Below, piece by piece: positions 1-64,000 of a stretch of 64,000 nt of DNA (the first letter of the stretch is position 1; every line of letters starts with the position of its first letter). Origin of the DNA: Riptortus pedestris (Eukaryota; Arthropoda; Insecta; Hemiptera; Alydidae); contig CM032229.1 in the NCBI GenBank assembly GCA_019009955.1, forward strand, positions 7,546,001 to 7,610,000, given 5' to 3'. The translations under genes were made by a program, and so were the position numbers. The notes beneath the pieces are model-generated. The model did no database searches and was not told the DNA's origin. It saw only the letters and a program-made list of their open reading frames with translations.

Positions 1-467
1 AAATCTGCTAAAATGGATGGTTAACATTACTTTTAAAGTTAATACATTTACTTAGTTTCATTGATAAATTTAATTGTAGCTTTTTTATTTTTAAAAAAGG
101 AAATCATTACATTCAAGGGCCTCCTATTGTTTCATGTAACATAGTCATTTCATAATCTCTTTAAATTTACATACTCCTCAAAATGACAATAGAAACCATT
201 TGTCAAAGCCATTAAAAATAAATAAACTGTCCGCCTTTACCAAGTAATAAATCACAGGAAACTTTGTTGTTTTTCTTTTGTCTTGCTAATAGAGCATGAA
301 ATTCTATATAGGTACTCAATACTGATTTCTGGATGTTTAAACTTAGGAAACTCATGAGTTTTTATCTTGGTATACCAAATATGTTCAGTTATCTGTCATT
401 AGGAATTCAAGTTTTAATGTTATTTATTAATAGAAGTTGATTTTTATTGCTCAAAATGTGCCTTTTT
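1..467. other. Intron of the peptide transporter, no feature seen
   Basis: AT-rich, with no exon-like segment, repeat end or RNA gene recognised. It is presumed intron because the next exon starts mid-codon. Confidence 0.5.
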
Positions 468-1371
468 TAGCAGATTTCTCTTAAGGGAAATCAGCTATTG
501 AGATTCTACTCAAGACGAGGTATTCCAAAAATTTCCTCAAATGTTCATCGACCCTACCTAGTCGATGACCAAAAAGAGACCCGTTCATGTACATATGTAC
601 ACACACTTGTCTGTTTCCGCTCAAGCGGTCGCAATTTTTGTCTTATCGTTGCATCGATATTTATATATCGAACTCTTATGAGTTCATGCAAAATTAAAGG
701 TCAAGTTCATTAACTGCTGAAATCTATCTGCTACCAGAACATAGGAAATCTGCATTGTTTACATAGCCCTTTTTTTTATAACCTCCAGTGGACACATACT
801 TTTACTGAATGAGACAAGCATGTCTACACATTATATAGTAATAAAGATGAAACAATTTGATTAAACACAGGCACAACTTCATATTTTAAATTTAAATACA
901 TAAATATTTTTTTATTTGAAGGAATTATGGTTATTGTATTCATTAGTATTTAATTTTAGCTGATTAGGTATTGAGGTTGAAATCATGATTTGATTTTCGA
1001 AAAATTTCGTTAAAAGTTTTTGGCCATCATTAAACCACCGACTACTTTTCATGTCTTATTTACAATAATATGATACATTATGAATCACTTCATTCGAAGC
1101 TTAAATACCAAATATTGTCTATGAGTAAGCTGAACTTTTATTGTGTTTATGTTGATGTTCTACAATTGTTGTTCTATACATTTTTGTGTAGCTCATATAT
1201 TAAGCGAGTTATTTGTACTTTCATGTTTTCGGCCTTCAATAAATCCCTACTTCTACTCATCGGATTTTAACTTAGAACTATAAAATATATGGTTAGATGA
1301 GATCAACAATGGGCTATAACTGCATATGGAAAATCTGCTTAGTTAACGCAGCTCCTGCGTGACCGACTTTT
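468..1371 (+). mobile_element. HINE-like element, near full length (3' module A)
   Basis: It begins TAGCAGATTTCTCTTAAGGG and ends AAATCTGCTTAGTTAACGCA, hairpin and GACTTTTT. It carries the internal landmarks of the family (TCTGTTTCCGCTC.AGCGGTCGC; GTAAGCTG region). It is a diverged copy inside a transporter intron. Confidence 0.75.
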
Positions 1372-1530
1372 TACTTGCTGATCGCCTTAGAAGCGAGGGC
1401 ATTGCTAACTGAAAATTAATAATAAATAATATGAAATAATTAGTAAAATAAATTCATAAATAATAGTGGATTTTTAATGTTTTATTATATTAATACATAA
1501 TACTATAATATTTACTTTGTATTTTGGTAG

Positions 1531-1805
1531 GGAACTGTCTATTCTAGGTCTACTCCTTATTGCAATTGGTACTGGAGGAATCAAGCCTTGCGTTTCCTCT
1601 TTCGGTGGAGATCAGTTCGTTCTACCTCAACAGCAGAGGCAGCTGCAAAGCTTCTTCTCTGTTTTCTATTTCTCGATCAATGCTGGAAGTGTAATATCTT
1701 CATTTCTAACACCCATCCTTCGAGAACTACACTGCCTTGGGAGTGATAAGGATTGCTATCCTCTGGCGTTCGGGCTGCCTGCTGTACTCATGGTCGTCGC
1801 TGTAT
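1531..1805 (+). CDS. Peptide transporter exon a (TM4-TM6 region)
   Basis: The acceptor is TTTTGGTAG before 1531 and the donor is GTAAGT at 1806. The first base completes a codon begun upstream, and the last base T opens a codon finished by the next exon (T|GT, Cys). It encodes ELSILGLLLIAIGTGGIKPC, the FGGDQF motif, and FYFSINAGS. This is the earliest exon of the gene inside the window. Confidence 0.95.
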
Positions 1806-4800
1806 GTAAGTACTTCAAATATTAGTCATTGTATTTAATATAAATTCATCGAGGGGCTCAGGCTAGCTATGTGAGTAAATGCGTTGGTCTCAACCACTCA
1901 TCGTAAACCTAGAGTGGTTAGTTCCATTTCCGCCTGGACAATAGGAGATTATTTAGTGATGAACTCATTAAATAAAACCCTTAGTCCCAGCCTGACTAGA
2001 AAAAGGTGGTAACCTGTAGATAACCCGTCCCAATTAGCCATAGTACCAAAAAGTAGACGTTAATAAATAATAGTAATATAATAAATTCTATTAATTAATA
2101 TTATATATTCCTCATAATTGAGTGACAAGGGTCACCAATAAAAAAATCCTTAATGTAGGTAGATTAAAGAATGGCTACGCTTCCACTGTAACGATTTATT
2201 AAATCAGTGCCCTGGATGTTGACCTGCCGGCTCTTGGAACTAGACTCATCTACTATAATCGGGACAGGTTATCAAAAGGTTACTATCTTTTTCTAGCCAG
2301 GCTGGGACTAAGGGTTTTATTTAATGAGTTCATCACTAAGTCTAGTTCCAAGAGCCGTCAGGTCAACATCCACGACCTTCGGGCACTGATGATGATGCAC
2401 TGCATCAAAAGCGCTCTGTCGTTTTAAAAATTGTTACAGTGGAAGCGTAGCCATTCTTTCATCTACCTACATTAGAAGTCACTTCCACCTGCCGGAATAC
2501 CAACTCAAAAAAAATCCTTTTTTTTCCACAGCAGGTTTTATTCAAGATTGACCTACATGTTTCGTAGCCTATCTTAGCCTATATACTACCTCTTCAGGAG
2601 CCAAATCTTTCGAATAAATAATAAAATTAATTTATAAAATTCCAAAGATAATTCTTTGAGAGAAGGTCAACATGGATAATTTCATTGAAATCTGAAAACC
2701 AGAAATTACTTCTCATAGAATACTTCCTTTACTTCATATAAAGAAGGAAAAATTAGGTAACAATTTCTTTTTTCTACAGCAAACAGCCTACGTTGGCCCT
2801 TTGTTGGGTTGTCTAACCTTTTCTTGAAGCTCATTTGTGACCATACAATGATAAATAGAGAGAGGTTATAACTGGCTACATCCGTTTCTCCATTAGTTGA
2901 GGGTCCTATTCAGCCCTAGAACCATCATCTCAACCGTTTAGGACCCTTTTGTTATTATTCTTGGAAGGCAGAGTCTGATAAGGATCCAAAAAGATTTTGG
3001 ATTTCCATATTGGATGTTAATGAGGCTGGAACAGTTTACATCCAAAAGGAAGCACATATCATTTTAGCAGATTTTCTATTTAGTTTGTACTCATTAATTT
3101 TTGAAAAATGTCATCAAATATCCATCGATCTATGCATGTGTGTGGGTGTGAGAATATTTTTTATATTTATCCAAAAGAAATCAATAAATATTCCACAAAT
3201 GATATGGCAACTCTTGCAGCCTTTTTCCCTAGAAAGCAGTATTAACAAAGTGTATATATATAAAATTGACCAGGTGTTATAATTGTTGATAAGCAATCAT
3301 GGTATTGGCTCCAATAGTCATAACCAAAATAAACATTTATGCAAAATAAATTCATCATTATTAAATAAAATTTTAAATAGATGGGTAGTATTCATATTAA
3401 AATGAAGATCTAGATTATAGCACCCAAAATTCCTTTTTAATCAGCTTTTGGTTGGTAAATTTTAATGAGGGGGGTTGGAATGGGTAAGCACTCCCTCACA
3501 AAGCACCTCTTCTATCTTCAAAAATATTTAGTGTTTCTTCAATAATTGCATCAGTTTCGGTTCTGAAACAAAGATGGGAATTATCCATATTTTGAGATGG
3601 TCCACTCGTACTGGCTTTATAACAGTGCCACACAACTGAAGATGCTAGTTGTAGTTTCCATACTTGTATTGGGCAATCCTTATAAATAATCAGCTTACAC
3701 AGACTATGGAGTGATGGTTCTATAGAATTGGTATATAATGAAATTATCTTCGCCCTACCTGATGCCATTATTGTGGGACAGACCTAAACACAAGTAAGAG
3801 ATGTAAAAAATACTAAGGCATAAAAATCAAGTAATCACTTGTGATAATAATAAATAAGTTTTATAATTACTTTCTATTTTAGAGTTTGTTTCATTTTCAG
3901 TTTATATAATATTTGATTACATATTTATTCTAGGTATATTTGTCTGTGGAAGTCCAATGTACAAACGCCTCCAGCCACAAGGAAATATAGCATTAGATAT
4001 TGGTGGATGTGTTTCAGTAAGTCTCAGGCATTTATTTATTTTTGAACATAATACTTAGTGTAATTGTTACATTTTTTAATTTAATTTATCTGAAATGAAA
4101 TTTAAGGTTTAATTAAAAATTAAACATTTAACTAAACCATATACTTGCTGTGAACATATATGACAAGTGCATAGATTTTTATTAATTTATTTTAGTGTTT
4201 AAATTTATTAAGAAGGGATATTGGGAAATTTAAGCAATGGGCAACAGCTTTGATGTTGACTGCCCTAAAACAACAAAGAAGAAGGAAGGAAATTTAATGA
4301 GTTTTCAATATTTTTCCACCTATTTAGATAGATTTGTCAACCATTTAAAATACCAAGGGAATGTGTAAAAACATATATAATATTATATTTGCGAGTTTTA
4401 ATGATCTGATTGGGAAATAGAATGTTGAAATATAGAAAATGAAAATTGAGTAATTTTAAAATTGCCTCTCTGATTATCTGTGTGAGTTAAGGTATTTTTC
4501 TTAACACTTAGGGTAAGGAATATATTTGGTTATGGTCTTACCAAATAAAATCCTTCGTTTCAACTAGGTTAAGTCAGTAGCATAAAGTGGTTGTTACTAT
4601 CTATATTGTAAGTGAATTCCATTTAAATGCATATTGATACTATGTGCCTTTCAGAACGTGCAGCACTCTAATAATTACTACTAACTATCCTGCCAGCAGT
4701 GCAATATCATCTATAAATTTGATGAAAGAAATCGATTTCCTGCTAGAAAATCAATTTTTTTTTCCTTTTTTTTTTTTGTGAACATATTGAGCAATGTGAC

Positions 4801-7800
4801 AGAGCACATCCTTACCTTACACCTTCATGGGGTTGTCTTTTACTATAGCATTATAGCAATGAGATTAATGATAAACCAGCATTTTCATAGTGATTAGTAC
4901 TCCAGATAACAGTCCTGAATGTGCTAGGTTCCATACTGGAGATTGTACACCAAGTTGTTTAAGGCTCTGAGGGTTACTGGGATTCAGGAATTGGCTACTA
5001 TCGGTTTCACTGGTCCCAATTCACCATCTTCAGGGAGTTGAGTAGCTATTTTATTTAAGGAGAAGTGACTTTTGACCCAAAGTCATGAGGCAAGCCATAC
5101 CTCATTTTGGACTGTTAAGCCAACTACTTCTTGTTGATATTTGTCATTGCTGTAATTCTTCTCTACTTCTAAAAATTCTGTTTTATTGGAAGTTAATGAG
5201 TTTAAACTGATCTAAGGTGTCTTTTGGCACTCTGGTAGCTGACATTGATATTGCTGTTCCAAATTATGAGAATATCCAGTCATCTTATTTCAAGAATATA
5301 AGAAAGTGCCAAAATTTAGTAATCAAAAATCCACCAAAAACTAGAATCTGTCACTGCCACTGCAGTCATAATATCAACAAATTGCAATATGCAATTATTT
5401 AAATTCACCTTTGGGATTAATAGGACTATTTACAGACAGTACTTCCAATAGACACTACAAAAATTGTTCACAAATGTTTAAACTCCCATAGAAAAAAATC
5501 AAAACTAATTACTTACAGCTGGTTACAACCATCGCTATAATTTCATCCAGGTGTCTTAGCGTAAAAATGATGATAACAAAAATATTTAAAGCTCAAGTTG
5601 TTTTCATTAAATAGTTTAATTTGTTTCAGGCTGCTGTAGTACAGAAAGTTAGATCGAAGGAAAAGAAGGAGCACTGGCTGGACTATGCAGACCACAAGTA
5701 CAGCACTAAGCTCATTGCTGACATTAAAGTTCTCATGAAGTTGATTGTCCTCTTTTCACCTACCATCGTATTCTGGGCACTCTTCGAACAACAGGTTTGT
5801 TATCTTTTCACCTTCTTTCTTCAAGCTTAACATATGAGTCAACTAGGAACAGTCTGTTATCTGGGGGCTCAATTAAGCAGATTCCTATGTGATGCCATCT
5901 CTCAGCTTATTCTCTATTTCAGGCTTAGTACCAGTAGGCTTAGATTAAAATGAAAAAAATCAAATAACTCCATTAATATTGTAGTTACAGAACAAATAGT
6001 AGGGCAATGCTTCATCAAGAAGATTGGTCAATCTAACACATACCATAGATATTTTTGAATTTACATTTCATTATTTTCTTCGAACAATATGCCTACTAGA
6101 TTTTTTCAGCTCTTGAACTTGATTTTTAATTGTTCATGAAATTTCTTTTCTAAAATAGAAGCATTGTTACAACCTTAAAAGCAGATCTCCTTTAAGGGAA
6201 ATCTGCTAAATTTAGTTTGCATATCTTTAAAATTTTATGTTAAAATTGGAGCTCAGATTAGCTATGTGAGTTAAAGAATTGTGTTAATAAACTTGGTAAA
6301 CATAAAAACAGGGGTTAAATATCTGTATGGGCATTAGGAATTTATTTATTGATGAACTCACCAAATATAATCCCCATCTAGGCTAGAAAAGGTTGGCAAC
6401 TTGTAAGTAACCTGTCCTGATTAGCTTCAGTAGCACAAAGTAGACATAAATAAATAGCATTTAACATGAAGTTAAAAGTAATGTCCCATTGCGAACTACT
6501 TAAGCACCTCAATCAAAGAATAATCCTTCAGACCGTACTGGCATGATCAGCAGTGGAATTTTTACAATCTTTTTTTTTTTTTTCAGAATAATTAATATGG
6601 GAGGAAAAGTCAGTCTTTTAATTTCCTTTCAATGGTTTTCATATTTATTTGTTCTTGTCTCACAATTTTTTATTATTGTAGGGCTCCAAGTGGACTTTCC
6701 AAGCAACTAGAATGAACGGAGACGTTGGCTGGTACGTAATCCAGCCCGATCAGATGCAGACACTCAATCCTGTTCTTGTTTTGATCTTCATTCCACTGTT
6801 TGAGAGTATCATTTATCCAGTGCTGGCAAAGCTGAGACTAGTCAGAACCCAACTACAGAAGCTTTGTGTAGGGGGCTTCCTGGCTGTGCTCGCATTCGTT
6901 ATTTCTGGACTGATTGAAATAAAAATCCAGGTAATGTATAACACGTGAATCTAATTTTTTGATAACTGAGTATTTTAACTTAGTAAAATAAATCAAACAA
7001 ATGCATCGATAAATAAGCATATTTATAAGCACCCATTTTTATACTAATTTATGTACATCATCAGGTAAATCATTTTAAATTTATGTAGCTCTTATTTTAT
7101 GTATATATAGATAAACTTGTGCAAGGCATATTGCTTAAAATAATATTGTTAATTTCAAATATCATAAGAAAGATCTAAAGCTTTGCCTTTTAGTTGCCGT
7201 CAGAATGTACTCTTTCTATATTACTATACACAATGAAACCCTTAAGATGTTTCATATTTTTGAAGAACTACTTTTTAGCCTGCCTCTTCCCATATTCCTA
7301 AAAAGCTTTGCCCTCCTTTTCTCCACTGGTTTGATAACAGTTCTACTTTCAAGTCACTGATTTACATCCTCCACTTTGGATTTCTTTTGACCCCAACCTG
7401 TTCTGAAGATTCTCCACCAAATCCACATTTCCATTGCTTCAAATCTATTGTATACTCTATTGTGAAGGGGCCAATGTTTTCACCCAAAATGAAATTCACT
7501 TTGAGCAAATAATTTAACAAACGTTTTTTGGTATACAAACTTGTACTCTTGTCAGTTTAAGTGTCTCATAGGTTAATGGAAGGTATGCTTAGATAGTGCC
7601 ATTCTTATATAATAATAAGACCAAAACAGTAAAGATATTCATATTTAAACTTATGAATATAATTAAATAGCATGTGCCTAACTCTAAGAAAAATTAAATC
7701 ACTTTTAATAAGCACTGTTATAAATATTTTTATACAACAGAAAATACATTTGTAGAATTTGCAAGGAGTTAAATCTGGGCTACAGGTTAAGCAGACCAGT

Positions 7801-10429
7801 ACTCAACAAACAATTATGTCAGAATATGGCTAATATTAAATTTGAGTATCTTTCTCTTGTATGTCAAACTCTCCCAGCTCCTCAATGGTTTGAAGATGTG
7901 ATTATTAATTTACAGCTTAAAATAAGAATTCCCTACTTCATCTAACAACTTTTTAAAAATGGACTAAAAATGTTTTCGCATCACCTTCAAAATATCTAAA
8001 CATGATTAAAGATAATTAATTAATATTATTTGTGATAACGATTTTATATTAATAGTAGTTTTCACTAAGTAGGGTGAATTCTATTTGAAATGATAATTGA
8101 GCATCGTCTCTTCTGCAAATAGAAGTCATGTTAAAGTGTTTAATATCAAACTTATTCTTAAACTCAACAGCTAAAGATCAAAAATGAAAAATGCATTATT
8201 CTAACATTTGTAACATTATGGTACCTCCTCTTGAAGAGGAAATCATTTTTTTATTCCTGTCAGCAAACTATATTGGGGTCTCTGTTTTCTCTCATTTTGA
8301 AGTAGTATTTTCATCAATCATAAGTTTAAATGTAGAAAAATCTATAAAACTAAAACAAAAAGTGAGTTAGTTGTCATACAAATTGTGGCCAGTGCGGGTA
8401 ATTGCCTCGGTACATCTGCCAGAGAACTATTTGACCAGTTCATCACTAGACTGTACTAATGTCGAGGAGCAAGTAGAGCAGTGGGTGTCTAGTGAATAAA
8501 TCCATCTGTTCCTCGGAAATAGACAGATAAAGTTGCTGAATTTAACTTAAATCTTTCAACAGGGGGTTCAAATAAAAACAAAAGAAATAAATACAAAACA
8601 AACACAAAGTTAATACTTCTTTAAAAAAGTATTTTTTTTTTTTTTTCCAAATTTTAGAGAGATAAGACAGATCCAATTATAGACCTTAAATTTTAGAGTT
8701 AAAGTTTCAGATCAAACAACAACAAAAAATAATTCTTCCCTATTTATAAACAAATTTAAGTATTTGAAGCAACCTTATTCATAAAACCCACTTAAAATTA
8801 TTGGAATATTTTTTTTTTTTGTCTATTATTAAAAATACTCTAAAGGGAACTTACAAAAGTTAATAATTATATAGCTTTTTGATTTATCAAGGATCGATTT
8901 AGTGGGGTTCTACAGTATAATGGCAATCACCACTAAATTAAATTATATAAAATAATTAATTTATAAATTATTTAAACACATTTTTTTTGTGTGTTATAGA
9001 ATAGTATACCAACATTACCATCAAGTGGCGAGTCATACTTACAACTATACAATTCTCTCCCCTGCCAAGCCCAGATTGATGGCTTAATCAAGGCAGAACT
9101 GCCACCTTTTGCTTATAAACAATTTACAGGATTGTCTCCAAAGGATGGAGAATTGAAGATAACATGTGAAACTGAATGGACGAGCAACATAGTTCTTAAA
9201 AATGGAGAAGTAAGTGATATATTATTCAGTAGATTTTATTAATATCTATCCAATTTTTTAAATTTATAGATCTTGCCGAATACTTACAAAGGCAGAATAG
9301 TAGTGCTAAAAGTATTCCAGCAGAGATATTTGGCATGTTAGACAGAAATGTCACTTATTGTCACTACAATCCCCAAAAGTATTTGAAAAAGATTATGTAA
9401 AGATGTATTGATAACTGACCATGTGTATAACTGACCATACTGTGTACCATCATAACAAAATGGATATTCTCATTATTGACAAAATCAATATGATTGCCAA
9501 TATTATTGGCATCGCAATTCCCAATGATGAGAATATTCAAAAAACCTATGACGAAAAATTAAGAAAAGAATTAGTCTTTGTGCATAAAGAAGTATACAAG
9601 TTTAAGTCTGCTACAGTTGTGCCTATTATTGCAATTACATATGGACCCATGCCAAAAACAATAGAAAATTCAGAAATTTTAAAAGAAGCACAGCAAGTGA
9701 TACTACGAGAATTTTAAGTAAGTTTCTAAATTCCTCTTAAAATATGTTACGCTTGCAAAATTCATATTGGTTGGATTTTCCTCCAGTGTGGGTTTTACTC
9801 GATTTCTGTGAATCAATCTCCCCAAATAATAATAATGAAAAATGATGAATCATACTACACATCATAAAATGTCTGATATTCTTGTCATTGACTAGGGAGA
9901 AAACTCAGCTGACATCATTATATCGCTTTTCCAAATGATGAAAATATCTGTAAATCTTTCACCAACAAATTCTTTTCTTGGCTCAAAGAGCACTGTAAAC
10001 TTAAATTAGCGGCTTGACAACTAGAAGTAACAGGATAAAGGCTAAACCAGCCAGTCAAAGGAAAACTAAATAAGACTGCAGGTGTCTCTGAGTGAAGCTA
10101 ATGTTCCTAAAAAAGCCTTAAGCCTTTGAAGCACTATCCCACACATTTGACATTTGAGCCTCCTATAGTTTGCCACATTGTAGAGCTAATCTAAACTGGC
10201 TCCAGCCAGTCGATACTGGATTCTATCCATGCTAGTCATAGTAGCATTAATGTGAATAAAGAAGAAAAACACTTTATAAAAGAATTAAATGTGACTTCTG
10301 AGTGATGGTGAGTTGCTGACTACACAGCTAAATCAATCACATCACATTGAAGAAATAAATAAATGAAATAAAATTAAATGTTATTATAATAAAAGTTGAA
10401 TTAAAATAAAAGTAATGTTTGCATTATAC

Positions 10430-10490
<61 letters not shown>

Positions 10491-12013
10491 TAACATAAAA
10501 ATATAAAGAAAAAAAGAGGAAAAGAAAAAAAATGTAGAACTGAAAGAATGTAGAGAGAATGTGTTTCTATATAGAACTTTGTCTTGTTAAACTTTGTTTT
10601 ATTTGGTGAGAGCAAATACCTGCGGGTCTAGCTTTGATTTTTCAGATCAGCCATGTATTTTTACTTTTGTGGCCGTCTTCTTTCCTGTTTGAACCACATA
10701 AACTTTAACACAATCAAATGGTGTCATATAAACTCCACTATCCTGTAAAAATTGGGTGTCTTTAGGACTTTTTAAATTAAATATACTCTCCGAACCATGA
10801 AAAACCATAATAAAAACTCCAAAACAGATGATTTAATAGGTATTAAACTAAATTAAAAACACTGCCTAAGAAGGATGGAATGGAAGCATTTCCATTGAAA
10901 ATTTGCAAACCAATAAAAATTCCAACCGCTGGAGCAGATAGCCGAACTCTTCACAATAAAAATATTTCACTGTGATGTAACCTGAAAATGAAAATATACT
11001 TATAAAATTTTAAAAAAATCAATAATAATTTAAAATTAAATCAACAAATCAAAACTTATTGGGGCTGAAAAGCCTTAGCCACCAAGCTCTTTATAAAAAT
11101 ATGATTTATTTTCTCTTCCCTTCCATAAACATAGATAAGTATAAATACATATTCTTTTTTACATTACAGGTATCTTCTTATCTTCTGGTTCGAGGTGATG
11201 ATAAGCAACCATCACTTTTTACTTTAACGACGGTTGGTCATGATGATATGGTAAAAGCAGATGGCACCGATACTAAACTCAGGTCAGTCCAACAATCATA
11301 ACATTTTTTAATGAATCTAAGATTAAAAAATAAATCCCAGGTTATGATGCAGGCAGAAATTAAAATTAAAAAAAAATAGTCATGTTTATATATAAATGTT
11401 AATTAATAGAATTAGAGAAGAAAAAGGCATAGAATTAGCTATTGCAGATCACAGATGTCAATTGGTCGAAATTAGCAAAATGATAATTGCCTGAGGAAAC
11501 AGTTTAAAAGCCGGCAAGAATGAGCAAATATGGAGATATGAACTTGACTACAAAAAAATCTACAAAACAACTATTTTAGATCAATAGTTTAAGAAGACCC
11601 GTTCTATAATATTTTTCAAACGACATATTTCGAATTTTCGAAGTCATCCCCCATTCTAAACCCCCACTATTCTAGGTCCGATTTCAGTCAATAACAAATA
11701 TGATCTTTAGTGTTGACTGAAACAGTTAAATATCGAGTATGGTAGAGATCAAATAAACATTTTCAAATCAAGAATGTAAAATTGTTATTGATGACGTCAT
11801 CATACAATGAATTTGTATGCATCCCAATTAAAAAATGTCTCTTGAAAAAAATATTTGACCTCTAAGCCCCTCTTCCATGGTCCAATTTCATCTGTAAAAG
11901 GTAATCTTTAATCTAATGAATATGATTTTTAGTTTTAAATTAAACGTTTAAGTACTGAGTTTGGTAACAACATAATGAAACAAAAATTGAGGCCACTAGA
12001 GCAGTAGCAGACA

Positions 12014-12057
<44 letters not shown>

Positions 12058-13579
12058 CAGAGCAGACCATATTTAATCTAGTAATAAAACCTAGTGTGAT
12101 TCCTTGAACCCACTCAGCATCTCTTGTATAAGAATTAGGGATGTTATACACTTCACAAACTGTTACTCACCAGTTTAATAAAAAACTAATATCTCTTTCA
12201 TGAAGTTTAATATTTGTATGAACAGTTTTTAACAAAAAAATCAAAATTACCCTTAACTTGTCTTATTTTTTTTATACAAACAATTAAAATCTGATAATAT
12301 TGTTGCGAAAATTAAATGGCTCTACTATTCAATGCGTGATTGGGGGCACTCCGCACTGGAGGGGTTCAAAGGAGTGCCACTAATTTGTCGCTAATTGGTG
12401 CTAAGTGCTCCAGTGCGACTTAGTGCAGTGCGGTAAAGTGGTGTGCCGTGAAGAACAGTGATGTGCCGTGACTGTAAGTAACAGTTTAGTGCTGTGATTA
12501 AGACAGTGCAGTGCCGCAAAGTAAAGGACAGTGCAGTGCCGTCTTTTTGTGAATTTCAGTGACCGTGAGTGAATTATTGGACTGTGTAATCTGCAGAACA
12601 GTGACACTATCAGTGTAATACTGTGAGTAGTAATAATTAACCAAGAGAATTGTGCATTGTGAAATAAATCGTGCAGTGATAAACTGTGAAACTTTTGTGT
12701 GTTTAATTTTGCAATACAAAAGAACTCTTATTAACAACGTTTATTATTGGTTTTGTAATAAGAACGTAACAATATTAAATAAAATCCAAGCTAGTAATTA
12801 TGTACTGAGAAATTGATTTCATTAGAGTAAGACTTCCTTATGGGAAATCAGCTATAGAGTTTCTACTCATTAAGTGATTTTTGGGAAATTTCCATCAAAC
12901 CTTCTTAGGAGGTAAAGAAAATGAGGAAGGCTCAAAATTATATATTTGTAGAGACAGTGTATATATATATACTAGTCTCTTGTTGCTATAGCAGTTGCAA
13001 TGTTTGTTTGATCATTACCAAACCCGATATATATGTGTTTCAAATAAAACTAAAATTCAATTTCATAAACAGCTGAAATCAAACTATTTGGAGGGGTTTA
13101 GAGCGATCAAAAATTGTAAATATCTTTGTTACTATGAGCCAGTTCGAAAAATGGTGTGGAACCAATCTTGTTATACTATTGATGCTCTGCTTGTTTTATA
13201 CTTTACATTTTTTTTCCTATTCAAATATGAAGTGAGTTAGTTGTTCATGATTTCAGTCTTCAGTAAACCCCCACTTCTGCTCATTGGATTTGTATTTAGA
13301 TATAGTGAATATATTGTGAAATGGTATCAGTAGTGTGTCATACCAACATATGGGAAATCTGCTTAGTGTACCCACCCCCTTTTTGACACTTTCTATCTAT
13401 CTACAGAGGAAACATTGTTCTTTAATAATCAATGGTTACTTTTAGCAGATTTCCCTTAAGGGAAATCAGCTATTGAGGTTGTACTCATGACGGAATTTTC
13501 GAAATTTTTCTTCAAATGTCCATCGATCCTACCCAGGAGATGAATAACATGAGTTCCATTCAACACTTTATATATATAT

Positions 13580-13646
<67 letters not shown>

Positions 13647-16600
13647 TGTTACCGCTCTAGCAGTCGCAATTTTTGTCTTATCGTTACCAAACTTGATATA
13701 TAATCGTTTTATACAAAAAGAAAGATCAAGTTCGTTAACGGCTGAAATTGGACAAGGGGGAAGGGGGGGGTTTAGAGGGGAAGGATTTCGAAAAATCTCC
13801 GTTATTATGCATCGGATCGAAAAATTGTATAAAACCAATCTTATTGCAAATGTAATGTTCTATAAATTTTGTTATGTACATTTTCACTATCTTGATTATT
13901 TACTGAAATATTTGCATTTTTTTAGTTTTCGGTCTTCAGTAAACCCCCACTCCTACTCATCTAATATTTTCAATATTCTATTATGTTATGAAGCACTTTA
14001 TTTGAAGCATAAATACCCTCATTGAACTTTTAAATTTTGAGATAAATCCAAATATGTGGTGCACGTGGGAAATCTGCTTAGTTAACGCAGCCCCTGCGTG
14101 ACGGACTTTTTGTGTTTTTACAGTAAGAGTAGATTTTGTAATTAAACTTCTTCAGTTCTCTATGTTCTGACTCACAAGTCTTGTCTCATGAATGACCTAA
14201 ATAATGGTTTTCATCAAATACTGTAGTATAAAGTGTAACTCAAAATGATAATGAAAATGATTTTATGCGTATATTGATCAACATGAAGGAAAAATCCATA
14301 AAATATTATAACAACAGCTTTAATATGTAATAATAATATGTTCAAATAATAAGAATATAATATATTTTTAGGATTACATGAGATAATAATTTGATGTGTT
14401 AGACAGAGGTTTTAGCAACTATTTACAGTTTTAGGTCCTCGATAAAGGCAAGATTTGACAATATTACTGTAGTTTTTTCATTAAATACATTTTGGCAAAT
14501 ATCCCTAGTAAAAAGTTTTCACCTTTTGGCTATAAACACTCTTCTATAAATAATAATACATTGAGTTTTTTTTTATTTGTTTTTTAGAGTTCTGTATGGA
14601 GGTTCAGAAGAAATAAAACTAAATATTTTAAGCAGTGACATCTCTAAGGCCTTCAATATTCCAAGTGGAAAACACCAATCAGATCAACAAGTAATTAAAC
14701 CAGCAACGTAAGAAAAATTTATATATTTCATCTCAATCTCTTTTGATGTCAATTTTTAACCTTTTAATAATTCACATAATACAAGTTAGCACAATTCTGT
14801 TCTATATGATATCCAGTTTAGTGTCACAATATTTTTGGTCTGTTTTGCTCTTTTAAATGTGTTGCATGATTACTAATGTTTTTCTTTCGATTCTTTAAAT
14901 ATGCTACAATAAATCAATGCTCAAAATATAGTATTAATAAGTCTAATTCACTGTGTTATCTTGTGAGTTCAGTTTCAAATCAATCAGGCTTGCTCAAAAA
15001 GTATTTGAAATGATATATATATAATGAACAACAATAGTGAAATATTATTTTAGTTATCTGGCTGTAGAAATGCACAGTGGAAGCAGAAAAATATCAATTC
15101 ACACAACCAAACCACTTACAAAGAAATTAAGGAGCAGACTTTCACCAATAATCAATGCTAATCAAAATTAAAGGAATGTAAATTTATTCAAAATTAAAAA
15201 ATATTAATAAATATCTTTGATCTTTAAATATCTAGGTAAATGGATAAGTTGGAATTTTGGAGAGAAAAGAGCAATGGGATTTAGGATACCAAAATGAAAA
15301 TAGCTTTTCAGTTAATTAAAAATACCTAAAATAAGAAGTCACTATCATGGAATTAAAAATTTAGAAATTATAGAACAGTTATAAAACCAGAAGGCCTATA
15401 TATGCAGCAGAAACAGGCAAATAATGATTTAGCATTAACAAATAATGGATCATGAGATAACTCAAAAAATAAATAAAGGAAGATATTAGGACCAAAATTA
15501 AAAATAATGGACAGCACTTGATTCAAAGTCAAACTTTATCAGAAAATGTAGACACTTTCAGATACTATTAAAAAAAAGAAGAAGAAGCTTTTACAGTTGC
15601 GTATTGAGAATGAATGAAAGTAGATTCACAAAATAAATATCTAATGTTTTCAAAAACAAAAAAACAAAGTTTAATTGGTTCAAACATGATCAACTTGGTC
15701 TAGATGAGTTACATTTCAGAGAATATAATTAAAAATACTGTACATTTAAGAAAGTTATTAAAAGATGAGAACATGAGATTTGAAGAAAAATGTAAAGCTA
15801 GAAGAGGAACGGTATTCATGGAATAAATACCATTTATAACGTTTTATAAAGGTATTTTGAAATGAAAAACTAACAGGCTCCAATGCTTGCACAATGATAT
15901 ATTATCGTTAAGCATTTTTCGCAAGTGTAGCAAACAAGGATATATCATCCTTTGCCATTAAAAGGGTTAAATACTTTATTATGTTATTTATTAATATCCA
16001 ACTTCAAAACACTGTATCAAAAAATAATATTTCAAATACTTTTTGCCTACTGCTGATCTGTAGTACTATCTCATGTGACCAACAAATGAAATCAACCTAC
16101 CAACTCTTTTCACCTAATAAAATGCCTGAAATCGCTTTAGGTTTTAATAAACACATCATAAACATAATATTGGCAAATGAATATCATATCAATATAGTTC
16201 TTATTAAACCTAGTGCCATTCTGAGCAGTCCAATTATACCATGCTTGCTTCCATTAGTAATATCTGTATTAATAAATTGTTTTAGCTTTGAATAATTATT
16301 CTTAATTATGTTCAGGTATTCTGTACGTGTGAATGATAAGTCTATAACTGACGTAACTTTAGAGCAAGGCGGTGTCTATGCAATTCTACTACAAGGGACT
16401 CCTGAAAGCTTGGTAAATGATCTTCAATAGAAAATATTTCTTATTAATAATTGTTGGATTTTGCTGAAACATAACTTTTTAATTACAGAAAGGTTCATTG
16501 TTGACTCTATCAGCTCCAAATACTGTCAGTATTCTTTGGCAAATACCGCAGTATTTTACAATCACCTTTGCTGAAATTATGTTTTCCATTACTGGTCTAG

Positions 16601-18686
16601 AATTTTCTTACAGTCAGGTGAGTATTCAATTGAAAGCACTATATTTATTATTAAGAATCTCTGCTGGTGTCCCATCTCTTTTAACAGATTTCCCTTAAGG
16701 AAAATCAGTTATTGAGATTGAACTCATGAAGTAATTTTCAAAAAATCTCTTCAAATGCCCTATGATCCTACCCAGGAGATGACAGAAATGGGGTTGTACA
16801 AGCTGTATATATACTTCCTATTTCAATAGCAAGGGTGACCAATAAAAACACCTTTCCCCACAAACTTTATTCATACTTACCCTATATGTTTCATGGCTTA
16901 CCTACCACCTCTTCAGGGGCCATTCCTTTCCATTAACATTAATTTTTTTAAAAAACCCAATGATAAATCATTGCTACATTAGCACATTAATAAGTGTGCA
17001 CTAATGAAATATATTCATTAAATTTAATTATATATTGCTCACTTACAGTTCTGTAGCACTTGTTCCCTCTTACATTCGTTGAAACGATCCTTCCTCAATG
17101 GGGAGGTCATTTAAACTGAGAATCCCAAAGCAGGTTAAGTCAACTGATTTAACCTTTGAGGGAACTTTCGAAAATTCAAAATATCTCAGTTATTATACAT
17201 CGGATGGAAAAATTATATAGGACCAATCTTATTCCAAATGTGAGATTCACTAAGTTTTGTCCTATAAACCTTTCTCTATCTCGAATATTACATGAGATTT
17301 TTGCACTTTTAAATGACACCCTTCAGTAAGCCCCTACTTTTAATCACCGCAATTTAAAACTAAGCAAGTATATGTCATGAAAAGCCTTATTCCAAACTTA
17401 AATACAAAATATTGCTTTCGTCAGGTCTTCACTAGAAGACATACATGTGATGATGTCATCAATAAAGACTTCTATTTCTTACCTTAAAAATGTTTACTCT
17501 ATATCATACTTAATGTTCAAACGTTTCTTTAACATTATGGAAACATTCTTGTTAAACATTTAATGCTCTACAATTGATTTTCTATACATTTTTCATAACT
17601 CAAATATTATTCATACTTTCTTGTTTTCGTCTTCAGTAAATCCCCACTTTCACTCATCTGATTTTAATTTAGAAATAGAGAATATATGTTGAGATGAGAT
17701 GAGTACTGTGTTATACCAGCATGTGGGAATCCTGCTTAGTTTATGCAGCCCTGCGTGGCAGACTTTTGAAATTAATGTGGCTAGATGTTTTCCTCACTTA
17801 TACTTCAGTTGTATCGTGTCGTTCATTAAACGTTTTGTGGTAAACTCACCATCAAACTTATAAAAAGTATCTCACGCAGCAGCTGTGTTAACTAAGCAGT
17901 TAGTTAGTTTGAAAGACTATTGATCTCCTCTCTGTATATATTTTTTATACCAAAGAGAAAATTCAGAGCATAGAAGTGGGGATTTACTGACAGCTTGAAA
18001 CAATAACATGCAAATAATTCATTTAATATTAAGCTACAAAAAAATGTACAATGACAATATTGGAGCAGGAATTTTGGGAATCCCCTCTCTGAACACCCAC
18101 CCCACTCCTGTTCTTGGTCCTATTGCAGCCATTACTGATTATGACACTAGTGTTGTCTGAAACAGTTAAATATTGATTATTGTAGAGATCAAATAATCAT
18201 TTTCGAGTATAGAAGTTAAGTCATAATTGATGATGCCATAACACAACGTATTTGCTTCTCTCAAAGAAAAAATCCAATAAGAATAATATTTGGTATTTAA
18301 GATTCAAATAAAGTGCTTCAGTATATAAAAGTTTATTGTTAATCTGGACTCAGGATTTGGGCTTTATTGTTAATATCACATGAGTAGGAGAGGGGATTTA
18401 CTGAAAGACAAAAACTTAAAAATGCATACAGCTCAGTTAATAATCAAGATAGTGAAAAAGTGTCTATAACAAATTTTACCGATAATTATATTGCCATTAG
18501 GTTGGTTCAATACACTTTTTCAATCTGGCTTATGAGAACAGAGGTATTTAGAATTTTCCCTTCTTAAATCCCCTCCCCCACTCCGATTTCAACCGTTAAC
18601 AAACATGATCAGCAGTTTTGCATAAAACGATTAAATATCAAGTTTGGTAACAATGAAACAAAAATTACGCACTCTAGTGTTTACAG

Positions 18687-18760
<74 letters not shown>

Positions 18761-21231
18761 AGTTTGTTAACAGTTGAATTCGGAGTGGGGGATTTAGAGG
18801 GAAAAATTCGATATATCTATGTTTTATATATATATAAACGTTTTGAGGTAAACTCACCATCAAACATAAAGAAAGTCTGCCATATTCCAGAAGTAGCTAT
18901 CTAAAAATCAATAAGTTTCCTGGGAATCTGAATTTAAAATCCTTATCACATTTCATTTTTAAAAGCACTTTGATGGATAAAACTTTTTCACTGAAAAATT
19001 ACAATCATTTGAAATTGGTATACAATGTGTTTCTACCTACTAAATAAATATGGAAGAGTTTGTTGTTTATCACTTACTTGATTTACTCATCAATAAGGAC
19101 AATTACAATTAAACTAATTAGTTTTAACTAAGTTAGCCATTTATGATATGAGTTGTAAATGAAGGCATTATTTAGTGTATAAATTAATCCAATCATAATA
19201 TTTCAAAGGAAAATCATTTTATTTGTAACCCATCAATAACAGGTAACACAGATTCTGATATAAAATGTGAATTGTATTAAGTATGTTTACCATATCATTA
19301 AATTTCTCTATTTTTGGGTGCCTTTATTTATTATTGGTAATTTTAATTAAATGTACTTGTAATTAGCTTAAAAATAAGTGCAAAATACAAATGAAATGAT
19401 GAAAATTTTACTTTTATTCCAGAGCCCCGAAAGCTTGAAATCTGTGATATCATCTCTTTGGTTGTTGACTGATGCGCTTGGAAATGTCATTATATTGATT
19501 ATTGAAGGGTTTGATCTCAATAATGCTGTAAGTACTGTCATTTTCAAGTATACATTTTTTTGTACATAGTTTTATACTCTTATTATCATAACATTAGGCT
19601 AACTTTACAAAATACAAAACTTGCTGCAAATCACAAAAACTATAAATAAATTATTTACATAACGGTATTTTTAAGTACACCTATTAAAAAAATCTACTCA
19701 AATGTTATGCCTCCTGAAAATGTGTTGTTTTTTTCTTACATAATTCTTAAATAAGGCAAAGCACATAATTTTAGCAGATTTCCCATTCAGGAAATCAACT
19801 ATTGAGAAAGTGAGGGCATGATTTTCAAAAAATGGAAATGAGGATATACACACACACATCATACATTCGCTGTACTAGTCACAGTTTTTGTTTGATCATT
19901 ACCAAACTCAATATTTCAGCGATTTATATAAAACTAAAATTACATAAAAAGAGTATAAAATTCATTAATGGCTGAAATCAGGCCAAGGTAAGGGGGCTTA
20001 GAGGGGAGGATGACCAAAATCTCACATTTTTTGAATCTGAACAAAAAATGTTATGACTAATCTTATTGCAAATTTAATTTGCTATAAATGTTGTTCTATG
20101 CATCTTTTCTGTATCACAAACATTGATCAAGATATTCGCATTCCTTAGAATTCAGTCTCAGCAAGCCCCCACAATCACTCGTGCGATTTTCATTTTGAGT
20201 AACTGAGTTTCTTAATATCTCATACCCAGCTGTTTTTTTTTAAATTCCTGTTTACACAGGCTTCTTATTACGGTAGGAATTGGGAATAGATGGTGAACTG
20301 CGACCATCAGTGCCATCGTATGTCAGCTGATGGGAAATCTGCTTACTTCACGCAACCCGTGTGTGACAAAATTTTCCTATATCTATACTCCTCTTATGTT
20401 TCACACATTTCTTCTGGATGAAATCAGCCTTTTACAGTTTGTAACCATTCATTAGAGAAATAATGAATGAAACTCTCTCTGGGGGGGAGGGCTGATATCA
20501 GACCAGTGGGAGTGGGGGATTTTGAAATATTTCCATTATTATATGTCATATCGAAAAATTTAATGTTCTATAAATGTTGTTATATAGATATTTTCTCTAT
20601 CTTCAACATTAACTGAGATAATGGCATATTTTAGCCTTCAGTTAACCTCACGTTTAGTCATCGCACTTTAAAAATAAGAGAACATATCATGAAACGTTTT
20701 ATTCCAAGCATAAATACCAAATATTTTTTGGTACCTTTACCGTTTCCAACGAACCTTTATTATGCGAGATACATGCAAATAGTTAGTGTGATGTCATCTA
20801 TTAAGATTTTATTGTCTGCCCACTTCTACTCATCTGTTTTTTTTTTTTGGGGGGGGGGGAGAAATAAAGAATATATGCCGAGATGATATCAGTAATGTGT
20901 CATTCCAACATGTGGGAAATCTGCTTAGTTTACGCAGCCCCTGCGTGACAGACTTTTTATAGATTAGTGTTGGGCCATTGGAGAATCATAAATTAAAATG
21001 TCTCTTCATCTGACCTTCAATCTAAATACAATATTTTGTCTTAATATTATCTTATTAATCTTTTTTTTTATTCTTATTTTCCAGATGGTCGAGATGTTCT
21101 TATATGCTGCTGTAATGTGTGTATTCATGTTGATTTTCACTGTTCTCGCGATAAGATACAAATATGAGACGCCATCAGAGGAGAAAGATCATAAACAGAC
21201 TGAGCCGGCAGAAGAACAGACTAGAATATAA
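1531..21231 (+). CDS. Proton-coupled oligopeptide transporter (SLC15/PTR2), last 11 exons
   Basis: Eleven exons join in frame with GT-AG borders into about 563 residues ending in a stop; the N-terminal ~100 residues lie upstream of the window. The family (PEPT1/PEPT2 in mammals, yin/opt1 in flies) takes up di- and tripeptides with protons across the plasma membrane. Visible family marks are GTGGIKPCVSSFGGDQF and FYFSINAGS (the PTR2 signature regions), FWALFEQQGSKWTFQATRMN, IQPDQMQTLNP, and GLEFSYSQ, whose glutamate is conserved in mammalian PEPTs. A long extracellular domain of about 180 residues sits between TM9 and TM10, as in animal PEPTs. The C-terminus is short and charged. Introns run from 76 bp to about 3.3 kb and are full of repeats. 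The gene is convergent with the GST gene downstream. Orthology to fly yin is inference; membership of SLC15 is secure. Confidence 0.95.
1853..2086 (+). mobile_element. tRNA-derived SINE copy
   Basis: It starts GGGGCTCAGGCTAGCTATGT and ends in the family tail (GACGTTAATAAATAATA). It shares the body TAGAAAA.GGTGGTAACCTGT with the better-preserved copy at 60231. The region equivalent to the B box is decayed. Confidence 0.7.
2122..2600. repeat. Host repeat split by the foldback insertion
   Basis: The sequence at 2122-2151 (GTGACAAGGGTCACCAATAA) and at 2508-2600 (CACAGCAGGTTTTATTCAAG, TTCGTAGCCTA, CCTCTTCAGGAGCC) is the same family as one arm of the hairpin at 45365-45660. Confidence 0.5.
2152..2507. 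mobile_element. Foldback element with a SINE fragment in its loop
   Basis: The left arm (about 2155-2245) and right arm (about 2341-2473) are inverted copies; both carry the segment with GGCTACGCTTCCACTGT and GGTCAACATCC. The loop (about 2250-2338) is a minus-strand piece of the SINE. The same AAAAAAATCCTT flanks both sides (2140-2151, 2508-2519), probably a target-site duplication. Confidence 0.6.
2620..3933. other. Intron, little seen
   Basis: No exon of the transporter and no recognised repeat. A 90-codon minus-strand frame at 3496-3768 has no recognisable motif and no supporting context. Confidence 0.4.
3934..4016 (+). CDS. Peptide transporter exon b
   Basis: The acceptor is TTCTAG and the donor GTAAGT. 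The phase matches the preceding exon. It encodes IFVCGSPMYKRLQPQGN, the conserved segment after TM6 (GS.MYK..PQGN in the family), and ends on a whole codon. Confidence 0.93.
5217..5345 (+). pseudogene. Relic of LINE 3' domain (DIAVPNYENIQ)
   Basis: The frame reads ADIDIAVPNYENIQSSYFKN, closely like the better copy at 9430 (GIAIPNDENIQKTYDEK). It is a short relic of the same retroelement tail domain inside an intron. Confidence 0.4.
5630..5794 (+). CDS. Peptide transporter exon c (cytosolic loop and TM7)
   Basis: The acceptor is TTTCAG and the donor GTTTGT. 55 codons, phase 0 at both ends. The basic loop VRSKEKKEHWLDYADHKY is followed by TM7 ending FWALFEQQ. The HWLD.A..KY pattern is typical of animal PEPTs. 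Confidence 0.95.
6249..6462 (+). mobile_element. tRNA-derived SINE copy, decayed
   Basis: It shows GAGCTCAGATTAGCTATGTG at the head, then the common body (GATGAACTCACCAAATA, CTAGAAAAGGTTGGCAAC) and tail (AAAGTAGACATAAATAAATA). Confidence 0.65.
6682..6930 (+). CDS. Peptide transporter exon d (TM8-TM9)
   Basis: The acceptor is TATTGTAG and the donor GTAATG. 83 codons, phase 0. It begins GSKWTFQATRMN, continues IQPDQMQTLNPVLVLIFIPL (TM8) and ends with TM9 (AFVISGLIEIKIQ). Confidence 0.95.
7000..8999. other. Intron, no recognised feature
   Basis: AT-rich with poly-T runs near 8630 and 8810. A 78-bp stretch around 8385-8520 is less AT-rich but shows no coding frame or repeat end that I recognise. 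Confidence 0.4.
9000..9209 (+). CDS. Peptide transporter exon e (start of extracellular domain)
   Basis: The acceptor is GTTATAG and the donor GTAAGT. 70 codons, phase 0. It encodes hydrophilic extracellular sequence starting NSIPTLPSSGESYLQLYNSL. This domain diverges fast in the family, so the call rests on phase, splice sites and position. Confidence 0.85.
9430..9717 (+). pseudogene. LINE C-terminal domain fragment (IDK..IIGIAIPND.NIQKTY)
   Basis: A 96-codon open frame reads MDILIIDKINMIANIIGIAI then PNDENIQKTYDEKLRKE. The pattern D..IID......I.IAIP.D.NI...Y.EK occurs downstream of reverse transcriptase in many animal non-LTR elements. The D, the ID and the K positions look like a PD-(D/E)XK fold, but that is inference. 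A second, more broken copy follows at about 9880-10000. It is not a host exon: it lacks splice sites and interrupts the transporter. Confidence 0.5.
10432..10481. repeat. (TA)n microsatellite
   Basis: About 25 TA units without a recognisable HINE flank on either side. Confidence 0.9.
11170..11282 (+). CDS. Peptide transporter exon f (extracellular domain)
   Basis: The acceptor is TTACAG and the donor GTCAGT. It starts in phase 0 and ends two bases into a codon (AG|A, Arg). It encodes VSSYLLVRGDDKQPSLF and onward to DTKLR. Confidence 0.85.
11575..12065 (-). mobile_element. HINE-like element, diverged, minus orientation, truncated
   Basis: Reverse-strand landmarks of the family: AAACCCCCACTATTCTAGG, CCGATTTCAGTCAATAAC, GGTAACAACATAATG, GAGCAGTAGCAGACAAAT, then (TA)n at 12020-12053. 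No end sequence remains. Confidence 0.5.
12301..12771. mobile_element. Solo LTR (471 bp) in the transporter intron
   Basis: It starts TGTTGCGAAAATTAAATGG and ends TAATAAGAACGTAACA; the short inverted ends TGTTGCG/CGTAACA match at six of seven bases. ATAT stands on both sides (12297-12300, 12772-12775), as expected for a 4-bp target duplication. The interior is rich in CAGTG(C)-type words and has AATAAA near 12664. No internal retrotransposon coding region lies next to it. The superfamily is not determined; Ty3-like is a guess from the 4-bp duplication. Confidence 0.65.
12821..13385 (+). mobile_element. HINE-like element, diverged (module A)
   Basis: The 5' end is decayed (TTAGAGTAAGACTTCCTTATGG, then GAAATCAGCTATAGAG). 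The interior has TAGCAGTTGCAATGTTTGTT and AGTAAACCCCCACTTCTGCT. The 3' end is TGGGAAATCTGCTTAGTGTA, but its terminal hairpin is lost. Confidence 0.65.
13442..14111 (+). mobile_element. HINE-like element, full length (module A)
   Basis: It begins TTAGCAGATTTCCCTTAAGG and ends CTGCTTAGTTAACGCAGCCC, CTGCGT and GACGGACTTTTT. A long (TA)n lies at 13570-13643. The interior carries GCTCTAGCAGTCGCAATTTT and CAGTAAACCCCCACTCCTAC. A 127-codon frame inside is chance, not a gene. Confidence 0.85.
14588..14707 (+). CDS. Peptide transporter exon g (extracellular domain)
   Basis: The acceptor is TTTTTAG and the donor GTAAGA. The first base completes the Arg codon of the previous exon. It encodes VLYGGSEEIKLNILSSDISK and ends AC, which 16316 (G) completes as Thr. 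A second possible acceptor at 15054 also gives Thr-Tyr (see separate entry). Confidence 0.85.
15054..15171 (+). CDS. Possible alternative terminal exon of the peptide transporter
   Basis: A TATTTTAG acceptor is followed by a frame in phase with the 14707 donor (AC|T TAT, again Thr-Tyr). It runs YLAVEMHSGSRKISIHTTK and on for 38 codons to TAA at 15169-15171. No donor lies before the stop, so use of this exon would truncate the transporter in its extracellular domain, with loss of TM10-12. It may equally be a decoy. The main model skips it because 14707 joins 16316 cleanly and gives the normal domain length. Confidence 0.25.
16316..16412 (+). CDS. Peptide transporter exon h (extracellular domain)
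   Basis: The acceptor is GTTCAG and the donor GTAAAT. The first base completes the Thr codon. It encodes YSVRVNDKSITDVTLEQGG, then VYAILLQGTPESL. The 'V.L.QGGVY' pattern is familiar from animal PEPT extracellular domains. Only a 76-bp intron separates it from the next exon. Confidence 0.9.
16489..16617 (+). CDS. Peptide transporter exon i (TM10)
   Basis: The acceptor is AATTACAG and the donor GTGAGT. 43 codons, phase 0. It encodes SILWQIPQYFTITFAEIMFS followed by ITGLEFSYSQ. The glutamate in GLEFSYSQ is highly conserved in the family. Confidence 0.96.
16682..17767 (+). mobile_element. HINE-like element with a nested repeat (module A)
   Basis: The 5' end is TTAACAGATTTCCCTTAAGG and the 3' end GCAGCCCTGCGTGGCAGACT. 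At about 16830-16930 it contains a piece of the CACCTCTTCAGGGG repeat also seen at 45365-45660. Confidence 0.7.
17868..18770 (-). mobile_element. HINE-like element, diverged, minus orientation
   Basis: Reverse-strand ends and landmarks: CTCACGCAGCAGCTGTGTTA, GGGGATTTACTGAAAG, CCGATTTCAACCGTTAAC, AAGTTTGGTAACAATGA, then (CA)n(TA)n at 18690-18758. A plus-strand scrap with TTTGTTAACAGTTGAATTCG follows to about 18840. Confidence 0.6.
19423..19527 (+). CDS. Peptide transporter exon j (TM11)
   Basis: The acceptor is TATTCCAG and the donor GTAAGT. 35 codons, phase 0. It encodes SPESLKSVISSLWLLTDALG, then NVIILIIEG, matching TM11 of PEPTs (AP..MKSVLQ..WLLT...GN). Confidence 0.96.
19772..20376 (+). 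mobile_element. HINE-like element, diverged (module A)
   Basis: It begins TAGCAGATTTCCCATTCAGG and ends GATGGGAAATCTGCTTACTT, then a decayed hairpin and ACAAAATTTT. It lies just after transporter exon j. Confidence 0.7.
20462..20958 (+). mobile_element. HINE-like element, 5' truncated
   Basis: It starts in the G-rich interior (AGACCAGTGGGAGTGGGG) and has the complete 3' end CTGCTTAGTTTACGCAGCCC, CTGCGTGACAGACTTTTT. It ends 127 bp before the last transporter exon. Confidence 0.75.
21085..21231 (+). CDS. Peptide transporter last exon (TM12 and C-terminal tail)
   Basis: The acceptor is TTTTCCAG. It encodes MVEMFLYAAVMCVFMLIFTV (TM12), then a charged cytosolic tail rich in Glu and Lys, ending TRI and stop at 21229-21231. 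Confidence 0.95.
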   Translation: MVEMFLYAAVMCVFMLIFTVLAIRYKYETPSEEKDHKQTEPAEEQTRI

Positions 21232-22080
21232 GAGAAAATTGAAATTAGGTGCTGGGGTTAAATCTTTTTCTTCCCAGGGAAGATGATGAATGTTAGGATT
21301 TAAAACCTTTTGCTCCAGTAAATGGAGCTGCCAAAAGAATGAGGCTAAGCTCTTATAGAGAACACTACACTAATAATTACTGGGGGAACTAGGGCATAAT
21401 TCATGTTAATATATGCCTGGCCACCATGGAAATGAATGCAATCTTTATAACACAAAAGTTAAAATAGGCCAGTTTTATTTTTCGAGTAAAATTAAGCCTA
21501 AACAAATTCAACACTATTTTTATTTTTATTTTATAAAAACAACTTTGAATCAAGACTTCTAGTTTTATCTTCTTTACTATGTGGTTGGAACCCCATTAAG
21601 TTATTTTATTGTAAATAGGGAAAAGATACGGCATGTTTTGAGAGACAGAAACCATTTCATTACAAATTAAACATGTACTTATTTTTATTTTAGTGTATAA
21701 ATAACTATAGGGGGGGGGATAAATTGTGCTGGTAGGATAACCTGAAACAAAACAGGGATAAGAAAAACAAATTAAGCTCTAAATTGTTTCCTGATTGTGT
21801 AAAAAACAATGTGATTTTTAAATGTAAATAGTTACTGTTTGATATAATTTATAACACTATGAGACAATGTAGGCTAAGTAATTAATATTAAGGTAAAATG
21901 CAAACTGTGATAACAGAAAAGTAAATCTAATTGTGAAAGTTTTTACTGCTGTATATAATTTATTTATAAATAAAGGAATTTTATAGAATTTTGTAGTTGG
22001 GTCATCCTTTTTTCTACAGGAAATTGCTGTAGGGGATCTTATATGCCCCACAACTCAGGTATCATTAATAATGATGATAC
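21232..22080 (+). other. Peptide transporter 3' UTR and flank
   Basis: AT-rich sequence without coding signs or repeats of the main families. An AATAAA at 21969-21974 is the best polyadenylation signal candidate, and ATTAAA near 21665 is an alternative. The transcript end is inferred, not shown. Confidence 0.4.
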
Positions 22081-22097
22081 ATCTTACATTTTGCTTT

Positions 22098-22778
22098 TAG
22101 CAGATTTCCCATTAGGGAAATCAGCAATTGAAGTTGTACTCGTCATGCGATTTTCGAAACATTTCTTCAAATGTCTCTACTTAAAATACTCTACTCTCTA
22201 ATTTTTGCTTGATCGTTACCTAACGTGATATTTAAAAGTTTCATGTTAATGGATTATTAACATATTCATTAGATAACAGTTAAAGATTAAGTTCGTTAAT
22301 GGAAGGGGGATTTATAGGAAGGATTTCAAACATTCAAAATATCTCCATTATTAAAGTTGGATCGAAAAAGTATATAGATCCAATCTTATTGCAAATGTAG
22401 ATAATGTTCTATGAATGTAATTTACGTTTTTTCATTATCTTGATTATTAACCGAGATATTTGCAGTTTTTAGCCTTCAGTGAACACTCACTTTTAGTCAT
22501 CGCACTTTAAAAATAAGGAAAAATATCACGAAACGTCTTATTCCAAGTATAAATACCAAATATTGTTGTCAGCAGACCTTTATTATAAGATATATGCAAA
22601 TAGTTAGTGTGATGACTTTATCAATTAAGATTTTATTGACCACTCACTTCTACTCATTGGATTTTTGTTTTCTTGGAAATAAGAGATATATGCTGAGATG
22701 AGATCAGTAGTGAGTCATTCCATCATCATCATGTGGGAAATCTGCTTAGTGTACGTAGCCCCAGCGTCACAGACTTTT
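22098..22778 (+). mobile_element. HINE-like element, full length (module A), no long microsatellite
   Basis: The ends are TAGCAGATTTCCCATTAGGG and TGGGAAATCTGCTTAGTGTA, GTAGCCCCAGCGTCACAGAC, TTTT. The interior carries CGCACTTTAAAAATAAGGAA, shared with the copy at 20462. Confidence 0.75.
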
Positions 22779-23089
22779 ATTAATGTAGGCGAGCGTTCTT
22801 GATTGTGTGACAAAAATTGTATTAAGCATTCGCTGTTAACCCTAGCTTTTTTTTTTGGCAAGAGGTTGTTTACATTTAGTTTGGGAAAGTTTGTTTTTCT
22901 CATTGCATACCAGGCAAGCTAACCTTTCATTTAGATTTCCAGGATGTGCAATGCAGATAATAAAATTGGTCATGTTGGTTTCCCTATGGATACGTTTATT
23001 ATCATTTCCATATATTTTGTTAAGTATTATGTTATTTTTCATATATTACAATCCATGATTTTTATGTAATGAGAGAAATTGATTTATTA
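22779..23089. other. Intergenic, no feature
   Basis: Unrecognised AT-rich sequence between HINE-like copies. Overlapping short frames on both strands lack any motif. Confidence 0.4.
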
Positions 23090-23225
23090 TAGCAGGCAGT
23101 TGACTCTTAGGCTCTTATTGAGATGGTACTCATGGTGTACTTTTCAAAACTTTTCTTCAAACGACCATCGATCCTACCTAAGAGATAACGAAAATGAAAT
23201 TTGTTCAAAATTTTATATATCTATT
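23090..23225 (+). mobile_element. HINE-like element, 5' fragment
   Basis: TAGCAGGCAGTTGACTCTTA is followed by GGTACTCATGGTGTACTTTT and CCATCGATCCTACCTAAGAG. It stops where the microsatellite would start. Confidence 0.55.
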
Positions 23226-23410
23226 CAGTTTGGGAATAAGTTTTAATAACTTTTCATGTAATCATAATCATAGTTTGACTATGACAATATTAAATGATTA
23301 TAATCAAAATATTTTCCATTTAGAGTGACAACCTTTATCATATAAGAATGCAATATATTCCTTGAGTAAAGAATTTTATTTCTTTTGAGGTGATCCAGTG
23401 ATTGAGCTAT

Positions 23411-23527
23411 TAGCAGATTTCCCTTAAGGGAAATAAGCTACTGAGGTCGTACTCACAATGCAATTTTCGAAAAATGTCTACAAATGTCCATCAATCCTAC
23501 CCAGATGACGAAAATGAGGTCTGTTCA

Positions 23528-23579
<52 letters not shown>

Positions 23580-24023
23580 GTTAACACTCTAGCAGTCGTA
23601 ATTTTGGTTTGATTGTTACTAAACCCGACATTTACTCGTTTACGTAAAAAGAAAGATCAAGTTCATTAATGGCTAAAATTGGACCAGTGGAAGGAAGGAT
23701 TTTTGAAAATTTGAAATATCTCCGTTACTATATGTTGAATCGGAAACTTGTATAGAACCAATCTTATTGCAAATTAAATTTACTATATAGTTATATACAT
23801 TTATTCTCTATCTTCAATATTAACCGAGATATTTGCATTTTTATTGAGTGTGAGTGGATAATGGAGGAGATGAGATCCGCACGTTCGGTTCTATTCGTAA
23901 GTTTCCACCAAAAGCTAGTTCAGCCATTTCCATAACTGTTAGGCTCTCATGAAATTTCTCAAATGTAAAACTTCACAAGGGAAATCTGCTTAGTTTATGC
24001 AGCCCCTGCGTGATGGACTTTTT
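23411..24023 (+). mobile_element. HINE-like element, full length (module C)
   Basis: The ends are TAGCAGATTTCCCTTAAGGG and AGCCCCTGCGTGATGGACTT. (TA)n at 23529-23577. Its 3' interior is the third version, with GAGATGAGATCCGCACGTTC and AGCTAGTTCAGCCATTTCC, as at 59660 and 60001. Confidence 0.8.
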
Positions 24024-24239
24024 GTATATACTGCCATATGAGGTGAACCCCTGTCCAGTGAGTGCCGACTGGAACCCTGAAGCGACCAATGTCTTACACA
24101 TTACACAGATTAGAACTCTTCAGTCTCATAGAGAACCTTAAGGAAATATTCAGTGCACCAATATCAATGAATTTAAATTTGAAGACATTCAAAACTCAAA
24201 CACTATGTATGCATGCCTTGGAGAGCCATTTTTAACGTA

Positions 24240-24621
24240 TTTCAGGAAATCAGCTATTAATATTGGACTTCAAAAAGATGTCTCCAAATCATGAATATTA
24301 ACCATTATTTAGTTTTCAGTTTCAGTAAACCCCACTCATGTTATATTATCAATAAGCTGCTATATCATGTGAACCACTTTATTAAAAGCTTAAATACCAA
24401 ATATATTTTTTCAATTCAATAAATTATTTTCAGTGAGTCATTATAATTTATGATTATAGATTCTAAAGTACATGATTTATATTTAATCAACACCACACTC
24501 AATATGTAACCGTTGGATGGGAAACTAAAGGTTAGATTAGGCAATGTCTGAAATTCAGCATATCATATTCCAGTGCATGGGAAATTTGCTTTGTTTACTC
24601 AGCACCCCATAACAGACTTTT
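24240..24621 (+). mobile_element. HINE-like element, internally deleted
   Basis: Decayed start (CAGGAAATCAGCTATTAATA) and end (ATGGGAAATTTGCTTTGTTT, AACAGACTTTTTT) enclose about 300 bp with AGTAAACCCCACTCATGTT. Confidence 0.55.
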
Positions 24622-25117
24622 TTAATTTCACAAGGAATTTCAAATTTATGTACTGCTTGATTTATAAGCTTGTTACGATCAGGGCACTTCAGCATAACAT
24701 CTTACACAAACATGGATAAAGAACAAACCGAACTAGATAGAAGGGCGGAATAACTTGCCATATTCTATTTCCACTCCTCCACGCCAAGTCCAATTTTTTA
24801 ATAGTCACAACTTGTACGTCTCCTGGTAAAAGTGTGGCTTTTCCTTATTGGGAACAAACATGAAAATAAATAGTCTGTAAGGTAATATTAATAAAAAGTA
24901 GAAAAAAGCAAACTTTGGAAGAGCCCTTTTCCATATATTTATATTAAATAAAATATATCAGCAAACAAAATATAGATTTGACAATATACATCATAACATC
25001 AAAATAAATGCATTTGATTTCTTTAAAGCTTAATTAAATTAAGGCGATTTTTGATAAAGGTTTATAAATTTTTCTTACATTTCTTTTTTAAATAAAAAAA
25101 AATGAATCCATTTAATT

Positions 25118-25246
25118 CTAGACAAGAATATTATCGTAGTCAGGAGTGCCTGCCTTGTAAGACTGGAGGAATTTAGCATGCTGCTCAGGAGTACAGTAGA
25201 TCGCCTTAACTGCACTATCTTCCAGCATTCCCTTCGACCACGCAAA
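25118..25246 (-). CDS. GSTO: GSTO exon 6 (C-terminus)
   Basis: The acceptor is TGTTTTAG. 42 codons plus TAG at 25120-25118. It encodes [17 protein letters not shown], then [14 protein letters not shown]. The S.K.G.PDYD ending is typical of omega GSTs. Confidence 0.95.
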   Translation of the reverse strand, partial: FAWSKGMLEDSAVKAIYCTPEQHAKFLQSYKAGTPDYDNILV

Positions 25247-25648
25247 CTAAAACAAATAATAAAAGTATGTTTTGAAAATGAAAGAAAATATTTCATACAA
25301 CATGCTCAGATTAGTGATTTGAATCAGGGCATCGGTCTCGATACACTTGGCTAACTTAAGTTATGATGTTTGATTCCTAGATGTTATCAGTAATGATTAG
25401 TAGATGAGACTAGATTTCCTGTAATATGTACAGTACATGAGAGTCATTACACTCATGAAGCAAAAAGTGGAAAGTAGATGAATTTATTTAACTCCTTCAT
25501 TTTTGTTGTATTATTATTAGCAGATTTACCATAAAGGAAATCAGCTATTGAGGTTGTACTCATGACGAGATTTTCAAAAAAATGTCTTCAAATGTAAATC
25601 GATCCTATCCAGGAGACAACAAAAATGAAAATGAGGTCCCTTCAAACT

Positions 25649-25698
<50 letters not shown>

Positions 25699-28600
25699 TG
25701 TTACCGCTCGTTATTGTACGTCATATAGCCCAATCTTATTGTAAATTAAATGTACTATGTAATGTATGTGCGTTTATTCTCTATCTTGAATGTAAACCCG
25801 GATGTCTACATGTTTTAGCAGATTCCCCTTAACGTAAATCAGCTATTGAGTTTGTACTCATGACACGATTTTCAAAACATTTCATCAAATGTCCATCGTT
25901 CCTACCCACGAGATGACGAAAATGCAGCCCGTCAAAATTATGTATATATGTATATTTATATTTGTCGTTAGTGCTCTAGTGGTTGCAATTATTGTTTGAT
26001 CGTTACCAAACTTGATATTTACTCGTTTTATGTAAAAAGAAAGATCAAGTTTGTTAACAGCTGAAATCGGACCAGGAAAAGGGGGGGGGGTTAGAGAGGA
26101 GGATTTTTGAAAATTCGAAATATCTCTGTTACAATATTTCGGATCGAAAGATTGTCTAGAACAAATCTTATTGCAATTTAATGTACTATAAATATTGCTA
26201 TATACATTTATTCTGTCTTGAATATTAACTGAGATATTTGCATTTTTCAGTTTTCAGCCTTCAGCAAACCCCCACTTCTACTGATGTTACATAAACGACA
26301 CTCTGTTATGTAATAAACCACATTATTCAAAGCTTAAACACCATACCATATATTGTTTTCAAGAGACCTTTATTATACGAGATACATGCAAATATGTTCT
26401 GGTGACCCCCAAAATCTTAAGTTCTTGGACTATTACAATTTGATTGATTGAGATAAAAATTATTCTGATCAATTATAAATTACAGTACTAGATATAGTAA
26501 ATAGTTTTTAATAAAATGAATATGTTATATTCTGATATATTTCAGGAATTCTTTTTTCATTCCGGTGAGAAGTTGGCACACCTGTTTGTTTACATTTCTG
26601 TTGTTTTTGTTGTATTGGGTTTAAGGGCGAAAAACTACCAGGTTATCATCGCCCTGTAATATTTATAATTCACATTTTGGTATCCTCATCCATATCGCCA
26701 TTTTAACAATATAAACGAGGATACGAGCTTGCACTTTAAATTTCTTTGTATAAACTCGTGTTTTTTACAAAATTAAACAATTTATCGAGTTCTTTCGGGT
26801 CTTCTCCAAGTGCCACTTCTATACTATTTGAAATATTGTATTTGTTTCTAATATCTGTATACTTATGGCATTCCATTAATATGTGATATATAGTCAGTTC
26901 TGTGTTACATTTCTCACAAATCGGGAGTTGATCTTTTGTCATAAGATAGCCATGCGTAAGTCGTGTGTGCCCAATTAGGAGTCTTCCTAATACAACCTCA
27001 TATCTTCTGTTGTCTCTTGTCGAATATTTCCATGGACGGATGGTGGTTTTAATAGTTTTTAATTTATTGTTCTGGGTTTCATTCCACATATGTTGCCAGT
27101 TTTTATTAATTTCTTCTTTGAGTGGTTGGTAGAGTTCTGCAGATGTAATTGTTGTTGGGGTGATGGAGTCGAGTTGATGGGCTTCTCTGGCTGCTAAATC
27201 TGCTTTTTCGTTTCCATATATTCCCACGTGGCTTGGAATCCACATGAAGTAGACGGCCCTTTTTAGCTCTCGGAGCATTTGTATTTGATTTTGTATTTTT
27301 TTTACTATTGGGTTGTTTGTGAATACATCTTTGATACTCAATAGGGCACTCAACGAGTCAGTGCAAATCAGGAATTTTTCTTGAGTTGAGTGGTTGCAAA
27401 TGCCGTGATATAGAGCGAATTTAATTGCGAATAGTTCGGTGGAATAGATGCTGGTTAATTTGTTGGGTTTGAATTGTTGACAGGCATTTTCTTCGTAGGT
27501 GGCGCAGGAGGAAGACTCGGTAATTTTCGAACCATCAGTGTATATTATCTTTGGGTGTTGATATTTTTCTATTTTATTAATGAAAGCTTCCTTTATTTTC
27601 CAATAGTTGATCTCTTGAGACGATTTGTTTATGAGTTTGGTGATTCCTGTATCTATAGATATTTCTTGAATTGTCCAAGGTGGAGTTTACATTTCTGATG
27701 CTTCCCATTGGGAGGTTTCTTATTATTGTTTGTATTTATTCACTTAATATTTACAGTGCTATTGTGCTACCGTTATGTAGATTTACCTATTGTTAATTTT
27801 CATGAAGGAGAAGCTTATTCTACACAGCCCCTGTGCGACGGAATTTTATTTATTAACGTCCAGTTTTTGCTACTATGGGTTACTAGCCTTTTCTAGCCAG
27901 GGTGGGCTAAGGATTATATTTAATGAATCCATCACTAAATAAATTCCTATTGCCCAGGCAGGAATCGAAGTCGCACCTCTAGGTTTACAATGTGAGATTA
28001 AAACCAATGCTTTAACTCACAATGCTAACCTAAGCCCCAAATTGGAATATATTCTGTGATGAACACAATAAATAAAATCCTTAGTCTCTGGCTAGAAAAG
28101 GGTAGACGCTTGTAGATATACAATCTACAATTATGTGAAAAAATTGTTATATTTTTTCTGATAAACAATTGTCATTAATATCACAGAATTTGGATATGCC
28201 TCTGCCTTATTACAATTATTTCACTTTTCTTTCCTTCTTTTATCAGATTCCCTTAAGCCACGATTTTCAAAATTCTTCTTCAAATGTCCATCAAGGACAT
28301 AGGACCTAGATGACAAAAATGAGGTCCATTCAAAATTATATGTATATAAGGACATGTTGGTCAGTGGGTAAGAGAGCGTGTGCCCTCTGAGACTAGTTCC
28401 CTCCGTCATCACTGCTCCAGATACTGCTGAATTATGTAAAATCTTTCTTCCTGCTCCCAAGTCCCTAAATTCATTTCATTTTAAATGGAAAAAAGTTTGA
28501 TTATTTTGTTTTCTAAAATATTTGAAGGTCGCTTGTTGTTTACCAAAATCGCGTCAGCAATAACGGAGACAATTCTCCGGATTATAGATGTTCTTCAACA

Positions 28601-29452
28601 CGGTACAATTCCTTATTTAAGTAATTTGTTATTTTTTCTTTCTTCATCCAAAAGAATTTTTTATCATATAAATTCAGAATGAAAAAATTATAAATCTTAA
28701 GATCGACGCTAGAGCTACCAACGACAGCTAAGAACTATTGGGTTGTTAAATAAGTTTGTAGTGTTTATCAATATTTCAATTTAATCCAATCTGTGATAGT
28801 AAAAACATGTTTACTTTTTCAATAATGTTTACATATTCTAAAAGAGTATTAGTTTAAGTGCTTTCAACCGAGATTCCTTATCTTTAACTTGAAGCTTGCT
28901 CAAAATGGAAGAGAAAAACAAAGGCATAGTTTTCCATTAAGATAACGCCTGTCCTCATGTGTTTTTGCATATCCGGCACAAATTATTGGAGTTTGGTTTG
29001 GATGTGATCCCCCATCCACCCTATTCACCAGACCTTGCCCTAGCAGATATTTACTTATTTCGCACCAATTTCCCTTAACTCCTTCCCCAACTCTCTTAAC
29101 AGGAAACATTTTTATTCGCTCGATGATTGCAAAACACACAAAGAGTTCATTGCACCAAAATCTGAGAAGCTCTGGGAGGAAGGAATTAAAAATTACCTGA
29201 AAGATGGCAACATGTAATAGATCAAAATGGATCATATATAATTTATTATAAATAATTAGTAGAAACTGAAGTTCTTATTGAAATCACTAGTAAAAAATGC
29301 TCCGAAATTATTTTACAACTTATTACTATCTGGCAGGCAATATAAATTCCAATACAAAAGGCTTGTTTGTTTTAAACATTCCTTTTTTCTAACACATGCG
29401 GGGGGGGGGGGGGCTCAAAAACATGCATATTACAATATATACATATTATATG

Positions 29453-29484
<32 letters not shown>

Positions 29485-32400
29485 CATATCATTTTGAACG
29501 GACCTTATTTTCATTATCCACAATGTAGGATCAATGAAAATTTCAGGAAATTTTTTGTAGTCATATCATGAGTACAACCTCAATAATTGATTTCCCTTAA
29601 GGGAAATCTGCTAAAATAAAATAGAAAGTAATCGCAATAAAAATTATTTCTCAGCTCCTATGAAATATCTTTTTATTCTTATTTATATAATATTCTTTTA
29701 TACATATTTCACAGGACCTACGAAATATCTTATTCCTAATATCAATCCTACTGTTAATAAATATTTGGAGAAATCTACGAAATAATACAAATTAAAAAAA
29801 AAACTTACCATTCGTTGGAATCGATCTCTTGGAACTTTAAATTGATCACCTCCAAGAATTCTAACCATTTCAAGTCGTTCACACCATGGCCATATCATAT
29901 AATCCACCATACCTGGTTGGTCACCTAGAAAAAGTTTCCCCATTTTAGAAACAAATTATTGATTATTGGCAAATACCTCTTTTACTGAAGAATCTTATTT
30001 AATGCATAAAATAATTTTTTAAATAACTACACTTTCTGCTACTACGGCTAATTGATACAGGTTATCAATAGCTTAATTTCCAGCGAGGCTAAGGACATTA
30101 TTTAGTAAATTCCCCATTTCATTAATTCCTATTATCCATGCAGGAATTGAACCCATCACTCAATGTTTATCAAGGGCATTATAACATGTGGCTTAACATA
30201 ACTGCCTAATTGTAAAGCCTATTTATTTACTAATGTATTCAATTCAGCAGATAGCTCTTAAAGGAACTCAGCTATTGAGATTGTACTAATGACAAGATTA
30301 TTGAAAAAGTCCATAAAATGTCCATCGATCCTCCCCAAGAAATTATTATTATATACACACGCACACGCACGCACACACGCACACACGCACGAAGGCACGC
30401 ACACACACACACACACACAATATACTTACTTAATACCTAAAATATTACAGGGCAAAAGATCCGTTCCTTGGTGGAATAGAAACCTAACTGGTAAGAGAAG
30501 GGAAGTTAACCGGCTTCGTAGAAGGTATCAACGTACTTATAATAATATGTCACTAACAGAGGAAAGGAAGAGGGACTATTATCATCATAAAATGGTTTTT
30601 AAAAATATGATTATAGCGGCCAAGAAAGAATCATGGAAGGAATGGATTGACTCTATTGATGCTAGAAATCCTTGGAGCTCGGTGTATAAAATTTTGTCTG
30701 GTAATAGAGCGGGGAGTCGAGCTATTACTACGATAAGGAAAAGGGACGGATCATTCATCAGAACTCTTCAGGAAACAGTTGAGGTCATATTAGGTTATAC
30801 CGAAGGATGACATAAACTCGGAAAGTGCTGGTCAGCAGCAGTTAAGGTTGGACATTGAGCAAGAGCTTGATACTCCGGATGATGTTCCCTTCAATGAGAA
30901 CAAGATTTCTCAAATCGTCAACCAACATAAAAATAATAAAGCTCCAGGTGTGGATGGAGTTACTAATGAAATCCTTAAAGTGGTTTACAGTGTTTTTCCT
31001 CAGACTACTAGCTTATTATTTAATTCTTGCCTTAAATCGGGAGCGTTTCCACGAATTTGGAAGGTAGCAAAAGTGGTCTTGCTGATAAAACCTGGGAAAG
31101 AACAGGTCGAAGACGCATCAAAGTTTAGGCCGATAAGTTTGTTAACAGGGTTGGGTAAAGCCTCGAGGGGCTTTTCATTAACAGAATAAGGCACCACATG
31201 GAGAAGAGAGGGTTAATCTCTAATAAGCAGTATGGCTTTAGACTGCAGAGAAGTACAACTGATGCACTACTTTGCGTCACTAGTCACACGGATGCCTTTC
31301 TTTCCAGAAGTGACGTACTGGCAATTTCTTTGGACGTTGAAGGTGCCTTTGACTCTGCATGGTGGCCTGCGATTCTAGGCCAGCTGAGACTTACTGGCTG
31401 TCCAAGAAATTTATACTTGCTCGCTAAAAGTTTCTTTTCTGAAAGGAAAGTGCTTTTAGATATTGATAGATCAGGGGAGCCAAGAAGCTTGGAAAAAGGA
31501 TGTCCGCAGGGTTCCAAGTCGGGTCCATTCTTCTGGGTTCTACTGTATAACTCGTTGCTGGGAATAAACTTGGGCGAGAATATTGAAGCAGTGGCTTTTG
31601 CAGATGATTACATGGTACTCATTCGAGGCAAAACCAGGGATGAACTTGAGCTAAAGGCCTACTTAGCTATGCGTTAGGATTTTAAAGTGGGCTGAGGACA
31701 TGAAAATCAAATTTAATCCTGAAAAATCAGCCTATATGTATTTCACCAGAAGAAGGGTGGAAACTAATTTGGAGATAAAGCTCCAGGGAAAGCGGGTCTT
31801 TGAGGTAAAGCAGTTGAAGTATTTAGGAGTTGTATTGGACAAGACACTGAGTTGGAACTGCCATATCGACACTGTTGTTGGTAGGATATTGCCTATTGTA
31901 GGGAAAATGGCAAGGATTGCAAGAGTTCGGTGGGGTTTGAACTCTGAAGTCCTTAAGGTGTTATATAATGGAGCAATCCTCCCTATGATGAAATATGCTT
32001 GCCCGGTGTGGGTTGAGGGACTGGCAAAGAAGAAAAATAGGATCAAGCTAAGAAGAGTGATAGCTCTGAGGATAATTAAAGCTTACCGGACGGTGTCTTA
32101 TAGCGGCTTGTGTCTTGGCAAATGTGATCCCAATACATCTGGACATAGAGGAAACAGCCACATTTTATCTTGTGAAGAGTCTGGTGTACAAGGATAAATA
32201 TTCCCAGATGTCATTGGAGCTGCCTACAAGATATGATGATTGGGGTCACCCTGAAAACCAGCTAATAGTAAAGCGGGTTGAGGAAGTTGGTGATTGCAAT
32301 ACCCTCATCTATACATATGAGTATAAAGACGGCGCAAATGTGAGCTGTGCTTTTGTCGTATTCCACAAAGCCAGGATAATTGCTTCCGGGAAATACAGAT

Positions 32401-33343
32401 TGAACTCCGAAAATTCAAATAACCAAGCTGAAGCTCTAGCCATTTTAAAGGCTTTGGAATGGGTTCGAGGAGAGGCTCAGGGAGTTTTGGAGAAGGTGGC
32501 TGTTGCAACTGATAGCTAAATTACTCTCGAACGTATTGGAAGCAATTGCCATTTAGAGATAATTGAATCCATTAGAAGAATACTACATGATATCAAGAGC
32601 GCTGAAGTAGTGTTCTGTTGGGTTAGAGGTCACGTTGGAATTGTGGGAAACGAAGAAGCGGATCGGCTGGCTAATGAAGCTAGTAGGGATGACAACTTAG
32701 TGAGGGAACAGCTATAAAAATCCCATTGTCAAGCCTTGAGGAAGCCGCCAGGAAGGACACGCTGGGACGATGGGAAAGGGAATGGAAGGATTCCGGTAAT
32801 GCGTCATTGACAAGAAAGGTCATTCCCACTATCGGGAGAAGGCAGAAGATGGAACTTCAAGCATCATTTTCCAGCTAACGCAATTCCTTACCGGGCATGG
32901 GAAAATGCGTAGCTATCTTCACAGATTCCACATTTTGGAAGAGGATGTCTGCCCTTGCGATAATGCCTCATCTCAGACAGTGGAACACCTGATCTTTGAC
33001 TGCTCTCATCCAGAGTATATCAGGGCACCCATCATCCGAACAGCTATGGGGGGGGGCTAAATATGAGTTGACCACTTGAGTTGCATCAACTTACACAGCA
33101 AGAAGTATTTGGTGATTTTATTCATTTTGTTGTAAGTATAAATTTTGAGGTGTTGTAAAACAAGGAAAAAGAAAAAAAAAGAAACTTGTTAGTTGTTTAT
33201 CTTGTATTTAATTAGGTTTTAGTATTTTATGGTATAAGTTTTTAGTGATTTGTATTTGTTATGTAACACATGTAGTATATTTTATGTGTAGCATGTGTGA
33301 TTTAAGTAATAAAATCCCTTTTGGTAGGGTTACTACCATTAGG

Positions 33344-33385
<42 letters not shown>

Positions 33386-34652
33386 ACGCACACACACACA
33401 CACACACACCAGCTAAGATACCCGGCTTTGCTCGGGAAATCAAGACTGCATTGCTCGGGGAGTCTGAATGATGATTGTAATTTATTTTGGCTTTGCCATG
33501 CAAAATATTTTTACACTTCTCATCTCAAGTCTTAAACTTACTATTTATTTATCCTAGTAACCATAACAATAGCAAACTTATAGCATTTTTTGTCTCATAA
33601 AAAACATAAGTTCTTAATGAACCACTCTCCACTGTTCAAGATATTGTTTACAATATATATCATAAATCATGGATAGCAAACATTCAATTACCATAGAACA
33701 GAAAATTCATAATTAGGACAGCATTATTTATTATAAAGTATGCAAGAATACAAATTTACTTCAACAAAACAAGCACCTTTTGTAATGTGCATCTTTGTCA
33801 AGAAACCAATGGGAAGCGATTTTTCATTTCAGGTTTCCTATGTAACACCCACTCCTGTTCATTCCTAACAATGTTAATATATCTTATAATCCAAGAGACA
33901 TTACTACTAACCCACTGACAGAGTTTTGTGAAGTTCGGTTTAGTCTTTTGAGTCATTTAAAATTGTTCACTCCCGCTATAGTTTTTAGTATATATTTTAT
34001 TTATAATTCGGTATATGGCAAAAGTTTATTAACAAAAGTTACTTTAAATAACATAATAAACAACTTTTCTTCTGTGCATGTTTGCCAAAAACCCACTAGG
34101 AAGCGAAATATCGCAATATTTCATTTCAGGCTTCCCTTATAAACCCCCTCTCCTGCTGGTCCCTAGAGATGTTTGAACAGCTTATAATCATGGGGGAGTT
34201 AGTGCTAATTCGCACACCAAGTTTTGTACAGTTCGGTTAAGTCTTTTGAACCCCATTGTAGTTTTTAGCGTACATCTCATTTATACTTCTGTACATGGCA
34301 AAAGTGTATACAACAAAAGTTACTTTAAATAACAAAATAAACAACTTCTGGTATGTGCAAGTATGGCAAAAAACCAATAGGAAATGAAATATCGTAATTT
34401 TTAATTTCTATTTCTTATAACCCCCACTACAGTTGGTCTCTGAGAATAATAGTATAGTCTAAAGTCTAAGTTGGGTTAGTAGTAATTCACGTACCAAGTT
34501 TCATAAAATTCAGTTTAGTAGTTTAGTTGAGAAAAGGCAACAAACAAACAGACACCAAAGAAACAAATTGCAGATATCGTGTCTATGGCACTAGAAACGA
34601 AAAAGTATCATGAGAATTCAAGAAAAAAAATCAATGTACAGACAGAGCTTTC

Positions 34653-34711
<59 letters not shown>

Positions 34712-35769
34712 TATACCCAATTAAACCCAAGTTGGTTGTGTTTTTAAAAGAGATGAAGTGATAGAAATACAAAAATTCAGACTTGAAAAACTGTGTACCA
34801 ATAATCAGGCAGAAAAAATTGCAATCTTAAATAGTTTACTGTACATAGACGACAAACAACCTTCAACAAACATCAACATTTACACTGATAGCCACAATTC
34901 TTTACAATCACTTCAAAATTACACAATTCATGACCCTTTGTCAGAAAAAATCAGACAGTTACTTACAAGACTTAAACAAAATAATATACACATACACTTT
35001 TGCTGGATCAAAGGGCATTCTGGAATTTTGGGAAACGATCTCGCTGAGATATCAAAATCAGCCTCAAAAGATACCAAAATTCCAGAATGCTACAACAAAA
35101 TCACACTTAAAAACACAATTACTTACTGACACAATTAACACATGGCAACAGAAATGGAATACGACTATGAAAGGACAACATTTAAAGATATTTATTCCAG
35201 ACATTAAAGAGTACTTAGGACAAAAATTAATATCAACTGACTTTTACTTAACACAATTATTAACTGGACACGGAACAACAAATTCTTATTTTAATCGTTT
35301 TGGCCTAACAGATCAACCAAACTGTTACTGCGACTTTACTACTGAACAGACATACAGACACTTGCTCTATGACTGCAGACTACTAACAGACCAAAGAGAA
35401 AACTTTAAAACCCTACTAAAATGCCGACAAAAAAATTGGCCTGTTGAGGAAAAACTATTATTTTATAAACATAATAAACCATTAAAACAGTTTGCTGAAG
35501 AAATGTATGACTTTCTGAATTATTTGAAACTGAAATACAGTTAAATTAATTAATTATTCAGCATTGAATTCAAAATTTGTTTTTGTTTTTCTTTTCTTTT
35601 TTTTTCTTTTTCTTTGTTGTAAATAATTTTATTGTACAAATATCTTATGTTATTATAGTTTAAAAAAAAAAAATATGTATCAAGCACACGTTATGTACTA
35701 ATTATTGTACGGGATGTGTGGCTAATAAACACCCTTCCTGTAGGGTTACTTCGGGAAAGAAAGAAATAA

Positions 35770-35821
<52 letters not shown>

Positions 35822-38800
35822 AATAAATACTTGATAAGAAGTGCTTAATGAATAAATAAATACATAGCTTGAATTAATGGAGTATAACACAGGTAAATGT
35901 TACATGAAACAATCAACACGATCAGGTTTTATCAATCAAAACTAATTCAGTCAAGGTCACAATGCATTCCTGCATAAGAGTATTTACTTATATGATAAGC
36001 TTCTAGACTATACTCGTAATCAGAAAGCAAATGAGATTAAATCCACTTATAGCAAAACAAACAAGCCATCTCAGAATACCAGCTCAGAAACAAGCCATAG
36101 ATAAAAAGACTAAAGAATTTTAAGACATAGTTTTTTTAAATGTTTAAAAATTGTTTCACTACAGATCAAAATATAAAAAATATGTCAAAGGACCATTCAA
36201 ATGGTTATAAGTGGTTTTTCTTAGGCAAAGGGGTTTGCTCGCATGGCAAAATTACTACCTATCTGTCAGCTGAAAATTTTGAGATATTCAAACCAAACTT
36301 TGTATTTAAACAGGAAAGAAGAAGAGTTTGAAAAAAGCCAGAATCGGGCCAGGGGAGTTTTTTATAAGGGGTTAAAGAGAAAAAATCAAAATAACCCTGC
36401 CATATGAGTCAGATCTGAAAATGTCTGATAATCAATCTTTTTGCATATTTCATTTTCTAAAACTTTCATTCTATTAATTTTTTTTCATAAATGAGATAAA
36501 CAATTTGAAAATTTTTAGCATAGTCATATGAGATTAATGTTGTTGAGTCATTTGTGCATCACAATTTTTATTGTATTTATAAAAAGAAGCTATTAGAGAT
36601 TTCTCAAATGACAAAACTACACATAAATTCCTTCAAATCTTCACCAAAACCAAAGTGTGATGTAAAAGTAAAAATGTTGAATCAATTATAACTTCTATGG
36701 TGGGAGATGGGGTTCTTATTTTATTTAATTAATGAAATTAATTAATGCAGTTTCATTTAAAATATAGCTTATTACTTGTAAGTGATTTTTTTCTTGTCGC
36801 CCTCCTAAGTCCATATTTTGGTTTTATTGTTGTTGTAATTAGTTTTTTTTTCTTTCTAAAGTACTTATAGTAGTGATAGTTTTTTAGTAAATTTCCTTTA
36901 AGGAAAATCAGCTACTCATGACACGATTTTCGAAATTTTTCTTCAAATGTTGATCAATCCTACCTAGGAGATGGCGAAAATGAGGTCCATTCAAAACTGG
37001 ATGTATGTATATATATATAAATACTAGCTAAGGTACCCGGTGATGTACACTTCCCTCCACGACGCACGGTGGTCTGAAATGGCCGGTTTGGCGAAAAAAT
37101 TACCTATCAAACAACATATTATTTTTTCTTTTTGAAGAGTCTGGTATAAATAAAGACACACTTATATCTGATGTATATTATGATTTATATACAAGACTAA
37201 TGAAAAATTCTTTGCTTTATAAGATTAAACAACTTCATGTAATTTTATATAAATTTTTTAAAAACTAATGTATTTCCTATAAAATTTATTCAATTAATAA
37301 TAAAAGTTTTTTCACTTCTGGATGGAAATCTAGTCTGTCTTTAGTTGTAGGCTCTTTGCGAAATTTATTAATGTAGGGATCTGACGTCACAAGTAGCATA
37401 TGAAAAACATCTTCGTTAGTCGAAATTCTACTACATTTTCTTGATTTGTTGAGACGATATTGACGGTAATCTTTGTTGCGCGCCTCCTGTGCCTCTTCAG
37501 TCAACATCCCTATCGGCAACATCACAGCTGAAATAATGGTGCTTCCGTGCCAAAGAACCTTGTGCACAGTATTAGGCATGTTGTACCATCTATATAAATT
37601 TACAAATAAAGTGGCAGTTTCTTGACAATAATTTCCAAATTTTGCTGGATCTACAGCAGCGCCACTGTTGATTACATCCAGGATAACTCCAAAACGGTGA
37701 ATAAGTTCTTCATTCACTCCAGTTATATTAGCTGTAGTAGGTGGATCTTGAAAAAATCGTCGTGAGGTATTCCCATCATTGGTTGTACCCATACCTTGCT
37801 TCACCATGTCAACATTAAGTCCCAACATAGCTCTAAACTTTTTTTGAATTTAACGTTTGGTGTCTTCCATTAATTGTTTGGTGTCCTTCGTTGTTCTCCA
37901 TTCTTGAAACGGTAATCTATATGCAATTTTCAAAACACACTCCATAAATTTAATTCTTGCATGGAGAGGAGATAGGCCGAGTTGAATTGCTTCTTCAGAT
38001 TCTGGTAGATTCCGTAATATTTCTAATTCGTTCATCTGAGAAGGTTTAGCTTTGCATATCGGACAAACAGCCATGGATGATGTCTCAGTTAGTGACTGTG
38101 TGACTTTTCCATCGATCATTGAGAGAACCATTTCATGATGAATTCTAAAAGTTATATTGTGGAGAATAACAGTGGAATAAGTTGTAGTTAATATTTCGAG
38201 TTTAACTTTTTGAACTTCTTCTCGAATTGTGTTTGGTGTTTCTTTCATAAATTCAAATTTAATGGGTCTGCAATGTCTTGTAGACGATGGCCTTGTGTTT
38301 TTCCAAACAATTGTTGTCTTGTCATCCTTATTAGTCAAAAGCAATGGGACAAAAGATATTAGAAACATATTTGTATCAGTAATATTTTGACCTACAAATG
38401 TCTGTTTATATTCACTATGTCCTGAAGAGCCATCGTATCCCCATTTAGAGACTAGAGTAAGGTCGTGGCTTACAAAATTTAAATCGGTCTCCTGATATGT
38501 CATCAAAATTCTTTTTACGGTATGATCAAGCAACTTTGGCCAAACTCTCAGTGACTTCAATATTTTCAGGATAACACTGCATTTTGGCTTCCAGTAATCT
38601 TTTGTACGATGGATATATGTCAAAACCTTGATCCTTTGCCGTTTGCCTTAGAATTTTATATTGTAACTTTGAAAGAGAGGCATCCGCTAATAGCGCCAAA
38701 GCTTTTTCAGAACTGAAACCTGGAGGCTTTTCCTCTTTGGCCTGTATTGACTTGGCTGCAGATGTGATCAACCCATCGGAAAAAGTGTCTTTTAAGTGTT

Positions 38801-39294
38801 TAATTTTCGATTGTTGACTCCGTATGCCACACTCCTCGAAAGGTTTTTCAGGCCGACCTCTTTGTGCAATTGGCTTGTCTAAAGAATCAATATTCGTTAT
38901 TGAAATAGTATTTTTCAGCCAAATTTCATTTTTTTTTAAGAAAGCGGTCTTAAGTGCGATTTGCTTCTACCCATCTACGATGAAAATGCGGTAAAAATAC
39001 TTTTTTTAAATATTATATCAACTATTTCTCGATATGTGCAATGAAAATTTTCCATTATGAAACAAAAATATCTTGGATGTTAACCTTTCTCATTGGAACA
39101 GTTCAAGAGACTAAGGAAAATAAATAAATAACATCTACTGGGGGTGTCTTTTAGATAAAGGTAATAAGTACTAATATTATTGACTCCGGTTTAGCGTATA
39201 TCCCGTGTTTACTTCATTTTACGACAAAAGTGAATGTGCACAAAAGTTACTCTAAATAACAAAGTAAACAACTTTTGCTATGTGCATGTATGTC

Positions 39295-39342
<48 letters not shown>

Positions 39343-42300
39343 CTGTTACCACTCTAGCAGTTGCAATTACCGTTTAATCGTTACCAAACTCGAAATTTAG
39401 TCATTTTATGTAAAAAGAAATATCAAGTTTGTTAATGGCTGAAATCGGACCAGGGCGAGGGGGGGGGGGGGTTTAGAGGGGGAGAATTTTGTAAATTTGA
39501 AATATTTCTGTTACTATACGTCAGATTGAAAAAATTTATAGAATCAATATTATAGCAAATTAAATGTACTATAAATATTGTTATATACACTAGATTACAT
39601 GACGTTTAGTTCACACGATGTTAGGGACTTTCATCTGTTTATCACACGAACTGTTTGTCACACAGTCTTAAATTTTCTGTTTAACTCAACTTTGTCCTAG
39701 GCTAACGCTTGGAGCGAAAAGCTCAGGTTTAGCACACGCCTAGCTGAAGAGACCTGAAAGGTCGAAATGAAGTAACGTATCATCACTGAAAGTGGGATTT
39801 CAAAACTTAATGTTACACGGTTATACACCGATTGACTTGTTTCGGTTGGTGGGACTCTGGTTTATCATTTTCGTACTTACGGTAGCTCATGAGCAACGCG
39901 AAAAAGCATTGAACGATTGGAATTAAGGCAAAACTGCCTTGTTTTAAAGATATTTGTTCAAAAGACTTTTGTCTAAAGACGTTTGTCAAAAGAACTTATG
40001 TCAAATGAACTTGGCTTCACAGCCGTTTCCGAAGAGTGTTTGCAAAACAGTAGACTACACGACGTTTAGTTCACACGATGTTCTGGACTTTCATCCGTTT
40101 ATCACACAAACTGTTTGTCACACAGTCTTAAACTTTTCATTTAACTCAACTTTGTCCTAGGCTAATGCTTGGAGCGTTGTTATATACATTTATTCTCTAT
40201 CTTGAATATTAACCGAGATAATTGCATTTTTCAGTTTTTAGTCTTCAGCAAACCCCCACTTCTACTCATGTTGCATAAACAATATTCGATTATGTAATAA
40301 ACTACATCATTCGAAGCTTAAATACCAAATATTGTTTTCAAGAGACATTAATTAAACGAGATACAAATGCCTTTATATTGTATTGTATCTACTTATTGTT
40401 TTTCGTGGTCGCTTTTTGTTTTGGAAAGTTTAAGGTACCTCCCACTCACAGTCAGATAAGCCCTTCTAAAATTTTATTCAAAATTTTTTTTTTTTTTTTT
40501 CCAAACCTTCCTTGCACCACATTAAATTTCTCTGGCCGTTGCTTTACTGATTCGGGGGGAAATTCTAGTGTACGTCCCAGTTCGTTTGGTACCTTAAACT
40601 GGAACATCCGCTATCTGCCATCCCTACATGTGGCGATCGAACTTGAAAGTAGTTTTTTTGTACACTATGAAACTCCTGTTCTATTGTGTACTTTTAACGT
40701 TTTGAAGCATTATTTTTCAATTCAAGTGAGCAGTCTAGATACCCACCAAGGCAATTTCCGGTGCCCCACCCCACATGGGCCTTCCCCCTTTTGCGGTCCC
40801 CTCCCTGCTTTAACGACTAGCCTACACTAGCGGTATTTTCTGCCTCTTCTCCAACAATCACTCTGCTACAAGGACCCAAAGATCCCCTGAGATTTTTTGT
40901 CAGTTAGATAGTTCAAATTATTCTTTTCTTTTTGGATATATAATGTATAAAATTAGTTCTTTCTTAACCGATTGGGAGCATTTTTATTTTTTGCCAATAA
41001 ACAACACTGATGTAACTTTAAGAATAATGAATCTGCAAATTACACGTATAGTGAGGGCGAAGCACAAGTCGCTGTATGGTGATCCCAAAGGGATCGCTTC
41101 ACCATTTGGTGATGATGAAGGCATTGCTTTCGAAAGAGGGGTTAAGTGGCCCCATGACATGAGCTAGTTTCATATTACTCTCTTAAAAGAGCTTGTTGCC
41201 ATTTTCATCATTTTAGCTTCAAAATACAATTCTTTGTCCCTCCTTTTCAGTTCCCACTATTGTCTATCAGAAGAATTAAACATTAGTTAACAAGAAAATT
41301 GCAAGAGGATAAGTGGATTAATGGAATAATAAAATGAAAAAGTATAAATAACTATCTTAGTTAGAGTTCCAACAAAATATGTTGAAAAAAATTGTAGGAA
41401 ATGACAGGATTAGCAAGATCATTTACATAAGATTTTCTGAAGTGGCCCAAAATATCAGAATTATTCACAAGGGTACATATTACCCATACTCTAAACCCCC
41501 ACTGTTTCTAGTCCGATTTTATCATATATTCTTTTCATCATCTACTAGATTTGAAGTTTTGAAAAACTGTACCATGAGTATAACCCCAAAACCTAATTAT
41601 CCATAAGGTTAATCTGCTAAAACTACACAATCATAAGCCATTTATCGTTAGCAAGCCTATATTTAATTTTCCTAGGAGTACGGGCTAACATTCATTGGGG
41701 ATAAAAGGTATAAGGGGAGAAAATTTAAAGCGAAACTAAACTTACCAAAAAAGAATGGTGTCCCCCTTTTAGCTAGTTCCTTCTCAAAGTAATCCATTTC
41801 ATCGAATATTGATTCTAGAATTGCTGGATCCATATTGGGTGTCGAACCAGCATACAGCTTATACAACAAGGATGTAACCTGAAACAGTGACACTTAGATT
41901 AAAACATTAAAAAAAAAAAAATCATTGTGTGTATATTAATTCTCTAAATCATTTAACATGTATTCTTAAGTTATTGAATTTCTTAACATGTGCATATTCA
42001 GAAATTAATAAAGTTGATGGGAACTCTCAGATCTCTTTTTTACCGAACTATGCCACGAATACAGTTATCAGCTGATGCAGTGAATTTGTGATATGGCCGT
42101 CAGCTAGTGTAGAAACATACAGACATCACAAAAAAGGTACTCAAAATGGTTTCAGGGTGGTCCCCAAAAGGATGATTCCATTGAAATCTCAAAACCAAAC
42201 TTTTTGTGAAAGCTATCTTTCCTTTGATCAAGAAAGTTTAAATTATTAATTATTTACTGGTTATGTCCTCTCTACTGCCCCTCTACTCTAGGGAAAAGGG

Positions 42301-45300
42301 TCATTTATTTGCCTTAAGTATCACTACTACTACAATTCTTCTATGATTTCTGGTATCTTCTGGCTTTTAATGGTCAACTCTTTTTCAGGTGTCAGTCCAC
42401 TTCCTTTGCCATTTTGCCAGCTTTTCTTTTTGTAAACGATTTTTAAAAGATAATGGGGGTGAGGGAGTAACTGATTGAATCAGACTTATAGATGCTGCTT
42501 TGGAGTTGAGTCTGCAATTTCATGTCCTCTGAACTTCAATTGACTAACTTCTAGATCGTACATTAACCTTCTAGGACCTGAGCCTCTATCGCCATCTTAT
42601 CATTCAGTGTGGTCCACAGCTAGAATTCTCCAGTTCTTGATCCCTAGCCTTTGCAAGTCCTTCCTCAGGTCATCTAGCCACCTCTCCCTGGGCACCCCAC
42701 TTCTTTCCATGGCACCTAGTAAATCACACAACATTTTCCTAGGCAATTCATTAGGACCCATTTTCTCAACATGCTCTAGCACTAGCTGTCTTTCTTAATA
42801 GTGCATGCAATATCAGGCTCACTGTATAAGTTTCTACATATAACGCCATAAAACAGTATTTAGAGATAATAGTAGTACCCTACAATAGACCGTATAATAT
42901 CATTTATCGTTTCCTCTTCAAACATTTGGCAGAGGTTGTTGTTTTTGGGTAGAATGGCTTCAACCACATGGAACTCTACGTATCAACCCATATTCATGGG
43001 ATTGTTGGTTAGTGCTATGGCCTAGTTAGAGAGCCTGGGTTCAAATCATGGTGAAGATGATACATTTTTCTCTTACGTGAAAAGTATTCGTTAAGAATTA
43101 TCTAATTTCTAAAACCCATAGAGAAATTCCCCCCAATAAAGGCTTAAAAAGAAAATGAGAACCTCTATATGAATCTGAAGAATTCTACAAATACAAATTA
43201 GTTCTACTTTATAAATAATGTGATTTTTTCCTTAAGTTTGCTGAAATTACATTGTACTACAAAAATGTATAGTATTTATGGAATTAAAATGAAAATTCTA
43301 ATGAGTATAAAAGACGAATATGTAAAAAAAAATTACCCTAGAAAATCTATCGGCAAGGAGACGGTCGAGAGCTTTTCTAAGTGGATCTCCTCTAACGTGC
43401 AAAGGCCTGTCAGGATATTTTTCATCGAGGAAGTCAGCTATGATAAGACTTTCATACAATTCTACACCGTCAACTGAAATTGCAGGCACTTTTCCAGATG
43501 CAACCTTCTCAAGGTACCATTCCGGCTTGCTTTTTAAATTAATATAGACAACATCATGACTAAAACAAAAATATAAATGCGCATTATAATTAATTTTGAA
43601 CAAAAATAAAATGAATGAAATAATTCTTCTATCTTAGAATATAAGAAATGCGATTAAAACTTATGTAGAATATGTATAAAACAAAAAGATCATACACGTA
43701 CAAAAAGAAGGGTGGGATTGTAGAAAACCACAGTATCATAATGTAGATGTCACTAAATAACATTTTCAATGTATACAAGTAGTTTCACATACATACATAT
43801 GTGCATACGATATACACTAAAGACTATAGGGGGATAAACTCCTCCATGATTATAAGCTATATTAAAGCTTCTAGGTATGAACAGGGATGGGGGTTTTAAA
43901 GAAGGTGCAAAATGAAAAATTGCTTTATTTTGTTCCTATTGATTTTTTTTTGGCAAACATGCACATTACATAAGTAGTTTCTTTTGTTATTTACAGCAAA
44001 GTTTGTCACACACACCTTTGTCACATACTGAAGTACAAACGAGATATACTATAAAAACTAAATCAGGAGTAAACAATTTTATTAGGTACCGACTACTGAA
44101 CCAAACTAAACAAAGCTCATTATTTGAAATAGCATTATTCTCACAACTACTAATGTTACATACATCATAGTGATGTATTTAAGCTTTTCGCTTCTCCTAA
44201 CTACTACTTTAATGTTAATACTGTATACATAATACCCTTCTATTTTAATACTGAGAAGAATTCAAATGAGGAAAAATGATACAACTCCTAGTTTATGTCA
44301 GCCGTATTATGGTGGAAATGCACAGATAATGTTATAATCAGTTTGGAATAATCATTATTATATAAATAAAATAGGTGTCATCATTGCTCTTTGGATCACT
44401 TTTGGGCCAAGGAGCTTTGGTATGGATTAGAGAATACTATCCATGATTAGGAATAATATGGCTCATGATGTTTTCAAAAAAGATACATACACAGGAAATG
44501 GGAAATATAAACATATTGTGAATAGTGAAGCCTCTCATAGAAAATACCTATATAATTAGCATACCTCAGTAACACCGGGTACCTTAGCTAGTATACATAT
44601 GTACATAAAACAACAACAAAATGGGAAAGAAATCCCAAATGATTGAAGTTCTCATTTTTGAAGGAAAACAATTAGTGAACAGGAAAGGAAAATTCAGCAA
44701 CTATTGACAATACTCCTTAAAAATAACAAAGTATTATTTATATGTATTTTTGAAAAGCAAATATCCAACATGGTTTTAACAGTTAAAGGCAACAAATAAT
44801 GATGTATTCGTTTATAATCCCTCAATTACCACAATCTATCTGTATTTTACTGATTGATAAAGAAATATATGTGTTACTGGTTAGTGATTAATAATAAATC
44901 ATTCCTAATCCACGTAACCCCTGAATGATGATTTAGGTAAAAAAAAAAAAAAAAAATGCGAGTAGGGTACTGTGGTATATGACATGTATTTAATATCATA
45001 TCGGAGGAATATGTATATATAGGTATGGAAAGTAAATAAGCAACAAAAAAAAGACAAATTAATATTTCTTAATCTATAAATAAATTAATTAAAATATATA
45101 TTTAATCTTTTACTGAGATAAGAGACAGAAATTAAACCTCAATTTTAAATGAATAATAAACGTCTCTTGAGCATATAATTTTTAGAAAATAATAGTTTAT
45201 AGTCTTTCCAAATAATGTTTAAATTAAATTATAGCAATTGTAAAACACTGAAATTCCACAATAAAAATAAATTACTTAGATCATATTACAAAGAATAAGA

Positions 45301-48300
45301 AGATGCTTCCAAAATATTTCATTAAGATATATTGTGAAATTATTGAAACAATTGTAATTTATATATTCTTCAAATTTTATGGCAAGGGTCTCCAATAAAA
45401 AACATTTTTTTCCGGTGCAAACTTAATTGAAATGGCCTATATGTTTTGTGACTTATTTGCCACCTCGTCAGAGAAGGTTCTAAAGTAACAGGTGAGGACA
45501 GTTGCAACAAATGCAAAAGGTAAACGAGCACTTCAGAAATGGATAGCCCCTGAAGAGGTGGCAAATAAGACATGAAACATGTAGGGCAGTTTCAATAAAG
45601 TTTGCACCGGAAAAAAAATGTTTTTTTATTGGAAACCCTTGTCATAAAATTTGAAGAATACATAAATAATACTGGGTCCAGAATAAGAAGGATTGTGATT
45701 TAAAAAATAATAGCAATCAAACAAGGCTACTCTTCAAATAGCATTTGTGAATGTTAAACTATGAATTATAATCTGCAGTTGTTTTCAATCCGCTGTAGGA
45801 GCAGCATCGGAATGGACTTACTTTTCAAATCCTTGAAGAATGTGTGTTGAACGCAGGCTTGAAATGATGCTTGACATTGTGTCCTCCATCAGATTCTCAG
45901 TTGAGAAAAATGCCATCAACATGAATGTCCTTTGGAGAAACACTCAAAAAAATTGCGACTGCTAGAGCGGTAACTGACAAATATATATATATATATATAT
46001 TAAAGGTAAAGGATGAAGCAGTCCTACCTTAACACACTCACTGATAGGCGAGCTTAATTAGACTTGTCGAGAGTACAGAGGTCATCTGGAGCTGAAGCCT
46101 GATGGAGACTCCTGAACTACATCACTAGCACTATGTCTAACAAAGGCTTAACAATTTTACTAAATGCAAACTGCATACATAAACTATGTTGGCGTCAACA
46201 ATATGGATGACTATACAGGAACAAGAAAACCTTTGCCATTTTAATAGTTGGATTATTACCTCCACTTGAGTAGCCTCACTTAAGCATTTAAAATAGAGTA
46301 TTTTTTTTTTCATTACCTGAAGTAAAGGAAGTATTACAATCACAAATATTCAAAATGTCAACCGAATTATCCATTTTGACCATCCTAGGACCCATTTTGG
46401 CTAGTTGAGCCATGAAGTCAACATAACTCAACACATGGTACAGTGAAGGCTTAACACACTCACAGATAATCGAGCATAACTTAAAAACAGCTAGCTTTAT
46501 GAATGTTGCATTTCATATTTTGCATTGTTGTAAAATCTAGTTGTCCACTGCCCCTTTTGATAGAAATCAACTAGAGAGGAGGGGGCAAACATAAAATATT
46601 GCATATTTCTCTGAACCTATAGAGATACAAAATTTTAAGGGACCTTTTCATGTTCAGATTATATATAAATTAGGCTCTATGACAGTTTTACTGATAATTG
46701 AAAAATGAAATAATTTTAAATGAAACTCAGCAAAATATTTTGTATATTTAATTTTATAGGAGTACCAGGAAGGGGCATGGTGCCCCATGAGACTTTCTTA
46801 CATCAGTTATTTGAACCCCTAGAGAAAGATTACATATGAATTCTATTAATTAATTAAAATCACTTATCATAAAGGGATTGCTTAGTAAGTATATAATATT
46901 GGTTAGTTAAATTAGTTCATAGCATTTCTCAAAGATGGTGTAAGTCATTCGGTTAAAGCGTAAATAACTAATAGTTTCACTTTATCAGTTACATCGTACA
47001 GGATAAAGTGATTTTTGGGGGGGGGGGGAGTTTTTAATAACTTAACATGAAGAAATGTCCTGCTGAAAGCTATCAAATTACAGAAGATGTTTGCAGAGAG
47101 TATGTTTTGAGCACTGGAAGTGGTTCGCTCAGTTTAAAAGTGATCATTTTGAGCTGGTAGATGCAGCCAAAAAAAAAAAAAAAAAAAAAAAAAGGAAATA
47201 AAATATATATACAATATATAAATATCACATATTATATATTTTGGTAATATAAAACCTCAATTTATAAAATAATTCAAACTTTCAATATATATGCACATAT
47301 AATGGAGGACATTAAGCAACTCACGAATAAAAGTTATGTGAATCATTCCTGCTACTGCCACTTCCTTCCAATATTTTCTAAGCTAATTTTCTCTGGAGAA
47401 ATAAGAAGTAAAAATGTATAAAAAAATTAGGTGACATTGCAGACTGTGATCAAGAGAATCTTTCAACAAACATCCTTATATTTAACTGAGCAATATTTAA
47501 ATCAAACTGATAGAAGTCCAAACACTATTACTTGAAGAGAATAAATGAATATAAACTTACGGGATGTTCTTAGCATTCAAGACAAGGTGAGCCCTCTGAG
47601 CATATGGGCAAAACCTCATGCTATATAATCGCAGTTTCCCTTTTTGTAAAGGAACTTCTTGTGATCCTAAAAACATCAACAAACATAATTTCATTAATTC
47701 TATTTACATAGGAAAAAAAGAAAATGTATAGTAAATTATTACAGTAGACTTTCGCTAATCCAGAAACATTCGCATTATTGACATGAATGCCTGTGGTGCG
47801 GGGACTACATAAATTAAAAATTCTTAAGAAGTGCTAGAATGATTTAGCCTCCTCTAAATCCCCCTACTTCCTCTTATTATTATTATTTATTAATGTCAAC
47901 TTTTTGCAACTCAGGCTAATTGGGACAGGTTATCTACAGATTACCATCCTTTTCTAGCCAGGGTGGGATTTTAGGATGTTATTTAATGACTTTCGTCACT
48001 AATAATTTCCTTTGCCAAAGCGAGAATCAAACTCGTCACTCTAGGTTTCCCTACTTCCTCTTCCAATTACAACAACACATTTTGTCTACAGCTTTGTATA
48101 AATAATTTAATTTAATAAGTGAGGATAGTATTTGTCAAGAAAATATTGAGCTCTTAAGAAAATACAACTGTTATTGATGAGATCATACTAAGTATACTTT
48201 TATGTATCTCACATCATAAATGTTCAATGAAAACCTTATTTGATATTTAAAATAGGAAAACAATGTTTCATTATATCATATCAGCTTATTCCTAACATGA

Positions 48301-49835
48301 GATGAGCATTTCAGTCATTAATTAATATTTAGTCCAGCATATGGTATAGATCAAATCCATATAATAATAATCCATTTGTTTTATTTCATTGATGGGTAAC
48401 AGGAATTCTTAATGCATATTTGCTAACATATGTTCACTTGCCAATTTTCCCTTCATGTGTATAAAAAGTGTATGGCTATATATTTTCTGTGTACGTTTCA
48501 GGACATATCTACGTGTTATGTGATGAAAATAGTGACAGGATTATTTAGTATATAAACTTTCCACTAAACATATATATTGGTATGAAATTTTGAAGGGGCC
48601 TCATTTTTGTCATTGCATTATCATAACTCGTGTCACAAGTACAACCTCAAAATCATCCCATCATATAATTCATAAAACACAACTGTCCTTAACGTAGAGT
48701 AAATGTGTAGTCATTCAGTAGTTATATCCTTGAAGAAAAAAGTGGCAGTCCATGAAATTACATTTAGCATATCTGTTATCCATAAATTAATTAAAATAGT
48801 AATGGTTTACTGTCAAAATAAAAAGATTGTATTACCTTATGTACAAAAGAATCCCTAAATTACTATCATCGAATTACAAGCATATTATAGTTGTAAGCAT
48901 GAAGCATGGAATGGTTATTAGATGAATTTATGAGTGAGATGGCTCACAAAAATAAAACTCCGTTGTAAACCTCCTGCCACTTTGTGAGTGATTGAGTAAC
49001 GGCAAACAGACAGACTAGATTTTCAATTTTAATGCCATTTTTCATAGAATTGTCTCAAATATGCACAAAAAATATGTGTTCCCTTCGAACTTTAAGAGAA
49101 AATTAGACAAAAATCTGAGTTTTTAATATAGATTTTCTTAAAACTCACAATAATTGTTTATATTTTTGATAATAGTAAACAACCCATATATTAACAAAAC
49201 AATTCCACTAAAATGTTAATAACCATCCATCATTAAATAATTGAGGAAATAAATTAACTTCTAAATATTTTTTGGTTTACATATTTTAAACCAAAGGAGT
49301 AATGCTTTAATTATTTTCTTCTTAATCGTGAGTATACAGGGTACAAATCCAAAACCCTTTGGCTCAACAATGCATGAAAGCCAAAGACTGCATGATTAAT
49401 TATTTATTTTGAAAAATAAGAAAAAGAAACTAAAAAGAAAATAAAAGCAAAAAGGGCGATGTTTATAAAGATCTGGCTATATCCAGAATCTCCTTATACT
49501 GTTCAAGGGATGTCATTTCATTATAAGGGATGGTAAATGTATCTAAATAATACTTCAGGAATCTTTAATTTATTTATTTTTCTTTTGAATCTTTACATTT
49601 TGTGTTTTCATATATTTTTACAACAAATAATGTTTCAGAGAATCCTTCATAATATTCTTTATAACTTTTTTTAAAAAGAAGGAATAATTTTACATAATCA
49701 GAGAACATTGTCACAGAAATGTACAAGAACAATATTACATCAGAGAAAAAGGGAGATTCCTTAATTTTAATATGATTATGACATGGCAAATGGTTTTGAA
49801 TAAGGTTTACCTGCTGATAAATGTTTGATACTCAT
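25118..49835 (-). CDS. GSTO: Glutathione S-transferase omega (pyrimidodiazepine synthase-like), complete
   Basis: Six exons on the minus strand (49835-49811, 47666-47561, 43559-43337, 41878-41746, 29924-29809, 25246-25118) join in frame to 243 residues plus stop, the usual omega-GST length. Omega GSTs are cytosolic thiol transferases and dehydroascorbate reductases; the fly member sepia makes an eye-pigment precursor. The thioredoxin-like domain shows the omega motif [14 protein letters not shown] with the expected catalytic Cys at residue 28, the cis-Pro region KVPAISVDG, and the glutathione-binding ES of [15 protein letters not shown]. The helical C-terminal domain shows [18 protein letters not shown] and [11 protein letters not shown]. 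The start in exon 1 (MSIKHLSAG) matches the family N-terminus. Which omega paralogue it is cannot be decided here. Confidence 0.96.
25518..25815 (+). mobile_element. HINE-like element, 3' truncated
   Basis: Starts TAGCAGATTTACCATAAAGG; (TA)n at 25650-25694. It jumps from TCTGTTACCGCTCG straight to TATTGTACGTCATATAG (internal deletion) and stops at the next copy. It lies in GSTO 3' flank and last intron space. Confidence 0.65.
25817..26400 (+). mobile_element. HINE-like element, 3' truncated (module A)
   Basis: Starts TTAGCAGATTCCCCTTAACG directly after the preceding copy. It carries GGGGGGGGGGTTAGAGAGG and CAGCAAACCCCCACTTCTAC, and is lost after GAGATACATGCAAATATG. Confidence 0.7.
26736..27689 (-). 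pseudogene. LINE ORF2 fragment: RNase H and C-terminal domain, frame intact
   Basis: The frame is open for 316 codons from 27686 down to the stop at 26738-26736. RNase H residues are all present: D in IIYTDGSK, E in [13 protein letters not shown] in [12 protein letters not shown], and [15 protein letters not shown]. The C-terminal part has [14 protein letters not shown] and the zinc-like C..C....H...C pattern ([18 protein letters not shown]). This is the 3' end of an I/Jockey-group non-LTR retrotransposon; the reverse transcriptase is missing. It is 5'-truncated and lies in a GSTO intron, opposite in sense to nothing else; sense matches GSTO. Confidence 0.85.
27849..28038 (-). mobile_element. 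tRNA-derived SINE copy, minus orientation
   Basis: Reverse-strand body CTTTTCTAGCCAGGGTGGGC, CCCAGGCAGGAATCGAAGTC (B-box side) and head CTAACCTAAGCCCC. A second plus-oriented scrap of the family (AAATAAAATCCTTAGTCTC) lies at 28061-28125. Confidence 0.65.
28240..28350 (+). mobile_element. HINE-like element, 5' fragment
   Basis: TATCAGATTCCCTTAAGCCA, then CTTCTTCAAATGTCCATC and ATGACAAAAATGAGGTCC. It stops at the microsatellite position. Confidence 0.55.
28880..29230 (+). pseudogene. Mariner (Tc1/mariner, D34D-type) transposase relic
   Basis: Around 28926-29090 the plus frame reads GIVFH-stop-DNACPH, then [20 protein letters not shown] and [10 protein letters not shown], the catalytic region of mariner transposase. 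[13 protein letters not shown] near 29205-29240 matches the usual C-terminus. Several stops and frame changes show it is dead. No terminal inverted repeats were located. Confidence 0.75.
29455..29613 (-). mobile_element. HINE-like element, 5' fragment, minus orientation
   Basis: Reverse strand reads TAGCAGATTTCCCTTAAGGG from 29613 downward, then TTGTACTCATGATATGAC and ATGAAAATAAGGTCCGTTC, ending in the (CA/TA) microsatellite next to a 13-base G run at 29400. Confidence 0.65.
29809..29924 (-). CDS. GSTO: GSTO exon 5 ([11 protein letters not shown] motif)
   Basis: The acceptor is TTTCTAG and the donor GTAAGT. It encodes [20 protein letters not shown] and ends RDRFQRM on a whole codon. The intron before it is about 11.8 kb and holds the Transib, LINE and ribozyme-element insertions. 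Confidence 0.95.
30028..30210 (-). mobile_element. tRNA-derived SINE copy, minus orientation, decayed
   Basis: Shares CTACTACGGCTAATTGATAC, TCCAGCGAGGCTAAGGAC, and GCAGGAATTGAACCCATCAC with the family (reverse strand). Confidence 0.6.
30246..30356 (+). mobile_element. HINE-like element, 5' fragment
   Basis: CAGCAGATAGCTCTTAAAGG then GAGATTGTACTAATGAC and AAATGTCCATCGATCCTCCC; it leads into the (CA)n microsatellite. Confidence 0.55.
30357..30418. repeat. (CA)n/(CGCA) microsatellite, left half
   Basis: CA-rich run with CGCA variants. The LINE at 30419-33384 begins directly after it and (CA)n resumes after the LINE poly-A, so the LINE probably landed inside this microsatellite. Confidence 0.85.
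30419..33384 (+). pseudogene. R1/I-group LINE, 5' truncated, ORF2 broken, poly-A tail
   Basis: The coding sense is plus. Order: linker ([20 protein letters not shown], 30448 on), fingers ([29 protein letters not shown]), palm with [23 protein letters not shown] and [12 protein letters not shown], thumb ([16 protein letters not shown]), RNase H ([39 protein letters not shown]) and a terminal C..C....H...C region near 32950-33010. Frame changes or stops near 30805, 31170, 31675, 32150 and 32518 show it is inactive. The endonuclease and ORF1 are missing. Poly-A at 33342-33384. Confidence 0.88.
33385..33409. repeat. (CA)n microsatellite, right half
   Basis: (CA)n continuing after the LINE poly-A tail; see 30357-30418. 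Confidence 0.85.
33409..34655 (+). repeat. Long non-coding repeat, 'TACCCGGCTTTGCTCGGG' family
   Basis: Starts AGCTAAGATACCCGGCTTTG, CTCGGG. The interior repeats a ~300-bp block (AAAAGTTACTTTAAATAACA; CCAATAGGAAATGAAATATC; CCCCACTCCTGC). It ends with AACAAACAAACAGACACCAA and CAATGTACAGACAGAGCTTT before (TA)n. No coding capacity is visible. The classification is open. Confidence 0.6.
34656..34705. repeat. (TA)n microsatellite
   Basis: About 24 TA units terminating the preceding repeat. Confidence 0.9.
34758..35780 (+). pseudogene. LINE ORF2 fragment: RNase H and C-terminal domain, one frameshift
   Basis: RNase H half shows [14 protein letters not shown] (Glu), [14 protein letters not shown] (Asp) and [18 protein letters not shown] frameshift near 35105-35125 leads to a second frame with [17 protein letters not shown] and [18 protein letters not shown]. 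The 3' untranslated part ends TAGGGTTACTTCGGGAAAG, similar to the GTAGGGTTACTACC end of the LINE at 30419, so both belong to related R1/I-group lineages. (TA)n at 35775-35818 follows. Confidence 0.8.
35820..36880. other. GSTO intron, mostly unrecognised
   Basis: AT-rich. The part at 36330-36440 (AGAATCGGGCCAGGGGAG) resembles the HINE interior but is too decayed to place. Confidence 0.4.
36883..37017 (+). mobile_element. HINE-like element, 5' fragment
   Basis: TTTAGTAAATTTCCTTTAAG, then CATGACACGATTTTCGAAAT, CCTACCTAGGAGATGGCG, and a short (TA)n. It is directly followed by the ACTAGCTAAGGTACCCGG repeat. Confidence 0.6.
37065..39010 (-). mobile_element. Transib DNA transposon relic
   Basis: The 3' end of the element (plus-strand left side) starts CACGGTGGTCTGAAATGGCC at 37065, a Transib-type terminus, and is preceded by CGACG (37060-37064), the GC-rich 5-bp target Transibs favour. 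The coding relic runs on the minus strand from about 39000 to 37286. The other inverted terminus was not found, so that end is deleted or too decayed. Confidence 0.75.
37286..38990 (-). pseudogene. Transib transposase (RAG1-like DDE), broken
   Basis: In order: [12 protein letters not shown], a frameshift near 38960, [34 protein letters not shown] and [17 protein letters not shown] (38771-38526); [15 protein letters not shown] with the first catalytic Asp, SMIDGKVTQ with the second, the zinc-like CPICKAKPS, and [20 protein letters not shown] (38623-37850); then [34 protein letters not shown] with the Glu, and [13 protein letters not shown] (37828-37286). Frameshifts near 38530-38560 and a stop near 37849 separate the pieces. 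All three DDE residues are still visible. The family shares ancestry with vertebrate RAG1. Confidence 0.85.
39590..40176 (+). mobile_element. Retrozyme/Penelope-like insertion, partial dimer of a 460-bp unit
   Basis: The first unit starts at 39591 (TAGATTACATGACGTTTAGT). The second starts at 40051 (TAGACTACACGACGTTTAGT) and stops after 126 bp at GCTTGGAGCG. The two 126-bp copies differ at 11 sites with no gaps. TTGTTATATACA stands on both sides (39578-39589 and 40177-40188), a 12-bp target-site duplication. No reading frame is evident. LTR-like partial tandem copies, a variable-length target duplication and an internal hammerhead are features of retrozymes and of the tandem ends of Penelope-like elements. 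Confidence 0.75.
39689..39773 (+). ncRNA. Hammerhead ribozyme (type III arrangement)
   Basis: Stem III pairs 39689-39695 (ACTTTGT) with 39767-39773 (ATGAAGT), seven pairs of which two are G-U. The cleavage triplet GTC is at 39694-39696. Stem I pairs CTAGGC (39697-39702) with GCCTAG (39738-39743) and has an inner GAGC/GCTC hairpin at 39712-39724. The core CTGAAGA (39744-39750) fits the consensus CUGANGA. Stem II pairs GACCT (39751-39755) with AGGTC (39759-39763) around GAA. GAAA at 39764-39767 closes the core. All invariant core bases are present. Predicted cut is between C39696 and C39697. Activity is not shown. Confidence 0.82.
40362..41370. other. Unrecognised, partly GC-rich block
   Basis: The stretch 40490-40860 is richer in C than its surroundings (CCCCACCCCACATGGGCCTT). 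An inverted pair AGTTTAAGGTACC / GGTACCTTAAACT lies at about 40427-40440 and 40588-40601. The 150-codon frame at 40378-40830 shows no motif. It is probably part of an unknown repeat. Confidence 0.35.
41380..41622 (-). mobile_element. HINE-like element, diverged, minus orientation
   Basis: Reverse strand: TTTAGCAGATTAACCTTATG at 41622 downward, and on the plus strand TCTAAACCCCCACTGTTTCT and AGTCCGATTTTATCA. Confidence 0.5.
41746..41878 (-). CDS. GSTO: GSTO exon 4 (C-terminal helical domain)
   Basis: The acceptor is GTTTCAG and the donor GTAAGT. It encodes [17 protein letters not shown] and [15 protein letters not shown], ending one base into a Gly codon. Confidence 0.95.
41900..42540. other. 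GSTO intron, no feature
   Basis: Nothing recognised on either strand. Confidence 0.4.
42600..42800 (-). pseudogene. LINE ORF2 C-terminal fragment (RWLDDL motif)
   Basis: The minus frame reads [20 protein letters not shown], then [20 protein letters not shown] and KNWRILAVD. The pattern HVERM....PK.......G...RGRP..RW.DD...DL...G...W...A.D is the C-terminal end of many animal endonuclease/reverse transcriptase LINEs. Only the tail is left. Confidence 0.7.
43337..43559 (-). CDS. GSTO: GSTO exon 3 (rest of thioredoxin fold)
   Basis: The acceptor is TGTTTTAG and the donor GTAATT. The first base completes Pro. It encodes [27 protein letters not shown] and [15 protein letters not shown], then the first helices ending DRFSR. 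Confidence 0.96.
43795..44592 (-). repeat. 'TACCCGG' repeat, minus orientation
   Basis: Ends with CCGGGTACCTTAGCTAGTAT on the plus strand and contains TTTGTTATTTACAGCAAAG and GATTATAAGCTATATTAAAG, the reverse of the family interior. Confidence 0.55.
44600..45360. other. GSTO intron, no feature
   Basis: AT-rich with a poly-A run at 44940-44957; nothing else recognised. Confidence 0.4.
45365..45660. mobile_element. Foldback (long inverted repeat) element
   Basis: The left arm (45365-45472) and right arm (45549-45660) are inverted copies about 110 bp long with a ~75-bp loop. Left reads TTCTTCAAATTTTATGGCAA; right ends TTGTCATAAAATTTGAAGAA. Single arms of the same sequence occur at 2508-2600 and 16830-16930. 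Confidence 0.7.
45945..46002 (-). mobile_element. HINE-like fragment, minus orientation
   Basis: AATTGCGACTGCTAGAGCGG, then TAACTGACAAATATATATAT: reverse of the microsatellite junction only. Confidence 0.5.
46003..47560. other. GSTO intron, no recognised feature
   Basis: Contains a 10-base G run near 47020 and a 26-base A run at 47167-47193, possibly the tail of an old retroposed copy. No motif was recognised. Confidence 0.4.
47561..47666 (-). CDS. GSTO: GSTO exon 2 (active-site cysteine)
   Basis: The acceptor is TTTTTAG before 47666 and the donor GTAAGT after 47561. It encodes [20 protein letters not shown] and on to LNAKNIP. The FCPYAQR motif carries the omega-class catalytic Cys. It ends two bases into a Pro codon. 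Confidence 0.96.
47873..48050 (-). mobile_element. tRNA-derived SINE copy, minus orientation
   Basis: Reverse-strand body: GGCTAATTGGGACAGGTTAT, CTTTTCTAGCCAGGGTGGG, AAGCGAGAATCAAACTCGTC. It sits in the first GSTO intron. Confidence 0.65.
48051..49810. other. First GSTO intron, mostly unrecognised
   Basis: A minus-oriented HINE 5' scrap lies at about 48590-48650 (GGGGCCTCATTTTTGTCATT). The rest is AT-rich sequence without motif. Confidence 0.4.
49811..49835 (-). CDS. GSTO: GSTO exon 1 (25 bp coding)
   Basis: The ATG (CAT at 49833-49835) starts MSIKHLSA plus one base of Gly. The donor is GTAAAC at 49810-49805. Omega GSTs typically begin MS.KHL..GS, and the phase fits exon 2 exactly. The exon is too short for ORF callers. 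Confidence 0.88.
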
Positions 49836-50600
49836 TTCGGAAGACTTATTTACCACGGGAGACTATTATAGGTCAAAAAACACTATTGTACATTACACAA
49901 CTTCAAAGAGCGAACTGAATTAAGAGGGTGTCACCCTTAAAATGCCAAACAGGTTTTTTGAGTTAAACCGGTATCGATAAATCTAACCAGTGAGATACAA
50001 CTTTAAATGGCGTCCGTGTACGTCATAGAAAAATTGAAAGATTTTTATAGTCTTGATGTTTAAGTAGTTTATTTTTATAGTCAATTTTTGATGAATTATC
50101 TTCATTCATAAAAAAATTCCCAAGCCCTAGGGCAATGATAACTAATCAGACTTCCTGTGTCCAGCGATGATTCTGAAGGCTATAACTGACAGTATATTCT
50201 GTTTTTATACATTAATAAAAGCTACCCAGGTACGTTTATACTGTGGACATAAGATATTTAATGACACAATAGCTTTATGTTTAAGAGCAGGGGTTGTTAA
50301 GGGCTTGAAACATTCCATTTGATTCCAGTTTCGGGCCATGGAACAATAACAATGCCTACTGCAAGATGATTGAATTCGCCCTAATCTGAATACCGTTTGT
50401 TCCTTCTTTCATGACTATCGTTATTTCCTATTCAATACACATATTGCCTTACCTCTTTCTTAATTCTAGCTCTCAGTTTACATACATGTTTAATGGTTTG
50501 GGTACTCTGAGTTTTGAGAATGTTTCACAAATTATCCATCCCCCTTTATATTTATATTTTCCGCACGCAATGAAAATATCAATTTGCGGTTAACAAAACA
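49836..50600. other. GSTO 5' flank
   Basis: Expected to hold the 5' UTR and promoter of GSTO, but I see no core promoter element that stands out from AT-rich background. Confidence 0.35.
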
Positions 50601-50603
50601 CAG

Positions 50604-50730
50604 CTATCCCTCAAGGGAAATCTGCTATTGAAGTTCTACTCATGACGCGATTCTCCTAGAATTTCTTCAAATTTCCATCGATCCGACCTAGAAGATGAAG
50701 AAAATGGAAGCCATATTCACAATTATTTTT
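50604..50730 (+). mobile_element. HINE-like element, 5' fragment
   Basis: CTATCCCTCAAGGGAAATCT, then GAAGTTCTACTCATGACGCG and CCATCGATCCGACCTAGAAG, ending before the microsatellite. Confidence 0.55.
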
Positions 50731-51390
50731 ATTTATTATATAGAGCTCCGCAACTGTGGAGACTTGGCTCTTCTTAAACATGGGGGAAAACAAAACAAAA
50801 ACAAAAAATAGAACACGAAATAATATAAATAACAAAACTAAGGGAACGGAACACAAAAGAAACAAGAAATATGAACACAACATAGAACTAAAAACAATTG
50901 GTAAATAAATAGATGAAAAATACACTTGGTGACTTTGAAACAAAAAGTATTCATAAAAAAAGGCATCATTCAAACTTAAACACGTCACACACACACACAC
51001 ATACGCACTCACGAACACACATTAAAAAATATTAAAATATATAATTAAATATTCTCAAACTGCCCAATTGTTCCTAAATATGTCAGAATTGTGGAATATG
51101 AGGGCTACCCTCAGTCAGTAGTTCGTTCAAGTCATGTGGAATGTTTAAGTAAGTTCGTAATCTGCATTCTTTTAGCAGGTGTTTTAGTCCAGTGTTGCAA
51201 TGATTACAAGTAGGTTTGTCTTTTCTGTTCATTATGCAAGAATGTGTCAGGTATGTATGTCCAATACGTAGTCTTGTGAGGAAGACTTGGTCTCTTCTTG
51301 AATCTACGTACTGAGTCTTTGACCATCCAGTAACATTGCGTTCTATTTCCAATAGTTTGTTGTCAGTACGTAACCAGTGTTTTTGCCAGT

Positions 51391-52312
51391 TGTAAAGGCG
51401 GGGAGCTTTTTAAAGACAATAATAAGAGAGAGCATTATACTGAAATAAAAGTATTAAAGAGATAATTTCCTCATAAGAAAGCATTAGACTGAAGTATTTA
51501 CTATTTTATGGAAAGATGAGAGTGAATAATACAAATCACTATTTGAGTTCTCCAAAGAATCAGATTGATTAAGCAAAAATATAATAATCTTTATAGTAGA
51601 CAGCTAATTTTATACAACTTAAATTCTAAAGAATGCTGAATTAGAAACTAACCTTATGACAAATTGAACCAAACATTAACATTTATTAATATAGAGGTTG
51701 AAAAAGAAACAAAGGAAATTTAATTTTATAAAATACTTTAGCGGCAAGCTAATAATATGTATACAATATAATGATCGATCGGTCCTATATTATGAGTACT
51801 CATTTAATACAATAGTTTGCGAAGATAATGCTAGCATTATAATAAGACGTAGGTACCTGCGGGAAACATATACTTTCCTTGAAGTGGAGTCTTCTTCCGG
51901 TGTTATTTGGTGTTCCAATGAGATTCTGTCTTCTAGCTGGTTACGGTGATCCGTATATGATGGTAGAGTTGCGGGAGATGAAAGATAAACTATTACAGAG
52001 GGTCAGAGCCCAACTGAGCGGTTATCTCTGAAGCGGAGTACACTATTACTGTAGCGGTAGAAACGACCCCGGAGAGGGACAAGGCCCAACTGAGCGTAGA
52101 AACGACCCCAGAGAGGGCCAAAGCCCAACTGAGCGTAGAAACGACCCCGGAGAGGGTCAAAGCCCAACTGACTTCCGCTTGAAACTAGCCGGTGCCTTCT
52201 TGAGCTAGCGCCGTAGTTTCCGCTATTGGCAACGCCTTTACGATCTTCATATGAGTGGTGGGTTTGTGAACAAAGCGAGCACGGGAAATTCAATTCAAAT
52301 GACGACTGAACA
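51391..52312. mobile_element. Solo LTR (922 bp) with 5-bp target duplication
   Basis: Starts TGTAAAGGCGGGGAGC and ends GACGACTGAACA (TG...CA). CCAGT stands on both sides (51386-51390 and 52313-52317). It contains three 39-bp tandem units (52057-52170). No gag-pol sequence is present, so it is a solo LTR; superfamily is unknown. Confidence 0.8.
52057..52170. repeat. 39-bp tandem repeat, three units, inside the solo LTR
   Basis: Units start GTAGAAACGACCCC at 52057, 52096 and 52135, each ending in CCCAACTGA(GC). A partial unit (GGTCAGAGCCCAACTGAGCG) lies at 52002-52021. Confidence 0.85.
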
Positions 52313-52763
52313 CCAGTCTTGGAGTATTTGTGTTTGTACAATCTTGTTGAGGTCTGTTGTTGTTACTGTAGTTATGTCATTAGTAGTCATTATTGTTGCT
52401 AGTTTTGCATGTTTTTCGACATCAATCATTTGTTTAATGTCCCAGTGTCCGGGTAACCACAACATTTTAAAATTGTAAGTGTTTAGTGCGTGTATTAGTT
52501 CTATTATTTTTGTAATTAGTGGGTGATTGGAAGAGATGTTTCCCATGGAAAGTAAAGAAATTAAAGAGTCTGTGCATAAAATTACTTGGTGTGATCGATT
52601 TTCTAATTTTGAAAGTGCTAGTATGATGGCGTGTAGTTCTGCAGAAAGTACTTGATTCGTCGTGTAGTTTAACTTTGTATGTTTTGTTTTTGGTAGTGGC
52701 AGAGCCCATCCCGCGTTCTCCCTCAGATCCGTCTGTGAAAATGAATACAGTGTTAGGGTTTTG

Positions 52764-53770
52764 TGAAATTCGCACTCACCAAGCATGGCTACCCCAGCCA
52801 ATTCCTTGCTATGCTCCGCTCCTTCCTACACGGCCGGTCCTTCCAAGTAAGGGTCGGCGTCTCCCTATTCTCATCCTATCCTCCCCGAATGGGAGTGCCT
52901 CAGGGCTCCCCCCTCTCACCTTCTTTGTTTACGGCATACACCGTACAAGTGGTAAGTCAACGGTTTCACAACACTGAGGTAACAGGAGCAAACGCAGATG
53001 ACGTGGCGATCGTTAGCACTTCCCTCAATCCTGCCCGCGCCCTACTCCTAGCAGAATCAGCTGGTCAAGCCATCTCCGACTACCTTAAATCCATCAATAT
53101 CCACATGAATCCCAGGAAGACTGCCTTTTTTTTTCTCGTACTATAAACAACACGCACCCATCCCCGACACCTTCCGGCTCAACAACACCTCCCGTTCCAT
53201 CTGTTACCTAGGAGTCCACCTTGACAAACACCTTACCTTCTTCACCCATATAGATCACAAAATTAAATCAGTCAGATACAAGTTCGAGTCCCTCAACTAC
53301 CTCCTCACCTCCCCTGTCCTCAGCCTCCGCCTGAAACTCCTTATCCTCAAAGGCATCATTCAACCCGCCCTCCTATACGGATCCCCTGTCCTCTGATACC
53401 TCTCCAAACTCCAATCCTTTCAAAACGGACTTGTCCGTAATATCGTCCGGCACACCTCCCTCCAAAGAGCCCCTAACTGGATAATCCTACCCTCAACCTA
53501 AAACCCATTTCCCAGACCATCTCCCGCCGTCATATCAAATTTTTCGATACCTTAGAGCACATGGATAACCCCCTCTACTCCTCCCTCCAACCCCCTCTTC
53601 AGTCGGTGTGTTGGCGAATGGCTGTCGGCGACAACGAGCCTCTAGTCGACATCACCGGCTATTGAACGTCTACAGCACTGCTTGGGCACGGGAGCACTGG
53701 CCATAAAAACACATAGCTCACCATCAATATCTTGCCGTGTAGAATAGGTTAGGTTAGTTAATTTAGGTCT
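52764..53770 (+). pseudogene. Second LINE reverse-transcriptase fragment, C-rich
   Basis: The plus frame shows GVPQGSPLSPSLF and, 60 residues on, NADDVAIVS (family norm YADD). A frameshift near 53140 leads to SICYLGVHLDKHLTFFTHID and LLILKGIIQPALLYGSPVL, the thumb region. Several stops follow. The C-rich base use differs from the other LINEs here, so it is a different lineage (Jockey-like is a guess). It abuts the minus-strand RNase H relic at about 52785. The untranslated tail may run to ~54090. Confidence 0.75.
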
Positions 53771-54500
53771 TATTTTATTTAAGTTAGATTAATGTAGGTT
53801 TATTTAGTTTAGTATGTATTCGGCGTCTTCTTCCTTCCCTCGCCCACAGCGACCGCTTTGGGCCTATTTGACTGGCTTGCAGTGTGACCACTTAGGATAG
53901 TCTTACTTTCATCTTTAGTTTTAGATTTTCTTCTTTTCTTTCTTATCTCCTCTCCTACTATCCCAATCCTCTCTTCTTTCGTTTTCTCCTATCCTCACAA
54001 CCCACCAGGTACTTCCAGTTGCCGGGTAACCCATAACCTGATTTCTAGTACACCCATACCAGCTCATAACACCCCCTTAAAATAAAACTAGAGTGTTCAG
54101 TAGAAGGGAAACTGTCGGGACAACCAAGGCGGGTCACTCTCTCCCCCAACCGCTATCCAATTCGATCACTGGATCTCAGATTAAAAAAAACATTATATTT
54201 GAGTTTTACCGGCTTGAAGTGGACAGTGGTATACCTCCCGTCATATTATTCCAACGAGGTCAACATCAGATCAAGCCAGCTGCACCAAAGAGGTCCAAGA
54301 CATCAAGAGTGGTCCTTAATTATCAATATTATTATTATTTTAGCAAAAGACATTAGAAACATTTAATCGACATTTTTATTACTACATTATTTTATTCTGA
54401 AATCGAATTTTATTTGTTTATTTTTATATTGATACAATAGAATTGATTTTGTTAGAACACGCTTATGTTGTTTGATCCTTCATCCTAACCATCAACTCCA
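53771..54500. other. No recognised gene
   Basis: C/T-rich sequence to about 54090, perhaps the 3' part of the preceding LINE, then AT-rich sequence. The 87-codon frame at 54093 has no motif. Confidence 0.35.
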
Positions 54501-54529
54501 TGAAAATTATCTGTATTTGCACCAACTCC

Positions 54530-54760
54530 TAAGAGATTATAAGCTGTATTAACGTTCTTAGGTACAACCAGGAGTGGAGTAGCAAGGGATTCCTGCACAA
54601 ATAAGCCTAACTCGTTTCCTATTCTTTTTCACAAAAAAAGTACTTAATTTACTATTTTTAGTAACTTTTGTTATGTACATTTATGTCAATGTATAAATCA
54701 AGTAATTTGCATAGAAATATTTTTATAGCCATCCAAATGTATGAATGTATTAAAATTGCA
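54530..54760 (-). repeat. 'TACCCGG' repeat fragment, minus orientation
   Basis: GATTATAAGCTGTATTAACG, CCAGGAGTGGAGTAGCAAGG and TAGTAACTTTTGTTATGTAC match the reverse of the family interior. Confidence 0.5.
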
Positions 54761-54816
54761 ACTCCCTTCATAAATTATCATAACAAACGTTAACTTTTCA
54801 AGTTTATATTAAGTTT

Positions 54817-54978
54817 TAGCAGATTTCCCTTAAGGGAAATCAGCTATTGAGGTTGTACTCATGACGGAATTTTCGAAATTTTTCTTCAAATGTCCATCGA
54901 TCCTACCTAGTAGATGACGAAAATGAGGTCCGTTCAAAACTGTATATATATATCTATATATATATATATATATATATA

Positions 54979-55013
<35 letters not shown>

Positions 55014-55570
55014 ATATTTGTCTGTTACCGCTCTAGCGGTCGCAATTTTTGTTTGATCGTTACCAAACTCGATATTTAGTCGTTTTATGTCAAAAGAAAG
55101 ATCAAGTTCGTTAACGGCTGAAATCGGACCACGGGGAGGGGGGGTTTAGAGGGGAGGATTTCCGAAAATTCGAAATATCTCCGTTACTATTCGTCATATC
55201 GAAAAAGTGTACAGAATCAATCGTATTGCAAATTAAATTTACTATAAATATTGTTCTATACATTTATTCTGTATCTTGAATATTAACCGAGATATTTGCA
55301 TTTGTATTCTGCGTGTGGTACCAGTAGCCTATGTTCGGACTTTCCGCCGAGAGCTCTGGCGGCCTTTTCCATAACTATCCGTCCCTCGTGAATAGAGGTT
55401 AGGTTAACTGTGTTTCGGGGCTAGAAACTACTGGGTTATTACGCCCTAAATAATGTTTTAGGTTTAGAGGTTTCTTTCTATTACAGTTGTTATTAGGCAG
55501 ATTTCTCTATTGTAAAACTTCACGTGGGAAATCTGCTTAGTTTACGCAGCCCCTGCGTGACGGACTTTTT
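54817..55570 (+). mobile_element. HINE-like element, full length (module B), young
   Basis: The ends are TAGCAGATTTCCCTTAAGGG and CTGCTTAGTTTACGCAGCCC, CTGCGT, GACGGACTTTTT. The microsatellite is (TA)n(TATC)n at 54945-55015. The 3' interior (GTGTGGTACCAGTAGCCTAT; GAGAGCTCTGGCGGCC) differs from modules A and C. Near-identical to the copy at 55684. Confidence 0.88.
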
Positions 55571-55683
55571 AAGGTTTGTAACTGGTTGGACAAAAAAAGG
55601 AAAGATATTAATTAATCGGAAATACCAGTTTTCTCTTAAATGAACTAAAATCAAACACACAAAAATTATTTGAGCATACATTT

Positions 55684-55831
55684 TAGCAGATTTCCCTTAA
55701 GGGAAATCAGCTATTGAGGTTGTACTCATGACGGAATTTTCGAAATTTTTCTTCAAATGTCCATCGATCCTACCTAGTAGATGACGAAAATGAGGTCCGT
55801 TCAAAACTGTATATATATATCTATATATATA

Positions 55832-55878
<47 letters not shown>

Positions 55879-56427
55879 ATATTTGTCTGTTACCGCTCTA
55901 GCGGTCGCAATTTTTGTTCGATCGTTACCAAACTCGATATTTAGTCGTTTTATGTCAAAAGAAAGATCAAGTTCGTTAACGGCTGAAATCGGACTACGGG
56001 GAGGGGGGGTTTAGAGAGGAGGATTTCCGAAAATTCGAAATATCTCCGTTACTATTCGTCGGATCGAAAAATTGTACAGAATCAATCTTATTGCAAATTA
56101 AATTTACTATAAATATTGTTCTATACATTTATTCTTTATCTTGAATATTAACCGAGATATTTGCATTTGTATTCTGCGTGTGGTACCAGTAGGCTATGTT
56201 CGGACTTTCCGCCGAGAGCTCTGGCGGCCTTTTCCATAACTATCCGTCCCTCGTGAATAGGTTTACAGGTTAGGTTAACTGTGTTTCGGGGCTAGAAACT
56301 ACTGGGTTATTACGCCCTAAATAATGTTTTAGGTTTAGAGGTTTCTTTCTATTACAGTTATTAGGCAGATTTCTCTATTGTAAAACTTCACGTGGGAAAT
56401 CTGCTTAGTTTACGCAGCCCCTGCGTG
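55684..56427 (+). mobile_element. HINE-like element (module B), near-identical sister copy
   Basis: Same start and interior as 54817, with its own (TA)n(TATC)n at 55811-55880. The last ~11 bases after the terminal hairpin (ACGCAGCCCCTGCGT) are missing. Confidence 0.87.
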
Positions 56428-56596
56428 TTTAATATTATGAAGATAATGAAATAGAATTGAGAATATACAGAAACAGAACAGAGTTATTATTACTGGCACC
56501 ATACTGTTGCCTAACCTGAAAGAAGGGTGAGTTCCCTCTTGTGTAACTTCAAGCCCTTACCAATACATTTTAATCTCCCTTCGTACTTCTATCTTA

Positions 56597-58235
56597 TATA
56601 TAAAAATGAATGTTTGTATGTATGTCCTTTATAGACTCGTAAATGGCTGAACCGAATTTTATGAAACTTGGTATGTATATTACTACTAACTCAGGCTAGG
56701 TTTCTGACTGTATTAATATTCTCTGAGATCAACAGGAGTGGGGCTTATAAGGGAGGCCTGAAATTAAAAGTAGTGATATTTCGTTTCCTATTGGGTTTTC
56801 AGCAAATATGCTTATAACAAAAGGTTTTTGTTTTGTTATTTACAGTAACTTTTGTAATACACACTTTTGTCGTATACCGAAGTAAACATGAGTTATACGC
56901 TAAAAACAATAGTGGGAGTCAACAATTTTATATGACACAAAATACTCAACCGAACTAAACGAAACTCAGTATGTGATTTGGTATTAACACCTCCCTGATT
57001 ATAAGCTATATTAATATTTTCGAGGTATGATCAGGAGTGGGGGTTATAAGGGATGCCTGAAATTAAAAATAGCGATATTTCGTTTTCTATTGGTTTTTCG
57101 GCAATTATACACATAAAAAAAGTTGTTTTTTTGTTATTTAATGTAGCTTTTGATATATGCACTTTTTCGGTATAACGAAGTATAAATGAGGTATACACGT
57201 AAAACTATAGAAGGGGGCATTAATGTTATAGTACACGAAAGACTAAATCGAAATCAACGAAACTCCGTATTTTTGACTATAAGCTATATTAACGTTTTTA
57301 GGAACGAAAAGGAGTAGGGGTTTTTGGGGAGGCATGAAATAAAAAATCGAAATATTTGGTTTCCTATGTTTTTTTTCGGGGAACGCGCACATGACAAAAG
57401 ACGTTTAATTTGATATTTAGAGTGACTTAGTGACTTTTGTAATATACATCTTTATAGTTTATTATAAAACAAGCAATTTGTATAGACGTTTTGTTTGTCA
57501 TCAATGCGTATCCATGTATGAATTTATTCAACTTAGTACCTCGATGGATTAACACACTTTCATTAAACCTAACAGCCATTATCAGGTTGAATGAAGACCA
57601 GATTATATTGTCATGCCCCCCCCCCTCCTCTTTCCTAAACATTAATAAATCAAAAATGTCAGTTTCTCCTTAAATGTATTTAATACTTTATTTAATTAAT
57701 ATAGGAAAATTAATTCAACAAACGCTTTTGTATTATGAAGAAAATATAATAAGAATTATTAACATAAGTTAATGTAAACAAAACTGATATCTTAAAAGGA
57801 GGGATGTTTGTTGGCAACAGTGAGTTTAGAGGGGAGAGGTGGAAGACTTCCTTTCTGTCTCCTCGCTGCTAGCCTTATATTTCAGTGAGTTGTTTAAGCT
57901 ATTTAATTAATTAATTATTTTAATATATCCATTAATTATTGTAATAAATTGTTTTAATAGTATTAATAATATGGTTAATACGATAATCTATTATTATGTT
58001 TTATATATAGGTATATAAAAATACATGCACTGGAAACGGGTAATATAAAAATATTGTGTATTTTGTTGAATTAAGTTCATAAAAAATACTTTTATTAATA
58101 ACATACCGGGTCGGGTGTAAATCCTAAGCATTGAGACGGGAAAATGTAAAAATATTGTACAAAGTAATGCCCAAATACCATCATCATTCAGCCTCAAATG
58201 ATTTCCTGGGCGAAGCCGGGTACCTTAGCTAGTTA
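56597..58235 (-). repeat. Long 'TACCCGG' repeat, minus orientation
   Basis: Reads backwards from GCCGGGTACCTTAGCTAGTT (about 58214-58233) to the tail with GGCTGAACCGAATTTTATGA (56645). The inner ~300-bp block recurs at about 56690, 57000 and 57290 (ATTATAAGCTATATTAATAT; AGGAGTGGGGGTTATAAGGG). A part at 57770-57960 does not match. Confidence 0.6.
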
Positions 58236-58289
58236 CTATATAATTTGTTTATTTATTATCGCTCGCAGTGTGATCTCCTGCATATAAAT

Positions 58290-58382
58290 CTTCAGCTATT
58301 GAGGTCGTACTCATGACGCGGTTTTCAAAAATGTCTATCGATCCTACCTAGGAGATGACGAAAATGAGGTCCGTTCAAAATT
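58290..58382 (+). mobile_element. HINE-like element, 5' fragment
   Basis: CAGCTATTGAGGTCGTACTC, then CCATCGAT-like CTATCGATCCTACCTAGGAG and ATGACGAAAATGAGGTCCG; directly followed by the next repeat. Confidence 0.55.
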
Positions 58383-58388
58383 ATATAT

Positions 58389-59655
58389 ATACTAGCTCAG
58401 ATACCCGGCTTCGCTCGGGAATTCATTTGAGGCTGAATGGTGATGGTATATTTTTGGCAAGGCTTTATTTTGCACAATATTTTGACATTTACCCGTCCCA
58501 GTGTTTAGGGGTAACACCCGTCTTTTCTGGGGATTTGTTAATAATAAAATTAATTTGTTATGTAAGATTTCACTGTCCTGCATATTGTCATATTTCCCGT
58601 TTCCTGTGCATTATGCATAGATTTGAATTATTAAGGAGAAAATATTGACATACATTTGAATTAATTGTTAGCAAATTTCTATAAATAACAAAATAAACAA
58701 CTTTTGTTATGTGCATATTTGCCGAAGCCCCAATAGGAAATCACTATTATTAATTTCAGGCCTCCCTTATAACCCCCACTCCTGCCCGTCCCTAGAAATG
58801 TTAGTATGGCTTAATATAGTATAAGGAAGGCGTTCGTGTTAATACACATACTGAGTGTTTTATTTTGTTCGGTTGAGTCTTTTGTGCCAAATAAAATTGT
58901 TGACTCCCGCTATAATTTTTAGCGTATAACGCCTTTATACTTCCGTATACGGCAAAAGTGTATATAACAAAAGTTACTGTAAATAACAAAATAAACAACT
59001 TTTGTTATTGGCATAATTGCTGAATAAGCAATAGGAAACGAAATATCGCTATTTTTAATTTCAGGCCTCTTTTATAACCCCCACTCCTGCCCGTCCCTAG
59101 AAATGTTAGTATGGCTTATTATAAGGAAGGCGTTAGTACTAATTCACATACCGAGTTTGGTTTAGTTCGGTTGAGTCTTTTGTGCCAAATAAAATTGTGA
59201 ACTCCCGCTATAGTGTTTAGCGTATAACTCATTTATACTTCCGTATACGGCAACAGTGCATATAACAAAAGTTACTCTAAATTACAAAATAAACAACTTT
59301 TGTTATGTGCACATTTGCTGAAAAAGCAATAGGAAACGAAATATCGCTATTTTTAATTTCAGGCCTTCCTTATAACCCCCACTCCTGATTGTCTAAGAGA
59401 ATAATAATATAGCCTAAAGTCTAAGTTGGGCTAGTAGTAATATACATACCAAGTTTCATAAAATTCGGTTCAGCCGTTTATGCGTGAAAAGGTAACAAAC
59501 AAACAAACAAATAAACAAACAAACAAACAAACAAACAAACAGACACCAAAGAAACAAAATGCAGTTATGGTGTCTATGATATGTGAAACGAAAAGTTATC
59601 GTGAAATTTCGCGAAAAAAATCAATGTACAGACAGAGGTTACAATTTTATATATA
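58389..59655 (+). repeat. Long 'TACCCGG' repeat, plus orientation, with tandem ~300-bp blocks
   Basis: Starts ACTAGCTCAGATACCCGGCT, TCGCTCGGG. The block AACAAAATAAACAACTTTTG recurs at about 58685, 58985 and 59285. The end has (AAAC)n at 59497-59540, CAGACACCAAAGAAACAAAA and CAATGTACAGACAGAGGTTA. Same layout as 33409-34655. Non-coding. Confidence 0.65.
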
Positions 59656-60000
59656 TATAGATTTGTCTGTTAACGCTCTAGCTGTCGCAATTTTTGCTTG
59701 ATCATTACCAAGCTCAATATTTAAACATTGCATATAATCAATCTTATTGCAAACTACTATAAAAATTGCTAAATACATTTATTCTCTATCTTGAATATTA
59801 ACCGAGATATTTGCGTTTTTATTAAGTGTGTGCGAATAACGGACGAGACGAGATCAGCTAACTTCAGTTCTAGTCGTGGGTTTCCGCCAAAAGGTGGTTC
59901 GGCCGTTTCCGTAACTGTTCGGCTCTCGTGAAATTTCTTTATTATAAAACTTCAGTGGGAAATTTGCTTAGTTTACACAGCTCCTGCGTGATGGACTTTT
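59656..60000 (+). mobile_element. HINE-like element, 5' truncated (module C), first of a head-to-tail pair
   Basis: Enters at TTGTCTGTTAACGCTCTAGC, has GGACGAGACGAGATCAGCTA and GGTTCGGCCGTTTCCGTAAC, and the full 3' end AATTTGCTTAGTTTACACAG, CTCCTGCGTGATGGACTTTT. The next copy starts at the very next base. Confidence 0.8.
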
Positions 60001-60813
60001 TAGCAGATTTCCCTTGAGGGAAATCAGCTATTGAGGTCGTACTCATAACGCGATTTTCGAAATATTTCTTCAAATGTCCATCGATCCTACCCAGGAGATG
60101 ACGAAAATGAGATCCGTTCAAAATTATATATAATTTGTCTGTTAACGCTCTAGCAGTCGCAATTTTTGTTTGATCGTTACCAAACTCGGCGGGTATTTAA
60201 ACGTTTTATACAAAAAGACAGATCAAGTTCGGGGCTCAGGTTGGCCGTGCGAGTTGGGGCGTTGGTCCTAATCTCGCATGGTAGACCAGAAAAACGGTCT
60301 TGAGTTCGATTCTCGCCCTGGGCAGTAGAAATTTATTCAGTGACGGACTCACTAAATAAACTCCTTGAGCCCACCCTGGCTAGAAAAGGGTGGTAACCTG
60401 TAGATAACCCGTCCCGACTAGCCTAATAGCATAAAGTGGACGTAAATAATAATAAACAGATCAAGTTCGTTAATGGCTGAAATCGGACGAGTCGGAAGGG
60501 GGGTATAGAGGGGGGATTTTCGAAAACTCAAAATATTTCCGTTACTATACGTCGGATCAAGAAATTGTATAGATCCAATCTTATTGCAAATTAAAATTAC
60601 TACACATATTGTTTTATACATTTATTCTCTATCTTGTATATTAATCGTGATATTTGCATTTTTATTAAATGTGGGCGGACGAGTGAGTTTCCCGCCAAAA
60701 GCTAGTTCGGCCGTTTCCGTAACTGTTCGGCTCTCGTAGGGAGATTTCTCTATTGTATAACTTTACGTGGGAAATCTGCTTAGTTTACGCAGCCCCTGCG
60801 AGACGGACTTTTT
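60001..60813 (+). mobile_element. HINE-like element, full length (module C), with SINE inside
   Basis: Starts TAGCAGATTTCCCTTGAGGG and ends AGCCCCTGCGAGACGGACTT, TTT. It is interrupted by the SINE at 60232-60455. The microsatellite is reduced to a few TA units. Confidence 0.87.
60232..60455 (+). mobile_element. tRNA-derived SINE, best copy, with 14-bp target duplication
   Basis: It starts GGGCTCAGGTTGGCCGTGCG and has a Pol III B box GTTCGATTC at 60304-60312. The body has TAGAAAAGGGTGGTAACCTG and the tail GACGTAAATAATAATAA. ACAGATCAAGTTCG stands on both sides (60218-60231 and 60456-60469). The tRNA-like head and LINE-style duplication make it a SINE, about 224 bp. Confidence 0.88.
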
Positions 60814-60839
60814 ATAAGTTTTCTCAAGTTTTCCGAAAA

Positions 60840-60940
60840 GTTGATAAAACGTGTAAACACCGAGTATGGAAATATGAAAGTATTGTGTATAGTGAACTCT
60901 TATTTCTGGAGCAAAGCCAGGTACCTTAGCTAGGTAATTT
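60840..60940 (-). repeat. 'TACCCGG' repeat, end fragment, minus orientation
   Basis: GCAAAGCCAGGTACCTTAGC, preceded by AACACCGAGTATGGAAATAT, equals the reverse of the family start. Confidence 0.5.
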
Positions 60941-61755
60941 AACAAAATTGTTAAATAACAGGTTAATTAATTAAGGACATAGTCTCCTTCAATGTAACTA
61001 CAATCATTGTTTGCTGTGGAAGGATAAATGTGTCTAATCTAATAACTCTCAAGGATAAGACAACAATAATTGCCTAAAAAACTGATTACATATGTTTACT
61101 TACATGCATTTGAACCAAAAATAATCCTTATAAAATCTCACTGATGAATTTCTCAAAACAGCAGTGGATCTTGAAAGAATCACTAGTCATACAACTAGAA
61201 AGCTATCTTTGTTATTTGAGAGGCAGTGTAATCGCTAGAGGATTACAAATCAGAATAAAAACATTCCAGAATGGCATCCCTCAAAGGATATCTTGTAACC
61301 CTCATTATATTTCAATCTTATTAATGGCACAACTAGTCTCTTTCTTTGCAATAAAACAATATCTAAGCAGATGATATTGATTTCAGAAGTCAAAAGCTAC
61401 GTTACATTATTTCTAAATCTTGGTTTTCAAGCCATGTTTCAACTAGGCAGCAAAATGAAAATATACTTTACCCATGCTTTATTAGACTTTTTCCAAATAA
61501 AATTAAACCACTTTCAAGACAGATTGAATGATATCCAAGTTAAATTAAGTCAAATATTACTATTTTTAATTCCAATTCTTCCAAGTTTGTCCAGACCCAA
61601 TTAATTTTCTTCAAATTACAAGTCGTGTGAAGATGACCATATTATGGAAAAGTTAAATGAAATATAGGGTTTGAAGTTATGATCAGAAAAATCAGTTAAA
61701 TAGGTAAAATTAATAACATTATTCCCTCTCAAAAAACATTTAATGTGAAAAAAAA
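60941..61755. other. No recognised feature
   Basis: AT-rich; frames at 61144-61374 and 61371-61604 have no motif that I recognise. Confidence 0.35.
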
Positions 61756-61785
61756 TCAAAATGTTCAAAGTTGAAATTGCTTTAG

Positions 61786-61915
61786 AAAAAGTTGAATTTG
61801 ATTTGAAAAAAAAAAAAATCAATTTGCCAAATAGTTTTAGACCTGGGAAAAGTTCAATTTGTTTTGGAAAATGTTCTATTTGTCGCAGGGAAGGTTCAAT
61901 ATGACGTGGAGAAGG
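61786..61915 (+). repeat. Degenerate 21-bp tandem repeat
   Basis: Units at 61846, 61867 and 61888, each 21 bp (GGAAAAGTTCAATTTGTTTTG; GAAAATGTTCTATTTGTCGCA; GGGAAGGTTCAATATGACGTG); related units at 61786 and 61909. Translated in one frame it gives a seven-residue pattern with KVQF/NVLF/KVQY. Confidence 0.55.
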
Positions 61916-63360
61916 TACATAATTACCACATTCAATCAGTCAGTAGTTTTGAAGGGAAAGTAGTCCATCTCAAGAAAGAAGAAATAAATATCCTTTTATT
62001 GTTAGTCAATACCTTTTGTTATCGTATTACTTTTATTATTTTCTTTTCTATTGATGGACATTACAATATGAATAAAAATATAAAAGTTATTGTTAAAGGA
62101 ATGTTTTTCTCCAGACATGATTGGTTATTGCTTTATCTAAAAGTTTAGTGCTTAACAAACAAGACTTCATAAAAACCATTTCCTCAAAAATTAAGACAAA
62201 GTTGAAATATTTTGCATTTTTTTTAGTGGTGGGAGAGGTAATAAGTAGAAAAAACAAAATGAGCCACTTAATATAATATATTTATATAATATAGATATAT
62301 GATTTATTCCAATAAAAGTATTTCTTTTCTGTAGAAATAGTCTAGCTAAGTTTATATATTTCAAGAAATTCATATAACAAACATTTAAACTAAATGAAAA
62401 CTTAACAGTCTATTACATAAGTATTTCTCAACCCAAGCATGCAAAGAACATGAAAAAACATACACATAAATATTACTACAGATTTGATAGAAATGGAGTT
62501 TACAACTGATGGCAAAATGCTCTTGTCAAAGCTGCGTGTAATGGGCATGGCTGTTCTTGCTTATTTTGCCACTGAGTTTACTATTTCTGTCTTAGGTTAA
62601 GAAAAACTTGCTAACACTATGAAGACATGACAAAAACTAAAGAACACAGCCATTTTATCCTTTTATACTAATTTTAAAAAAATCTCAAAATTTTTATTCT
62701 TTTTACTGAAAAAAAATATTGCATTCTGAAGTAGTAAACACAGGTTGCTTCTGTAGTTTTTGTAGTACTCCATTACTTGTAAAATACAAAATAAAATAAG
62801 TACACATTTAAAAAAAAAACAGTCTGATAATACATCTAGTTAATATGTAACTAACACTATAGAATATATACTTCTTAAAATAGATTAATTGGTAACAAAA
62901 AAGATTACTTTCCTCTAAAATATGTCAAGGCCTCTAAAAGGGCTTTGTCATATTTTACATTCGAAGCAAATTCATTGCATCAATTTATTTCTGTTACTAC
63001 AAGTGATAAGTATTTTTTCGGCAATATCTCTTGCATAATTCTTTAGGGCATTATTATTTACACAAGGACTGGGTTTTATTATTAAGAAACGGCTGAGCCA
63101 GAAACGTTAGAAAATAAATGATACAAGTATGATTTTTAACAATGGAAATTTAATACTCTAATAGTAATAATTTAATACTAGAACTTACGATTATTTTCAT
63201 TAAAGCTTTCTCTTTAAGCGACCATCTGCAGAAGCAGTCGTCGCCAAGTTTTTTATTACATGATACATATATACATTTTAAAATCAATATGAAACTTATG
63301 TTTACTAAAAAACAAGACAATAAAAATATTTCAGCTGGAGAATATTAATGTAATAAAAAA
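61916..63360. other. No recognised feature
   Basis: AT-rich. Short frames lack motifs. It may belong to an intron or flank of a gene beyond the window. Confidence 0.35.
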
Positions 63361-63364
63361 TATA

Positions 63365-63655
63365 TTGATGAGTTTGTCACTAAATAAATTCATATTTACC
63401 ATGTGAGAAGCCAACTCACAACTCTAGGTTTTTATATGTTTTATCTAGTTTATTGTGTAAACTAGATAAAACTTAATAGAAAAAAACGTAGTCTTGAGTT
63501 TGATTCCCGCCTGGGCAATAGAAATTTATTTAGTGACAAACTCATTAAATAAAATCCTTAGTCCCACCCTGGCTAGCAAAAGGGTGGTAACCTGTATGTA
63601 ACACATCCGAATTAGCCGTAGTAGCAAAAATTGGACGTTAATAAATACTAATATA
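63365..63655. mobile_element. Two SINE pieces in opposite orientation
   Basis: The plus piece (about 63485-63655) has GAGTTTGATTCCCGCCTGGG, AGGGTGGTAACCTGTATGTA and the tail. A short minus piece (about 63365-63440) has GATGAGTTTGTCACTAAATA and ACTCACAACTCTAGG. Between them AACTAGATAAAAC and its reverse form a small hairpin. Confidence 0.6.
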
Positions 63656-64000
63656 TAAAAAAGAAGTATACATAATTCAATAAAGGAACTAATAAAAAAT
63701 ACATTTTAATAGGAGAAAATACAACAACTTAACTACAACTAATTCCATTATTGTTGATATGTTTATTTTACAATACACGTATTTTATTTTTTTTTTATGA
63801 ATAATATTTTGCCTTCAAAAATAACGTAGTACCAAACTATCCGCAAGTTACAAAAGTCTCTTTCTCTGTAGATATTGGTCATCAGTGATAGTAATAAATT
63901 AATGAAACCACTGGTGTTGAAATCAGTTTTGATAAATTCGTTTCCTTTATACACACTTCAAGGCTAGCCACAGGCTTCACAAAGCAGTTAGATGTTCGTC
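63656..64000. other. No recognised feature
   Basis: AT-rich end of the window without coding or repeat signals that I recognise. Confidence 0.35.

What the first reader, a model, noticed from the sequence alone, without database searches (positions are those of the whole stretch)
39689..39773. Complete hammerhead ribozyme fold in an insect-type intron
GTC, CTGAAGA (fits CUGANGA) and GAAA fall in the right order, and the three segments between them close into stems of 6, 5 and 7 pairs. Stem I carries an extra inner hairpin, as natural hammerheads with loop contacts do. The helices use independent sequence segments, so chance is unlikely. The order (stem III outermost) is the type III layout known from plant viroid-like RNAs and retrozymes; animal retroelement hammerheads are mostly described as type I.
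Basis: partly seen in the sequence, partly recalled or inferred. Interest (0 to 1): 0.9.

Follow-up and report, generated by a model that had tools for sequence, protein, structure and literature searches.

The report
Mobile element with two-strand hammerhead ribozymes
An insect genome, likely that of a true bug, carries many copies of a tiny mobile element whose two strands each encode a hammerhead ribozyme motif, a layout known from plant viroids; its RNAs are predicted to cut themselves to unit length, likely close into circles, and would then be copied back into DNA.

Summary
The hammerhead at 39689-39773 is real: all core bases, stems of 6, 5 and 7 pairs, type III order; no equally good hit in 300 simulated windows. 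It is not a lone intronic motif. It lies in a 587-bp insertion (39590-40176), 1.28 copies of a 460-nt unit, flanked by a 12-bp target duplication, with empty sites in paralogous repeats. The insertion sits in an intron of a GSTO-like gene, antisense to it. New here: the opposite strand of the same unit holds a second type III hammerhead, decayed in this copy but intact in 28 of 40 family segments; 21 of 37 units have both intact. The family is dispersed: 166 exact matches to a plus-ribozyme pattern, control 0. One end is fixed and the other variable, which suggests target-primed reverse transcription of minus-strand RNA. Described animal retrozymes carry type I hammerheads; two-strand hammerheads are known from viroids, satellites, HDV-like agents and the plant retroviroid CarSV. 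Cleavage, circles and RNA replication are untested. Rfam, minimum-energy folding and RNAalifold do not recover the fold.

The parts
39590..40176 (+). Inserted element, 587 nt: one 460-nt unit plus 127 nt of the next
   Evidence: Direct repeat 39587-39716 / 40047-40176, spacing 460, 91% identical; bounded by the target duplication and absent from paralogous sites
39578..39589 (.). Target site duplication, left copy TTGTTATATACA (its last bases may be shared with the element's own start)
   Evidence: other copies start (T)ACA-CTAG
40177..40188 (.). Target site duplication, right copy TTGTTATATACA
39689..39773 (+). Plus-strand type III hammerhead with extended stem I; predicted cut between 39696 and 39697
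   Evidence: 42 of 48 family segments keep CTGANGA
39864..39917 (-). Minus-strand type III hammerhead, decayed in this copy (one core position off, a base missing at the cleavage site)
   Evidence: R1 15.8 bits, E 0.049; descriptor expected 0.008 times per window; intact in 28 of 40 family segments
40149..40176 (+). Partial second unit: substrate arms of stems III and I and the cleavage site, without the catalytic core; in principle a second cut here would release a 460-nt RNA
   Evidence: sequence; one difference from 39689-39716; the cut is inferred
29809..47667 (-). GSTO-like (pyrimidodiazepine synthase-like) host gene, exons at about 47667-47560, 43558-43331, 41881-41744, 29931-29809 (a further one at 25246-25121); the element lies in the intron 41744..29931
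   Evidence: tblastn with P0001, P0002, P0003, P0005
39296..39577 (.). TA-microsatellite-linked repeat that served as target; other copies in the window show the empty site

Best explanation
The element at 39590-40176 is one copy of a dispersed retroelement-like family whose roughly 435-530-nt tandem unit carries a type III hammerhead motif on each strand; the two motifs are predicted to cut plus and minus transcripts to unit length, these likely circularise, and the minus RNA would then be copied into DNA at a nicked target. Shown: the insertion, its target duplication and empty sites; the dispersed copies; both motifs with intact cores in many units; one fixed end opposite variable ends. Inferred: self-cleavage; circle formation; target-primed reverse transcription by another element's enzyme on a circular or multimeric minus RNA (the window insertion is longer than one unit, and a target end (T)ACA could pair with UGUA inside the RNA). 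Also inferred: the second ribozyme is kept because RNAs of both polarities are processed.
For: Insertion with 12-bp duplication and paralogous empty sites. Tandem 460-nt repeat. Plus motif 31.0 bits, minus motif 15.8 bits, the two best R1 matches in the window, next 10.4. Genome: 66 matches among the 40 scored of 810 candidates; 166 exact matches to a 34-base plus pattern, reversed control 0. Of 48 plus and 40 minus segments (those aligned over at least 85% of the query, at 41 loci) 42 and 34 keep CTGANGA; 38 and 28 also keep site and GAAA; both intact in 21 of 37 units at 19 loci. R1 reaches 43.4 bits for a minus and 38.8 for a plus motif in other copies. Core positions are more conserved than random position sets: 12 of 20000 draws as high for both cores, 158 plus alone, 809 minus alone. 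One double change in stem II of each ribozyme. At least 17 of 57 5'-side ends at one nucleotide, 3'-side ends scattered. Five plausible target duplications among 41 loci against a control mean of 0.75. Two insertions with unrelated flanks are 99.2% identical, so recent movement.
Against: No RNA was measured: no cleavage, circle or transcript data. Rfam misses both motifs (15 bits to Hammerhead_1). The hammerhead fold lies above the minimum by a median of 4.2 (plus) and 6.3 kcal/mol (minus), within 2 kcal/mol in 14 of 48 and 1 of 40, against 54 of 70 in viral type III controls; with flanks the plus stem III has near-zero pairing probability. RNAalifold gives no pairs for plus and a partly different helix for minus. 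Covariation is essentially one inherited double change each; two of five shuffle measures show nothing (265 and 446 of 500 for plus, 87 and 466 for minus). Minus stem II has one bulged base in most copies. In 36 of 41 loci no convincing target duplication was found. The unit is no more self-paired than shuffles (z -1.16). The helper enzyme is not identified.
Confidence: 0.7

Rival explanations
1. A stronger version of the best reading: it is the DNA record of an animal viroid-like replicon (a retroviroid). Circular RNAs of both polarities multiply RNA-to-RNA by symmetric rolling circle, are cut by the two hammerheads, and are sometimes reverse-transcribed into the genome.
For: Hammerheads kept on both strands, the layout of Avsunviroidae and of the retroviroid CarSV (PMC11722881); 435-530-nt units with little coding room, longest ATG frame round the circle 51 codons plus, 28 minus.
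Against: Only chromosomal DNA is known; hundreds of dispersed copies need no RNA replication; the unit is not unusually self-paired, unlike rod-like or branched viroid RNAs (PMC11888127, section read).
Confidence: 0.33
2. The two ribozymes serve to process transcripts of the palindromic (+)(-) arrays that the family forms: one read-through transcript of such a locus contains both motifs, and no RNA-to-RNA step is needed.
For: 16 of 41 loci combine plus and minus pieces; among the 100 listed of 166 matches 13 neighbouring pairs are (+)(-) and none (-)(+).
Against: 25 of 41 loci showed no inverted piece; the arrays may be a by-product of twin priming.
Confidence: 0.15
3. An ordinary single-strand type III retrozyme; the opposite-strand motif is a coincidence or a relic without function.
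For: The window's minus motif is broken; minus core conservation alone is weak (809 of 20000).
Against: Minus motif intact in 28 of 40 segments, up to 43.4 bits with an independent model, with a double change in stem II; chance expectation 0.008 per window even for the decayed form.
Confidence: 0.1
4. A DNA transposon or satellite spread by DNA mechanisms, carrying hammerheads by accident.
For: Some copies have inverted outer parts that look like terminal inverted repeats.
Against: Variable far ends and a partial second unit in the window copy; target duplications of about 10-12 bp.
Confidence: 0.04
5. An intronic ribozyme that regulates the GSTO-like gene.
For: It lies in the intron between 41744 and 29931.
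Against: The intact motif is antisense to the gene; the one in the gene's sense is decayed; copies lie all over the genome.
Confidence: 0.01

Closest known systems
Metazoan non-LTR retrozymes (PMC7229834, passages read)
   Same: Short non-coding tandem units of low GC, target duplications longer than 4 bp, hammerhead per unit, dispersed copies
   Different: Those carry type I hammerheads; the passages seen name no second ribozyme on the other strand (a search of that text for polarity words found none)
Extended type III hammerheads of termite and toad HDV-like RNAs, and isolated motifs in termite and fly genomes (PMC7936874, passages and section 3.2)
   Same: Type III in animals; first stem, internal loop and extra hairpin in stem I of the plus motif; HDV-like RNAs have one on each polarity
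   Different: HDV-like RNAs are 1.5-1.7 kb and code for delta antigen; the genomic motifs were isolated, and no similar ones were found in hemipterans; the GCCR/YGGC loop pairing is not seen here
Carnation retroviroid CarSV (PMC11722881, passages)
   Same: Hammerheads in both polarities of a small unit with a DNA form in head-to-tail multimers
   Different: 275 nt, plant, DNA tied to a pararetrovirus; here a large dispersed chromosomal family in an insect
Plant LTR retrozymes (PMC4918200, passages)
   Same: Type III hammerhead, non-coding, non-autonomous
   Different: They have LTRs with primer binding site and 4-bp target duplications; the window copy has a 12-bp one
Avsunviroidae viroids and viroid-like RNAs such as CtaHVd-LR1 (PMC9608096, passages)
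   Same: Two-strand hammerheads, size range
   Different: Those are replicating RNAs, CtaHVd-LR1 without DNA counterpart and rod-like; here only DNA is known

Membership tests
Hammerhead ribozyme, type III (plus motif) | NUH site, CUGANGA, GAAA and three stems with stem III open | tested here: met
   family segments
Hammerhead ribozyme, type III (plus motif) | Rfam hammerhead model above its cut-off | tested here: not met
   15 bits to Hammerhead_1, cut-off 34
Hammerhead ribozyme, type III (minus motif) | Same core and stems on the opposite strand | tested here: met
   met in 28 of 40 family segments, up to 43.4 bits; the window's own copy is broken
Hammerhead ribozyme, both motifs | Self-cleavage | not testable with these tools
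   needs in vitro transcription
Extended type III of HDV-like RNAs | Pseudoknot between stem I internal loop (GCCR) and loop II (YGGC) | tested here: not met
   loop II is GAA or CGAAA-like and the internal loop UAAC; inspected by eye
Metazoan non-LTR retrozyme | Short non-coding tandem unit, low GC, target duplication over 4 bp | tested here: met
   460 nt, GC 0.40, 12 bp
Metazoan non-LTR retrozyme | Type I hammerhead | tested here: not met
   both motifs are type III; no type I found in the window by my scan
Metazoan non-LTR retrozyme | Unit-length circular RNA in tissue | not testable with these tools
   no RNA data
Plant LTR retrozyme | 4-bp target duplication | tested here: not met
   12 bp; LTR, primer binding site and polypurine tract were not searched for specifically
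Retroviroid / viroid-like RNA | Hammerhead in both polarities | tested here: met
   21 of 37 units with both intact
Retroviroid / viroid-like RNA | Unusually self-paired, rod-like or branched RNA | tested here: not met
   window unit as a circle: 60% paired against 61% in shuffles, z -1.16, 21 of 200 shuffles as low; this is a decayed copy
Retroviroid / viroid-like RNA | RNA circles of both polarities and replication | not testable with these tools
   no RNA data

The most novel reading that the evidence does not exclude
An animal retroviroid: a chromosomal, recently active insect element family whose RNA multiplies through circles of both polarities, with a different type III hammerhead in each strand, and so stands between retrozymes and viroid-like replicons.
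Probability: 0.33. Interest if true: 0.93.

Novelty: new variant of a known kind. Interest (0 to 1): 0.78.

Why it matters
[quoted passage not shown] A retroelement that keeps a ribozyme on each strand is a concrete candidate: if both RNA strands prove to be cut, circular and more varied than the genomic copies, RNA-to-RNA replication inside an animal becomes the likely reading. It would also bring retrozyme-like elements with type III hammerheads to a likely hemipteran, an order in which one structure search reported none of the extended type (PMC7936874), and the genome offers many copies, junctions and subfamilies to test it on.

Tried and rejected
Rfam searches gave no hammerhead above cut-off; the miRNA hits lie on the TA microsatellite and score below their cut-offs. 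A scan of all three hammerhead topologies found, besides the plus motif, one weak type III pattern at 31606-31774, which R1 does not list at E up to 10. Neither scan reports a hammerhead in the 298-nt tandem repeat at 58682-59470. Pol III box patterns gave scattered A-box-like hits on plus and one B-box-like hit on minus, no pair on one strand. Two exact 20-mers of the element are absent from viral contigs, one of them also from prokaryote genomes; neither collection would hold insect genomes. RNAalifold does not recover the folds. No tertiary contact between stem I loop and loop II could be named. The genome count for a minus-ribozyme pattern did not complete. Two hammerhead surveys (ids recalled) are not held. 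A helper enzyme was not sought. Statements that something was not found in print rest, searches of an open-licence library that lacks most subscription papers and holds no bioRxiv preprints; the two lists were complete, in most others only the top rows were shown.

Full report
Observation. A descriptor scan finds only this motif in the window, and 300 simulated 128-kb sequences gave 14 weaker hits and none as good; a looser scan adds one weak pattern at 31606-31774. Rfam has no hit at gathering score; with only 131 bases given, Hammerhead_1 matches the core at 15 bits, cut-off 34. Since Rfam's models may not fit so long a stem I, I built a type III model, R1, from 70 hammerheads of viral contigs. 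With filters off R1 gives 31.0 bits, E 2e-6 over the window; E-values of this model are rough. Against this, the minimum-energy fold of the 85-mer pairs the stem III arm elsewhere, and with flanks of 40 or 80 bases stem III has pairing probabilities of 0.02 or less.

Insertion. The motif is inside a direct repeat spaced 460 nt (39587-39716 and 40047-40176, 91% identical). The segment 39590-40176 has TTGTTATATACA on both sides. The DNA around it is a repeat with other copies in the window, and several of these cross the junction with one target copy and no element, for example 55110-55303, 55975-56168 and 60469-60663. This is a clean insertion of 587 nt. The partial second unit keeps the cleavage site and substrate arms but not the core, so a transcript could in principle be cut at 39696/39697 and 40156/40157 and release a 460-nt RNA; that is inference.

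Host. Exons of a GSTO-like gene lie on the minus strand at about 47667-47560, 43558-43331, 41881-41744, 29931-29809 and 25246-25121. The best named matches of its joined exons are heteropteran bugs (Nezara, Rhynocoris, Cimex, Ranatra, Rhodnius; 58-62% identity; best 120 of 394 proteins listed), so the host is likely a true bug. The element lies in the intron between 41744 and 29931. The intact plus ribozyme is antisense to the gene; the decayed minus one is in its sense.

Second ribozyme. R1 has one further notable match in the window: minus strand 39917-39864, 15.8 bits, E 0.049; the next is 10.4 bits. It lies in the same 460-nt unit. A descriptor loose enough to accept it, written after seeing it, has 43 hits in 684 Mb of simulated sequence, 0.008 per window. 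In this copy one core position departs from the invariant set and a base is missing at the cleavage site. In other copies the motif is whole: core, cleavage site, 6-bp stem I with 6-nt loop, stem III, and a stem II with one bulged base.

Family. The genome (1.08 Gb) gave 66 matches among the 40 scored of 810 candidates, and 48 among 40 scored of 674 for the ribozyme region. Of 60 fetched loci 41 are non-redundant. They hold 48 plus segments (42 with CTGANGA) and 40 minus segments (34 with it), counting only segments aligned over at least 85% of the query. With site, core and GAAA required, 38 of 48 and 28 of 40 are intact, and 21 of 37 units have both, at 19 loci (another plus pattern gave 37 of 48). 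R1 gives 79 matches at E up to 1 over the 41 loci, up to 43.4 bits for minus and 38.8 for plus; a few weak ones lie elsewhere. In 20 of 30 further loci given to R1, 11 have both motifs at E up to 0.01 and the expected spacing (L410, L411, L413, L416, L418, L420, L424, L425, L430, L434, L435). An exact 34-base plus pattern occurs 166 times, control 0; tandem neighbours among the 100 listed are 434-439 or 512-532 nt apart, so unit length varies.

Selection. Over 40 copies of a 251-nt stretch, core positions average 0.977 (plus) and 0.972 (minus) identity, the spacer 0.935, the rest of the two motifs 0.931 and 0.940; random position sets reach both cores in 12 of 20000 draws, plus alone 158, minus alone 809. 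Pair counts: plus 92.8% of cells paired, stem II pair U-A 16, C-G 15, U-G 2, other 10 of 44 distinct rows; minus 91.0%, U-A 27, C-G 5, other 5 of 37. Shuffles reach the covariation scores in 7 and 2 of 500, but not so for the number of covarying pairs (265 and 87 of 500) or pair types (446 and 466). This is essentially one double change each, inherited by many rows: modest support. RNAalifold finds no pairs in the plus alignment and a partly different helix in the minus one. The hammerhead fold is above the minimum by a median of 4.2 and 6.3 kcal/mol, against 1.5 in the viral controls. For comparison, in the cricket pDo500 hammerhead the fold was the lowest-energy one for 33 sequences and not for 113 others judged potentially active (PMC2837043, passages).

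Mechanism. In the sense of the plus strand, 21 of 57 5'-side ends found by BLAST lie at the same nucleotide; 4 (L371, L389, L396, L398) run on into unit sequence, leaving 17, of which 16 follow CA, mostly ACA. Of 25 3'-side ends at least 5 (L358, L362, L366, L367, L372) run on into unit sequence; the other 20 fall at 19 positions (read by eye). One fixed and one variable end is what target-primed reverse transcription leaves when the fixed end is the RNA's 3' side (established knowledge, recalled), so I infer the minus RNA as template. As the window insertion runs 1.28 units from the fixed end, the template was circular or multimeric. Possible target duplications: 8 of 41 loci against a control mean of 0.75, maximum 4 in 60 rounds; three of the 8 (L358, L366, L372) are unit-internal repeats, leaving five. 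A second group of 5'-side ends lies around unit positions 345-376 and is not explained. 16 of 41 loci combine plus and minus pieces. Among the 100 listed of 166 matches, neighbours within 1.5 kb are 13 (+)(-), 7 (+)(+), 4 (-)(-), none (-)(+); this fits twin priming on a minus RNA, and also copying that turns back on itself. Two insertions with unrelated flanks are 99.2% identical over 258 columns (L389, L363), so the family moved recently. Self-cleavage, circles and the enzyme are inferred.

Known or new. Metazoan retrozymes are described with type I hammerheads (PMC7229834; PMC11722881). Type III hammerheads with an extended stem I are known from termite and toad HDV-like RNAs, on both polarities, and as isolated genomic motifs in termites and flies; the structure search of that paper found none in hemipterans (PMC7936874). 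A two-strand hammerhead unit with a DNA form is known in the carnation retroviroid. I found no report of a chromosomal animal retroelement with hammerheads on both strands in the searches listed under Tried and rejected. The element works like a retrozyme but fails that family's type I feature; it shares the two-strand layout with viroid-like RNAs but is not shown to exist as RNA. Hence: new variant of a known kind, with an animal retroviroid as the bold reading.

Noticed in passing
genome G000, e.g. C1:97798802-97800445 and C1:231208116-231209393: Palindromic arrays: plus units followed by minus units; 13 (+)(-) neighbours and none (-)(+) among the 100 listed of 166 matches.
   Followed up: partly
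genome G000, same-orientation neighbours: Two classes of tandem spacing, 434-439 and 512-532 nt, so subfamilies differ in unit length.
   Followed up: no
loci, unit positions 345-376: A second cluster of 5'-side element ends just after a short hairpin in the unit; unexplained.
   Followed up: no
window 39945-40012: Degenerate 14-15-nt repeats inside the unit.
   Followed up: no
window 58682-59470: 298-nt tandem repeat, 2.4-2.6 copies; part of it recurs at about 39190-39287 and elsewhere. No hammerhead reported there by my scans.
   Followed up: partly
window 13599-14017, 18365-18751, 23531-23842, 25939-26386, 54975-55303, 55840-56168, 60460-60663 and others: Repeat family next to TA microsatellites, many copies in the window; it hosts the insertion.
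   Followed up: partly
window 30794-32519, 34725-35544, 26736-27686, 52295-52825: Fragments of retrotransposon proteins (reverse transcriptase, RNase H domains), some in broken frames.
   Followed up: no
window 37286-38966, minus strand: Three overlapping or adjacent open stretches of one likely transposon-type protein without a Pfam match.
   Followed up: no
viral contigs L001-L347: Hammerheads are very common in viral contigs: three helix II patterns each reached the limit of 120 stretches; my scanner labels 439 candidates type I and 103 type III.
   Followed up: no
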